DNA of 64,000 bases from Romanomermis culicivorax (lineage: Eukaryota; Nematoda; Enoplea; Mermithida; Mermithidae): positions 868,001 through 932,000 of the forward strand of contig CAWUHX010000131.1 of assembly GCA_963922205.1 (NCBI GenBank), given 5' to 3'. A model generated the notes under the pieces. The model was not told the DNA's origin and ran no database searches. It worked only from the letters and a program-made list of their open reading frames with translations. A program made the position numbers and the translations under genes. Shown one piece after another: positions 1-64,000 of this stretch. The number at the start of each line of letters is the position of its first letter. Within the stretch, counting starts at the first letter, position 1.

Positions 1-136
1 TTTTACTCGATCACTTCGCGTTTATGTCATCTAAAAATCAGTTCGATTCACTATCGCCTGTTTAACAAATATATTTGATGCTCTGACTTTCATATTTTTA
101 TTCGTCATCTGTGTTAAAAATTTTCCATAAAAGGTT

Positions 137-202
137 CGGATGTCCGGATATCCGGATATTTTTTCATGTCCGGACGGATATCCGGATTTTATCCGACGAA
201 CA
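137..202. repeat. short GGATATCC inverted/tandem repeat
   Basis: The words GTCCGGATATCCGGATAT and GTCCGGACGGATATCCGGAT lie about 15 bp apart and are strongly self-complementary. This is a degenerate simple or inverted repeat, perhaps the end of an old DNA transposon. The rest of 1-295 shows nothing recognisable. Confidence 0.5.
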
Positions 203-295
203 TTACATCACTTCAGAATGCGTATAATTTTGCGATAACTTCTACGATATGGATAACATGAGTCATATGCAGTTGAACACAAACTTTCTTTGCAG

Positions 296-338
296 GCGAG
301 GTACCAAAAATTGACAAGTGCTCTACAAACGGCAACCG
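296..338 (+). CDS. possible small exon upstream of the siz IQ exon (weak)
   Basis: A 43-nt open segment follows a good acceptor (ctttctttgcag) and is followed by a donor (ccg|gtaaag). Its phase fits the exon at 628: it ends in CG, and the next exon supplies A to give Arg. The predicted peptide EVPKIDKCSTNGNR does not look like the first half of an IQ motif, which is what should precede the 628 exon. It may be an alternative or spurious exon. Confidence 0.22.
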
Positions 339-627
339 GTAAAGTTTCTATAAAATGTAGATCTTGAAATAGAATTTTAGGTGCAGTTTTTTGATCTCTA
401 GAATTTTGACTTGTAAAGAATGTCTTTATTCAAATTATTAATTTACTTATTAGCACCAATATCAACGATTCAATTTCCATAAATGTTTATTAATTTGCTC
501 CAGGTCTTTGACATTTTGTGCCGCTGAGATAATGAGGCTATGCCATTTTTTGAATACCTTTCTGAAAAGATAAGTGAATGTTCACGCGATTTTTTTTTTG
601 TATGATAATATTTTGTTTTTTTTGCAG

Positions 628-1226
628 AAAATACGCCTTAGAGCGGAATTTCGAACGAGTTTGCAGCAAAAGGCGTAGCGGCGTGCAAAATTTGCTAGTA
701 GAAGTCCTCCAATCTTCTTCGCCAACCGTGAAAAATTGTTACCAAACGAAAAGTTTGCAAAACGTATTCGGTGCAATCAACAACAGCAGCAAAACTTACA
801 GTAACATCGAACGCGATAAAAGAGTTAATTTTTATTCCACTTCCCCAACGAATGATAGTATTTTTCCCTACGTGGTGCCGGCTACGAAACAAGAATCTTC
901 TACAATGATGATGGATAACAGATACGTATCCTATGTCAGAATTAGTTCGGAAAATTGCTCGTCGCCCCATATATTTTGCGGTTCGGACATGCAAATGAGT
1001 TTGGATAATACGCCCGAAAATGATATTGATTCGAGTGGACGTAAGCAAATGCAGTTCGATATTGTCTACAATGATAGTAGCGGCAGTATTATTAATTACG
1101 AAAATGGAAACGACGTTGTTGAAAATCCGGTCAATAGTATGCGAGACGATCTGTCGCCGGCGACAACTGGATTTAATGGTAGCTCAAATGCTGCAGTAAC
1201 CGATTTTAACGTCCAGGATACGACGA
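628..1226 (+). CDS. siz: siz exon: end of IQ motif and Ser/Asn-rich linker
   Basis: Acceptor tttttttgcag. The frame stays open to an in-frame TAG at 1229-1231. A GTTAGT donor at 1227 ends the exon in phase 1, which fits the acceptor at 7101-7102 (A+AT gives Asn). An alternative donor GTAAGC at 1041 is also phase 1. If neither is used, this is the terminal exon of another transcript. The start [11 protein letters not shown] resembles the second half of the IQSEC IQ motif. Confidence 0.6.
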
Positions 1227-4200
1227 GTTAGTTTTCACCGTTTTTACGAGTCAGATAACCCGTTTTCTGTTTCACTGAACTCTTACAACCTGTGTCAAGG
1301 TTATAGGTGGACGCTTTTTATTGTAGTTTTAGTGTTAATTATAATTTAGTGGTTTAGGGAGTAACTTTTGGTTTTTTGATTTTTCGTACATATTTAGGAC
1401 AGAGTTTGCTATTTATCGAGTTGCTCATATGCACAAAAATATCGATTCAGTTACTCTAATCTTGAAAGAGTAATTGAATCCATGTTTATTTCAATTACTG
1501 AGCCATATAGCACTTTTGATGCGGATTGCTCTATTTCTTGACCTGAAAATCAACGTTTAACAACATCGTAACTGGTCATAAGTCTCGAATTTTGACCTCG
1601 AACAGTTCCTTTTTGAAATTCTAAATTATTCTCTTGTTCACCGAATCTTTTTCAGATTATTTCCGTCATTCCAATTTATTTCTCTCAATATGAAGAAATA
1701 AATTTCTGAGGAAGTTTTCGTATCATATCCGCATTCCTTCGGAACAAGGATAAGGGTTCTGTTTTTCTTTACTTTTATCGTAAATTTGTTGTGTATGACC
1801 TGGAATTTTTTAACAAAAAGCAAACGTCATCAGGTGACGAAAGATAAATTCCTCAGTTTTCCTAGCAACTTTTCCGACTCGGAACTTAGAGAAATTCACG
1901 TAATATTCCTAGCTAGACGAAGAATCGGCAAAAATTCTTTTCCTTCGACGAGGCTTATCAATTACAGGCCATGTGATAGAGCTATAAACATATATACATT
2001 TCCACAGAATTTATCACTTGAGTAATAAATCTGCTGGGTTCATTAATTTCTAGCCTTCTGACTTTATTTCCTTGACGAATTCTATTAGTTGCTTCCGGAA
2101 ATTTATTAATTCGAAATGTTTTGAAGTCTCTTTATTTAACGCATTTCAAATAATTATCCTCCTAGACAATCAAGCTGGTGTTGACTAACGATTTGATTCC
2201 GGCAGACATGATTGCCTCATGCAGAAAATCGACAAATGGCACATTAACACGAAGTCGAGATATTTATTCAAAACGATTTGTTTAGTAAAACTCACTGTTC
2301 TTAACTACAGAATTCATATTTTAAATTGAATTTTTACAGTCTCATAGTTCATGGGTTTTGACTAGACGCACATAGGGGGTAGATGGCAAACCCCGGTACA
2401 TTAGACTCCGATACCCCCGCCTCGTCTGAAAAAAGTCGTCAGGTACCTCTTACCGAACTTTTCTGAAGAATGATTTTTTGATAATTTTCCGGGTATTACA
2501 TATGATAACAATGCTTTGTTTCTTTTCCTCACTGAGTCCTCCCCATGGAAAGTCTCATGGGGTCGGTTTCACTAACAGAAACTGAGGATCATCTCGACGT
2601 CGGTATTAAATGCTAGAAACTGAGTTTCGGCTGAGCACAACGTCTGTTTCATCCTTTATGGCTTTTGCTAAAAAGTTCGAGCTCGGAATTAGCTGAACCT
2701 GATGTTTAATCCTGAGCTCCGGATAATCTCGACCATAACAATAAAAACACGTAAAATGTGGACTATCATTCATGTTAAGACATATGTCACAAAAACTGCG
2801 GAACTGAAGAAAAAACAAAGGGATGTTTGTTTATAAAATAAAGTGGAAAAATGTAGGACATGAATGCATATGCTCGTACTGCATAAAAAACTAGCGGCCG
2901 GACGGGGCAAAATAAAAATGTGCCAAGTGTGACCATAAATGTGAAATATTCGTTGTACATTTCCTCTTGCTGATTCTTTCATGATTTGTACGTTGGGATC
3001 AAGTTGAAAAAAATAACGATCTTATAGTTCGGCATCACTCAAAAAATCTAACTGATTCGTCCTTCCTGAAAATTTTGCTCACGTTTAATATGTCGATTTA
3101 TCAATCGGTACCGCAAAAAATTCATTTTTAACATTAGACGGTAAAAATAGAACAAAAAAGTCGGACTTGACACTGCTCGATATGAAGATTAACTTTTGCG
3201 TGTGGCTGAAACCGACGTCCGAATCAGGATTAAATGAAAAATGTTAGTAAAACCCAACAACTCGAGCTCGGACTTGAACCTGAGCGTTAGATGATCCCGA
3301 CGTTGAGATAATCTCGAGCTCGGGAAGATCTCGACGTTAGTGAAACCGCTGAACCGAGCTTTATTTTTTGTGATCGAGATTATCTCGAGCTCGGGCTACG
3401 TTTTAGTGAAATCGGCCCCTCAAAAATTATTGCCGTGCATGTCTGGTTTTCGCTGTAACTCAATTTTCTGTAATGCATCAAAAAAACTCTACTGTTAGTA
3501 AATAAGGTGTTAGTTCTGTGACTTAATATGCAATTTCAGGAGTTCCAGTTATATGCCAAATCTTAAGCTTCATTAGCTGCTCGTACATCTACCAGGTTCC
3601 GATAAAAAATCTCTGATTTTCACATCATATGAGCCATACTGTGAACTATTTTGCTTTAGTAATTGATCAATCAATATAATTCATGGTGGATATGCTTCTA
3701 GTTTCACTCCATCCTCTTTTTTGCAAATGCTTTCCAATCATCAAGTCGAATTTGCGCCACGTGTCATGGTGGTCGAGAGGCCATTAAATTTTTTGAAATT
3801 GGGTACTTACATCGCATTCGCGTTCATAAATTAATTCTCGCTCTGACACTTTGTTTTCTCTTGGTAAAGCTGAATTTTGATTCAATTTCGAGAATGTATG
3901 TAGTTCTCCCCCCGAGTAATTCGTTCATAAAGTTTGTCGTCTGCTTATCAAAAAATTCTAGCTTTTCCAATGCCTATAATATATAGTTTCTGGAACTTTT
4001 ATACATTTATTTTCCAAAGTTGCTTTTGCTTACTACGTATTATGTTATGGCTTAACCGGATTTTCGTAAACGCTGGAAATGTTTAATGTTAGCTCAGCTG
4101 TTTAGCTGCCCGGGTTTCTGCGAAACTTGTTTGTTTTACTTTTGTTTATGTTTGCAGGCTGACTTGTTTTCTGAAAAGGATAATTTCTACTCTAGTACCT

Positions 4201-7200
4201 AGTTTGAATTGAATGGATTTTTATGTTTTTGTTTGTTTGTTTTGGTATGATTTATCTGAAATTCTAGTGCTTTTATTTCATATGTATGGTTCCTTATTTT
4301 CTCTGTAGAGTTCTTTCAGATGACCACCTGTGAGTGCAAATCGTTCAGTTATCAGTTTTTAGCATAAAATCAATCTTGAACATAGCATATGAACGTTGAA
4401 CTAAAAACGTTATTCACTGGAGCGGCTGATAATTTTGGAGTGGGAAAATTCATATTGCGATGAAAAAATGGTTTAGAATACTTTGGTTCTGTTTTTTGCA
4501 AATCCTTTTCCTGATAGTTTGATATTCTTATCCATACGTTATTCTAGTGAATATTCGGTTTTCTGCCTGCAACACGGATTTCCGTTGACCCTTTCGCGAC
4601 AAAGACTTCAAACTGGAATAATTCGACTAGAAAATAGATTTTGTCTTTTTCGTCCTCTAACTGTGATTATGTATATAAATTTTCATCTTTTATTTGTGTT
4701 TGTCTACAATTTTACTGATTTTCCTTGAAATCGGCATGAAGTGATGTATGAAAAAAATCAAAAAATCTATTATGTTTTTCTTTGGATGCTTTTAAATCGT
4801 GCAATTGGAAAGCAATTATTGTTTCATATCGTCGCAGTTATCTGCTAAACTACACTCAACAAACCCCTCAACACTTTTTTGAGTAACATTTTCCTCTGTA
4901 AAAGCTTTGACCAAACTAGTTCTGAGACAGTACTTAGTTTTGTCGTTTCTTAATTTACAAGCATTTCATAAAAATTGACTGTAATATCATATCGATCAGT
5001 TCAAAAATATCGGACGTATACCAAATATTAAGACACGATTTCTGAGAGATTCAACCTTCTGCTCTATTTACCTCTGATAAGTTAAGATATTTGGGGTAGC
5101 TCTACATGCTGAGTATCCTGACAGCAGTCATTCCGTATGAAAATCAAAATTCGAAGCTACAGTACTTCAAAGTTTGGAATTTTTACATTTTTTGGAATTC
5201 TTCGGTCTGTACACGTATTTCGAAATATCTAAGCTCAAAAAAGACATAACTCTGAAGCCAAATATTCATTACATGCAGAAGACTACGCTCCATGTGCAGG
5301 TATGAAAAATAATTTTAGTCCCTTACTTTGCAACTTTTTATTCTATTTTAAAGTTTCAAAACGGATGTCAGAATAAACCTAAAAAGTCATTTGGGGCCTT
5401 TTTGAGCACATTCCCATAGTATGCCGCAGAATCTTTTTCTTGATTCCTGTGGCCACTAATGTCTGGCATATTGTGTTGAGCTTTCAATCAAATCTATGTA
5501 CCGTTTTGAGAGCTGTAGGTATCTGCACATTCTGAAGATACAAAAATGCTGTTTAATGCCACTAAATATGCGATTAACGGGATGCAGGAAACATTGAAAA
5601 CGTTCAGATCAGACGAATGAAAAGAAAGGATGTGAATCAATTCACAATAGTTGTGCAACATGTTGCCTCGGAAAAGATGCAACAAGAATTCCTCTCTTCA
5701 GGAATTTGACTGAAAAAAATCGAAGCTGTAAGTTTAATGTTACAAAATAAATGTCGGCTGTCTGACCCCGGCCTATGTTCTGAATTATGAGAAAGTGTTC
5801 TCCAGTTGGAGGCACCCTGTTTCACACCAAGTGATGTCAGCCTGACGAAAATAGAGCAAATGATAGTAGATTGCAGTTATACATCAAAGAATACCCGAGT
5901 ACCTCTTGCCGTTTTTCTTAAAAAAACAATCACTTGTTTTCTGAAATTTAATGAAAATTTTCGATTTTTCATTTGAAGCACTTCATTAAGAAACCATCAA
6001 ACCTAGATCAATGAAAGTTTATCAGGACTTCGAGCCACATTTTTTTCTCATAATGTATCAGTTAAAGACGCATCCTTTGTTCCCAGAACTTTATTGATTG
6101 AGCATTTATCTGGATTCAAAAACTCATTTGAATAACAGTGCAGTGTATGCAAATCTATACAGCTGGCAAAACGGTGCACGATGATGAAGTTACTTTCACA
6201 GCTACTGTAGGAATGTATGAACTAAAGAATGAAAAGATGAAATGCCGCAACATCATAGGTGAAGGTGCTCGGACCTAAACAGGATTTTTTTGCCACGTCC
6301 ATTTTTTACAGCTTAAACTTTCTTGCAGAATGTAAAATGTTCGTTTGTGAAACAATTAGTACATCATACTACAGTCTGTTTGTTTGATCATTGGATAGTA
6401 CAGATAATAAATTTATCACAAGAGGTAGACAAAGGCCACCTGGAAAATGTAGTGACTTCTGAGTGATTTCTATAAGTATACCTTCTATAGAGCTGTGCAG
6501 CTTCCCAAACGGTACAAAAACCATGATGAAAATTTTATCAATACAATAAGAATGCATGAGCTATAAAATGAAAAAATAAAATTTTGCGGCATCCGATGGG
6601 AGGGTGCACGGGAGTGCCCATGAACAAAATTTTTCTAATGTTGACGGCTCATTTTTGGCACTTTAAATTCTATTGAAAGGTGTAATATGCAATTATTTAC
6701 TTTTAATATTACATCAAAAGATAGCCTATCTTCTCCTTTATAAAATGAATACATATTTATCGAATAGGATCATTCCGAAACTAAAATATCGCTTGGCTGG
6801 CAAGACCACTGAAAAATGCCAAAAATAGATCAATTTTCAAACGTTAGCATACTGTAGCCGTGTGAATTTTCGTTTTTAAGCTAAACAAAAGATACTATGA
6901 AACTCAGCGCACAAAGGTACCCTAAACAACTGATTTTGAGATATGATGAATTTTCAACTTATCAAAAGGAAGATAGAACCTATCAGAAATTGTGTCTTAA
7001 AACACAGCCAGAGTAATTTTGACATTGAATGCAAAAACTCGGCAACTATTTTTGCTCTAATCGTTTGTTCCATCCTGTTTTCAAACGCTTGAATTTTTTT
7101 AGATTTTTCGAATTCATATAAATTCCAAGAGATCCCTGCCTTAAAAATGTCCACCGCTGCGAAAATTTTGCAATCGCCCAGGCGCGAATCTTTTGCTCGA

Positions 7201-10200
7201 TTGCTCACCGCCGCTTTGTCGCCTCGTCAAATTCGAAAAAGGTCGAACCCGGAAATAAGCAATTCCTCGAAGACGACTACGCAATCTCATTCAAACATGG
7301 CTGGCACTTCGACGGAATTTTCGTCAACAAAAAACGCCGATCGTAGTAATTCGTTGACGACCGCGACTCAGACGCCTTCGACGTCGAGCGGCAGTGATCG
7401 ATGCAGCGAGCGACCATCGGCGTCCGATAAACGCCAAGAAATTTTGAGGCGTCGCCAGTATAGGATAGCGTTAAACTTTTTCAATAAGTAGGTATTGATA
7501 GAGTTTTTTTATTACTTTAGGGCCAGATGTCTTAATGTACTGTGACGTAGAGTCACATGTACGGACTGCCCCGTAAGAAACATAATTGATGGGGGGGGCG
7601 GGATTGGGGTGGACCTCCCCAACTTAGTCTAACCCTATACCCAAATGTCGGGACCCTCTTAACTCGAATAAATTTTAGAAAAAAGTAGCTTTTTGACCCT
7701 TTTTGTGAAAATTTTCGAAATTTTCGGTTTTTTCGATTTTTTGGGGGATTTCTGGGGACCCACCAAATTCGTTGAATTTTGGGACCCCGACGCCAAAATT
7801 TTGGGTGTACTCCAGGGTTTTTTTAGGCCAATTAGGAGCCATGGCTCCTAAAAATTCCGATTGGCTCCTAAAAATTTGGCGGCACAAGCCGAATTGGCTT
7901 GTAAGAATTATGGCCTATTGACCCTTTTGATTAGTAGCTTCCTGTGCGGAGACGCATTTTTATGCATTTTGAAATGGAAAATACCAAAAATTTTCCGGCG
8001 CGTAGCGCCGGATTTCAAATCAATTATGATTTGTGGTATCATTCTGTTGTGCGGCTAGAAAATATCGGCCTAGTTTATGCTTGTAGCTTTTAAAAATCTG
8101 CTTATTATGGGAGAATGTTTGACCTTGAATTGTTTCTTATTTTGACAAAAATCAAAGTTTTTGTAGATTGTTTTTACAAAATCGTTTTGCAGTGGTTTAG
8201 AATTTTCGGCTATCATGAACATGACTTTTTGCATTTGAAAAATGATGGAAACATCATCAGCATGCGAAAATGGCAGAAGTTCTTGCTATCTGAAGATGCC
8301 ATCCAGATTTTACTTGCCTAATTTTTGAATTTTAGTTTGCCAGACTGAAAACGCATTGAATTCACTGAAGAATTTGGCACATGTCGGGAAAAGATATTTA
8401 AAATATTCGTTTTCCAACGCTAAAGAATATCAAAATCTAAAATTTTCTTCTGGTGCTAAGAGCCGGAAATGGTCATCAATATTCATGTCGAAGTAAAATA
8501 CCTATCGCACTTTTTTAAGCTTCAAATCATTCGAACACTTTTGACAAATAATCATGATTGGTACTGGCTCCAGATATATCAGATTGAAAATGAAGCAAAA
8601 ATGTTTAACTTCTTTAGCCAAAACAATGGTGAAAAGATCATGATCGATCATCGGTAAATTCAGAAGAATGTGCTGAAAAAATGAATTTTCCAACATTTTA
8701 GAAGCCTCGAAATCACGAAAGTTCCGAACAAGTTACTCTAGTCAGCCTTTTGATTTTTTCTTCAAAACTCTGGAAATTCAGTTTTAAAAGTCTGAAACTG
8801 TCGTGAACTGAATGAAATACAAGGATGTAACTTTTAATCATTTTCCGATCATTAGGAGAATTTATCAGTTTTAGATTGAGCAACTCAGAATTTATATGTG
8901 CAACCAAATTTTTCCCCAAGTTACAGATCAGCCTGGCTTGTGCGAAAAAACCCTGATGATTGATTTGAATAATGACTGACCTAATTTGTGAGCCTTGTTA
9001 TTCTGTGTGTAATCAATGATTGATCTGTTATGTGGGCCTCTACTGTGATTTTGAAGAGTGTTTTTGACTAAATATGTTGAAAAAAAAACTATTTTTTTAC
9101 TACCACATTCATTTAAAAACTCTTTAGTTTTGGCTAGTTAAAATTCCCATTGATCTGTGAAATTTTGACCTTAAGAGTCAAATGGCCTGTCGAGAAAAAA
9201 CCAAAAAAAACCCTGGTTTACCCCAACTGATCGGGGATATGAGAGGGTATTACCCCTACCTGAAGTCCTAAAAATTAGTTACCGGGTGCCTAATTTTGGG
9301 GAATATGGTGTATTTAGTGGACAGTTAGCTACACAACGCCCTTTACCCCTTTCTGACGATCTGATTTTTGAGACCTCTGCACATATACGTGATCATCTGT
9401 TGTCCGTTTTTCAATATTAGCCGTATTATAGTCTCGCTTTTTTTAAATGCTTATGAACCATAAGATCGAAAATCAAATATTTTCTCACACGTTCTCATTA
9501 TTTTCAAGTTTACTACGCGGCATATAAAATCGAAAATTTGTGAATCTAGCCGTTTCACAAGTAAAGGTTTTTTGTATAAACGATTTAAATGAAGCTAATT
9601 GCCCTGGACAATTTCGAATTAAGAACCATTTCATATGAAATAGGCTGCATTAAACTATATGTGAAAAACGTGATGATCAGACATAGCTTTAAAAAAATTT
9701 TAAATTTGAAATTCGATTGAGAAATCTTTTGTTTCTCTTTCTTATAATCGAGACCTCCTGCTTAAAAATCTCAAAGTGTAAATCTGGCTTCCAAACTAAA
9801 TTTTGCAGGGGCCGGTTGCACCAACATCAGTAGTGCAGTAGTTCAGTAGTACTGTCCATACATGTAATTGGGAGGGGAGTGCTATGGGAACCCCCCAGAA
9901 ATCGTCGATCATATGGCTAGCCATTGGGCGACCGCCCCCTGGATTTTCCAATCCAATGCCTAGCCATATGGTAGCGGTAGGGACCCCCATACTTTTGGTC
10001 GAAAAAATACTGAAAAATGTCAATTTTTTGATGGAGTGTCAATTTTTTGATGAAAAATGTCAATTTTTGAACAAAAATGGTGAAAAATGTGAATTTTCTT
10101 GGCGCTTCACGCCATGAATACATTTTTTCGGTCTTTTTAGAAAAAAAATATTTTTTGAACTATTTTTCGGACTTTTTTTGTGAAAAAATCGATTTTTTTT

Positions 10201-13200
10201 CTTGAGAGACCCCTCTCCCAAATTTTTAAGAATCACTGACCTCCGGCCCCAAAAATAGTCGCCCAACCCCACAGGCCTCGGGGCCCCGTTACACGTATGG
10301 TCCCGTCAGTAGTCGTACATTTTTTGGTTTCATCTATGACTATTAGAAGTTACTCCATTCTATGGGATCATTAGTCTTTTCAGAAGTGTAGTCCAGCATT
10401 TTTTGGTTGCGTCAAAGACTACCAGAGTACTTGGTTTTATAGTTATTTAGTAATCGTTTCTAGTGGTCCAGTATCAATTGTTCAGTAATGCCAACTTTAG
10501 ATAGATTGGCATGCAGATGTGGTGTTTTGAGTTGTGGATTTCCAGAAATAAAGTTGAAATTCCCTCGTATTATTTTTCCTGAGATATCGTGAACACTTCA
10601 CAGATTTCTTTTTTTGTGTTCAATGTAGACGTTTTCAAGAAATACTTCATCAGAAGTCATTTTTCGACACTGGAAAATCTCACAGTAACGACCATTGAAC
10701 CACTAGATGTTTGATGCAACCGTAACATTTTCAGTTAGTCGTTTTCCAATTATTCTTTGAGTCAGTAGTTTAGTAATGTACGCGTTGATGCAACCGAAAA
10801 AAATCGACAACTGAACCATTAAACTCTTGGATTAGTTTATTAGTCGTTGGTGCAACCGACTCTAAGGAATTCTAAGAATGATAGATAGGAGATTTGAGGT
10901 CTACTTGACACATTGCATAACTATTTGATTACGGATTCTGATTCAAAAGAGGTTTTGATGTCGTTAAAATGATTCACATTCTGCTAGAGTTTGTTGCACT
11001 TATCCTAATTTTGTCGATTTATTTACCTATATATGGTGTCGTAAGTAAATATTCTGCTTAGAAACCGATGTGGAATGGAAATATATGACTATTTGGATAA
11101 TCGCATTAGGTATTTTTAGTGATATTATGTTTGTTATTTTTGGTTTTTTATCTGATAATGACTGTATGTTTCCGTTTCTAGGAAACCCGATCGCGGCATA
11201 GAATTTCTCATCGGATGGGGTTTCGTGGAGAATTCGCCCACTGCCGTGGCCAAATTTTTAGTCACCCGAAAGGGTTTGAGCAGGCAAATGATCGGCGAAT
11301 ATTTGGGAAATTTACAGAAGTCATTTAATCAACAAGTTTTGCGGTGAATTTTTTTATTGATATAGAATTTTTTTGTTTTACAAATTTTTTCTCGCCAGAT
11401 TTTTCGCCGAGGAAGTTGATATGAAAAATTTTGAGATTGACGTTGCTCTTCGAAAATTCCAAGCCAAGTTTCGTTTGCCCGGTGAAGCTCAAAAAATTGA
11501 GCGTATTGTAGAAGTGAGTGTTTTAACCTTTATTTTTTATATAATATTGTGGACGAGGGATAGGCAATCAAAAGTCAAAGAACGTGTAATTCTCACAGCA
11601 AAGCAGAGGCAGTGTCGACCAAGAAAATTTGATGGAGGAATTCGTCTAAAACAAAAGCTTGATGCTGCAATTATGTCCAGACTGATGTGCAAAAATTGAC
11701 AGTTTTCCAAAGATGAATTTTTAAAAGTGAAAAAAGTTGCGAGTTTTTGATCACGGAAATCAAATCAATTCGCCGTCGTGAAGACCTACTGCAGCAGACA
11801 ACTTGTGTGAGAAATATGAAACAGAAGGTATTAAGACCTTGTACCAAATGGCTCGAATTTGCAGATGGAAAATAATTTATTCCAAACTGATTTGCTTTAA
11901 TAAGTTTGTAATTTTTTCTCTATTTATGTTCACTCCTAGTGATTTACTATCCTCTAATCCGAAACATAAAATTTCGAAAAAAGCCAGCTTTTGTTGATAA
12001 AAAATTGAAAATCAAAATTTATCGACTAAAATAGTTAGCAGCTTTTCGTATGTTTTACCCCCTGGCACTACATGAAGTTTTGTCGTTTTTTGTAGGCAAT
12101 CAGGAGACATTGTGAACTATCCACTGCATGTGGAAGTTTTCGGTCAATTTTGAGCTTTAGCAGTAGATGTAGGCGTTTCTTGTGGAAAAACTATTTTGTT
12201 AACCATTTTTACCACTTTATTTTTGACATTTCAAAACTTGCAAAAAAGTGTGAAATGTAAAACAGAAAAAAATTTTAGACCATATTATATAGCATTGCAT
12301 TCCGCATGCAGTGAATGCTTAACGATGAGGTTGCTTCATGCCTATGTTGATACTCTCAAAGCTCTTAAATAGACCGAAAAATACTCAAAAATGCGAGAAT
12401 TACCAGCTTTGGGTTTTTCATGCAGGATGAGAATTATCCTAATGTTTGGCATGCGAAACTTGTTTTAATGCTCCATGTTTGAAATGTATCAAGTCGGGAT
12501 TTTCCCACTATAGAAGTCGCAATTAACAGAAGATGTAATTATAAGATGTATTCATACTCAAAGTCGTACGACCCCTTAGGAGTACATGAATTTTCGTATT
12601 TTTTGCCAGCTTGACGCTTCAGCGCTTTAACAGCACATATTATGATTTTTGTGAAAAAAATGTCAATTTTTGCTCTCAAAATTTCATGTTACGAGCAATG
12701 CAGTATTCTTAATATGCACTTTACACTAATGAATCCTACAGAAAATTGTAGCCCATTCATTTGCCTAATATTGAGTAAATTTACAGAACTTTCTGTCTGA
12801 TACACCTAAACCTGCGTCAGTTGAAAGGTGTGTGTGTCAAAAATCGGAAAAACCGAAAATTTTTGACTTTCAGACGAAATCAATATCATTTTCGTTTCCA
12901 ACGCAGCAAGTCACATTAAATATGTGATTTTAAGGCGGGTTTAATTTTTTACCTATTGCTCCTTGTCTAAGAAGCTTAATTTTCTCAATAAGAGTGTCAG
13001 GTTGAACAAGAACCGATGTAAAAGTTGGGTGATTAAGAACTTGCGAGAAGTAAAAAGTTTGGCAGATCAAAAAATCGTCGAAAATTTCTGGATCGAATTT
13101 CTTCTCAAATGATTATCTTTAAAAATGTTTCATCTTTGAACTCATCATTTTTCATTTTTTAGGTATTTGCCAATCGGTATTGTCAATGCAACCTGGATTT

Positions 13201-16200
13201 CACATCGAAATTCAAACAGAAAGATACCGTTTTCGTCCTCGCGTTCGCCATCATCATGCTCAACACGGATTTACACTCGCCTAACGTTAAAGCCAGTAGA
13301 AGAATGAAAGTTGAGGACTTTGTGAAAAACTTGAAAGGTGCGTGTCTTTACATAAGCAGTGTTTATAGAACGCATGTAAATTAAAAAAATCACCAAGATC
13401 GCTGTATTCAAAACTGTTCACACAAACCCTTATTGCTTCATCGATTTCAATTCTTCCATATTGTAGGAATTGACGCAGATTCGGATATTGACACAAAACT
13501 CCTGACTGATATATACCACCGTGTCAAGCAGAGTGAGTTCAGATCGGATGCAGATCACGTGACTCAAGTTTTGCGCGTGGAACAATGCTTAGTCGGCAAA
13601 AAGCCAGTAAGTGCTAGCTGAACGATTTTATTATAAAATCCCTATAATCGCAGTCTTTTGGTAGTTTTTTGCAGGAGTCTTTTTGCACCATGCAAAAAAG
13701 GTTCGAAGTGGTCTTGCAAGAAAATATTTTTACACTCTAGTACTGTAGAGTATAACAAGTATTCTGAAGTGCTGAGTTATTTCCATTCACAATTCATGTT
13801 TTTATGTTTATTGTGTTTGTACCATATCGCTGTTTACTTTTTAATCTAGTCTTTGCTATAATTTCATCCTATTGAGCTTTTATGTAGTGTTCATTTTCTA
13901 TATTTATGTCTACTGAATCTGCAAGTTGTGATTGGAAATGAGCACCAACAGCTTTTTTTGAAATTCGGAAGCCATGCATGGTTTTCTAACTTCGAAAACA
14001 CTGTTGAATGAAAAAACTCATTTTTAGTTTCGAAAAACTGCTGTTAGAATTTCGACACGGCACCAGAAACTGTAGTTTCACACAAATTTTGGGCCAATGG
14101 TAGCTAAATTATACTTAACAAACAGCAATTTTTCAGCAGTATCGCCCTTCAAACGATTTCCGGTAGGATCGTAAATTTAACCAGCACCACTGAATAATGG
14201 TTCAGAGGGAACACTCATTTCTGGAGCAGACAAATTTTTTGGCTATCAATGGCAATGAAGTTTGATTTAGGCGCCACTAGGTCAATGGATCTTCTTCGGG
14301 TGAAATTCTTTTCATCTTCTTCAAATATATTTCTATTTCCTTTAAATTCTATGAATGAGTATATACCAACAAGCAGAAAAATAAAAAAATTCTTTGTTTG
14401 CTATGTTTATGTCTTCTGGTTCAGTTTGATCTTCTTCATTGTCACTGCTGTTGGCTTTAAAGTCATTAAACGAACCAATTTGACACAGATCTTCAGTTTT
14501 GTCTCTTAGCTGGCATTGGAATTATGATCTGGGTTTGATCATTGAAACTAGAGTTTTCAATGTTTCAAATATATTTCACATCACTCCAGGTTTTTCGAAA
14601 AATTTGTCTTTGTATGTCGGATCAATGAAAGTAGCTATTCTAGATTCTCAAAATTGAAAATATATTCTTAGATTATAAAATTATTTTCATCTCTTAATTA
14701 CTCTACCATTTCAAGATTTCCAAATTTGATATCAATTTCGACTGTAAAGCTTCAACAAATGAACTGATTCCTTTATTGTCCATATTTTTGAGCGTTTTTT
14801 GAGCCAGCATACAGTCCAAATAACATCAGTTGCAGTTGTAGAACTTGAGCACAACTGAAAAGTTTCCATTTAAAATAATCGAATTTGAAACAGAAATGAG
14901 AAAATCATCGTACCTTATCAATAGCATTTTGTAAGGGCAACAAGGAAGAAACTGTTTTTTCAAAAATCAATGTTGATATATTCCAATCTGTAATATCTTC
15001 TTCAGCTGCAAAGAGCACCGATGATTTTTTCAGTTCTAGAATTCTTGAAAGCATGGTCAGAGTTGAATTCCACCATGTGGGAACTTCCTAACAGCAACAT
15101 ATTAGAGCTTAGTTCTTGTGAAATAAATAAAAAAAAATCTTCTAACTTGAATAAGCCTCAAAGGTGTTTGATTAGGATTCAGACGTATCTGAATTTCTGT
15201 TAATTTTTTCTTATCATTATCTGAATGGTGAAAATGACCAACAATTTAATGATAGTTCGAAGTGGTATTCTTCACCAACTGCCATAAATCAAATGCTACA
15301 AAAATAGTAATTGAAATAAAAATCATTTTTGTTTTTTGTTTTGTGTCAATTTTTGTGTCAAGTTTATCGTTACTGACCTCGAGTGACTATCAAGTTCATT
15401 TGATGAGCTGCACAACTGATATTTTTCAACTTGGAATCGTTGAGAGCTTTTACAATATTATATCCAGAATGACAGACTATTACGTGTCCCTACAATAGAA
15501 GTTTGGATCAGATTTCATCAAAAACTCCAATAAGAAGTAGGATTTTTTTGTTTATACTCCATTTGTTCAACATTTTGTCAAATACTTCGGATAAATGTGC
15601 ACCAGGCGGCGTTCTGAACCAAGAGGCTATGCATGCAATACGTACTTTTCCCTTTCATAGGTACTATTTTCAAGTGGACTGTCTGGCTAAAAACAAATAG
15701 GACACATTCAAAAAAATCCATAATTTCTTTATTTTGAAACAACCTGAAAAGGGCTTCTACTTGATTTGACCAATCAGTTGTAAATGAAATATGATTTTCA
15801 TTTTCCTTGCTTTTCTCTTCAATTTTTGCATGAAGTTTGTCACGGTATGTAAAGAATGAAATTCGCGCTTTTTCAATTCATATGCAGGAATCTAAATACT
15901 GTTTTTTTCTGCACAACAGTGCAGACTTTTCAGGCTTCGTCCATATTTTTTTGTGATTTCTGCACTGGTAGGAGTTTTTGTCATGTGTTTGATCCCAAAT
16001 ATTCTTCTATAATGTGTCAGTCATTGATTATGAACTTTTAAAATCAATTATTCTTTTTATTTTAAGACTTCAAAATGTCGCACTTCTGATATCAATGAAC
16101 TACACATTTAATTTGCTTTTTTCCTATATTCAGTATTATTGTATTGTAACAGGAGAAAACAGCAGTGCAACTTTTTTGGCTTTTCTGCACTGTGCAGAAA

Positions 16201-19200
16201 AAAACATTGAATTTAAATATAATAGCATTTTAAATATTTGAAATGTCTACTCACAAATTTTTATTACTTCAGTCATTAAATCTTGAAATCCAATTGATTC
16301 CACAAATTTGAAGGGCAAATCACAAATTGCCAGCATTCTTGCTATTCTGAAGTCAAGACAAACTGATTTTGAATCATTTTAGGACAATTTTTTCGGCAAA
16401 AAACATGTTACATCAACTGTCTTAATTTGTTGTTGAATCAGCTATTTTAATTTTACTTTCTGCATGAAGCAATTGTCCAAAGATGATTACTTTTATTTTC
16501 ATTATCTTCTCGTTCTTTAGCCGCAAACTGCTTATATACTGCTGGGTGTTTCTTCTCCAAATGTTTTCTCTGATATCCAATACCACGACCTTTTCTGCGT
16601 AGCTGTATTTCACATTCAGTACACTTTGCGTTTTCTTCATCATCTGGGGAGACTGTGAAGTTGTCCCACACTCTGCTAATAAAAAAAAACTTGAATCCAT
16701 AATTTTTGAAAAACATAGTTTCCATTTCTATCCATTTTTTGATAAAAGCAATATTTGTCTAAACATTAATATAGTTTAATGAATGAAAATTAGTACATGT
16801 GAGCTATTTCAATAAACTAACACCTCAATCATCAATAATTTATTGACACCAAAAAAAGTAAATTCATACAACTCAATTTTAGACAAATTCGACATAATAC
16901 ATAATTATTGATGAGCATATACATTATATACTATACAGGATCCAGATCCTATCTAGATCGGGTCGGATCTGTCACTCAAGATCTGGATCCAAATCCACTT
17001 TGCGAAATTTTTTTGAATCCGGATCTGATCCGCATCCACTTAACCAGATTTTTTTATCCTGATCCGCTATCGTCAGAGAAGTAGATCTAGCCCATCCCTA
17101 TGAGATAGTGACTGAGGCCGACCAGAAAAGTGATATCATCTTACCATTAATTCGTTCAAATATTTTTGTTTTTAATCCATTTTTAATCGACGTTTCCTCG
17201 ATTTTTTGTTCAATTTTTTCCAAATTTATCAATAAATGAGCTGTAGACAGTGGCAATTTATTTTTCCCCGAAAGTGTAGTGTTACGAGATGGAAAACAAT
17301 AATCTATGGTCTGTTTTTCTTGAAATCCTTGTAAATAATCAAAATGGAGAGCAAGGCTGTACTATTTTATCTTTTTACAATTTCTTACTGAACTATATGT
17401 CATCTGGGACTGAAACTTTGTGAGCATACTCGACGAAATTTTAACAGTTTTTGAGAAAAAAATATTCTATTATAAAAACTTCGTGTAAACGATCTTTACG
17501 ACAGTGCTAATTTTTATCATTTTCCAATTTACAAGCGTTTTATAAAAATATCTGATATCTCCTAGATATTACATAATAAAAGACTTCTGTATGGTGAACC
17601 GTTTTTTCGGGAAGTCCTCATATTATGAACTTTCTGAGAAATGCCTTGAACAATCGTCTGTTTCATCTAACTTTAATTTTTCAGACATTGGCTTTACCGC
17701 ATCGACGTTTGGTATGCTTCTGTCGGGTGAGCGAAGTAATTGATCCGTTGAAGAAACAATCACACAATGTCCACCAACGAGAAGTTTTCCTCTTCAATGA
17801 TACTCTGCTCGTAAGTCTTGAATCTTTCTCTTGTGATTTTGCATAATTTTTCCTAAAATTTTGCCGAGCGAGCGCAACAATAATCTGTTTTCGTAAAATG
17901 CTTGTAAATTGGGCAGTGACAAAAATTAGTACTGTCGTCAAAATCGTTTACACAAAGATTTTGCGATAGAATGTTTTCTCAAAAACTTTTTACAGGTTAG
18001 TTAAGTAGGCTCACAAATTTTCGGTCCTACATTATAGGTAGTTCAGTAGAGTCGTGAAAATGTAAAGTATAGTACTTAGCTTTCCACTGTTATTATCTAC
18101 AAGAATTTAGAGAAAAACAGGCTATAGCTCTGTAGATCTGTTACAGTGATGAGTTTCTGTTTGGAACGTGATCAATTTTTTAAGCAGTGTCCGTTGGACT
18201 CTGATTTTTCTGCCATTCTTGAATCAAAGTTTGTTCATGGGGTGAAAACTTGAAATTTCCCTTGATCGATGGGTTTCGAAGTACTTTATGTTGATCCATT
18301 GATTAACGCACACAAAGTCTATGTCATCTTAATTTTATCATAAAAATGAATTGGAATATTTTCCTTTCAAAATTTACACCTCGTATCAAACTTATGATTA
18401 CTGTTTTATGATGGCCCATAGAAATCTAATTTTTTAGATGACCAAATTGTTTGCTCGTAGAAAATCTACTTCGACCTACACTTTTCGCGAGAGCCATTGC
18501 CTCGTTGGTGCCCAAGTTTGCCCGTTCAAAAATCAATGTATGAGTTTTTCAAGTTGATCCACCCTGCTCCCCACCTTAATGCTTTGGTTTGCATTTTTAT
18601 AGATTATTCTTATGGTGTCGAAATCAATTTCACCCTCGAAAATAAGAGGCTTCACTTCAATGCCAAAAGCGATGATGATCGGACAAAATTGATTGAAGAT
18701 CTACGAGAATCTATTTTCGAGGTGAGCAGTTAATTTGATGTTGATTATTCAATAATCGTACCTTAGAACAATATAGTGTGTCTGTTTTTATGTCTGTATG
18801 AAGGTAAAAGTTGTTGGTCTTGTCATCAATTTTTTTAGGTTTGGTAAGAATTATCAAGTTTATTTATTTTAGAGTTGCAGACGCAGCCGACACGCAGTAA
18901 AAGTTATATTCAAAATGGCAGGACACTTTTTCATCTTTTTGGCAACTTTTTCTTCATGATTGAGCTCTTGATAATGATTTTTTCAAATAGCACAAAGGTC
19001 ACAATAACGAGTTTCCTCAGGGTAATAAGTATACGATTGCCAAATTTTCTCTCGCTGCGCCTGCCATTTCAAAATAAATGGATTATTACTGCAGCATGGT
19101 TTTGTAATCTAAATAAGGGTAAATACGGTATTAAAAATTTCCTATGCTTTTTAGACCGATGAGATGGAAGCTTTACGTATAGAGTTGGAACTTCGGAGGC

Positions 19201-20238
19201 AAACAGGTCTCGCTAGACCAGTGGAACATTTACTACAAGATGGAACATTTAAAGATTCTGATTTGTTCCTGATTTCTCAAGGTAGAAGGAATTCGGACCG
19301 AAATTCGGCGTCTTACGACGGTAATCTTGAATGCGCATTTTCGAAAAACCTTGCATCATTTTCCAATTTTTTGCAGTTGATGCTACGCAGATTCACAGAC
19401 ATTCCAGTGCTACTTCGCTTGACAGCGGCATGGTAGGTGCTCAAAAACTACGAAGAGTGATGCCACTGGCACATCTCCTTAATTTTTGTAAACTCCATAC
19501 TGGAATCTACCTGTTTTTCAAGTTTAGTTCGTGCGAGCTGATTTTCATCTCATAACCCTCCACTTTGCTAAGGGAACCTTCAGACCTCAATAACTCGTAG
19601 AAGTCTTGTCGTAGTTAGATATAGTTTGTTTTTCTTGAAATGCTTCCAAGTAATGAAAGTGGAAAGCAAGTAGTATTTCAGATTTTTTCGATTTTCTGAT
19701 AAACAATATATGTTGTAGGACTGGAAATTTATAAGCATACTGACGTAACCTTTACCAATTTTTCGAGTGAAAAATTTTACAGTAAGAACTTTATGTAAAC
19801 GATTTTGACGACAGTACTGATTTGTGTCATTTTTGTATCTGGAAGCATTTTATAAAAAACAGGCTATAGATCTTTGAAAGCCGCATCCAATGTGGAAAAT
19901 CGAAATTTGAGTCGGAAAAATTCATGAAGTTGATTGCATAAACATCCCATTCTCGGAGAGGATGTCTATGCAACTGTGCACAGATGTTTCTGGCATTCGT
20001 TCAAAAATATATGGGTTTTGGATAACAAAAATTAGTGCGACTCAATTGTCATCCCCTGTCAGACAGATTTTGTCGATTTTAAACTATATTAGTTACCCTC
20101 ATATAAAAAAAATTACTTTCGCAGTCTTCGGCCAGCTTGGGCAGTCGAGAATCATTCCCGCATGCACATATGGCTAAAATAACCGAACAAAAGGCGAGCG
20201 ATGACGAAAAGTCCCAAGCCACCGAACCCAATTTTTGA
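628..20238 (+). CDS. siz: Schizo/IQSEC-type Arf GEF (5' end missing), gene span
   Basis: This is a guanine nucleotide exchange factor for Arf GTPases (IQSEC/BRAG family; schizo/loner in Drosophila). The family acts at the plasma membrane and endosomes. Twelve exons join in phase: 628-1226, 7103-7487, 11182-11343, 11399-11513, 13163-13337, 13467-13606, 17685-17810, 18438-18537, 18603-18721, 19155-19320, 19377-19432 and 20125-20238, giving about 751 residues in the window. The order is: end of an IQ motif ([11 protein letters not shown]), a Ser/Asn-rich linker, a Sec7 domain with the GLSRQMIGE and [12 protein letters not shown] signatures (the latter carries the catalytic glutamate), a PH domain, and a tail with [13 protein letters not shown]. 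The [11 protein letters not shown] block and the tail mark IQSEC rather than cytohesin. The 5' exons lie to the left. The first junction (1226 to 7103) is the least certain. Confidence 0.88.
2559..3419. mobile_element. 861-bp non-autonomous DNA element, GGGGYCGRTTTCACTAA ends
   Basis: The left end GGGGTCGGTTTCACTAAC and the inverted right end (TTTAGTGAAATCGGCCCC) form an imperfect terminal inverted repeat. Internally the words CTCGAGCTCGGG and GAGATTATCTCGAGCTCG recur in both orientations. No coding capacity and no clear target duplication were seen. The ends resemble those of the 32019-32307 element (GGGCCGGTTTCATCAAAG). Confidence 0.65.
5028..7000. mobile_element. 1.97-kb non-autonomous DNA element, TTAAGACAC ends (copy 1)
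   Basis: The left end TTAAGACACGATTTCTGAGA and the right end (...TCAGAAATTGTGTCTTAA) are inverted repeats over about 34 bp with a few mismatches. A second copy lies at 41597-43197. Both copies share the internal block CTGACCCCGGCCTATGTT. Both termini carry TTAA, which could be a target duplication or part of the repeat. No transposase frame is visible. The right end is about 100 bp from the acceptor of the siz exon at 7103. Confidence 0.72.
7103..7487 (+). CDS. siz: siz exon: pre-Sec7 linker and Sec7 start
   Basis: Acceptor gaatttttttag. It ends in AA before GTAGGT. It encodes a Ser/Thr-rich linker with [12 protein letters not shown] and then the Sec7 entry [14 protein letters not shown], colinear with IQSEC proteins. 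The ATG at 7147 could be an internal start in a shorter isoform. Confidence 0.85.
7570..7812. repeat. G/C-run repeat fragment related to the CATACC element family
   Basis: It holds runs of G, the phrase CCCAACTTAGTCTAACCCTATACCC, and then a segment TTTTTGTGAAAATTTTCGAAATTTTCGG like the middle of the CATACCTG elements. The termini are not preserved. Confidence 0.4.
7813..8955. mobile_element. hAT-like non-autonomous element, CAGGGTTTTTTT ends
   Basis: It begins CAGGGTTTTTTTAGGCC and ends GTGCGAAAAAACCCTG, an imperfect inverted repeat. The interior carries the GC hairpin CCGGCGC-GTA-GCGCCGG at about 7995-8011 and the words TTTTCCAACATTTTAGAAG and GTGCAACCAAATTTTTCCCC, which are shared with copies at 48086-48903 and 53480-54523. 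No matching 8-bp target duplication was found, so the two ends may come from different copies. Several small open frames inside look non-genic. Confidence 0.6.
9225..9320. repeat. GATATGAGRGGGTATTACCCC repeat (copy 1)
   Basis: GGGATATGAGAGGGTATTACCC and the following CCTGAAGTCCTAAAAATTAGTTACCGG are repeated with few changes at about 57310-57400. It is a short interspersed repeat of unknown class. Confidence 0.5.
9808..10862. mobile_element. non-autonomous element, GGGGCCGGTTGCACCAAC ends
   Basis: The left end GGGGCCGGTTGCACCAAC is matched in inverse orientation by GTTGGTGCAACCGACTC at the right. Internal words of the type CAGTAGTTCAGTAGT and TGCAACCG recur. A second element (9857-10299) is inserted near the left end. 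Without that insert, this element would be about 610 bp. No target duplication was identified. Confidence 0.65.
9857..10299. mobile_element. CATACATGTAA miniature element (443 bp), nested
   Basis: The ends CATACATGTAA and TTACACGTATG are inverted repeats. The flanks GTACTGTC and GTCCCGTC match at 6 of 8 positions, an old 8-bp target duplication. It carries runs of C and G, the phrase ATGGCTAGCCAT in two forms, and the hairpin-like GGCGCTTCACGCC. It is the reverse-oriented relative of 50498-50938. Confidence 0.75.
11182..11343 (+). CDS. siz: siz exon: Sec7, GLSRQMIGE segment
   Basis: Acceptor tccgtttctag and donor GCG|GTGAAT. It encodes [14 protein letters not shown] through [13 protein letters not shown], the first helices of the Sec7 fold. 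Phases 2 in and 2 out agree with both neighbours. Confidence 0.93.
11399..11513 (+). CDS. siz: siz exon: Sec7, [12 protein letters not shown] catalytic loop
   Basis: It follows a 55-nt intron (acceptor ttctcgccag). Donor GAA|GTGAGT. It encodes [20 protein letters not shown] and then [15 protein letters not shown]. The Glu in the GEAQK loop is the family's catalytic glutamic finger. Confidence 0.95.
11514..13162 (+). other. siz intron, nothing recognised
   Basis: AT-rich sequence. I see no coding segment, no inverted termini and no repeat shared with other parts of the window. Confidence 0.5.
13163..13337 (+). CDS. siz: siz exon: Sec7, [12 protein letters not shown] segment
   Basis: Acceptor cattttttag and donor AAAG|GTGCGT. 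It encodes [10 protein letters not shown] and [16 protein letters not shown], the second half of the Sec7 Arf-binding groove, ending [10 protein letters not shown]. Confidence 0.95.
13467..13606 (+). CDS. siz: siz exon: Sec7 end and linker to PH
   Basis: Acceptor ccatattgtag and donor CCA|GTAAGT. It encodes [20 protein letters not shown] through [10 protein letters not shown], which matches the IQSEC linker ending VGKKP. Confidence 0.93.
15897..16209. mobile_element. 313-bp hAT-like miniature element inside the hAT relic
   Basis: The ends TACTGTTTTTTTCTGCAC and GTGCAGAAAAAAACATTG are inverted repeats. The flanks AATCTAAA and AATTTAAA match at 7 of 8 positions, an 8-bp target duplication. Its left part is nearly identical to the start of the element at 51476. 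It interrupts the transposase relic. Confidence 0.78.
16920..17099. repeat. GATCCGGATC-rich degenerate repeat at the hAT end
   Basis: Variants of AGATCYGGATCC recur five or more times, followed by TAGCCCATCCCTA. This is typical of subterminal repeats at the end of a hAT element. Confidence 0.5.
17285..17575 (+). repeat. interspersed repeat R1, copy 1
   Basis: A block from TTTTTCTTGAAATCCTTG to GTAAACGATCTTTACGACAG and CAAGCGTTTTATAAAAA is repeated at 19612-19880 in the same orientation and at 17868-18130 inverted. A weaker match to its end lies near 4920-4980. Confidence 0.65.
17685..17810 (+). CDS. siz: siz exon: PH domain, first part
   Basis: Acceptor ctttaatttttcag and donor CTC|GTAAGT, phase 0 both sides. 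It encodes [14 protein letters not shown] and [13 protein letters not shown], matching the IQSEC PH domain opening. Inverted copies of repeat R1 lie on both sides. Confidence 0.94.
17868..18130 (-). repeat. interspersed repeat R1, inverted copy
   Basis: AAAATGCTTGTAAATTGGGC and GTACTGTCGTCAAAATCGTT are the reverse complement of the ends of the copies at 17285 and 19612. With 17285-17575 it forms an inverted pair around the PH exon. Confidence 0.62.
18438..18537 (+). CDS. siz: siz exon: PH domain, middle
   Basis: Acceptor atttttttag and donor CAAT|GTATGA. It encodes [20 protein letters not shown] through CPFKNQ, colinear with IQSEC. The first codon is an ordinary Met inside the domain, not a start. 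Confidence 0.92.
18603..18721 (+). CDS. siz: siz exon: PH domain, end
   Basis: Acceptor gcatttttatag and donor GAG|GTGAGC. It encodes [20 protein letters not shown] and [15 protein letters not shown], the C-terminal PH helix. Confidence 0.92.
19155..19320 (+). CDS. siz: siz exon: post-PH helix [16 protein letters not shown]
   Basis: Acceptor tgctttttag and donor GACG|GTAATC. The charged helix [16 protein letters not shown] corresponds to the post-PH segment of IQSEC proteins. A Ser/Asn-rich end [12 protein letters not shown] follows. Confidence 0.88.
19377..19432 (+). CDS. siz: siz exon: [13 protein letters not shown]
   Basis: A 56-nt exon after a 56-nt intron. Acceptor aattttttgcag and donor ATG|GTAGGT, ending in phase 0. 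The HRHSS..SLDSGM motif is a known IQSEC/Schizo tail motif. Confidence 0.88.
19612..19880 (+). repeat. interspersed repeat R1, copy 3
   Basis: TTTTTCTTGAAATGCTTCC through GTAAACGATTTTGACGACAG matches 17285-17575. It is a diverged copy in the last siz intron. Confidence 0.6.
20125..20238 (+). CDS. siz: siz terminal exon
   Basis: It follows a strong acceptor (aattactttcgcag) in phase 0. It encodes 37 residues starting [18 protein letters not shown] and stops with TGA at 20236-20238. The open frame, Ser-rich composition and matching phase support it as the last coding exon, but this tail is not strongly conserved. Confidence 0.75.
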   Translation, partial: SSASLGSRESFPHAHMAKITEQKASDDEKSQATEPNF

Positions 20239-20352
20239 AAATGAATACTTTTTTCTAGGACCAATTATTTTTGACTTTTCGTTCAATTAATATTTATTAT
20301 CTGTGATTATTACGTTCGTCGGATTGAATGGAATATTTTTCTTTGCAATCAT

Positions 20353-20582
20353 TTGAAGTTTGAGCACATGCGGCAAGAGTGCCGCGTTCGTGCGATTTTA
20401 CCTGATGTGATGAGTTATGTGGATCAGATTTGTCTTTTGTACTCTTGTAATAAAGTTATTGTAGGTCGCGAGATGCCCTCGAGACTCGTCCGGCGGGTGT
20501 CAAATTTGTTGCACGACGTGCCAGTTAGCGATGATGATTATTTGAACTGGTCTGCTGATTACTGTAGTGGAAAAGTCTGTTT
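20353..20582 (+). other. unassigned GC-richer open frame after siz
   Basis: An open frame of about 75 codons includes RLVRRVSNLLHDVPVSDDDY. It runs straight into a transposon end at about 20583, which supplies its stop. Its base composition is more coding-like than the surroundings. I recognise no domain. It may be 3' UTR, an alternative siz end or a gene remnant. Confidence 0.3.
20449..20454 (+). terminator. candidate siz polyadenylation signal
   Basis: AATAAA about 210 bp after the siz stop codon and before the transposon block. It is the first canonical hexamer in the 3' region. Confidence 0.45.
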
Positions 20583-20814
20583 CACAAGAAGGGTTTTTTT
20601 TCTTGCACACACAGCAACCGAATTTCGGGGTGTGTATTGTGCAACCAAATTTTTTGTGCCAAGTTGCACAGTGCAACTTGAGGCCTGACTGCTCTTTCAA
20701 TTAGGTTATAGGGTTTTCTATCCGGAGATGCATTTGTATGCGTTCTAAAATGGAAAAAAGTAAAATTTCACGGCGCTTCGCGCCGGGTTTCAATTCTTTT
20801 ATAAATTTTTATAA
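20583..20814. mobile_element. left part of a hAT-like GGGTTTTTTTTCTTGCACAC element
   Basis: AAGGGTTTTTTTTCTTGCAC, then CACAGTGCAACTTGAGGCC and the hairpin CGGCGC-TTC-GCGCCG at about 20771-20786, match 48086-48300 closely. The copy is cut at 20815 by the large element that follows. Confidence 0.65.
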
Positions 20815-21271
20815 GGTAAAGTGGGCTAACTTTGGCCAAAATCGAGTCGATCCGACTTCTCCAACGTATAACTTGTTATAGAAGGGGAATTCGTAAAAAT
20901 GTTTCACGGCACGCATATTTCAAAAATGTCAGACAAATCGATTAAACACATTCTTTCATGAGTAGTATGCAGATTTAACCTACCGTAGATCGTCGAAAAT
21001 AGCTCACTTTGTGACCAATGTTGCCCACCATGGGGGTAAACTTTGGTTACCATTATAATTTCGGGTGGCAGTGGCCGCTTACCTTTAAAATTTTCCTTAG
21101 GCTTAAGCTTAGGGTGTGCATGAAAACTCCCAAAAACCGGCGTCAGAGAAATTTCGGCGTGGCCACGGCCATCCCTAAAAATTCCATAATTTCTCTTCAA
21201 GTTACTCTTTCGACAAGTAGAATGGCTATATCTCATCACAGATAGAAGAACGCAACAAAACAAATAATCGG

Positions 21272-21421
21272 GTGTGAGGCATTTAAAAAAATTTTCAAAA
21301 AAGTGTATGTTTTTTTCGGCCTTTTTTGGGAAAAATTTCGACTTTTTCCTACCCCCCCCCCCCGAAATTTCGGATTTACCCCCCCCCCCCCCCAACTGGT
21401 CGGAGGTCTTACAGGTATGGT
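21272..21421. mobile_element. CATACCTG-family fragment (right half)
   Basis: It contains CAAAAAAGTGTATG, long C runs, and the right end GGTCGGAGGTCTTACAGGTA(TG) of the family typified by 50289-50969. The left end is missing. Glycine-rich open frames here are only translations of the C/G runs. Confidence 0.7.
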
Positions 21422-21895
21422 GTGAGGTACCATAACTGTCAACCTTTTCTATCACAAAATTTCAGCTGAAAATGATGAATATCAACACCAAAAGAGTTTT
21501 CGTAAATCTACTCCATGTGTTATTCAGAGTGCACACGTCGATTCAGGTGATAATTGAATATTTCGTGTTGCGGAACAGATAGCTCTGAAAATACTACACA
21601 TCGGAAAAAAATAAAATCAGATTTGGGATCAGCATTCTTTTTCCGACCAGAAAATCTAAGTTTCGTATGGTAGAGTTCAGTAAAACGCAATCTGATTCAC
21701 GCCAAATGAGAAAACCCGCTCTGAAAAGTTTCGTAACTATCATAATGGAATTTCAAATTTTTGACTACAGTAAACCATGATGTCGAAACGAAAGAACGCA
21801 AGTGATATTCAAATATTACAACGCTATGTTGGAGAGAATAAATAATTATCCAAGATTCACTATCGTATGTTGAAATTGGTTGCTTCTTTGCTGAG

Positions 21896-23253
21896 CAGGG
21901 TTGGCAAAAACCAAACTTTTGAAATTTCGACTTTTTGGTTTTTTAGTGGTTTTTTATGGTTTTTTTGGTTTTTCTACGGTTTTTTAGTGGTTTTTTTCTG
22001 GTTTAATTCTTTAGTATGTTTGGTACATCAAAATAATTATGTAAAAAACTGCTAGAAGCTCTCTGTATCACCTAAGACTAGTTAGGGAGCCTTAAAATGG
22101 CAGCTAGAAGTATTAATCTTATCGGAAGTGTCATTATTTTATGCTATAGGAAATCCCTATTATAGCAATAGAAATACAGTAATAGTGAGCACATAAGAAA
22201 GGAACCATTAGTGAAGAACATAAGAAAAGTAAAAGTGGAACAGAGCATGCGATATGTAAGGGACAAATTCAAGGAAAAGAAGAAAAATTACAAATAAAGA
22301 GAAATATACCATACACAATGTAAGTAATCAAAACTCAAAAGAAATCAATTACAGAATTGTTTCAATGCATCACATATATACATATGCACAGAAAAGTTGA
22401 AATGACACAATACCGTTTTCGATAAGAGGGTTTTAAATTGATAGATTACTACATATGTTATTGATATTACGAATATAGTTGAAGGTCACACATAGACATT
22501 TCAGATGTTTCCAAATTTTTGCTTTTCAAACCTGTCTGCGAGCTATAACTACAGCAAATGGGTCTTATTATATATACTATTCTCGCTTGCAGGATAGATA
22601 TACATATTTTTGCACAATTTTTTCTACTTAGTAGCGACGTCAAGTCACATAAAAATGAGCCACTCAAAAGCTCTTCTCTTTGTTAACCTACAGTATGCTT
22701 AACTGATCTGTATAAAACTTTATTTTTGTGGTCTCATTTGTATTTTGAAATTTCGAGCTAAGAAAATTGAAAAGCTTACCGTTACAATAAATTCAGGATA
22801 TTAAACTCAATCATATTTTATAACATTTTGATGATGATATGGATCAATGGATGTCACCCCGTATGGTCGAAGTACACTCCACGAAAGATTTAGCATCTAC
22901 TTTTTTGTGAGCACATTATAGCAAAGTTATCTCATGTACTAAATGTGTGCTTGCAAGATGGATACAAAGGATATCGATTGATTTATATTACATCTTTTGA
23001 GTACGAAATGTATCATAAAAATACGACTTTTTTCTACTTTGTAGTGAAGTCAATTCAACTAATTTAATTGTTTTGTTGATTTAGATAGACACTTATACAT
23101 GTCTAGAAGATCGACTAATGTGAAAAAACAGTTTTCCAATGATTTTGGAAAAAAACCAAAAAAAACCAAAAAACCAGAGATTTTCCAATTTTTTGGTTCT
23201 TTTAAAAAACCAAAAAAACCAAAAACCAAAAAACCAAAGCCTTGCCAACCCTG
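21896..23253. mobile_element. 1358-bp hAT-like element with exact 8-bp target duplication
   Basis: It begins CAGGGTTGGCAAAAACCAAA and ends CCAAAGCCTTGCCAACCCTG, which are inverted repeats. TTGCTGAG occurs exactly at 21888-21895 and again at 23254-23261. CAGGG ends with 8-bp duplications are the hallmark of the hAT superfamily. The subterminal parts are runs of GGTTTTTT/AAAAAACC. No transposase frame is present, so it is non-autonomous. Confidence 0.9.
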
Positions 23254-23429
23254 TTGCTGAGATATATGTAATTAATCATGACTTTTTTTATTTCCTTATT
23301 ACTGTAGCAACGCTGTAATGAGTTCTAATTTCTCCGCTGATGAATCTACGTGTGCAGCGGAGGAGTGAAACCCAATTTTTTTTCAATTTAGAAATTTTCA
23401 GCAAAGAAATGACAACTGTCGACACACAA

Positions 23430-25075
23430 ATTTCCTAATTTTATTCGGATTAATCAATCAAATTTGATTTCTTAAGAGTCCTATTGACTCTAGAATATTT
23501 GAAGCCTACACTGTCTCTTGGTCCTGATGGTCTGTGGGCCTTTTTCCTGAAAAAAATTATATCTAGTTTTGGCAGAACCTTTGAGAACAATTTTTGAAAT
23601 TTCATTTAGAACTGGACAATTACCAGATATTTGGAAAACATCAAATGTGGTACCTATTTTCAAAAAAAAGACCCAGCAAAGGTAGAAAATTATAGACCAG
23701 TTTCTTTATGTTGTGTCTCATGTAAGGTTATGGAAGGTATTATAAATGTAGACATGATGGCTTATTTTGAGTCAAATAATTTTCTGAATGATAGACAATT
23801 TGGATTTAGAAAGAAAAAATCTTGTGTCCTACAGCTTTTAAGTTGTAAAACATTATGGGCTAAAAATTTGGATAAAAAAGTAGCAACAGATTCAATTTAT
23901 ATCGATTTTCAGAAAGCATTTGACACTGTTTCTCATGAAAAACTGTTTGGAAAATTAGCTTCCTATGGCATATCTGGTTTTTTATTGAGATGGTTACATG
24001 GTTTTTTATTTAATAGGACTCAACAGGTAAAAATTGGCAATTGCTTCTCTAATCCAATTAAGGTTACTAGTGGGGTTCCTCAGGGTAGTGTATTGGGACC
24101 AACTTTGTTCTTAATTTTCATAAATGATATATCTGATGGTATTAGCAGTGAAATTTATCTTTTTGCTGATGATGTGAAAATATTCAATGCTACAGAAAAT
24201 GCTGAAGTACTACAAGGCGATCTTGTCAAAGTTTATGAATGGTCATTGAAATGGCAATTATCTATTTCTCTGGAAAAATGTTTTGTTTTGCATCTTGGGA
24301 GTAATAACCCCAACGTTGAGTATTATATAAACGATTTTCTGATTCCTACTGTTTTAGAGATGAAGGATTTTGGTGTTATGTTCAATGAAAAATTGTCAGT
24401 AACTGTCCATTGTAATTATGTGGTTAAAAAAGCATCTAGGGTGGCAAATTTGATTTTAAAATGTTTTCACTCTAACTTCAATGAATTAAAAATCGGGGCT
24501 TTTAGATCCTATGTTCTCCCTATCCTGGAATATGGTTCACCACTCTGGAATCCTTGTCTGGTTGGGGATACTAAATTGGTAGAAAAAGTTCAACGAAAGT
24601 TTACAAAAAGACTTTTTGGATATAAAGATTTAAGCTATAAGGAGCGCCTCAACAAATCTGGCCTTGATCACCTTACATTTAGACGTACGTGTATCGACCT
24701 ATCTTACATGTTCTTAATTTTGAAATTTAAAGTTGTTCCACCCGACTTATTTTTCACTTTGAGTCCATTCAATTATCGCGCCTCTAACTTATTTAAATTG
24801 TATAAATCGAAATATAACTCTAACACTTTAAAACATGATTGTTGCTCGCGAAATATTGATGTTTGGAATTCCCTACCCAATGATATCATTCATTCAAACA
24901 ATATGCCCTGTTTTCGGTCTAAATTGAGTCGTTTTTTAAAGCTCAATTCGCACGTGCTTTTGTCACATCCATGAGCTTTTCTATATTAGTCGCATTTACT
25001 CTTGTATTTATTCGAATTTAATAAATTTCTTTCTTCTTCTTGGATTCCAATTTCCTTTCTCAGTAACGTGACCTG
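23430..25075 (+). pseudogene. 5'-truncated, frameshifted CR1-type LINE reverse transcriptase
   Basis: A 447-codon open frame (23631-24974) encodes most of a non-LTR reverse transcriptase. It has YRPVSL, DFQKAFD (about residue 92), SGVPQGSVLGP (about 147), the catalytic FADD (about 178) and ILEYGSPLWNP. The tail has the DVWNSLP motif and ends at a TGA. Upstream codons continue the same protein in other frames (SLGPDG near 23515, then an A-run before DPAKVENY). The copy therefore carries a frameshift at an A homopolymer and has lost its endonuclease part. AATAAA and a TTC-type simple repeat follow at about 25020-25045. The RT and C-terminal pattern fits the CR1/L2 group better than RTE. The clade call is from motifs only. 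Confidence 0.82.
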
Positions 25076-25486
25076 ATTGCTCAGACATCAGTGTGCCAAG
25101 TTGTACTTGCATATCTTACTGTGGAAAAATTCGGCGATGTTTCAAGTGACATTGACCAAAGTTATCCCATGGCAAAAGTTACCCCACTTTACCATAATAG
25201 TGGATAAATTCATGAGAACTCTGTCGTTGCTTTCTCTGCTCCTTTAGAACATTGCTCATTTTGTCTAACCGAACCAGAATTTTCTCATTTTTGCAGGTTT
25301 CTGACTCCAAAAACATCAAATTGCTTTGGTATGCTCCTAAAATGCATAAAAAAGCATCCGTGGCCCCAATATAAACGTTTTTAAAACTTTGGGAAATTTT
25401 TGAAGAATAGGAAACAAATTTTGGGTTCGGTTCTCCTGTGGAAAAAACTTTTGATAAAAAACATGGGTTTTTTAAAAAAAAACACC

Positions 25487-25560
25487 CAGGGTTTTTTATT
25501 TTTGCACACAGCAGCAACCAAGTTTCAAGTTGTGCCATACCTGTAATTAGGGACTACCCA
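25487..25560. mobile_element. left end of a hAT-like CAGGGTTTTTT element (fragment)
   Basis: CAGGGTTTTTTATTTTTGCA and CACAGCAGCAACCAAGTTTC match the start of 48086-48903. It breaks off at a CATACCTGTAA word at about 25533. Confidence 0.55.
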
Positions 25561-25573
25561 GCTTGGTTACCCT

Positions 25574-25797
25574 TACACCTGTAAGACCTCCGACCAGTTG
25601 GGGGGGGGGAGTAAATCCGAAATTTTGGGGGGGGGGTAGAAAAAGTCAAAATTTTTCCCAAAAAAGGTCAAAAAACATACACTGTTTTGCAAATTTTTTT
25701 AATTTTTTCCAAACTGGGGGGGGGGGGTTGGACGATTTTGGGTACAGGGTTGGCAAAGTTGGGGGGGGTCCCCCAACCCCCTCCAAGTACAGGTATG
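25574..25797. mobile_element. CATACCTG-family miniature element (about 224 bp)
   Basis: Left end TTACACCTGTAAGACCTCCG, then G runs, and right end CTCCAAGTACAGGTATG. It is close to full length compared with 50289-50969 without its insert. A clear target duplication was not found. Confidence 0.75.
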
Positions 25798-27150
25798 GTA
25801 GCCAGGCATAATTGCAATGTACACAAATAATTGGACAATAAATAGTAATGACAATATTAACACCTGAACAAGTATATACCTATATCAGTTAGCACCCAAG
25901 TTAGTGGAATCACAAGCCAGGCTTTATATAGTAACTTCGTAATAGACTAGAATATTGTAGCAGTTTGTAGCATTTACCAGAATACTGTAGAATATCCTGG
26001 AATTTTCCAGTACTTTAGTTGTAAATATATGTCACCTGCAGATCAAAGTAATTATGGTGGACTTGCACATCAAAATGCACAGCAGGAACAACATAAGAAA
26101 TGAGTCATTCTTTGATAATATATACACATTGATAAATATATACATACATATAAATGGTATTCGCCACGAAAAATTGCAACATTTGTTGTTAGGCAGCTTA
26201 AAGATCCCAACGTTCCAGGAGTGGAACATTGTGATATAAACTGTTATTACTCACTGTGTATTGGCTTTCTGAAGGTGTGCTGCACATCAATAGATAGAGA
26301 AAAATGTGGAGATTCTGATTCATTCACTAATAAATCCCAAAACAATCTATTCATGGCACTGTTAAGAAAATTATATACATGACTTGGAATAGTCATTTTT
26401 CCCCAAATTTGCGCTGATGCAGGCAGTATCATATGTATGGGACAACAATTTTTTTATATCAATTATCAGTCCAACATCTTCCTGTATAGACACAAAAAAT
26501 TTAATCTCCCAGTCTTTGAAACTGAATCCACAGGGTGCTTTTATAAAAATGTTGCACAAGTGGAACGTTGAACCTTAAAAGGTTAATATTCTGTTTTAAT
26601 ATTTAATGAAAATTAATATTTTTATCTTACATTATTAGGTGAACAGAAACGCATTATATTTTCCAACTCTAAGAAATTGCACTTCCTAACATAAAGACGA
26701 GTTCGAGTTTAGGATAATCATACATTTAATTTTCAAAAATTTTATGTTTTGATTTGTAGTTTGCCAAACTTGTGATAGTAAATATATTTTTAAATTTGCA
26801 TGATGGTGAAAATATTCTCGAGAAATTGATTTTCCAGCACTTTCGAACGTGAACAACCTAAAAAATTTCAGTAAGCTCAAAAACGGTTAAGTAAAGCATC
26901 TATAATCATTTTCACGCAGAAAAACGGCTTTGGGAAAATAGGGAAACAATTTAGGCCTCTTTCCCGGTGAAAGGGTCGGCACAACAAACATAGATATTTC
27001 TAAGAAAACATTTGTAAATGTGAAAAACAAAGGTTGAGCATTGTTCTTGTCGATGTCATGATTGTAACCTGGCCCGTAACTAAGGAGGGAATAGGGGGGG
27101 GATCCCCCCCCCTGATCCACCGAAAATTTCAGCCTGTCTGATAATTCAGT
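25798..27150. other. intergenic, nothing recognised
   Basis: AT-rich sequence with short open frames on both strands that show no domain and no coding bias. A short G/C-run palindrome (GGGGGGGGATCCCCCCCC) lies at about 27096-27113. Confidence 0.5.
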
Positions 27151-27720
27151 TTGAACTGGAAACATGCATTTCGGCGAACTTCAGAAGGTCGAAATCGCAT
27201 AATTTTGCGGCGCTTTGCGCCGCTCATCATTTATAATAGTAATATTTATCTATCAGGCGCAGCCGCTAGCGTATATGCTTTCACTTACTAATTACGACAG
27301 TTTCTAATTAACCTTTGACTTTTTTATTCGTTAACAGTCAGTATTTGACGAAAATTGAGATTTTTGATCAATCCTCCGAATTTTTCTCTCGCTGGCTTGG
27401 CACGTTGCAAATTTTTTTCAACCTGAACTATTGCATTTATAAAAGATGAAGATTCTAGACTGTAAATTTAGAGCTTCTCTTTTCATCAATCCCTGTTGCA
27501 AAGATTCATTTTCCAGCGTTTTAGAATATGAAAATTAAAAAATTTATATATTCCAAGACAATGAGAAACAAAATTACAATTTACAGATTAGTATAATTTT
27601 AATTTACAATGTTGCGGAAATTCATTTTCCAGCGTTTTAGAATGTAAAAACCCGAAAATTTTTCGAACAATAAAAGTTTATTACCAATCCAAAAATAAAT
27701 TCTGATCATGAGTAGTCTAA
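27150..27720. repeat. diverged hAT-like internal module with GC hairpin
   Basis: It carries AGAAGGTCGAAATCGCATAA, the hairpin GCGGCGC-TTT-GCGCCGC (about 27204-27220), and ATTTTCCAGCGTTTTAGAAT about 110-120 bp apart twice (27510 and 27630). These words occur in the same order in other hAT-like elements of the window. The termini are not preserved. Confidence 0.55.
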
Positions 27721-28176
27721 ATTGTCTGTTTTAATTATCCGTTTTCGGAAATTTTTCGAGTCTTAAGTAGCTAGAAGTCGATTTATTCTTTCGCTTCGCT
27801 CCAGACCCCACCTGGAGGCCCTTAGGTGCGCCATGCTGAACCTTTCAGCATGACATTCGGTAGCTACACGACCTCACCAAGCCGAGTTTCGTCTATGTTG
27901 AAATTTTCGGACCACCCTTTGAAAAAAATTCATGTGTACGGGCCTGATTGTAACTATCACTAGTTTCTGTTATAATAATTACTCAATATGTTTCTCAATG
28001 CATGATTGAGACTTGCGCCAATTGTTCGGCGTCACGATTGTATTCGTTCTATAATTGGTTGTTTTGGATAACTTTTAACTTTAACTCGATTTTTATCTTT
28101 TGTTAAGCAAACCAAGACTTTTTCGTTACTCGAGTTCCTTTTTGCTTTGTTTAAATTCTCGCCTCCCAGCTTAATA

Positions 28177-28217
28177 ATGGGCCGCAAGAAGAAGAAAGTT
28201 GTGAAACCTTGGTGTTG
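28177..28217 (+). CDS. BuGZ: BuGZ exon 1
   Basis: ATG at 28177 and donor TTG|GTGAGT. It encodes [13 protein letters not shown] plus two bases of Trp14. Confidence 0.95.
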
Positions 28218-31200
28218 GTGAGTTTATTGTTTATTGTGCAGTGTGTCCAGCAATTCATGTGTAGGGTGTAGAGTAAAAACTGCTCATCTCCAAAAGGCAT
28301 GCAATACATGCGCGTTTAATCGTGTATAGAAAACTTATTAAAGGATTAGTTTGACAGTCAAAAGTAATGCGTGCGACAGTTACATGCGAAGGCATATAAG
28401 AAAGCAAAACTTGGAAACTTTTTCGATTTTTCCATATTCCGCAAATTTCGATATCAATGTATGAATAATCTTGGGCGGCTCTCCCAAGAAATTTTGCACA
28501 TTTACTTGCTAGCCACACTTAGCTTGCAAGCCAGAAATTAAACAGTTAATAGAAAATAAAATTGTCCCTTTCATTCTTGTGTTTGTTCTACGTCTTCTCC
28601 AATTGTCATGCACCAGATGGCTGTCACACTGATCTTGCAACAAGATTCTCATATCTTTTAAGTAGTGTGTTGCTCTAGAACTTTACATAAAATTAATGTG
28701 AACCACATTCATTTTATTTCATTTCTTAAGAGCAATCACTATTTCAGGGTTGAAATTATGTGTTATCCGTAATTTCCTTTGTAGGTATTGCAATCGAGAT
28801 TTTGAAGACGAGAAAATTCTTATCCAGCATCAGAAAGCTAAACATTTCAAATGTCATGTGTGCTTCAAAAAATTGTACACTGGTCCCGGATTGGCCGTTC
28901 ATTGTCAAACGGTTAGCTCTGCTTGTTTCCCGTACGTATACTCGAATTGGCTTGCACTCAATGTTGATATTTATTTTTAGGTTCATAAAGAAACAATCGA
29001 CAAAATACCAAATTCTTTGCCCAACAGGGGTTCAACGGAAATTGAAATTTACGGCATGGAGGGTATACCGCCGGCCGATTTAAAGAAACACGAAACTGAA
29101 GTTCTCGGAAAAGAAGGTACGTATTGGAAATTAAGCGATAGCGTAGTGTATCATTCGCACTATTTTTAGTTGAAGATCCCGCTGAAAAGAGAGCTAGGTT
29201 AGAGTACGCCATGAGCATGATGCCAGGAATGATGCCCATGATGCCTGGAATGGGTGGATCGTCTATGGCCGGTAAGAACAGATGTCAAGCGAGATATTTG
29301 TAGTCGAGAAATATTTAGATAATATGTGAGTAGTTTTTCGTTTCATCAAATCCTGTTTGATTCGGAAGGGTAGATAAATATTCAGAGAGTATAAAATCAA
29401 AAAAGGTAGGTTGTCTGATATTCGACTTTTATTATCTTCATCTTATTATTTCTATTTTTTAGTTTGCAGAGAGAAGTTCGTTTTTGTCTGTTGCCATTAT
29501 TTTTTCCACAAATGATACCTTTTGTGCAAAAAAATTCTGAAATGTGGAAAAAAAATTTGAAGACTTTCCACAAATGCGGAAATTTTTTTCGACAGATTAT
29601 TTGGTGACACCGTATGAGTATAACCAAGAATTCAGACCAAATATCAAAATTTGTCGTCAAATATAGTAAAATTTCGTTCAATCAATCAAAAATATCGCTC
29701 AACACTGTGTAATTATCAGTATCATAATCTTCACTGTCATCATCCGACAATTCTATGAATACACGAAAATGCTTTATACCCGTGAAAGCATTATAGAAAC
29801 ATTATTTTCTGATTCTGGTACTTCACCACTCTCACGTCGATCAACTTGTCGATTAAAATAATTTGTAAGTTTATTAGACATCTGAATAAAGAAATTATCG
29901 ATAGTCGTTATTATTCACTAAGAGCATCAAAATAAATTTGAACTTAGGTATTGAATAAATTTTCCTTTATGAGTATGACTATGATGGAGTGAGTTTATAC
30001 GGTAGGTTCGGTTCGGTATCATTGCTAATTATATGCACAGTCCTGCATTTTCATTGTCAATAAACACTCTGTTTCATAAGTTAAGTCTCGAAAATTTCAT
30101 AATTACTTGGTAGATAGGTACCATACATGCGGGCCCAGCCCGAGGATTATCCCCAGGCTGGGCCTAAGGTCAGGGATTTACTGTCAGTCGATTTTGGCCG
30201 ACCAGTCTTCTGCTGTACAATCAGGGGTTACATACATGCACACGGTCAAGGGTCCAAGGGTATAGAAAATGACCAAAATTAGTCCTTCAGTGATTTTTTT
30301 CCAGAAATCAGATATATGATAATTTTTTTACTTTAAAATGAAATATTATTGCTTTTTGTATCAAAATTACTTAACAAAGTTTTTTTCTGACATTAATCAT
30401 GAACGGTGTTTCAAATTGAACTTTTTTTTGTAATCTAATCTTTTCAAAATGTTTGTTGCACTTTACTTTACCGAATTTTTGGCCTATAGTAAAGTTGTGC
30501 CAAATTTTTGTTCTATGGTAAACTTCTGCGAAATTTTTTAGGCGAGGGTAAATCCATTCCCTGTCCATACCCTGTGTGCATGTACGATTGGTTGCAAGTT
30601 TTTTGTGGTTGTCTAACTGACAAATCGATATTCACACTGAACAGTAAAAGTGTCAGTCAGTATAAATAACTGAACATCATGTTGGTATCTTAAATAACCT
30701 GTGCATTTATAAATTCAGGAAAAAAATTTGCTGCCCAATGATTTTGGGATTCATTCCCGCCCTGTAATTGGTACCATGCACATGTATGATAGGTACTACC
30801 TAATTAAAACACGATAATGTTAAATGTCGCTACCGCTACAGATATCAAGCGAATGTGGAAAGATAGTCGGGGGAAAAACAATGTCTGTTGCTTAATAATT
30901 TTTCCTAATTTTGTGTTTTTATTTTCTTATGAAGTTCATTCTATTTCTGTTAAAGGTATGCGATACGCAGCTCCAGTGATGCCGGGGATGCCAATGATGC
31001 CACCTGTTCCGCCCATGGTAAGGTAGCATTCTAAAGTTCCAAGTTTCTTTTTCAAGTGTAGATAATCATTCCAAAACAAGAACGAAACGAAATATAATTC
31101 TGGCAATAACTTCTAGAAAAGAAATTTTTTTAAGATTAAATCTTTTGTTGTGTCTAAAATCACTCATTTGTTTTAAAATTTGTTTCTATAGAATTCACTG

Positions 31201-33182
31201 AAAAAGCATCAGTATGTTCGCCAGTGGAAGTTTTATGATAACTTTATCAATCGATTTATACGCTTTTTGCCTAAAGATACATAACGTCAACTGGCACTTG
31301 AATTTTTGGTCTTTTAAGCCTCCGATGCCTGCCACATCGTCGTCTATTTTACCGCCTAGCCAACCGCCAGTACCGCCCAGTCTACCGGCCACTTTCCCGG
31401 CTTATAGCGCTGGTGGCACTTTTCCTCCGGCCATGTCGACACCATTTTTGCCTCCGCATCAGTCGTTGACGTCTTTTAGCACTGCTTCACCGAATGCGGC
31501 CCTTGCGCTGGGGGCAGCCGTTGGGACGAAAATAATGCACCCAGACGAAGATGTTTCATTGGTAATTTTTTCACGCTGAGCTGAGTTAGTGTGGACTGTT
31601 TTTAAAATTTATTTCGTCTATCACTGTCTTGATTTTTTGAAAAAGGCTTGAATCGTTGAATGAAAATTCATATTACTGTGTTCCAAAATTACTAGTCTAT
31701 CTAATCGTTCGCGAATTGGTAAAGAAAAATTATTTGTGTGGATTTTTCGGAATATCTCAGTTACTGCCCATGTTCTGCATAGGTAATGTAGGCAAACGTA
31801 CAGTTATTCTTAATTCTAGGGAATAGATGAACGAAAACTTTTGTGGACTTTCGCCTTGTGATGTGTCAACTTTTTCTCTCTACTGCAAGAAATACAAAAC
31901 AGTACTTTTCTCCTAAGTCTTGGAAAAACTTTTTCATTGGAAGACATTTTAATACGGAAATTCTATTGGTCTTGCAGCAGAATAAAAGCCTTCCCATTGC
32001 AAAATTTCTTGAAACCAAGGGCCGGTTTCATCAAAGAGGCTTAAGCTCCAGCTGAGCTACAGCTTAACTCTATATGGTATAACATTGCTGTTAAGCTGTA
32101 GCTCAGCTGCAGCTTAACTCATGCACACAAATCATATCAGGAAAGTTAAGCTGAGGTTGAGCTGTATGTAGCTTAACTCTTTAGGTTATAACATTGCCGT
32201 TAAGGCGCAGCTCAGCTGCATCCCGATATGTTTTGTGTGTATGACTTAAGCTACAGCTTAAGCTGCCGCTCAGCTGGAGCTTAAGTCTCTTTGATGAAAC
32301 CGGCCCCAGTATTTGTCTTGCAATATTTCTTCGCCTTAAGGAAGAACATCGAGCGACTTTTCCCAAATATACTGCGTGGAACAAAAGTCATCGGGGTCAG
32401 ACAGGCGCAGGTAGTGTAAAAGCTAGTTTAGCGTCAGTTGCTGTATCGAATGTCGAGTCATATTCTAAAAGTAAGTTATTTCTGACTTGCATTATAATTT
32501 TAAGGTAAATTGTACATAGATCGCGAACGAAGTTTGCACATGTTGTGGATATAGAGACCTTTTCCAGATATCAGGTAGTTTAAATTTATGAAATAAGTTT
32601 ATTGCCAACTTTGTACACGAGCTGTTACTTCTGGCATCCAAGTTAGTACTCTAGTAAATGCATTCACTTGAATCCTATATTGTCTTTAAAGTTTAGAAAT
32701 ATCATAGGAAAATTAATTTCATAATGTTATAATACAAATATTTCCTTTGAAGTATGTTTTCTCACAATTGCAAAAAACGTTGGCATTGAAGTATCCTCGG
32801 TGTTATTTTGGATCAAATCACAAGCATCAGTTTCCTTTTCAGGTTTCCCTGCAACATCTAATCCTTCGGGCTATGGTTTTAATCCTATGAATATGTCGGG
32901 CTATGGTATGTTCCGGAATATTTGATATAATTATTCTTTGATAGACAGTGCAGCACTTAGTGTTAGAAGATTTTTCTGAAGTTCCAAATGTAAGATCTGA
33001 AAATTTAGAAAACCTCCAGTGTTGATGTTCTTATCTAGAGCTGTAATTGGTCAACAATTTTCAAATTTAATTTTGCGTCGATAGACTTATTGATTCGTTT
33101 CATTCGACACTTTTTAGGATATGGAGCAAATCAACCAGGATTTAGGCCACCTTTTAGCTCCCAACCAGGGTCGCGTTATTAA
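28177..33182 (+). CDS. BuGZ: BuGZ / ZNF207 zinc-finger protein, complete gene span
   Basis: BuGZ binds spindle microtubules and Bub3 and supports kinetochore attachment and spindle assembly. It also works with splicing factors in interphase. Nine exons join in phase to 322 residues: 28177-28217, 28785-28911, 28981-29116, 29170-29271, 30956-31017, 31319-31561, 32341-32470, 32843-32905 and 33118-33182. The N-terminus [16 protein letters not shown] is diagnostic. Two C2H2 fingers use C13, C16, H29, H34 and C37, C40, H53, H58. [11 protein letters not shown] follows. Then come a Met/Pro-rich low-complexity region and the Bub3-binding GLEBS motif ([18 protein letters not shown], about residues 230-247), split by an intron. 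The end is Gly/Pro-rich. Vertebrate proteins are longer, the difference being in the disordered region. Exon order and phases make this secure. Confidence 0.95.
28785..28911 (+). CDS. BuGZ: BuGZ exon 2 (both zinc fingers)
   Basis: Acceptor tttcctttgtag. Donor ACG|GTTAGC (weak but phase-correct). It encodes [20 protein letters not shown] through LAVHCQT. Confidence 0.94.
28981..29116 (+). CDS. BuGZ: BuGZ exon 3
   Basis: Acceptor tatttttag and donor GAAG|GTACGT. It encodes [17 protein letters not shown] and [15 protein letters not shown], a block conserved from insects to humans. Confidence 0.95.
29170..29271 (+). CDS. BuGZ: BuGZ exon 4
   Basis: It follows a 53-nt intron. Acceptor cactatttttag and donor GCCG|GTAAGA. 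It encodes [20 protein letters not shown] and a Met/Gly/Pro-rich stretch. Confidence 0.92.
30122..30788. mobile_element. CATACATG miniature element (667 bp), exact 8-bp target duplication
   Basis: The ends CATACATGCGGG and GCACATGTATG are inverted over the terminal 8 bp. ATAGGTAC is exactly duplicated at 30114-30121 and 30789-30796. It lies in BuGZ intron 4 and holds a second smaller element (30231-30586). No coding frame is present. Confidence 0.8.
30231..30586. mobile_element. CATACATGCACAC element nested inside 30122-30788
   Basis: Left end CATACATGCACACGG and right end CCTGTGTGCATGTACG are inverted repeats. The flanks AGGGGTTA and ATTGGTTG match at 5 of 8 positions, so the duplication is only suggestive. 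Confidence 0.55.
30956..31017 (+). CDS. BuGZ: BuGZ exon 5
   Basis: Acceptor tctgttaaag and donor ATG|GTAAGG. It encodes a Met/Pro repeat, [19 protein letters not shown]. Confidence 0.85.
31319..31561 (+). CDS. BuGZ: BuGZ exon 6 (Pro-rich, first half of GLEBS)
   Basis: Acceptor ttggtcttttaag and donor TTG|GTAATT. A Pro/Ser/Ala-rich region ends in [11 protein letters not shown], the acidic half of the Bub3-binding GLEBS motif. Confidence 0.92.
32019..32307. mobile_element. 289-bp near-perfect palindromic miniature element in BuGZ intron 6
   Basis: The left end GGGCCGGTTTCATCAAAGAG and the inverted right end (CTCTTTGATGAAACCGGCCC) are a 20-bp inverted repeat. The arms continue inward with CTTAAGCTCCAGCTGAG against CTCAGCTGGAGCTTAAG, and CATGCACACAAA against TTTGTGTGTATG near the centre. 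The whole element could fold as one hairpin. It is rich in AGCT/CAGCTG words. It ends 33 bp before BuGZ exon 7. Confidence 0.85.
32341..32470 (+). CDS. BuGZ: BuGZ exon 7 (second half of GLEBS)
   Basis: Acceptor ttcgccttaag and donor AAAA|GTAAGT. It encodes [19 protein letters not shown] and an Ala/Ser/Val stretch. It completes the GLEBS motif begun in exon 6. Confidence 0.92.
32843..32905 (+). CDS. BuGZ: BuGZ exon 8
   Basis: Acceptor tttccttttcag and donor TATG|GTATGT. It encodes [20 protein letters not shown]. Confidence 0.88.
33118..33182 (+). CDS. BuGZ: BuGZ exon 9 (terminal)
   Basis: Acceptor cgacactttttag. It encodes [20 protein letters not shown] and stops with TAA at 33180-33182. Confidence 0.9.
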
Positions 33183-33454
33183 TCGTTTATAAATCGAAGA
33201 TTGATTTCTAATTTCGAAGTGAGATCGAAAGATTCATCTGCAAGTGACAACGTTTTTCTTGGGCGACGTCAATTTTCACAGCGGTTTTTTAGTTGTTGGC
33301 CTCTTCTGCGAGGTCCCAGCAGTTGCTGGCGAAAATTGCGTCTTTTTATAAACGTGTTGCGACTTCATTTATTAAATCGTATGATTTCAACATTCATTAA
33401 TCACATCGTCGCTAATTAAATTTCTGTTAACCGTAATATACGATACGACGTTTG

Positions 33455-33460
33455 AATAAA
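33455..33460 (+). terminator. BuGZ polyadenylation signal
   Basis: AATAAA followed by AAAATGATTGTTTTTCG, about 270 bp after the stop codon. It is the first canonical signal in the 3' UTR. Confidence 0.7.
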
Positions 33461-35026
33461 AAATGATTGTTTTTCGTCATTTCATTTTCACAAAGATGAG
33501 AAAATCTAGAATTTCTTAGTTTTTTGTAGTGGAAAATCAAATTTTAGTATATCTTTGCTCGAATATAAGTAAATCTAAAATCGATCCAATTTTAATGCAT
33601 TTCATGTGTTCGCTGTATTTCGATTCAGTACGCATTAACAACGAATAAGTCCCCAAACGTTCCGGTTTCTCACGTCTTTCGCTACACCTGAAGTGTACTA
33701 TTTATTTTCCGTGTCGTTTGTTGTTACCTTACAATTCAACTATAAATTTGCGAGCTCAAATATAGCCTTTAACACCTCTGAGCATAAAGTAGCTTCGTGT
33801 ATGCACGATTTTGAAGTCGGTACTTTCTCGCATTTTGCAATTTACTAATATGATTCTAAAAAGCAGACATTAGTTCTATGAGAATCTTGTTGAAGAACTC
33901 GGTCCGATTTCATCAGGGACTCAAGTTCCAGCTGACCTGCAGCCTATAACTGCATGTTATGCCGTTGCTGTTATGGTGCAGCTCAACTTCTTAATGTTAT
34001 AACATCCGGCAAGCTTATAAACTACCTGTTAGTGAACATTTTCGCCCAAAAAAGTTTACTCCTGAAAGAACTGTAACCAAATATCAATGATTCGAATTTC
34101 TCCGGAGTCAGTTTGATAAATTTCTGATTTATCTTTTCGTCAAGTGTGAAAATTTCGTGGTTAGACTTATTGCGCTACAGTCAGAAAGGCTTCTTTAATC
34201 CGAGTTGTACAGAATAACAAAATCTCATCGCCATTGTTTTGGTATCTACCACAAGTGCTTTGTGTAGGATACTGTTCTACCTACAGAATTTGTGGCATAC
34301 TCCGGTCCACTATGTTTTAAATCCTCGGAAGGCATTTGTTAGAGACGCCGTTAGGAATCGTACATGCTCTTGGAGGTCTAATCCTTGACCACATGCAGAC
34401 GATACCTATCATCCCTACCCGGCTGATCCCCAAAATATTTCCATTTCGGTAGGAATTCCAAGTATCGGCAAGCTTTCAATTTTTACATAGAGTAATTATG
34501 GAATATTCGTATTTTGATCAAAAACTTTTTGACTTATGTCATTTTAAAGTCTAAGAGAAAGCTACCTACGTGAGATGAGTGACTCCTGCTACATGTACAT
34601 ACGTGAGATCAGTGCATGATTTGCGTCGCTTTGCTTGAAGGTTTTAATAGAGTTTTTTACAGCGCAAATATTATTTATTAAAATATTTTTCAAATGATAG
34701 AAAATGTGCCCCATCCATGGATTGGGTCCCTAGCAGATTTAAGCTGCTTTACATGTATGGATGGTAGAAATTCGCTCAACACTGCTGCTCCTGAGATATG
34801 TGACATGCATGTAGATTTGATCAAACGTTTGAGCTCAATTGTCGTTCAATAATTTGTTGTTTATATATCATTGTGATGGAGGCAACAAGTGTCTAGTTCT
34901 CATTTCAATTGTCCCTGTCATTGGGTTAATTTTCATAAGATTTTTGGCTTACTCAATCGCTGACTCTTGTTTTTTTTATAGAAAATTGGTAGAAAATTCA
35001 TTCAGTCACAGATATACGAGTTTGTG
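33461..35026. other. intergenic between BuGZ and IMMP2L
   Basis: Mostly unremarkable AT-rich DNA. At about 33903-34000, CCGATTTCATCAGGGACTCA, AGTTCCAGCTGACC and GCAGCTCAAC match the left arm of the 32019-32307 element, so a diverged half copy is present. No other gene was seen. Confidence 0.5.
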
Positions 35027-35146
35027 ATGGTATCGGTTCGATTGGTGTTTCGCAGATTGAATATTCTTGTAGTTGGCGTGGGCACCATACATTTTTTTGG
35101 GACAAAAATCGGGTGTGTAAGCAAGGTTGTCGAGACTAGCATGCAA
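35027..35146 (+). CDS. IMMP2L: IMMP2L exon 1 (membrane anchor, catalytic Ser)
   Basis: ATG at 35027, 40 codons, donor CAA|GTAAGA in phase 0. It encodes MVSVRLVFRRLNILVVGVG and ends in VETSMQ, the catalytic Ser region. Family proteins continue with P at this point, as exon 2 does. Upstream 5' UTR exons cannot be excluded. Confidence 0.85.
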
Positions 35147-38100
35147 GTAAGATGCCGTTTACAGCTTCGTTCATGAATTTTTAGTTCAAATCTCGGCGTC
35201 TAAATGTTAATTTCGAGAAATTGTCTTCCCAGATGCTTTGGTAGTTTACATGAAACTTTCTGTTTTCTGGTTTTCTTCAGCGGCCGTGTGCTAAAACTTA
35301 GTCTGTGCAGCAGCTAGTTGCTATGTTAAGGGTTTCGATAATGCTACTTTGTTTTATGTTAAAACCTGGGGAGCTCCATCTCTGCTGGTATGTAACATTT
35401 ACCCAGCAGAAACTATGTTTCAACATATGGCTCCTGAATCGGAATTTTCTAGCCGACATTCAACAGTACGATCGACAATGATTGTGTATTTTTGAATCGC
35501 TTCGCGGTTCGAAATTTCGACGTCCAGAACGGCGATATAGTAGCTTTCATGTAAGTTTTATAAGGAAGATTCTCAGAGGAAATATGTTTGTCAAAACTTT
35601 TTTATGACAATTTTATATTAATTTTTGGTAATGCATTTGTTTTCTCACGTTCAAAAGCTTCATTAGTTCGAAGACAGTATTGCATTTTATTAAAAACAGG
35701 TGCGTTCAACATTAGAATGGCAGCATGAAAATACGAACAATATCACAACGTAATCCACGAAATTAAAAATGTACATCTAGGATATATAAGACACACGGTA
35801 CATTTAATTAGGCACGGGCTATTTTTCTGAAGGGCTGTCAGAAAAATTAACATATATTCGAGTAGAGAAGATAAATTTTCGGGATGTATAACCTTTATTT
35901 TTAGTGTTTAGAATTCGACATATGCTAATTTTAGGAAGGAATTTTCAGATTTCCTGTCCGTTATCTCAGTTTTTGTTGGAGCTGTCACAAATTGACATTA
36001 TGTTTGATCCGTAAAAAGCGCCGAAAGCTGACCCGTTGTCAGACGGATTCACATAAACATTGCACGACGTCCTGGGCGTTGGGGGCACGCTGTCGAACAA
36101 AAATGATTTGCAATCTTGCGGCGTGGCTACGTAGTTGCACCCGTGAAAATGAGATGTGCAGATGTTACCGTAGAGCGTAGGTCGGCGTTTTTTCAAAATA
36201 ATGACCACGATTAGCAGGCAAACAAGAACGAAAACCATGACAATCAAGGTGACTATGATGGCCAGATTTCCGATTTTTTCTTTATCGTCGAAAATAGTTG
36301 TCTCTGTTGTTGCTGAAGAATTTTTCGTACGGAATTCTACGCAGCTAAAAATTTCTTCTCGATTGTCCAAAGACAAGCAAACTTCGTAGGCGGTACCAGG
36401 TTTCAAATTTTTGATTTGGTAGCTATTGCTGTACGGGAATTTGGTTAGCGGTTGAATTTGATTCTCATCCAAAGACGCTGACATTTCTTTAGTACGGAAA
36501 ATTAGTTTTAGATTGTCGAACACAAATTCATTGAGATCATTATCGATTCTCCATGTGATTTGGACGGTACGATCGGTCATGTGACTGGCCATCAATTCCA
36601 ATCTCGGTTTATTTTCCGTTCGGAAGAATTCTATCGTAGCTGTCGCTCGTCCCGAATCGTTTTCGGCCAAACAAGTATAATTTCCCGATTTAGCGTCCCG
36701 CTCTAAAATTAACGTTTCGCCGCTGTTTTTCTGTTCTAAAATTTGGTTATCGGGCGATAACCAAAAAAGTTTCGGTTTTGGTTCGCCGATCGCTCGACAA
36801 TCGAAAATTATTTTTCGATCGTCAACCAAAATTGCGGCGATTTGAGGTTGGCATTTTTGCGGTAAATCGTCCGATTTGAACGAAGTAAAAAGTTTGAATT
36901 TATGTTCGAAAGGTGAATTGCAAATCATACGATCGACGTCGCGAATTTTTAAAAATTGTTGGTCCAAAATTCGTCGTAAAAATTTCGAATTACAGTCACA
37001 TGCTAATGGATTACCGTAGAAACTCATTTCGGACAAATTTCGTAAATTTTTAAGCACAGTTTGTGAAATAGATGACAAATTGTTATTATGTAGAAATAAG
37101 TGAGTAATTTCTTGAGTTTTCAAAAACGCCCAAGGGTCCACGTAACTCAAATGCGGGTTATCGTGCAAGTCGACGATTAATAATTCGGGTAAATTTTTAA
37201 AGGTAGATTTTTCGACCAAAGTTAATCGCGGCATATAATTGAAGCTGACGTCTTTCAAATGCGGAAAATCGGTAAAATCGTTGGATTTTAAGGATTTCAA
37301 CGGATTGTGGTTCATATTTAAAGAATTTAAGCTTCTTTTGAGTTTGGATAGCGCTTCTTTGGGTATTTCAGGTAGAAGATTGTAGTCCAAATTCAAAATC
37401 TGTAAACTTTGTAAACCTCGGAATACATTTTTGTGCAAGCGTTGCAATTTATTGCCGTTCAAATCTAGACGCCTCAAACTCGGTAAATTGTCGAAAGCGT
37501 CCGTTTGCAGGAACGACAAAAAATTATTGTCCAACCGAACTTCGCGTAAATTATGCAAATTGGCGTTTAACCACCAATTCGGCTGAACGTATTCGATCCG
37601 GTTGGCCGACATTTCTAAAGTTTGCAATTTCAATAATCCGTGGAACGTTTGATCGCCGACTCCATTTTGTATGTAGTTGTTCGATAAAGCGAGACGTTCC
37701 AAGTTGAACAACCCGGCGAATGTATAATCAGCCAATGAAGTTAAGCGATTGTTATTCAAATCCAAAATTTGCATATTATAAAATTCACGGAACTGACTAT
37801 CTGATCCCAAAGATTCGATTTTATTATCGGACAAATCCAAATGGATCAAATCGTGCAGATAGATCGGCTTATCCTCGAACAAATCGGATAAATCGTTGTT
37901 GCTCAAAAGTAATATTTGGACGTCTGGCGGCAAATTGGCGGGAAATTCGGTCAAATTTCGGTTCGAGCAATCGATGGTACGAAGATCATTCTGCAGAAAC
38001 CATTCGGAGCTGGCCAAAGAACAACGACAGTGTTTGGGGCAGTTTGCAGGGTTCCAAAAGCCTGAGGACGACCCTGTTGATCCGCAGATTATTGAAACCA

Positions 38101-41100
38101 CAATCAAAGTAAAGTAAAACATCATCTGAAATTGAGACCCACGGGATTTTCAAGTCACAAAAACTAAAGCATGGCTGTAAAATTGAAATGTCACTGGCTG
38201 AAACCTGTTTTAAATAGATCACAAGATTAAAAGATATGAAAAATCGATAAGCAAGAATATTTTTAAAATTTATATTTGGATTTTTCAATTTTAATTCTGA
38301 CTTGCAATTAGATAAGTTTTGAGAACCGAGTATATTTTCAGTTTCATGTTTAAATCTTTTTATATCCACGACCGGTATTACTGTACGTCAAATGTGCAGA
38401 GAAGAAATGGAAAAATAGCCTCGCGGAATCAAGTGATATATAAATATTTCCTTCTTAACAGCTCCCTCGAGTATATATTCCGATGTCTACAATTATTTCA
38501 AAAACCTGGATATCTCAAAGATTTGCCGTTGCAGGAGGAAAAGATAGAAAAATAACCAATTTTCGTCACTCCAGCACTATAACGAAAGATGCACAATAAA
38601 CATCGAAGCTCTTTTTCACTTATAAAATGTCGATAATGAAAAAGCGAGAGATGTTGTAGGAGAGATTTCCTCATTTCGCGTAATGGCCTTTTTTCTAGCG
38701 TGATTGTCGAAACTAGAATATTCCACAAAAAGACTGCCCGAAAAATAAATACAAAATTGTCCCCAAGGTATTCTGATTGGATTGAGTTTCCAGTTTCGTT
38801 CTCGATGCGCGTTTACTGTAGCTATCTGCTTTATACCGAGACAACAATGATTAGATTAAACAACAAGTTTGATGAGCTTGACTTCAGGCTATACTCACGT
38901 TGAGCAGATTTGTCATTGGGAACGAATTGGTCGAAATTTTTATTTATGCTCCTAAATTTTATTTTCTGATCACAAGTTTCACCAATGAAATTTAAATATT
39001 GAAAAGCTATCTTGTAAAATTCAAACGGCATTATTCGAAAATAGACAAGGAAAATTAAAATTAACATAAAAACTAGTACGATTACAAGTGACTTACAATT
39101 TCTTGCGTTCTTGTGGATACTGTAGACACGAAAGTGTAAATCCTTATCTGTACACACAAATCTATCCACTTCCAGACCCAAAAATGTAGAACTCTTTCTC
39201 GAAGTATGAACTATTCTAAAAATATAATACCTAGTCCTTTTCTTATACGTTACTTCCTTGATAACTCACTCTCTCTAAGACACGCGCTGGTTTGACACTA
39301 GATAGAATGATCATTAACAAGGAAATGAGAGACGAGAAACATCGAGCGCATAAAAGCGAAAGTCTCCAGGCTACTACCTAGTTTTAATGTAATTTTCGCA
39401 ATTATACACGCATCTAAATGGCAGTTTTGTCCTCGGGCTACTGGTCGTTCTGTCGTAGAAGGTATTGTAAGTAAAATCCCCATACACAAAACTACTGTAT
39501 ACACGCGAGCCTGAACATACAGCAGGCCTCCGTGGGAATATCCCTAAATCCATTCATTACGATTTTTTACGGTATTCGTAGAAGTACAGGTATTTTTGTA
39601 CATGACAAAACAAATACAGGCCATCACGTGCACTTTTGGTGGAAAGATCTCTGCTCGAGTGAACCTCTTTCACTTAAATAAATAATAACAGTTCGGAAAA
39701 AGAACAGGTGGCCGACGGTCATCGTCATCTCTTAATCGGCCCTTTTTGAGAAAGTCCGTGGGAAAGACCTCGAACGAAGACGAAAATCTCGTAAAACTCC
39801 AAACATGTGTTTAGCGGATGGGAATGGAGAAAAATTAGCCCAAGGAATAGTGGTAGCATTACGAAAAGACGAAAGAATCATTCGTGGGGATTTTCAGGAT
39901 GAAATCAAAAGGAATATTGAGGCCGAAAATAGACATTAGTTCGTGAGAGTAATGCGCATCTGCTACATTGAATAGATGTCCCACGAGGAGATTAGGCTAA
40001 AATTTCTGTTATCAAACATAAAAAAGCCAAGGATTAGAATTCGAACATTATTCCACCAGCTATATGAGCGTTCAGTAAGCTTCGAAAAATACTGATATAC
40101 TGATAAAGCTTAAATGTTGCAATTTGGTATAGCATTTACTTTATCTACTGTACCTACTTTTATCATAATTTCATATGCGTAACGGCTGTCACTGTTGAGC
40201 TATTCGTATTTACACTTTTTCTGTCGTAAATTTTTACATCATAAGTTGAAAATTAAGTACACATTGCAGACTCAAATAAAAGGTCAACGCATGTTTCAGG
40301 AATTTTCTGGGAATGTTAAGGTTACAAAACATTCAAATATGTTTCATTCTGTGCTCATGTGCTCATAAGCGTTGTTCTCGAATTCGAATATCATTTATCG
40401 TAATTAAATTTATTTAATAAAACAGAACATGTTTATCTATCACGTGTCTTAATTTTTTCTTCAGAAACCCCGCCAATTCAACTGAAAGGTTCATCAAGCG
40501 CGTTGTTGCTCAAGAAGGTCAGCGAGTTAAGTAAGTACACCGCTATTTTTTCCTGACTGACCGCTAGACCGGTTTCAGGAGCTTGAAAGACTTTTTTAGC
40601 TTGAGGATTTACTACCGCCCAGAAACCAAGTTTTATCTGACCATTTCAACACTCCATTTTGATTCCAAATGAAAATGACGTAGTGATTCATGTAGAAGTA
40701 GCTTCAGCAGCAGACATGCATGGCAAGCATTTTCCGGGGGTTGAGGATCCTCGGACTTTTTTATCGAGAGAGTGAGGGTGATTGAGCAGAAAAACAAAAA
40801 ATTTTTTTCCACAAGCATGTTTTCCATACAAAATAAGTAAAAAAGCAATTAAAAAATTGTCTAAAAAAGTTCAGGGGGTGTTTGATGATTTTTTTCGTTC
40901 AGAGGGATAGTGATCGACTGAAGCCCCGGCTCCGGAAAATCCGGCTTATTTGTCGACCTCCAGACTGGACGGTGGATAAAAATGGCCGGATGCCGGAGGT
41001 TTTTAGGTCAAATTTAGTAGATGTCTATACAGCCGTGATTTCAATATTTTCTGTTATATATTATTAGTACGATAGATAAAATTTCTAGCATCAGTCAATT

Positions 41101-44100
41101 AACTCGAGTAAATAAAATGTTGAAGATTAGAGATGCAACTGGTAGAGGAATATCGGGTCCAAAATTTCAAGAATATTGGGTCCGAGTCCATGTTTTTAAG
41201 AATATCGCATCTGGGTCCGAGTCCAGCGAAATAGTCGGGTAATTTCGGGTCTGGGTGCATTATATTTTTCAAAACGCTAATCTATGTGGCATTCTTTTAC
41301 TTTTGTGTATTTCTTCATATAATAAAAACTAGTGATGTTATGGGGTTCAAAGTTTTGAAGATATCGGGTCGGGTTCAATAAAATAGTCAGGTAATTTCGG
41401 ATCTCATTTCGGGTCCGAGTCCCCGATACATCTCTAGCATCGGGTAGCATATTTTGAATATTCCAGGTCCAAAATTTTAAAAATATCGGGTTCGGGTCTG
41501 GGTTCAAATTTTAAGAATGCGGGTCCGGGTCCTGCAAAATAGTCGGGTAATTCCGGGTCCGTTATATTTTTCCACGCGCTAATCTATGTGACATCATTAA
41601 GACACGATTTCTGAGAGATTCGACCTACTGCTCCATTGACCTGTGATAACTTGTAAATTGATAATATCTGAAAATGAGATATTTTGAGTGGTTTTACATG
41701 CTGAGTATTGTGACAGCATTCATTCGGCACAAAAGTCAAGATTCGCATACCCACAGTATACCAAATGTTGGAAGTTTTGCAGTTCTTGGGCTTGTTTCAA
41801 ATTGTAAATATCTGAATGTTCATTACATATGTTTATTACATATGGTATGAAAAAATTTCCAATATTTTACCCTACGCTTTTTATGCTATTTTAATGTGTC
41901 AAAAATGAAGTCGAAATAACCCGAAAAAGTAAAAAGTCATTTGAAGCTTTTTTGGGCACCACATATAAGATTCCACAGAATTTTTTCTTCATTTCTGTAG
42001 CCACTGATGTCCAACACATTGTATTAAAATTTAAATCAGGTTTGTGTACCGTTTTAGAAGCTGTAGATGTGTGGACATCCTGAGAATTGAATGAAAAATC
42101 CTGTTTAATGTCACTAAATATGTTTTCAACGGGATTCAGGAACATGAAAAAATTAGCAAAAAGGTGCCTTTTTTGGCCTTTTTTGTGAAAATTTTCGACT
42201 TTTTCGACCCTCCCAAAAAAATTGCGGGTTTACCCCCCCCCCCCAACTGGTTGAACCTCTTACGTATGTACAGGAAACATTTAAAAAGTTCGTATTGGAC
42301 AAATAAAAGGAAATAACGTGGGTCGAATCACTGGTACAATTTAATCGATCTATTCATAATGGTTGTGCAACAGAATGTCGCCGAAGATATGCCTCCAAAA
42401 TTCTTTTTTTGGTAATTCAATTGAATAAGTCGAAGCTGCGAATAATGTTTCAAAGTGAATGACGTCTCTCTGACCCCGGCCTATGTTATAAGGTGTAAGA
42501 AAATTCTTTATAATTGAAGCCCCCCCCCCCCCGTTTCACGCCACTTGAGGTTAGCCAGATAGATAAATGAAATGGCAGTCGATTGCCTTTTAAATACAAC
42601 AAAGTGCATTGGAATAACTCTTGCGTTTTCCTGTAAACAAACGTCATGAAATGACTCGATTTCTGAAATGTTATGAAAATTAACATTTTTGACCCTTCAT
42701 TTGAAGCATGTCGTTCAGCAATTATCAAAGCTAGATAAATGAAAGTTTAACAAGACTTCAAGCCACATTTTCTCTTCTAATTTATTGTATAGGTAATGAC
42801 GAATCCTATTTTCGCTGAACTTTATTGGTTGGGGATTTTTTTACGTTCAAAAAGATATTTGAATGACTCTGCAAAGTGTGCCAACCGCTACAACCCCCAA
42901 AACGGTACACAAATCAGATTGAAATTTTAACACCTGTTAGACATAAGTGCCTACAAAAAGGATGAAAAAAGATTATACAGCATCCGATGAGAAGGTGCCC
43001 GGAAAGAGGACCAAATGATCTTTTCGATTTTTCCACCTCCTTTCAGACACTTTAAATAGTGTAAAACGTGTAAAATACAAAATTAGAGAAAAATTTCGAA
43101 GCAGTATGTTAAACCACACAATATACTCATTTTTTGGGTGTGATTAATTTTCAACTTACCATATTCAAGATGGAACTTCTCAGAAACTGCGTCTCAAAAT
43201 TGATGTGGAAGAGACAACATCATTTCAAAATCGTATCGCTTGGTTGAGGCACAATAAGTGGGTTTGAGTCACTAATACATACATAGTCTTCCGTGAAATA
43301 TGAATGACTAAGCATCTCTATAATTTCGTTCTTGATCCTTAGATCAATATTATTGATAAAATTCTATATTGAAAAGACGACGATTACAAGGAAACCGGCC
43401 GAAAAACGGTTATTTGTGAAATATAACTTGGTTGCTGTAGATTTTTAATCTAAGTCAGTCTGACAATGATCTAAGCAAGAAAGTGTTGATTTGTTACTTT
43501 TTATATTTCAATAGTTAATTGATGCGTCACCACATTCTTTAACATGAGTATTTGTTTTCAGCTGAACAACTGTGTTATACATGAGACGCGAATCAGAACT
43601 GTAACAATTTCTTCAGGTCCAACAAAATAGTTGGGTGATTTCGGGTCTCATTTTGGGTACGGATACCCGAGACATATGTAATGAAAAGACGTCGTTATAT
43701 CACACTTATGATGAGGTATTTATCTCAAACTGAGCTGAAAGAACATTGGTGTACGATCCATACTAGTAGTTTACAATGGAAATCTCGTGTTCAAATTCCC
43801 AAGAAATCATTCCTGAAAAAGCACATCAGCCATGCCCCAGCAATGAGTAGTTGCTATGACCCGGGGTTTTTCCCGCCTTGTTCGGACTTTTTTGGCTGTG
43901 GGAAAATTTTTTTTGGCATTTCCCGCGCACAACTGAAATTTTTTTGGACGTTTCTGCTGCTTTCGGTGATGAAAAGGCGCATTTTGATGCAATTCAGAAG
44001 GTCAAAATCTCAAATTTTCCCGGCACTTCGCGTCGGCAATGACAATAATTAATAATATTCACTTAATTAAGCTGAATTTATAGAATACATTTCCAACATT

Positions 44101-47100
44101 TCATAAGCTTTTGTGCTCACAAATTCTCTGATACTATGCACCGGAAAAGTTGAACGTTCATTGTTTTCATGATTTAAACTTTCGCATCTTATTTATCAAT
44201 TAATAATGTTCAGTATTAGGTTTGAATTTTATTGGAAATTGAGATTTTTTATTGATCTCAGAAAAAGGCAGGATAAGAGTTGAAAAGACTCATTTTCCAG
44301 CGTTCCACAATATCCACATCTATAAATCAAATCAATTGTGGAATCAGTTAAAATTTATAAATCTTCAGCTCTAATCACCGAAATGCCAGTAACAACTATT
44401 AATTTTACTCACTCATTTTTAAAAAAACGTTGAGCTTGAAAAGCTGATGCGTTTCAAGATCTACAATTTTATATCATTTTACACAGAGGTCCCCAAGGTC
44501 GAAAATTTAGGTAGGGGTAAAATCGTGAATTTTGAGGGTAGTACTTGAAATATGCGGTGACCTTTTTTTTTTTTGCTCCCAATTTTTTGCCAAGGAGGGG
44601 GGAGTTGTAGTACTCTAACCACATAGAACTTACATAAATGAATAATGCCCCTACTTTATGCTATTTACAGTCAAAAAACATTTACTACTTCAACTCCATT
44701 TTCTAGCTCCCAATCATGCAACTTTAATGCACTAATTATACGTACAGAATAGTCACGCTTTGAAGACTGTTGTGCCAACTGATTCCTGCACATTTCAAGA
44801 ATCGGGCACAACATACCTTTGGAAACATTGTTTCAACCAGCAGTATGGGTGATTAGCTGATTAGGCTTGGAGCAGTGCTTCCATTTGAATGTCCTGATGC
44901 TGAATGTGACTTTAGTATTATTAATTCCATTAGACTATGAATTACTAGTTTCAAACCAAGTACCACTCCTGATCCACGTCAACAGACCTCACATGTCTCA
45001 ACTCATAGCAGGAAAGTATGCCACAGCTTGGGTAACCATATGCGCACAGAAGACCCAACGCAGAAACGGGGAAAAGGAAAGGAAAGCATGAAGAGGCAGC
45101 ATTTTAAGAACATAATGTTTTTCTTCCCAAGGGGCGATTTTTTGATTAATCACAATACATAAGTCATTATTTCATCTCCCAATTATATTTATAATGATTT
45201 TCTACAAGTAGTATATATTAATGTGCTGATGTCCTTTCCTAAAAATCGCTATATGGCACAGAAGTTGCATACTTTCCCATTATCATTTGCTCAGTAAATG
45301 TGTCAAAAAGAGCAGTGAGTAATTCCTCAGAATCACACATTCTGCAATTTTCCTCGAATTAGTATAACCTACTGGGGAGAGGATGAAGTCTACCAAAATT
45401 TTTTGGTATAGTGAGCTGTTTTTATGGGGGTAGTAAATGAATTTTCAAATCTAAGACGGGGGTAATACCCCCCCCCATGGGGTGCTCTGATTTTACACAT
45501 TTTTGCAATCAACAATTTCCGCTCATTTTGCATATTTTTCTTCAACAAACTCGCCTCCGGACACTGACTTAAGATCTAAAGCTGAAAACAGTCGGAATGA
45601 AAGTTGTGAAGATGGAGTCAGCCCTTCTGAAAATAAATAGTGATATAGTTTAAAAAATAAAACGTTGATGGAGCTCAAGTTCAGGTATAGGATTTGTAAC
45701 ACTATATTTCCTTACGTCTCCGCCTTCACCCGGCCTCTAGCACCAGCCGGAGTCGGAGGTGAAAGTTCCTCCGGCCGGAGGTAAAATTGGATCCCCGGTC
45801 GATCAGATGTCAGGGGGCTTCCAGGGTCTCATGTAGGGAGTTAACCCCTGCCCGATTTGCATGTATACTCAGCAGAACTATTAAGGTAGTGCAAATAGTT
45901 TTTGGAATAAAATTGTAAAAAATATCTATGTTATTAATTTTTGTCAGCAAATTTGAGAAATTTAAATAAAAAATTGATGCTGTTCTCAAAATCATTTATA
46001 TACGTAATGCGTTTACTATAAAATTCGTTACCAAAAAAAATTCTTACAGGTCGGTTGGGTACGTTATTTTCAGTTCTGTGATATAATTTGGCAGAAAATA
46101 GTAAAATAGGAAAGAGTAAGTACGTGATTTCGACTTTTATTATTTAGGAGCATTTCGAGAAAACAACTATAGTTTACTTCTAAATTCCCACTAGTTGTTC
46201 GTCACCTAATATCTTTTGAGTGGACACTTCTTTGAATATTTCTCAATCGATCAATCGCTCATTATTTCTCAATAGTATTTCACGAAGAATTTCGGGTTTT
46301 CAATATTTCATCTGTATGGTGGTTTTCTTGCATTGAGGGCTACTAATGGCGAAACATATCTAATACCGGCGGGTCATATTTGGGTTGAAGGCGATAATTT
46401 ATTAGCTTCGAGAGATAGCAACATGTTTGGTCCGGTAAGTTTACAGCAAGCCATAGAAATTAACTATTTTTTTCTGTCGGTTCTGTGTTCCAAATCGAGA
46501 TTACCGATCAATGATGATGAGAATACTAGGGTTTGGGGGCAAGACTACTCAGCACTCAAAGCCATACTTTTAAAGTGAGATTAGAGATTACTTAAGCAAG
46601 CAAATCATATGCTCTCGGGGTATTTCACTTTCAGAAAGTGTGTTGGAATAAGGCATGTACAATGCACTTTCTTACGAAAAATAATACTATTCCTAATTTA
46701 TGAATCAATGGAGAATCTTAGCTGAAATGAAATGAAAAGAAAAAGAATCATCTTTTAAATTTTCCTATGAATTATACATGGAATATACATGAAAGATTAA
46801 TGGAATATACATGGAAGATCAAGGGTAGGTTAATCTATTTGTTAGTATGTTAGCCGCAACTCGGGCTAAAGTTTTTGGTGTCTTTTTCAGGTATATTTTT
46901 CTACAAGTATACTATTAAGGTCTAAATAACACAAGGCAGAGCAGCGAAGTAAGAGTTGCAGGAGCAATCTTGCAGTGTATGCTCCACTTTTTCTACCAGA
47001 TTTTTTTGTTCTCTTTGTTTTATCCCACAACTACTTCTAGATTGCTTCGGGGTTACTCGCTTTCCACTCCTTTCACTTTCTGTGATACTACGGTGGAGTA

Positions 47101-47916
47101 AGTTAGGACAAGATGAAAGTCCGGCGATCATTTTTTGCATATGGCTTTTGTAGTGACTTCTTCAATATTTTTCTCTCAGGGGGAAGTCTCGACACATTTT
47201 CCGCATTTTTGCTCCAGGTTTCCTCCTTATCTGCTCAATGATACGAACTTACTTTCTCCACCGTCTATGATAAAATGTTTTAATCTAGCATTACTCCGAA
47301 ACTGCTGCTCTGTCTTCTGTGATTCGGTCCTGAAAAGGAGTGTCCGCATGAATAGTCGACTCCTAATTTGTTCAGAATGACCTACAAAGCATGGAACAGG
47401 ATTCGCCTTCTAATTTCATTGTCTACATGCATTTAAGGATTAACAAACCGTTGTAGAATTCATATTCACATCGTTTGAATGCCGTTAACTAAGTAGAAGT
47501 AGATATATCAATTTTATCCTCCAATGGGAGCTGTAACGGGCCGATGAATATGAAATTAGAAATCTGATATCAAAAATTCGCTGGAACTGCATTTCCTAAC
47601 ATTTTGGAGGCGACGGCGCAATTCTGCCCACAAGGAAACGGAGCTCCATGATGTTTTTTCATGATTTTGATTCACTATCGAAGAAAACGAATTTGGCGTT
47701 TTCCGCATATAAAAGATATCCGCTCCCTGTGGAGTGTATGCCCTTTGACGGCTCCTTTTCCACAATAACGATCTATCACTGATCTTGTTGTTGTTTAGGT
47801 TTTCTTTTCAGGTTCCGAAAGCTCTTATTTACGGAAAAGCCACGCACATCATTTGGCCTATGAAAAGGTGGACAAAGCTGTCGAAACATCTGCAAAGCGA
47901 GCGCGTTTTTCCATAA
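35027..47916 (+). CDS. IMMP2L: mitochondrial inner membrane peptidase subunit 2, complete gene span
   Basis: IMMP2L is a type I signal peptidase of the mitochondrial inner membrane. It trims sorting signals from proteins delivered to the intermembrane space. Five exons join in phase to 161 residues (human about 175): 35027-35146, 35453-35550, 40465-40530, 46338-46434 and 47812-47916. An N-terminal membrane segment (LNILVVGVGTIHFFG) precedes the catalytic Ser in ETSMQ (S38). The catalytic Lys lies in FIKRVVA (K84). GDIVAFINP, PAGHIWVEGDN, DSNMFGP and GKATHIIWPMKRW are family blocks. The DSN.FGP form points to subunit 2 rather than subunit 1. No single open frame reveals the gene. It was assembled from conserved blocks and splice phases. 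Intron 2 contains the antisense LRRN-type receptor. Confidence 0.93.
35453..35550 (+). CDS. IMMP2L: IMMP2L exon 2
   Basis: Acceptor ggaattttctag and donor TTCAT|GTAAGT. It encodes PTFNSTIDNDCVFLNRFAVR and ends GDIVAF, matching the family block before the Lys exon. Confidence 0.93.
35894..35899 (-). terminator. polyadenylation signal of the nested LRRN-type gene
   Basis: TTTATT on the plus strand reads AATAAA on the minus strand, about 70 bp beyond the receptor stop codon. Confidence 0.6.
35966..38125 (-). CDS. LRRN: LRRN-type leucine-rich repeat, Ig and FN3 transmembrane receptor
   Basis: This is a single-exon, 719-residue type I membrane protein of the leucine-rich repeat neuronal family, likely a cell-surface adhesion or recognition receptor. 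In order it has: a signal peptide (about 1-18), a Cys cap CPKHCRC (29-35), about 11 leucine-rich repeats (about 65-370), an LRRCT cap starting NPLACDC (372-378), a C2-type Ig domain (C443, W455, C485 in GNYTCLA), an FN3 domain (about 505-602), a membrane helix (about 619-644) and a 75-residue tail. Blocks such as NPHLSYVDPWAF and MSFYGNPLACDC align with vertebrate LRRN1-3, which are about 710 residues. It lies antisense inside IMMP2L intron 2. The start is the first Met before a hydrophobic signal. I see no intron in the coding region. Confidence 0.92.
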   Translation of the reverse strand: MMFYFTLIVVSIICGSTGSSSGFWNPANCPKHCRCSLASSEWFLQNDLRTIDCSNRNLTEFPANLPPDVQILLLSNNDLSDLFEDKPIYLHDLIHLDLSDNKIESLGSDSQFREFYNMQILDLNNNRLTSLADYTFAGLFNLERLALSNNYIQNGVGDQTFHGLLKLQTLEMSANRIEYVQPNWWLNANLHNLREVRLDNNFLSFLQTDAFDNLPSLRRLDLNGNKLQRLHKNVFRGLQSLQILNLDYNLLPEIPKEALSKLKRSLNSLNMNHNPLKSLKSNDFTDFPHLKDVSFNYMPRLTLVEKSTFKNLPELLIVDLHDNPHLSYVDPWAFLKTQEITHLFLHNNNLSSISQTVLKNLRNLSEMSFYGNPLACDCNSKFLRRILDQQFLKIRDVDRMICNSPFEHKFKLFTSFKSDDLPQKCQPQIAAILVDDRKIIFDCRAIGEPKPKLFWLSPDNQILEQKNSGETLILERDAKSGNYTCLAENDSGRATATIEFFRTENKPRLELMASHMTDRTVQITWRIDNDLNEFVFDNLKLIFRTKEMSASLDENQIQPLTKFPYSNSYQIKNLKPGTAYEVCLSLDNREEIFSCVEFRTKNSSATTETTIFDDKEKIGNLAIIVTLIVMVFVLVCLLIVVIILKKRRPTLYGNICTSHFHGCNYVATPQDCKSFLFDSVPPTPRTSCNVYVNPSDNGSAFGAFYGSNIMSICDSSNKN
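38126..40464. other. rest of IMMP2L intron 2 and upstream region of the receptor
   Basis: AT-rich and free of recognisable repeats, unlike most of the window. It should contain the promoter and 5' UTR of the minus-strand receptor, but I cannot point to specific elements. Confidence 0.4.
40465..40530 (+). CDS. IMMP2L: IMMP2L exon 3 (catalytic Lys)
   Basis: Acceptor aattttttcttcag and donor TTAA|GTAAGT. A 66-nt exon encoding (I)NPANSTERFIKRVVAQEG, with the general-base Lys in IKRVV. Too short for standard open-frame lists. Confidence 0.94.
41128..41575. repeat. degenerate GGGTCC/TCGGGT tandem repeat with TAGAGATG ends
   Basis: Units of the form ATATCGGGTCC...GAATATTGGGTCCGAGTCC...AATAGTCGGGTAATTTCGGG recur about six times. 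TAGAGATGCA at 41128 and CATCTCTA at 41436 are inverted, so at least part is a hAT-like element rich in subterminal repeats. A fragment recurs at about 43615-43675. Confidence 0.6.
41597..43197. mobile_element. TTAAGACAC element (copy 2), interrupted by a small insert
   Basis: It is homologous to 5028-7000 in the same orientation. It starts TTAAGACACGATTTCTGAGA and ends CAGAAACTGCGTCTCAA. It is internally shorter than copy 1 and carries a 126-bp insertion at 42143-42268. Confidence 0.7.
42143..42268. mobile_element. 126-bp CATACC-family insert with empty site known
   Basis: Its right half (GACTTTTTCGACC, C run, AACTGGTTGAACCTCTTACG, TATG) matches the right end of 50289-50969. The left end starts CATGAAAA. 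The flanks TTCAGGAA (42135-42142) and TACAGGAA (42269-42276) match at 7 of 8. The homologous uninterrupted site TGCAGGAA lies at 5583-5590 in copy 1. Confidence 0.78.
43858..44470. mobile_element. hAT-like element copy, right end lost
   Basis: It begins near CCGGGGTTTTTCCCGC. It carries CATTTTGATGCAATTCAGAA, the hairpin CCGGCAC-TTC-GCGTCGG (about 44019-44036) and CATTTTCCAGCGTTCCACAA. This order and wording match 62756-63746. Confidence 0.6.
46338..46434 (+). CDS. IMMP2L: IMMP2L exon 4 (GDN box)
   Basis: Acceptor cttgcattgag and donor CCG|GTAAGT. It encodes ATNGETYLIPAGHIWVEGDN and DSNMFGP, the most conserved block of the family. Confidence 0.95.
47812..47916 (+). CDS. IMMP2L: IMMP2L exon 5 (terminal)
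   Basis: Acceptor ggttttcttttcag. It encodes VPKALIYGKATHIIWPMKRW and a short tail ending ERVFP, with TAA at 47914-47916. The THI.WP..RW block matches the C-terminus of subunit 2. Confidence 0.94.
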   Translation, partial: VPKALIYGKATHIIWPMKRWTKLSKHLQSERVFP

Positions 47917-48085
47917 ATATCCATAACGTAAAAAATTGTGCAATTGCCTTGCTATTTGTGCGTTACGGTGACATTAAATGTTGAATAGCATGTGACTAAC
48001 TTTAAATGGCAGATTATTGACTTCCGATAGTTCTTACTGTATTCATATCAGTGGATTCATCTGCGGGCCTTTTGGCACACGGTGT

Positions 48086-48903
48086 CAGGGTTTTTTTGCA
48101 CACAGCAACCAAATTTTTTCTGTCAAGTTGCACAGTGCAACTTGAGACCTGACTGCTCTTTTGATAAGGTTATTGGGTTTTCTGTCCGGAGATGCATTTT
48201 TATGCGTTCTAAAATGGAAAAAAGTGAAAATTTTCCGGCGCTTGGCGCCGGGTTTCAATTCATTTATAATTTTCTATATTATTCTAGTGCGCGGTTAGAA
48301 AAGGTCATTCTAGTTAGTGTTTAAAGGTTCTAATTATCATCATATTATGGTTAAATGTTTGATCCTGTATTGTTTTTTGACGAAGTTGATGAAAACCAAC
48401 ATTTTTCTCGATAATTTCCCCAAAATTTTTTGCGATCTTCACAAAAAATTTGAATTTTGTGTGATCAAAACATTTTGAGTGTAAGACAATGCTGAAAATT
48501 TTTGGCGGTTGAAGGCCGCTTGCCTAGTTTTTGGATTTCAGTTTGTCCCACTGTAAATTCATTAAATTCACCGAGAAATCAAACCTTCTGTCTGGAAAAT
48601 CAAAGGTGAAAAGATTAATTTTCCAGCGTTCCAGAATACTGAAATCCAGAAAAAATTTTCGGCGCACTCTAGTCTAGTCATATTAACTTTTTCGTTTGGT
48701 CTCCAAAACTCAAAAAATTGGGATTTAAATGCCTGAAACCGACGCGGATCGAATGAAATGTCAAGAAAACTAGTTTGCGATGGTTTTTCCAATAAATTCA
48801 AGCAAATTTATCGATTTTATAGTGAGCAACTAAAAATTTATCTGTGCAACCAAAATTTTTCCTCAAATTGCACATTGCAACCTGGCCTGTGAAAAAAACC
48901 CTG
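48086..48903. mobile_element. 818-bp hAT-like element with 8-bp target duplication
   Basis: It begins CAGGGTTTTTTTGCACACAG and ends GCCTGTGAAAAAAACCCTG. The flanks CACGGTGT (48078-48085) and CACAGTGT (48904-48911) match at 7 of 8. The interior has the hairpin CCGGCGC-TTG-GCGCCGG (about 48236-48252) and TTTTCCAGCGTTCCAGAAT. This is the best-preserved member of its group and has no transposase. Confidence 0.85.
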
Positions 48904-49604
48904 CACAGTGTTGCCAAGTTAGGGGTTTTTCCCCAAATCTAGGGGTTTCTCGAGGGCGTTGAGGTTTTTCTAGGAGTTTTGTATTTTTATTTTCGAGGTT
49001 TTGGGGGTTTTTCGACGAATTCGCTTGTTTGAATGTTGTGTGCTTGACGGCGAATTACTGTATAAAATAAGAAAAAAGCGTGGTGAAATTGAAAAAATGA
49101 AAATTGAAATGAATATTGATGGAATAGTGTGGCCAGTTTGTGTAATTTAATTTATGATTAAATCAGCATATTTTTGGCTTAATTACAGAATTTTGACTTT
49201 TGGTGCACCATGTTTTTTTCCAAAAAATTTTTCCCTAAGTGGGGAAATAAAGACTCTAAAAATGTTTCGCCAAAGTAATAATAAAACTGAATGAATTTAA
49301 TGTATAAATAGCACTGAAAAACATTTAAATTTGATGAATCGCGGCTGAGCACATAAAAATATGTGCTAATTTATTTGGTATTTTATATAATGCCGCAAAG
49401 CGACCGACCGAAAGTATTTATTTTACCCCATTAAAGTGCATTCAAGTTTAAAATGCTAATCTAGGGGAAGTTAGATAAAAACTTTTTCCCCATTTGGCTA
49501 ATAGTGCTAAAAATTTTTCCCTTCTTTCCTAAATTTTTTTCCTAAAATAAACGTTTTGGGGAAAAACATGCTGGTTCAGTGTAAAAATACTCTGTTGACA
49601 TCTT

Positions 49605-50165
49605 TGATGATAATGATGATGATTTTATTTGCAACGGCACTAAGCAATGTTAAAAGAATATAATGAAATAAACGAATAAGTTAATTAAATACGGAATAAA
49701 TATGCAGTACATTTAAGAATATGCTTTGCTTGGTCAAAAAGGCATATAGCTCTTACAGTTAACCAAAATTGAACTTATCCAATTTTGAGCGAAAAATTTT
49801 ACTATTTCTAGATGTTATTATCGATTCAGGAAGTTTATTCCAAATAGGAATAACTCTATTTGTAAAGAAGTATTGCTTAATATCAGTCCTTGGAATATCT
49901 GTTTTTAACTTCCTATTGTGGTAGGACCGGGTCTGAGAATGTGTAATGGTGCAGAAATCACTCAGTTTTACATCTACTTCATGGTTTATTATCTTATATA
50001 ACATAACCAAATCATTCAAACGCCTTCTACTTTCAAGTGTCTCTAACTTTAATATAGTTAAACGATCATTATAAAAAACCTCAGGATAGTTGAGAACCCT
50101 TTTCGTGAAGTATTTCTGTACTTTTTCAATGGCTCTGATGTTCTTAGTTGAGTGGAGTTGATCAT
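49605..50165 (-). pseudogene. 3' fragment of a CR1-like LINE (copy A)
   Basis: The minus strand encodes the C-terminus of a non-LTR reverse transcriptase, including KQYFFTNRVIPIWNKLPESI (49759-50019). The 3' tail ends in ATC/GAT simple repeats at about 49608-49625. A related copy lies at 56650-57240. Confidence 0.72.
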
Positions 50166-50288
50166 CGACTAGTGAGACCTTCGTTCAATTGATCGTTGCT
50201 TGGGCAATCAGAATAAGGCTTACCATTGGGCTTAGGCTTAGGCTTTGGTTAAGGTACAATTTACCTATGTGCATATTCTATATAGTGT

Positions 50289-50969
50289 CATACCTGTACT
50301 TGGGGGGGGGGGGGGTTGGGGGACCCCCCCCCCCCCAACTTGGCCAACCCTGTACCCAAAATCATTTACCCCCCCCCCCAGTTTGGGAAAAATTAAAAAA
50401 ATGTGCAAAAAAGTGTATGTTTTTTGGCCTTTTTTGGGAAAAATTTCGACTTTTTCCTACCCCCCCTAAAATTTCGGATTTACCTCCCCCCTTCAACCAT
50501 ACATGTAACGGAGCTCCGAGGTCTGGGGGGGGGGTTGGAGCACTTTTTTGGGGCCAGGGGTCAGTAATTCCCAAAATTTTGAGGGGAGGGGTCCCTGAAG
50601 GAAAAAAAATTCGATTTTTTCCATGGAAAATGTCCGAAAACAGTTTAAAAAGTAGTAATTTTTGTCTAAAAAATGATAAAATATGTACTTATGGCGCGAA
50701 GCGCCAAGAAAATTGACGTTTTTGACCATTTTTTGTTCAAAAATTGACATTTTTCATAGAAAAAATGACATTTTTCAGTATTTTTCCGACTAAAACTATG
50801 GGGGTCCCTAGGGCTACTATATGGCTAGCCATAGGATTGGAAAATCCTGGGGGGGGCGGTCGCCCAATGGCTAGCCATATGGTCGACGATTTCTGTGGGG
50901 GGTTCCCATAGCACTTCCCCCCCCCAATTACATGTATGCCCTCAACTGGTCGGAGGTCTTACAGGTATG
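50289..50969. mobile_element. CATACCTG miniature element with exact target duplication, split by an insert
   Basis: The ends CATACCTGTA and (T)ACAGGTATG are inverted repeats. TATAGTGT is exactly duplicated at 50281-50288 and 50970-50977. G and C runs of up to 14 bp flank an AT-rich middle. Without the insert at 50498-50938 and its duplicated site, the element is about 230 bp. This copy defines the family. Confidence 0.88.
50498..50938. mobile_element. CATACATGTAA miniature element nested in 50289-50969
   Basis: The ends CATACATGTAA and TTACATGTATG are inverted repeats. The flanks CCTTCAAC (50490-50497) and CCCTCAAC (50939-50946) match at 7 of 8. Removing it restores the right end of the host element (CAAC|TGGTCGGAGG). 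It carries the hairpin TGGCGC-GAA-GCGCCA at about 50692-50706. A reverse copy lies at 9857-10299. Confidence 0.88.
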
Positions 50970-51475
50970 TATAGTGTATATAAGTTCCAGTACTAAACTT
51001 TGTAAGCGTCATAGGAACTATTTGAAACACGATTAGATACATACAATTCAATCGAATGCAGTTAAAATTCTTTTGAAATAACACGAAAAACTTATGACTA
51101 TTTCTGCCGTTGAGCCACTAAAAATTTAGTTTTCAAAAAGTGCAACTTTTTAAATAGAAACAAGTTTGAAATGGCCCAATATGTACGCTCTTAAGTATAA
51201 TAAATCATTTAAAAGTTTTATAATCCAAGTTTATAACAAAATGAATAAAAAATTTCTGTAAACTTATTTTTTCTTCTTTTTATTTTTCTTTTTGTTTTTT
51301 GTTTTTGTAAACGTAAACCGAAAAATCCAAAATTTGGTGATTAAAATCCAAGAAACTCAAAACCCATCTTTTCCAACCCTGATCCTCTTACTCTTGATCA
51401 CTCAACCGAGAATTCACGTTGGGATTGAAGTCTACCTCTTAACCTTCAACTAAGCAGGCTTATTATAAGTATGGA

Positions 51476-52742
51476 CAGTGTTTTTTCTGCACAGTGCAGA
51501 CATTTTAGGCTTCGTGCAAAATTTTTTTCGGTGATTTCTGCACTGGTGCAGAATTTTTTGAGTCCTGTGTTTGATCACATATATTCTTCTATAATGTGTC
51601 AGTCATTAATTTTGAACCTTTAAAATCAATTATTTTTCTTATTTTAAGATTTTAAAATGTCTTGTAAAAAAACTATAAATTCGTTCAAATTTAACATTTA
51701 ATTACACATTTAATTTGCATTTTTACTATATTCACTATTATTCAATTGTAGCAGGCACTGTTTTTCCCCCAAATCGTTCTTTTTTTGGAAAAAAATTCAG
51801 AAGAGGAAAAATATTTTGGGCTCTTTCCCCATCTGGGGAAGAAAATTTTGGGGATCTGATACAGAAAAGATGCATTTTGGTGCATTTTAGAAGATCATAA
51901 TCTCGAAATTTTCCGGCGCATAATCATTATTATGTATTACCTAGCTCAGGCGCGATTTTTAGTATGTCTACCTTCACTTATCACTTCATCTATATAATAG
52001 TTTTCATCATTAATTTAATCGCATTATCTTATGTTTGTTTCAATGGGTAATCTTCAATATTTTATCCTGATATTGAATGAAGATTCACATTTTTTCCTTG
52101 ACACATTTTTTGAGAAAGATCAATACGTCAAGTCTCTGAACTTTTTGAAGCGACTATTCCTTTCTTAACCTGAAATAAATTTAAAAGCTTCATGGAATTA
52201 GTTTTCGGAAATTTCTTACTCTTACTCATTTCTTTTCGATAAAGTTCATGAGAGTTTACGAATTCACGTTTTGAAATTTTTCAAATAATATAATTCTAAA
52301 AATGACAACTTTAGAACACAAAATTCGAATCTAATTCTTCAAATAAATGTTCGGAAAATTGATTTTCCAGCGTCGCAGAATGTTATTGCCCAAAAAATTT
52401 TTCCCGCGCCTGGCGCCGGAAAGATTAATATATTTTTTCGGGCTCTAACTTGACATCCTAGAGGACTTAAGCGGCGATTTCTGATGTAATTCAGAGTCAG
52501 TATGCTCCTGGATAGTTTGCTGGAAAGTTTGCTTGTAGATTAATGCTTGTGGATCTTAGACCTCGATCAAACTCGAAAATCTCAATTTCCCACTCAATTT
52601 TAATAAATTAACGGCTCTAAAAACATCAGAAGGTTTGAAAAAGTTCAAGAACACCTAAATAAGGAATCTGTAAGCATTTTTGAGCGAAAAAATGACTTCG
52701 AGAAATATAGAAAAAATTTTGCTGGGTGCAGAAAAAACACTG
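51476..52742. mobile_element. 1267-bp hAT-like element, perfect 17-bp ends and exact target duplication
   Basis: CAGTGTTTTTTCTGCAC at the left and GTGCAGAAAAAACACTG at the right are a perfect inverted repeat. AGTATGGA is exactly duplicated at 51468-51475 and 52743-52750. The interior has TGCATTTTGGTGCATTTTAG, the TTTTCCAGCGTCGCAGAAT word and a CGCGCCTGGCGCCGG hairpin. No transposase is encoded. Well-matched ends suggest fairly recent movement. Confidence 0.92.
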
Positions 52743-52977
52743 AGTATGGATTAGAATCAGGATTAGGAGGTTTATACAAGTTAGAGATTTTATGTTGCAT
52801 TTGTGCAAGCTCTGCAATCTGAGGCTTAGGCTTCATTTAAGGAGCTTCTAACTAAATTTGTGAATCTTTTCAAAGTTAAGCATACATGTTTAATCTAGTT
52901 TGATCTTTGAAGTTTGAAACCCACAATTTTCTGACTGTATTGTTGGACATTATTCTATGTGTGCAATATAGCTTGGC

Positions 52978-53127
52978 CAGGGCCGTGCACAAGGGGGGCG
53001 GCGGGCGGCCGCCCCCCACAAAGGCAGCCTACAATGAGTGTATCGCGTAAAATCAACATTTTCTGGGGCTATTCAGAAAAAAAATTTAGTCCGCCCTCCT
53101 CATGAAAAAATCCTGCGCACGGACATG
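52978..53127. mobile_element. 150-bp CAGGGCCGTGCAC miniature element
   Basis: Left end CAGGGCCGTGCACAAGG. The right end, read inverted, is CATGTCCGTGCGCAGG. The flanks AGCTTGGC (52970-52977) and GGCTTGGC (53128-53135) match at 7 of 8. The centre is a GC palindrome (GGGGCGGCGGGCGGCCGCCC). Confidence 0.72.
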
Positions 53128-53479
53128 GGCTTGGCTTTAAGGAATGAGAGTTGTAACTCTCTTACTGTAAGAAAACCTATGTTGAAAAAATTTCCGTCGG
53201 GCATGTATTATCATTCAAACAGTTTGGTGCAGCAATCGGCTGAATGGTATGATGAAGATGAAATTCTGCAGCTAGCAGCTGAATAAAGTTGCTGATTCTT
53301 AGTAAACTTATGTTTGATTTATTTTTTTACCCATGAATTAAACTTATTCTATCTTTCAAAAATTTGGGGTTTTCTAGGGATTTTCAAAAATTTTTGAGGT
53401 TTCCAGGGTTTTTTTGGAACGATTGAGGTTTTTTGGCGGAAAAATTTGTGTTTTTGGAGACGACTACTTGGCAACACTG

Positions 53480-54523
53480 CACAAAACTGCAACTTAAAGC
53501 CTGACTGCCCTTTCGATTAGGTTGTAGGGTTTCCTATCTGGAGATGCATTCTTCTGCGTTATAAAATAGAGCGAAAATTTCAAGTCATTTATAATTTTTC
53601 TGTAAGTTATATAATTATTCTAGTGCGCGGTTTGAAATTGTCGTCCTAGCTAATGTTTATAGCTTTCAATTATCACTTTGATTTTTAAGTCATTCGTCTC
53701 TCATGATAAAAATACTCTAGCAAAGGCTTTCGTTACCTATGTAACGTCCAATATTGCAATACTGTAATTCGGAACGGAATTTTTTATTTTATTTTGTTCC
53801 GTGTAACAGCAATAAAGATTTTTCTTGTCATTTCAACGTATTATGGATAACTGTTTGATCCTGTGTTGTTTTTTGACGAAAAGCAAGATTTTTCTCTGTT
53901 ATGTTCTGAAATTTTGGCAATCTCTATAAAGTTCTGACTTAGACGTTCAATCATTTGGGGGTCGAAAAATTTCTAAAAAAGACCAAAAAAGGTACTTTTT
54001 CCCTATTTTTAGTTTGAGGAGGTTGGATTTAGGATTCGACCAAGTTGCCCCCCCCCCCCCATTTACGGTTATGCTTTTGTGAGATTGAGTAGAAATTTCT
54101 GCTGGTTAAAGAATCGAAATTCTTGATTGCTTCCCAAGTTTTTGAGTTGTAGTTTTCCCGTCTGAAAATTGATTTAATTCACTGAAGAATTAAACATTCT
54201 GTCTGGGATATAAAAAATGAAAAGATTCATTTCCAGCGTTCTAGAATAGTATCAAAATCCAGGAAAATTTTCGGAATAGTATCAAAATCCAGGAAAAAAT
54301 GCTCGCGCCGAACAAGTTACTCATGCCAACGTTTTTATTTTCTCTCCAAAACTCAAAAAATAGGTTTTAAAAGCCTAAGACCGACGCAAATCGAATGAAA
54401 TACAAGAAAACTAGCTTTTGATTCCAATAAAATTGAGCTAATTTATTAATTTTAGGGTGAGCAACCAAAAATTTATCTGCGCAACTAAAATTTTTCCCCA
54501 AGTTGCACATTGCAGCCAGACTC
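53480..54523. mobile_element. hAT-like element copy, left end lost
   Basis: TTAGGTTGTAGGGTTTCC, GTGCGCGGTTTGAAA, CATTTCCAGCGTTCTAGAAT and the final AAGTTGCACATTGCAGCC follow the same order as in 48086-48903. It includes a CATACC-type fragment (about 53950-54075, C run then ATTTACGGTTATG). Confidence 0.6.
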
Positions 54524-55024
54524 AAGAGGTCAATCTTCTTTCTCCTTGAGTAAACTCTTTACATGTTCTCTTTTCACTTGTCTTTTTTTCTTCACTCATT
54601 CCATCCTCATATGCCTGATGTTACTGTGTCTGTATTGTTATTAATAGGAATTTTCTATTGCATAATGTGATGACACTTTCAATAAGATTAATCCTTCTAA
54701 TTTACATTTTTAGAGTCCTTAACTAGTCTAATATAATATAGGGAGCATCCAACAGTTTTTGCGTAGTTATTTTGTGGTGCCAAACATTCTAAAGAATTGA
54801 ACTACAAAAATCTATTAAAAACCGAAAAAGTCGAAATTTCAAGACTCTGGTTATTGCCAACCCTAGGAAAGTCACTTTCTGTTTGGATAAAAGTTAACAT
54901 GTTTTCATTGTATCTGGATTTGCGCTTCAACTGTAATATAGGTTCTCGTTTGATTTTTTCAGAAAATGTACAATTTTATTTGCGACTCATTATTACCGAT
55001 TTGCGTAAACTTCAGTACCCAATG
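54524..55024. other. intergenic, nothing recognised
   Basis: AT-rich DNA without a supported gene. GAAAAAGTCGAAATTTCAAG resembles words in nearby repeats. Confidence 0.4.
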
Positions 55025-56288
55025 CAGGCTGTTTTTTCTGGCTCAAAAACCAGGAGCCATATGGCTACTAGGCCTGCATTTTCAGGGGTCATATTGGAAT
55101 TTTGAGAGCCAAAATTTTTTAATTGCAGAATATCGAAAAACGGACTTGTAACACGCTGTAGAAGGTACTATATAATTTAATTATATAGATATTCAATCAG
55201 TTGATACGAGTTTCAAAAAATTACTGTTCAAAATTTGATTTCCAACCAGCGTTTTCGGTTACGGGCTTCTTTCTACATGTAAAAAGATCGGCCGAGAAAT
55301 CTTTGTGCAAAGAAAATTTTTTTATGCAAAAACACGATATTCCGTTAATTTTTGCACAAACCTTCTTCCAAGATAGCCCTTGAGTTCATTTCCTTCTGAC
55401 TCAAAAGTATAGGGTTTTGAAAACGCAGCGTCTGTTCTTATTGTTCTGTTGTTTCCTATATCTTTCCGGCGCTACGCAACGAAATTTTTTTAGATTTTGA
55501 CACTCTAAGATGCTGGAAAATCAATACAACGATAACTTATTCGATAAACATACAAGGTTCGAAAACATTTATATATCATTTTACAAACTAAAAAATATGT
55601 TTATACTTCCATAAGTTTGGAAAATTCAAATTAAACTTGAAATTTGTGAAAATCACCTCCTTTATGATCATAAATTCAAACTAAAAAAAACCAACATTCA
55701 TTTTTACCATATCGAACCCCCATATTTTTCCCTTTGTCGAGAATTTTTTCCCCCAGAAAGTTCGATTCGTAGAAAAACAGTGAATAGACTAATTTGAAAA
55801 ATTATATAACGAGATCCGGCGCTAATCGCCGGAAAATTTTCGATGTTTTATGATTTTAGAGCCTGTAAAACATTCACTTTAAATCTAAAATCTAAAATTG
55901 AATAAAAATGGCTATGCAATTCACTATGATATAAATCAATCAGTCAAGATTTTGGGAGCCAAAAAGGCTCCCAGACCTAGAATTCTAGGAGCCATTTCCA
56001 AACTTTTAGGGCCCCTAAAGTTACTAAAAAAGGCTGTCTTTATGTCAAAACAGCTGTTTTCAAATTAGTAGTGTCGAAAAGGATAGAGCCAAAGCTGATT
56101 CAGATTCGAGCTACAGTCGCTCACTTAGCAAAAATGACAAACAGAATGGAGATATTGACGAAGTTTCTATTGGTGAAAACTGCGATTTTTGATTTTTCAC
56201 AATTTGATAATTTTATCAAACTTTCTTTTTGTACTGTTTTTGAAAATTTCTCTCTGTCTCGGTCATTAGCACCGTGCTAAAAACCCTG
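55025..56288. mobile_element. hAT-like element, CAGGCTGTTTTTTCTGGC ... CTAAAAACCCTG
   Basis: The ends are imperfect inverted repeats of the CAGGGTTTTT type. GGAGCCATATGGCTACTAGG and GGGAGCCAAAAAGGCTCCC resemble the GGAGCCATGGCTCC start of 7813-8955. The hairpin CCGGCG-CTAAT-CGCCGG lies at about 55806-55822. No target duplication was found. Confidence 0.58.
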
Positions 56289-56295
56289 TTGTGAA

Positions 56296-56500
56296 CATTC
56301 ATTTTCCAGCGTTTTAGAATACCAAAATGTGAAAAGATTTTCCGATGCTGGGTGCCGGAATAAGAAAGTTATTAATGTCAATTAATTTGATTCCAATTTA
56401 TCTCTCATTGTTATGAAGATTCAATTTCCAGGCTTCCAGAATGTAAAATCCCTAAAAAAATTTCGGCGCTCTGCGCCGGAATAATTAATAATTATATATG
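56296..56500. repeat. hAT-like internal module fragment
   Basis: TTTTCCAGCGTTTTAGAATA, TTTCCAGGCTTCCAGAAT and the hairpin CGGCGC-TCT-GCGCCG (about 56463-56477) follow each other without preserved termini. Confidence 0.5.
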
Positions 56501-56649
56501 CTCATCAGAATCAAAGAAATGTCAGTAGCAGATGAAATTATCAGAAAAGTATCATTAATATGCTTCCAACCATTGTAGAACACCAATAGTGTCGTCGTTT
56601 GTCAACACAATGTGACTGACACGAATGCATTTTTTCTATTTCTTCCTCA

Positions 56650-57240
56650 TTTTTGATGATGATGAGGATTTTATTCGCAACAGCACTAAGCAATATTCGT
56701 AAAAAAGTATTTCTTAATATTACTCCTCGGAATATCTGTTTCAACATTCAATTGTGGCTGGATCGGGTCTGAGTATGTGTAATGGCGCAGAAATCAACTG
56801 GTCTACTTCATGGTTTATTATCATATATAACATAACCAAATCATTCAAGCGTCTTCTCTTTTCAAATGTCTCTAACTTAAATATGTATGGTCAAACGATC
56901 ATTGTAAGAAATTCGAGAGAAGCTGAGAACTCTTTATGTGGAGTATTTCCGTACTTTTTCAATGGTTCTGATGTTCTTAGTTGAGTGGGGTGACCAGATA
57001 ATAGTTGCATATTCCAGAATAGGTCTGGCGTACGTTTTGTGTGCATTAATCAGTAAGAATTTATGTTTGCTTACGAATTGACGGGATATAAGATTTAATC
57101 TGTAGTAAGCGTTCTTTACAATATGGCTCATATGCGCATCAAATTTAAAGTTTTTGGTTAAAAAAATACTAAGATCTTTAACATAATTATCAGTATCCTT
57201 AATTACTTTATCATCAGTTTTGTACTTTTTGTAACATAAA
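56650..57240 (-). pseudogene. 3' fragment of a CR1-like LINE (copy B)
   Basis: The minus strand encodes AYYRLNLISRQFVSKHKFLL and YARPILEYATIIWSPHSTKN, the end of a reverse transcriptase. Frame-shifted C-terminal codons and a GAT simple-repeat tail at about 56653-56670 follow. It shares its 3' part with 49605-50165 but extends further upstream. Confidence 0.72.
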
Positions 57241-57299
57241 GGTTTTTAAAAATGTAGAAGATTTTTGAAAAATGAAAAAAAATTGAGGTACAGTTCCAG

Positions 57300-57400
57300 A
57301 CTGCCACATAGGGAGGGATATGAGGGGGTATTACCCCCGCCTAAAGTCCCAAAAATTGATTACTGGTTGCGTAATTTCGAGACAAAATGACGTGTTTTTG
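57300..57400. repeat. GATATGAGGGGGTATTACCCC repeat (copy 2)
   Basis: GGGATATGAGGGGGTATTAC and CCTAAAGTCCCAAAAATTG match 9225-9320. The intergenic DNA from 57400 to 58090 shows nothing else certain. Confidence 0.5.
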
Positions 57401-58090
57401 TGAACATTTAGCCACATCTATGAACTCGGAAGTTGAATATAGTTTGATGCACTAAAGTCCAAATTAGGTATATTTTATATGGTGATTTGCTGCTTTCATT
57501 AGTCTTATTTGAAGGTGCATTAAAATTTCATTTAAAATATTCTGTTGAATGTTGGTAGTGAAGCACTACATGTTCCTGTGTCGACTCTTCGTCTAATTGA
57601 GTGAAATGTTCAGATAACAACGTTTGAACTCTTAAAAATCAAATTTAAGTCAATGTTTCATATCCAAGAAATTAACATTTCGTACCATACATCTATTATA
57701 CCCAACTACAGTTTCACAGAATAATATTCAAAAACACGATATAAATAATATTCAAAAACACGATATATATAGATGATAAAACTCCGCGAAGCTGCGATAT
57801 TTTTTGGAATTCGAAGCAGAAAACACACTAAATTTCACTGAAATTCCTAATTTTATACAAATCAATTTATTTAGCTGGTGCCGCTAAATTTTTAGGAGCT
57901 CCTAAATCTTACCTAATTGAAAAAAATCTAAATTTTTCTGGATTATTTTCTGAAAATCTTTTTTTGAGTGTTGTTGAAATATTTTTGTGTTTTGTGAACA
58001 TGAACTTCTCCGGGATATGATTCAAACATCATCAGCGCAGAAAATTGACAATGTTCTTTCTGCTTGAGGAATCCAAACTATTGATCGCGT

Positions 58091-58344
58091 CATACGTGTA
58101 AGAAGTCTAACCAGTTGCGTGCATGATAAAAGTTGTTAGTGAGGGAGGAGTAGCCGACTTCCCGTAGTTCTGGAAGAGGGAGTCTGCAAGAGCACAAAAA
58201 ATGCATTTTTCGACCCAAAATGGGCAAAACAAACCCCTGAGCAATGAGCATTATTTCGGCGCAAAGCACCGAAACATTTTTGATGTTTACCCCAGCCGGC
58301 TGGGGGCTAGCTGTCGACCGCCCTCCGCTTCCTTCGCAGGTATC
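58091..58344. mobile_element. diverged CATACCTG-family element
   Basis: Start CATACGTGTAAGAAGTCTAA followed by CCAGTTG, and end CGCAGGTATC. This is the usual layout with substitutions. The flanks GATCGCGT and GGTTACGT match at 5 of 8. The hairpin CGGCGC-AAA-GCACCG lies near 58257. Confidence 0.55.
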
Positions 58345-58987
58345 GGTTACGTGCTTTATTTTTTAAATTTTAGTTGTATGTAGTCAACATAATTTTTGTA
58401 TTTGCGCAACTGAATAATCACTGAATTTGCTGAAAAACTAATACATTTTTTTGGAAAATAAGTGTATTTTCCTGCATTTTAGAACATCGAAATTGGAGAA
58501 GTTTTGCCGGCGCTACGCACCGGAATTGACTGTCTTCGACTAAAGGATGGAATGTCTGCCGCCACTGAATTCTTTGCAACCTGCATTCTCATGCTTTAGA
58601 TCATCTGAAAACAATTTCTTTCGGTGCATTATAAATTTTTGTTAAGAACAGTGATTAGTGTTGCTAACCGATGGTTGCAGAAAAATAAGCTCGGATGCAT
58701 TTTCCGACATTTCAGAAGCCTTGAGATGAAAATTTATTCGGTTCTACGCGCTGAATAACATAGTCTGAAGAGATTTTCATCATTTTCTTCTCAAACTCAC
58801 GAAATCTAGTTCCAAACATTTAAAACTGACGGATTTAAACAAAGTTCCAGAAAATTAACCTTTAGTCGTTTTTCTGATAAAACTAAATAAATTTATCAAT
58901 TTTCGAGTGAGCAACCAAAAATTGATGTGTGCAACCAAGTTTTCGGCCCAATTCGCACATTGCAACCTGACCTGTGCAAAAAGCCCT
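58345..58987. mobile_element. right part of a hAT-like element
   Basis: The hairpin CCGGCGC-TAC-GCACCGG (about 58507-58523), GAGCAACCAAAAATTGATGT, CGCACATTGCAACCTG and the end CCTGTGCAAAAAGCCCTTG match the right side of 48086-48903. The terminal CCCTG has decayed to CCCTT. Confidence 0.58.
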
Positions 58988-59686
58988 TGTTTATCTGTCC
59001 CGTCACATCATTTCCTACCTACTGTTTTTTCGCCAAATCGGTGTTTTTTGGAAATACGAAAAAATTGAGCTCTCTCGCCAAAATCGAAATTCATTTCCCC
59101 GGACAATTTTTTCGCTGAAAATACATGCAAACATTTTTTGTGCATGGAACATTCAAAGCCTTTTTAGGAAAAAAAATCTATCTGTTTGGATTGGATACCA
59201 AACCAAATGAAACGAATGGTAAACAAACGAACATCAATTATTAAAATTCAATTGCTTGGGGTTTTTAGCTGAAACTTAATAGTATCAAGTAGGTCAGTGA
59301 GAAAATTGTGAAAAACCAACGATTTCATATTCAGCAAAATCGAGAAATGTATTCCGGGGAAATGTGAGGAAAAATTTTTGACTTGAACTAGAATCCCGGT
59401 CAGTAATGAAAAATAATATAAATTTTGTGTCATTTAGATCGCTGTAATAATAAAATATAAGCCCGCCTCATCATTAAGACAGATGCAGGTGTTAGGGCGC
59501 AGCCCAATACATCAAAATGAAAAAGTGGGAATGGAAGAACAGTCCATCGCATTAAAAAATTAATTGCCTTTTTCGTTTCAGCAAAACGCTTCAAACTCAA
59601 AAATGAGTTCTTAATTCAAAAAGTGTTTCTTAATTCTGTGTTGTTTATTTTAAAATAATCAAATTGTCAAATCATTTTGCTACATT
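58988..59686. other. region upstream of GAR1, nothing recognised
   Basis: AT-rich DNA with short shadow frames. It must include the GAR1 promoter and 5' UTR. No core promoter motif stands out. Confidence 0.4.
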
Positions 59687-59824
59687 ATGTCATTCCGTGG
59701 TCGAGGCGGTAACCGAGGCGGCGGCGGATTCGGAAGAGGTCGCGGCGGAGGTGGTAGAGGTGGTTTCGGTGGCGGACGTGGACCGCCCCAAGATCTAGGT
59801 CCCCCCGAACAAGTTGTCGGTACG
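59687..59824 (+). CDS. GAR1: GAR1 exon 1 (Gly/Arg-rich domain)
   Basis: ATG at 59687. Donor ACG|GTAAGC at 59825 gives VVGT|LG with the acceptor after CAGAG. An alternative donor after 59819 (TCG|GTACGG) with acceptor TTCTTCAG gives VVE|LG, which is closer to the family. Both stay in frame. Confidence 0.88.
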
Positions 59825-60148
59825 GTAAGCTTTAGCTATTTTCCTTCAAAAATTTCACGTCTTGAACTTTTTTCCTTCTTCAGAGTTGGGCGTTTTCACT
59901 CACCCATGCGAAAATCAATTAGTTTGTAAATGTACGACGGAAAAAGTGCCGTATTTTAATGCGCCAGTTTTCTTAGAAAATAAACAACAAATCGGCAAAA
60001 TTGATGAGATTTTTGGATCGCTCAGGAATCACGTAAGACAAATATTATTGAATCGGAGCATTATACGCTAAACGCTTATATTTTTTAGTCAATCTCTGTA
60101 ATTTTATCGGACGACGTTAAAGCTTCTTCGTTCAAAGAAAACGATAAG
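59687..60148 (+). CDS. GAR1: GAR1, H/ACA snoRNP subunit 1 (3' end missing), gene span
   Basis: GAR1 is one of four core proteins of H/ACA ribonucleoproteins, which make pseudouridines in rRNA and snRNA and also serve telomerase RNA. Exons 59687-59824, 59884/59886-60032 and 60089-60148 are visible. The N-terminus is a Gly/Arg-rich (GAR) domain ([20 protein letters not shown]). The core starts at GPPEQVV and includes [43 protein letters not shown] and [10 protein letters not shown], all diagnostic. The remaining core segment (usually a YIDP...LLP...FLP block) and the second Gly/Arg-rich tail were not found before 64000, so the next exon should lie to the right. Introns 1 and 2 are about 60 nt. 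Confidence 0.94.
59886..60032 (+). CDS. GAR1: GAR1 exon 2 (core)
   Basis: It begins [12 protein letters not shown] and ends GSLRNH, donor CAC|GTAAGA. With the alternative splice it starts at 59884 (AG added). It carries the HPCE and VPYFNAP core signatures. Confidence 0.92.
60089..60148 (+). CDS. GAR1: GAR1 exon 3 (core)
   Basis: Acceptor atattttttag and donor AAG|GTAAGT. Twenty codons, [20 protein letters not shown], matching the S.KLS.N..ASSF block of GAR1. Confidence 0.93.
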
Positions 60149-61730
60149 GTAAGTGTCGTGAACGCGGTAGGTATTTCCTGGGGAATACACAGCCAAGTTG
60201 TTCCAATAGGATATAGCATGTACTTGTAATTGGGGTTGTGACTTGCCCTGAGAACAGCTTCCCCTGACCAAGGATCATTATATTATGGGATTCCAGCAGA
60301 ATATCCCAATTGAAGGCAGTTTTTTGAACCCACGCCCTTATCAAGTTTCAATCTGAGAAATTAGTCGATTTTTGGTTCATGAATAGGATTTGTCGAGACT
60401 TGAAAAACTATTTTTTAGACAATATTCTCTATTTTGAAAGGTTAAAACCAGTCACTCGGCATCGAATGAAAATAGCAATGCAAGTGAAACAAAAAAATTT
60501 GTATTAGTAGTGCTTCACACTTCCAAAATTTTAGGACCCGAGTACCCGGTCTTTAGGGTAACCCGGGTTGCTCGGGTATTTCGACTACCCGTGTCCTATA
60601 TGCAAATATTTAAAAAGTCAGTGAATGAACGCACTTCATGAAAATTTTCAGAAAACTTTTAAATTTTGAGGCATGAGCGCAAAGTGCTAGGAAACAAAAG
60701 TTAGGAAAGACCAGTAACATATTTTCTTCAAACGAAATCTTTTTGAAAAAAATGGCTTCGTTTGAAGAAAATAAATATTTCAAAATTTCTTATTCTTTTA
60801 AGCAAATTGTGGTGACCTGGTCACGCATCACAACTATTTGATGAATCCATTCCCGAACTAGATATCCCACTGGGTCAAGGTTCAACCGTCTCTACCGGTT
60901 CATCATCGCCAGTTTCTTATGCCTCTTCGGTTGTATACACAATGCATCTCTTCAACTTTCATTGTTTTTTATACTGTATCAAGTACCAATATTTCACACA
61001 AGCATAATTCTTCGAACACTTTTTTATGTTTCCGTCTCGTGCTTCATTGTCAAAACACATCAATTTTTTGTCGCTAAAAATACGTTACAGCGACTTTTTG
61101 AGAGCCACAAGCGGCCTTGTTAACACGTTGAGTAGGTCCATGCAATGAACTAAAGGATTAGTCAAGTGTCTAGCTGATTTGGGTATCAGAACAAACGTCA
61201 TGAAATTTTGACATAATTTTGAAGAGCATCACAAATCCACGCTGAAAATGCATGTTTCAAAACCTACCTCACTGCTGACTAGTAGCGCGTCGATGGTGCA
61301 ATGAGCTATCCAAGTTTCGTAGCCAGGACCCATAAATTCTAAGCTAATTTTTTCGATATGTGGTAGTAATTTAGTTCACTATTCTTCAAACACATATTAA
61401 TCTGAAACAAAGTTTTCTAGCGTTAACTTCGAAAAATTCGATCATAACAGCTACTTTTAGCCATTAATAACTGAATTTTCTGATTAAATTTTCCATCAGT
61501 TTTTAAAATAATCATTGACTGTAGTTTTTGATATAGCTCAACAGTATGCGATATTGCGAAAGAGCGAAGAAATACATTCTGTGTTCAACATAACATGTAT
61601 AAAGACCGGTAGAAAAGTTAGCACTTGGAATGCGTGTAATTGAGGGACGTATAGAGTGCTTTGAGAAGCCTTCTCCTCGCCAAGAGTCATCATATACCAT
61701 ATCGGTGATAGCGACCCTCCAAGATTGGCC
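60149..61730 (+). other. probable GAR1 intron 3 (start)
   Basis: No GAR1 exon was found. A short inverted repeat (CCCGAGTACCCGG ... ACCCGGGTTGCTCGGGT) lies at about 60537-60595. GTACTTGTAATTGGGG at about 60218 resembles a CATACC-family end. Confidence 0.5.
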
Positions 61731-61910
61731 CATACCTGTATGAGGTCCGACAAGTTGTGCGGGGATTTCGAAAGTTTCTTCTAAAAAAGCCGAAAAGGGC
61801 ACTTTTTTCCCAATTTTTCCGAGTTTGGGGGGATGTGGGTATAGGGTTGACCAAGTTGGGGGTGGGTGTCCCCCCTCCCAACCACCGCTCTCCCCCCAAT
61901 TACAGGTATG
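61731..61910. mobile_element. CATACCTG-family element
   Basis: It begins CATACCTGTATGAGGTCCGA and ends CCCCCCAATTACAGGTATG, with the shared middle (AAAAGCCGAAAAGGGCACTT). It directly abuts the next copy. No matching target duplication was seen. Confidence 0.72.
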
Positions 61911-62191
61911 CATATCTGTAAGTGGTCCAGCCAGTTGGGTACAGGATAAAAGCTAAGGAGAGAGTAGTCAACTTTTCAATGTTTTGAGGAGGGTGTCGGC
62001 GATTGCTTAAAAATGAGTTTTTCTGACCAAACAATAGACAAAACACCGTGACCAATGAACTTTTGCATTGAAACTGATAGTGAGAATAGTTGTAGACGAC
62101 CGAAAGTTGGGGGAGAAGGTCGACAACTGCTACACGATTGAAAATTCTGGGGGGCCATACCCTCACTCAATCTCCCCCATCGACAGGTATG
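61911..62191. mobile_element. CATATCTG-family element adjoining the previous copy
   Basis: It begins CATATCTGTAAGTGGTCCAG and ends CCCCATCGACAGGTATG. It has the family ends, but its interior (about 280 bp) differs from 50289-50969. It is possibly a distinct subfamily. Confidence 0.68.
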
Positions 62192-62507
62192 CATAGGCGG
62201 CTGTAACGGCTCACTGGCGCTAGAGAATCAGCGACCTGTTTGGGAGGACATGGTCAGAAGTGCTTTAAAAAACATTTCGGGCCGTAAGAAGCATAAAAAT
62301 GCTTTTTACGGTACGAAATGTCAAGAACTTTAACGTTTTTTCACTTTTTATCGATCAAAATCAACAATTTTTAGCCTAGAAGTCGACATTTTTCCAAGTG
62401 GTTCAGATACCTGTCCTTATTTTCCCATATTCATGTATCCTATCGGTTCATGCTAGAATGTCGCAGATCCATAGTATGCAATGACCCCTCGATAGAAGAG
62501 TTCTCGT

Positions 62508-62640
62508 CATACCTGTAAGAGATTTGGCCCGGTAGGAGAACAAACCCAAAAATTTGGAAAACAAAATTTTTTGTCCAATTTTTCCGAGTAGGGGGTTTAG
62601 GAGATAACCGGGAGTCGGGGGACCTCTCAAATAAGATTTG
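62508..62640. mobile_element. CATACCTG-family fragment (left part)
   Basis: CATACCTGTAAGAGATTTGG, then CAATTTTTCCGAGTAGGGGG and GGGGGACCTC, follow the family layout. The right terminus is missing. Confidence 0.58.
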
Positions 62641-62755
62641 TTTGAAATCGATATGACGTCAATCCCTGTCGGAATCAGGATTGAGATTGATATCAAAAGT
62701 TCATATACGAACAAAACACTTTTTCAAGATTTATAGGCCCTTCCATACTCCTAAA

Positions 62756-63746
62756 CGAGATTTTTTCCGCACAGTGCAGACTTCTTGGGCTGTGTGGAAA
62801 AATTTTTGTGCATTTTCCGCACAGAACGGAAATTTTTTTGGGCGTTTCTACTGCTGATATTGATGAGAAGGTGCATTTTGGTGCAATTTAGATGGTCGAA
62901 ATCTCAAATGAAAATAATTTATGATATTAAAGAAGTTTAGTTTGATTTCTCAGTTATCCTAGATTGTTTCCATCAATCTTCTATGTCTCTGCTAGAGTGA
63001 GTAAAACTCGTCACTTTATAGTGTGAATTGGAATTTTCATAGGAATTTTTTGATTTTTCCCACATTTCTCACGCATTTATTTGATACCATCATTTTTCTT
63101 GGGAAAATCTAAAGTTAGAGTATTACAAATTATTTCTAAAATACATTTTCCGACATTTCAGTTAGCTCCTGTGTTCAAAAATTCTGTGGTGCTACGCACC
63201 GGAAAAGTTAAGCGTACATAGTTTTCATTATTTGAAGTTCCTCATCTCATCCATCAATCGGTAATCTTCAGTATTTGGTTCGGATTTTGTTGAAAATTGA
63301 GATTTAATATTGATCTTCACGGAATCTTTCTCTCTCTTGAAGTTTTCTGAACTTCGTGAACACAAATTTTATCATTGGGGAACTACACGATTTTCGACTG
63401 AAGATGTGAACATTTTATTTTAGAGATAAGGGTTGAAAAGACTCATTTTCCAGCGTTCTAGAATATCAAAATCTAGAAATTGAATCAATTGAAATCTATA
63501 AATCTTTAGCTCTAATCACAGAAATAACAGCAGCAACTATTAATTTTGCTCAATCAATCTAAAATAATGTTTTTGGGCTAGAAAAACAGATACTTTCCAT
63601 GCTTTTCTTAGCAATCTATAATTTTCGCTCATTTCACACATTTTTCAAACGATTTAAACTTCGAACGGAAAAAAATTTTCATGTGCGGAAAATATTTCGG
63701 GTCATTTCCGCACGGTGCGAATGAAGGCGTGCGGAAAAAAACCCTG
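62756..63746. mobile_element. hAT-like element, about 1 kb
   Basis: The left end (CGAGATTTTTTCCGCACAG) and right end (GTGCGGAAAAAAACCCTG) are inverted repeats with decay at the left tip. The flanks CTCCTAAA and CTCCTCTC match at 5 of 8. The interior has CATTTTGGTGCAATTTAGA, GGTGC-TAC-GCACC (about 63187-63199) and CATTTTCCAGCGTTCTAGAA. It is close to 43858-44470. Confidence 0.68.
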
Positions 63747-64000
63747 CTCCTCTCCTCTTAAGTCGGATTTTACTGTAAGTATCGTATGTAAAACTAATCG
63801 CTGTTTTATCAGAAATTCTAAGCAGCAGATTTCTCGTTACTGTAAGCTGGAAGGTTCCCATCAGCCAAGAAGAAAACAAATGACAGCTAGGTTCATGGTT
63901 ATGACCAGCAACAAAATTTCGACCGCCGTCGAGTAGTTTCGACCCAACTCTCTGAGTCATAAAGGAAGATGTTAATAGAACAAAAGCTAGGTTTTACCAT

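Follow-up and report, generated by a model that had tools for sequence, protein, structure and literature searches.

The 64,000-nucleotide stretch of DNA analysed here (the window) holds a real and intact gene nest, in which an LRRN-type receptor gene with one coding exon lies on the minus strand, wholly inside the second intron of an IMMP2L gene on the plus strand. The original prediction had proposed a full five-exon IMMP2L enclosing a complete single-exon gene for a 719-residue receptor, and this architecture was borne out. The five coding exons join in frame up to a stop codon, the introns between them are all GT-AG, and the product matches Peptidase_S26; the proposed borders of the host intron, with exon 2 ending at 35550 and exon 3 starting at 40465, are exact, and the open reading frame of the receptor, at 35966-38125, places the whole guest within that intron and antisense to its host. 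The parts of the nest are, in their order along the window:

35027..35146, plus strand, IMMP2L coding exon 1 (120 nt), ending with the serine block (..TSMQ) in phase 0
35453..35550, plus strand, IMMP2L coding exon 2 (98 nt), ending after GDIVAF in phase 2
35551..40464, plus strand, host intron 2 of IMMP2L (4,914 bp), enclosing the receptor gene
35966..38125, minus strand, receptor gene of the LRRN type with a single coding exon (719 aa)
40465..40530, plus strand, IMMP2L coding exon 3 (66 nt), containing the lysine block FIKRVV
46338..46434, plus strand, IMMP2L coding exon 4 (97 nt), PAGHIWVEGD..DSNMFGP
47812..47916, plus strand, IMMP2L coding exon 5 (105 nt including the stop), ATHIIWPMKRWTKL

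The host exons, whose borders we picked by eye, span 35027-47916 and encode 161 amino acids followed by a stop; they start in phases 0, 0, 2, 2 and 0, and the pyrimidine tract at the acceptor of exon 4 is weak. The protein matches Pfam Peptidase_S26 (E 4.8e-22, 79 bits) and falls in the class of S26 peptidases of about 160-180 amino acids with serine and lysine blocks; alignment places Ser38 and Lys84, which we take to be the catalytic dyad. A protein search with the host peptide gave four matches among 66 candidates, the sole named one being a mitochondrial inner membrane protease subunit 2-like protein from Ostrea edulis (38% over 91%), and an alignment with a hand-entered human IMMP2L sequence gives 70 identities in 160 positions. 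The assignment to subunit 2 draws on this one named match and the hand-entered human sequence, IMMP1L being outside the comparison; at the sequence level, the host appears to be an IMMP2L orthologue, a subunit of the mitochondrial inner membrane protease. That the pair could be an artefact of assembly or a pseudogene has a negligible probability, and we reject it: the window contains no N, the reading frames and splice borders are intact, and the domains are conserved.

Within the host intron, 416 bp separate the stop codon of the receptor from the donor site and 2,340 bp separate its ATG from the acceptor site, and the first poly(A)-like hexamer, about 67 nt past the receptor stop, is also inside the intron. 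The antisense open reading frames across the guest (e.g., 37708-38109) we take to be shadow frames. The intron had also been called unusually free of transposons. Its self-repeat cover within the window is indeed 0%, compared with 37% for the next intron and 17.9% for the whole window, but 17 of 237 overlapping stretches of the same size are just as clean and coding sequence makes up 2,160 bp of the intron; the cleanness stands, its unusualness less so, and the low repeat content is weak evidence for shared regulatory DNA. Interspersed repeats occur in IMMP2L intron 3, where 41596-43069 recurs at 5027-6179 and 43867-44456 at 62761-63599 with 67-81% identity, and a 454-aa reverse-transcriptase ORF at 23610-24971 (RVT_1, 120 bits) is probably a retrotransposon remnant. 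The window further contains pieces of an IQSEC/BRAG-type gene on the plus strand at 11361-17843 (Sec7 at 11361-11696 and 13163-13381, IQ_SEC7_PH at 17598-17843) and a GAR1-type gene at 59654-60068, with a glycine/arginine-rich first exon without a Pfam match, the ORF after it carrying a Gar1 domain (69 bits). Plus-strand exons at 28702-32505 include a C2H2 zinc finger, its Pfam match below the cut-off, and proline-rich exons; by eye, they presumably resemble ZNF207/BuGZ. Rfam gave no match at gathering scores.

The receptor has a signal-peptide-like start followed by an LRRNT, LRRs, an LRRCT, an Ig domain, an FN3-like region, one transmembrane helix and a tail of about 70 residues. Pfam recognises the LRRNT (30.6 bits, cut-off 25.8), the LRRs (LRR_8, 140 bits) and the Ig domain (Ig_3, 31.3 bits, cut-off 30; I-set, 30 bits, cut-off 23.7), and the LRRCT cysteines were recognised by alignment. 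In an AlphaFold2 model (12 aligned sequences, mean pLDDT 76.9, pTM 0.66), the LRRs form a regular solenoid, with 12 regular LRR strands at 71-344 and one more at 366-368, followed by an Ig-sized domain and, less confidently, a second beta domain; the FN3-like region contains six strands at 508-599 of low to middling confidence, and a helix at 615-645 coincides with a hydropathy peak at 616-649. The LRR, Ig and transmembrane parts of the predicted LRR-Ig-FN3-TM layout thus hold, whereas the FN3 part has a Pfam score of 21 bits, under the cut-off of 25, and the less confident second beta domain. The tail is modelled with low confidence and has, by eye, a generic YGNI near the membrane and no di-leucine; those of LRRN1-3 carry YXXphi and di-leucine sorting motifs (PMC2225406; statements cited to this and other PMC papers follow the portions of their texts that were available). 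The guest would belong to the type I cell-surface receptors with an LRR-Ig-FN3 build and would probably serve recognition between cells, either in epithelia or in the nervous system.

The first protein search with the receptor gave 236 matches from 7,986 scored candidates. Among the 120 matches listed, the top four are unnamed proteins of 38-47% identity and the next four are vertebrate LRRN-kind proteins, with a fifth ranking eleventh (26-28% identity); turtle LRRN2 and fish LRRN1 are named so by their source, the other three being unnamed fish proteins. A search with residues 262-510 found eight matches, all 703-772 aa long, and the one named protein, from the nematode Plectus sambesii, is the closest named relative of the receptor among the matches. 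A scan of viral contigs with P0001 found no relative. Our trees were based on 24 rows, made up of the 19 among the 120 listed matches that read as Ig-bearing, P0121-P0124 from the search with residues 262-510, and the window protein; a 22-row tree drops P0107 and P0025, and a 21-row tree drops P0107, P0065 and P0090, rows with long branches or of unclear family. The trees contain no row named LRRN3 and none from LRFN, LRRC4, AMIGO, FLRT or kekkon.

Among the families sampled, the receptor groups with LRRN, as had been predicted. In the 22-row tree, the window protein and the eight matches to residues 262-510 form a clade of nine, sister to the five vertebrate rows with support 100/99; the latter form one 100% clade, and the LRRN grouping stands apart from LINGO (two rows) and the LRIG-type proteins (four named, two unnamed). 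Tests on the same tree rejected the receptor as a member of LINGO (Lrrn6), with the clade of nine joined to the LINGO rows (p-AU 0.0005), and as a member of LRIG, with the clade joined to the LRIG-type rows (p-AU 0.0007). The support of the LRRN branch is 96/91 in the full 24-row tree; in the 21-row tree, the addition of P0025 lowers it from 100/99 to 95/91, and this analysis came with a program warning that long branches meet. P0025 is placed there beside the window's clade (88/83), so that it falls inside the set of nine and five rows, which by itself is no clade of the best tree (p-AU 0.07 for the set without P0025). P0025 is a divergent LRR-Ig protein of 822 aa with, by eye, an FN3-like region and a transmembrane segment, and could represent an LRRN from a different phylum. 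The letter make-up of the window row departs from that of the alignment in all three trees.

Pairwise comparisons point in the same direction. The full-length scores of the five vertebrate LRRN rows against the window protein, 195-216 bits, are the highest outside its own clade, followed by P0025 (156), LINGO (136 and 121), the LRIG-type rows (103-119) and P0107 (96). Of the columns diagnostic of each family, the window protein shares 41 of 201 with vertebrate LRRN, 12 of 125 with LINGO and 12 of 79 with LRIG, a moderate excess for LRRN. The tail motif YxPL/F is found in all five vertebrate LRRN rows and in five of the nine rows of the window's clade, P0001 having YSAF in its place; of the tree rows examined, it is absent from the window, P0002, P0003 and the LINGO and LRIG-type rows. 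It is nevertheless conceivable that the guest comes from another LRR-Ig family, be it LINGO, LRFN, LRRC4, LRIG or an unnamed one, and is LRRN-like in layout only. Among solved structures, LINGO-1 matches best by both profile and fold, no LRRN1-3 chain being among the matches listed; it heads the structure matches of the whole model, ahead of the NGL-2 and SALM2 ectodomains, all with low TM-scores, and searching the PDB with the LRRCT-Ig part returned mostly other Ig proteins, including LRFN1/5 and LINGO-1. On the LRRCT-Ig-FN3 part alone, the two families score alike (LRRN 21-41 bits, LINGO 28-41 bits), and LRFN, LRRC4 and AMIGO are outside the tree. Set against this are the 22-row tree and its AU tests, the full-length scores and the diagnostic columns, as well as a survey that, in its available portion, joins Lrrn1-3, Lrrn6 (LINGO) and Lrrc4 as neighbours (PMC2235866), and we consider an origin in another family improbable. 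The guest is taken, on sequence grounds, as a probable co-orthologue of vertebrate LRRN1/2/3 and not of LRRN3 alone.

Human LRRN3 sits in intron 3 of IMMP2L (PMC2913944, PMC4255718), antisense to it (PMC3936185), and the two nests appear to use the same intron. Mapped onto the hand-entered human protein sequence, the IMMP2L introns of the window correspond to human CDS positions 135, 239, 305 and 408, the host intron being that at 239, phase 2. The human exons 2 and 3 are 137 and 104 nt long (PMC9249242) and the ATG of the long transcript is in exon 2 (PMC7105681); given two 5'UTR bases in exon 2, as seems to be the case, these lengths yield borders at 135 and 239, while the literature searched contained no direct statement of the codon at which the human intron lies. 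The original prediction had likened the window to the mammalian arrangement, and the host intron indeed equals human intron 3 in place and phase by this mapping; the nests further share the host, the guest family, the opposite orientation and a similar length. The single coding exon of the guest has a vertebrate parallel too, the ORF of the 716-aa chick Lrrn1 being contained within one exon (PMC2225406), but such ORFs are also found in FLRT, LRRTM and LINGO genes, and this feature alone says little. They differ in that the intron is 4.9 kb in the window and large in humans (PMC4255718), and the window guest is 26-28% identical to the vertebrate LRRN rows.

From these likenesses we infer common descent. 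An ancient origin of the nest is very likely, a judgement based on a single genome from outside the vertebrates and a hand-entered sequence of the human protein, and we hold with good confidence that an LRRN gene already lay within IMMP2L in the last common ancestor of protostomes and deuterostomes and that this nesting was passed down. Following the genome duplications in vertebrates, the LRRN3 copy would then have kept its IMMP2L host and the LRRN1 and LRRN2 copies would have lost theirs. Such a vertebrate history fits the nesting of LRRN1 in a different host, SUMF1 (PMC2913944), and the state in frog, where the host of LRRN3 is absent and LRRN3 is retained (PMC3933685), from which it follows that guests can outlive their hosts. 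Losses have to be assumed in fly and worm, since a 2007 survey, in the portion available, has Lrrn1-3 clustering with mouse members only and none in either species (PMC2235866). A chick study regards tartan and capricious as orthologues, with 26% similarity of the LRR part (PMC2225406); we reject these as the only invertebrate kin of LRRN, as that view is based on LRR similarity and the window protein has both an Ig domain and the LRRN grouping.

The same arrangement could also be produced by convergence, with an LRRN gene, perhaps retroposed, entering the same IMMP2L intron independently in both lineages. The one coding exon of the guest fits retroposition, and LRR genes, often nested in vertebrates, have been suggested to be mobile: among 91 analysed nested pairs, 19 were lost in frog or chicken, and 12 of these 19 had an LRR guest (PMC3933685). 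The position of LRRN1 in a different host, SUMF1 (PMC2913944), also speaks for convergence. Frequent nesting of LRR genes raises the chance of nesting but not that of IMMP2L as the host. Convergence would have to account for the same host, intron position, phase and opposite orientation in the window and in humans; by our reasoning, a second insertion is very unlikely to have picked one particular host among thousands, a particular one of its four coding introns and a particular one of two orientations, and we consider independent insertion even less probable than a misassigned family. Common descent remains the preferred explanation.

Why an inherited nest would have persisted is a separate question: most likely, regulatory DNA of the receptor lies in the host introns, the guest is trapped by its host, or both. 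The products of the two genes are probably unrelated in function. Shared regulatory DNA holding the window pair together is plausible because, in humans, LRRN3 has been listed as the target of a regulatory block and IMMP2L as a bystander, like DOCK4, at two loci (PMC6906185). Alternatively, the pair may descend from a common ancestor and yet have been kept by entrapment alone, with no role for shared regulatory DNA: most rearrangements that free an intronic gene would break its host, nesting has been viewed as largely neutral (PMC3786989), and the host encodes a mitochondrial protein that has no relation to the receptor. The frog, having lost the host and kept the guest (PMC3933685), shows that the bond can be undone, and an analysis in humans names LRRN3 as the regulatory target with IMMP2L as a bystander (PMC6906185); we regard entrapment alone as a serious possibility, while leaning slightly against it. 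A broader proposal, which we put forward tentatively and with somewhat more doubt than belief, is that the nest predates the bilaterian radiation and has been maintained for >500 million years because enhancers of the receptor are distributed across a mitochondrial host. LRRN1/2 would then be vertebrate copies that lost the host, IMMP2L intron variants linked to neuropsychiatric disorders would act through an ancient receptor control region, and the pair would be among the oldest gene nests known.

To our knowledge, few nested gene pairs are conserved across animal phyla. The nesting of Mab21 in Lrba/Nbea (Tsang 2009, as cited in PMC3786989) similarly has a guest in a large host across metazoans and a proposed regulatory linkage, but its genes are unrelated to those of the window. 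The insect gene 2mit, in timeless2, is likewise an antisense, intronic LRR transmembrane gene, with neural expression and a proposed enhancer; it differs in having 16 LRRs, two exons and, in the available description, no Ig, and that nest dates back to the split of Hymenoptera and Diptera (PMC3786989). LRRTM1-3 in the alpha-catenins are also LRR receptor genes lying antisense in one conserved intron, although of early-vertebrate origin and from other families (PMC3933685). For the LRRN3/IMMP2L pair outside vertebrates, we found no report in the available portions of the literature; subscription papers and supplements, such as lists of ancestral microsyntenic pairs, were beyond the search.

If the proposed history is true, the LRRN family would date to early bilaterians, despite the lack of a fly or worm member in the 2007 survey. 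It would also mean that a neurodevelopmental receptor has been tied across phyla to a mitochondrial host, IMMP2L, that is linked to autism and Tourette syndrome (PMC4255718, PMC3936185), and would provide invertebrate loci in which the control DNA of the receptor is separable from the host gene.
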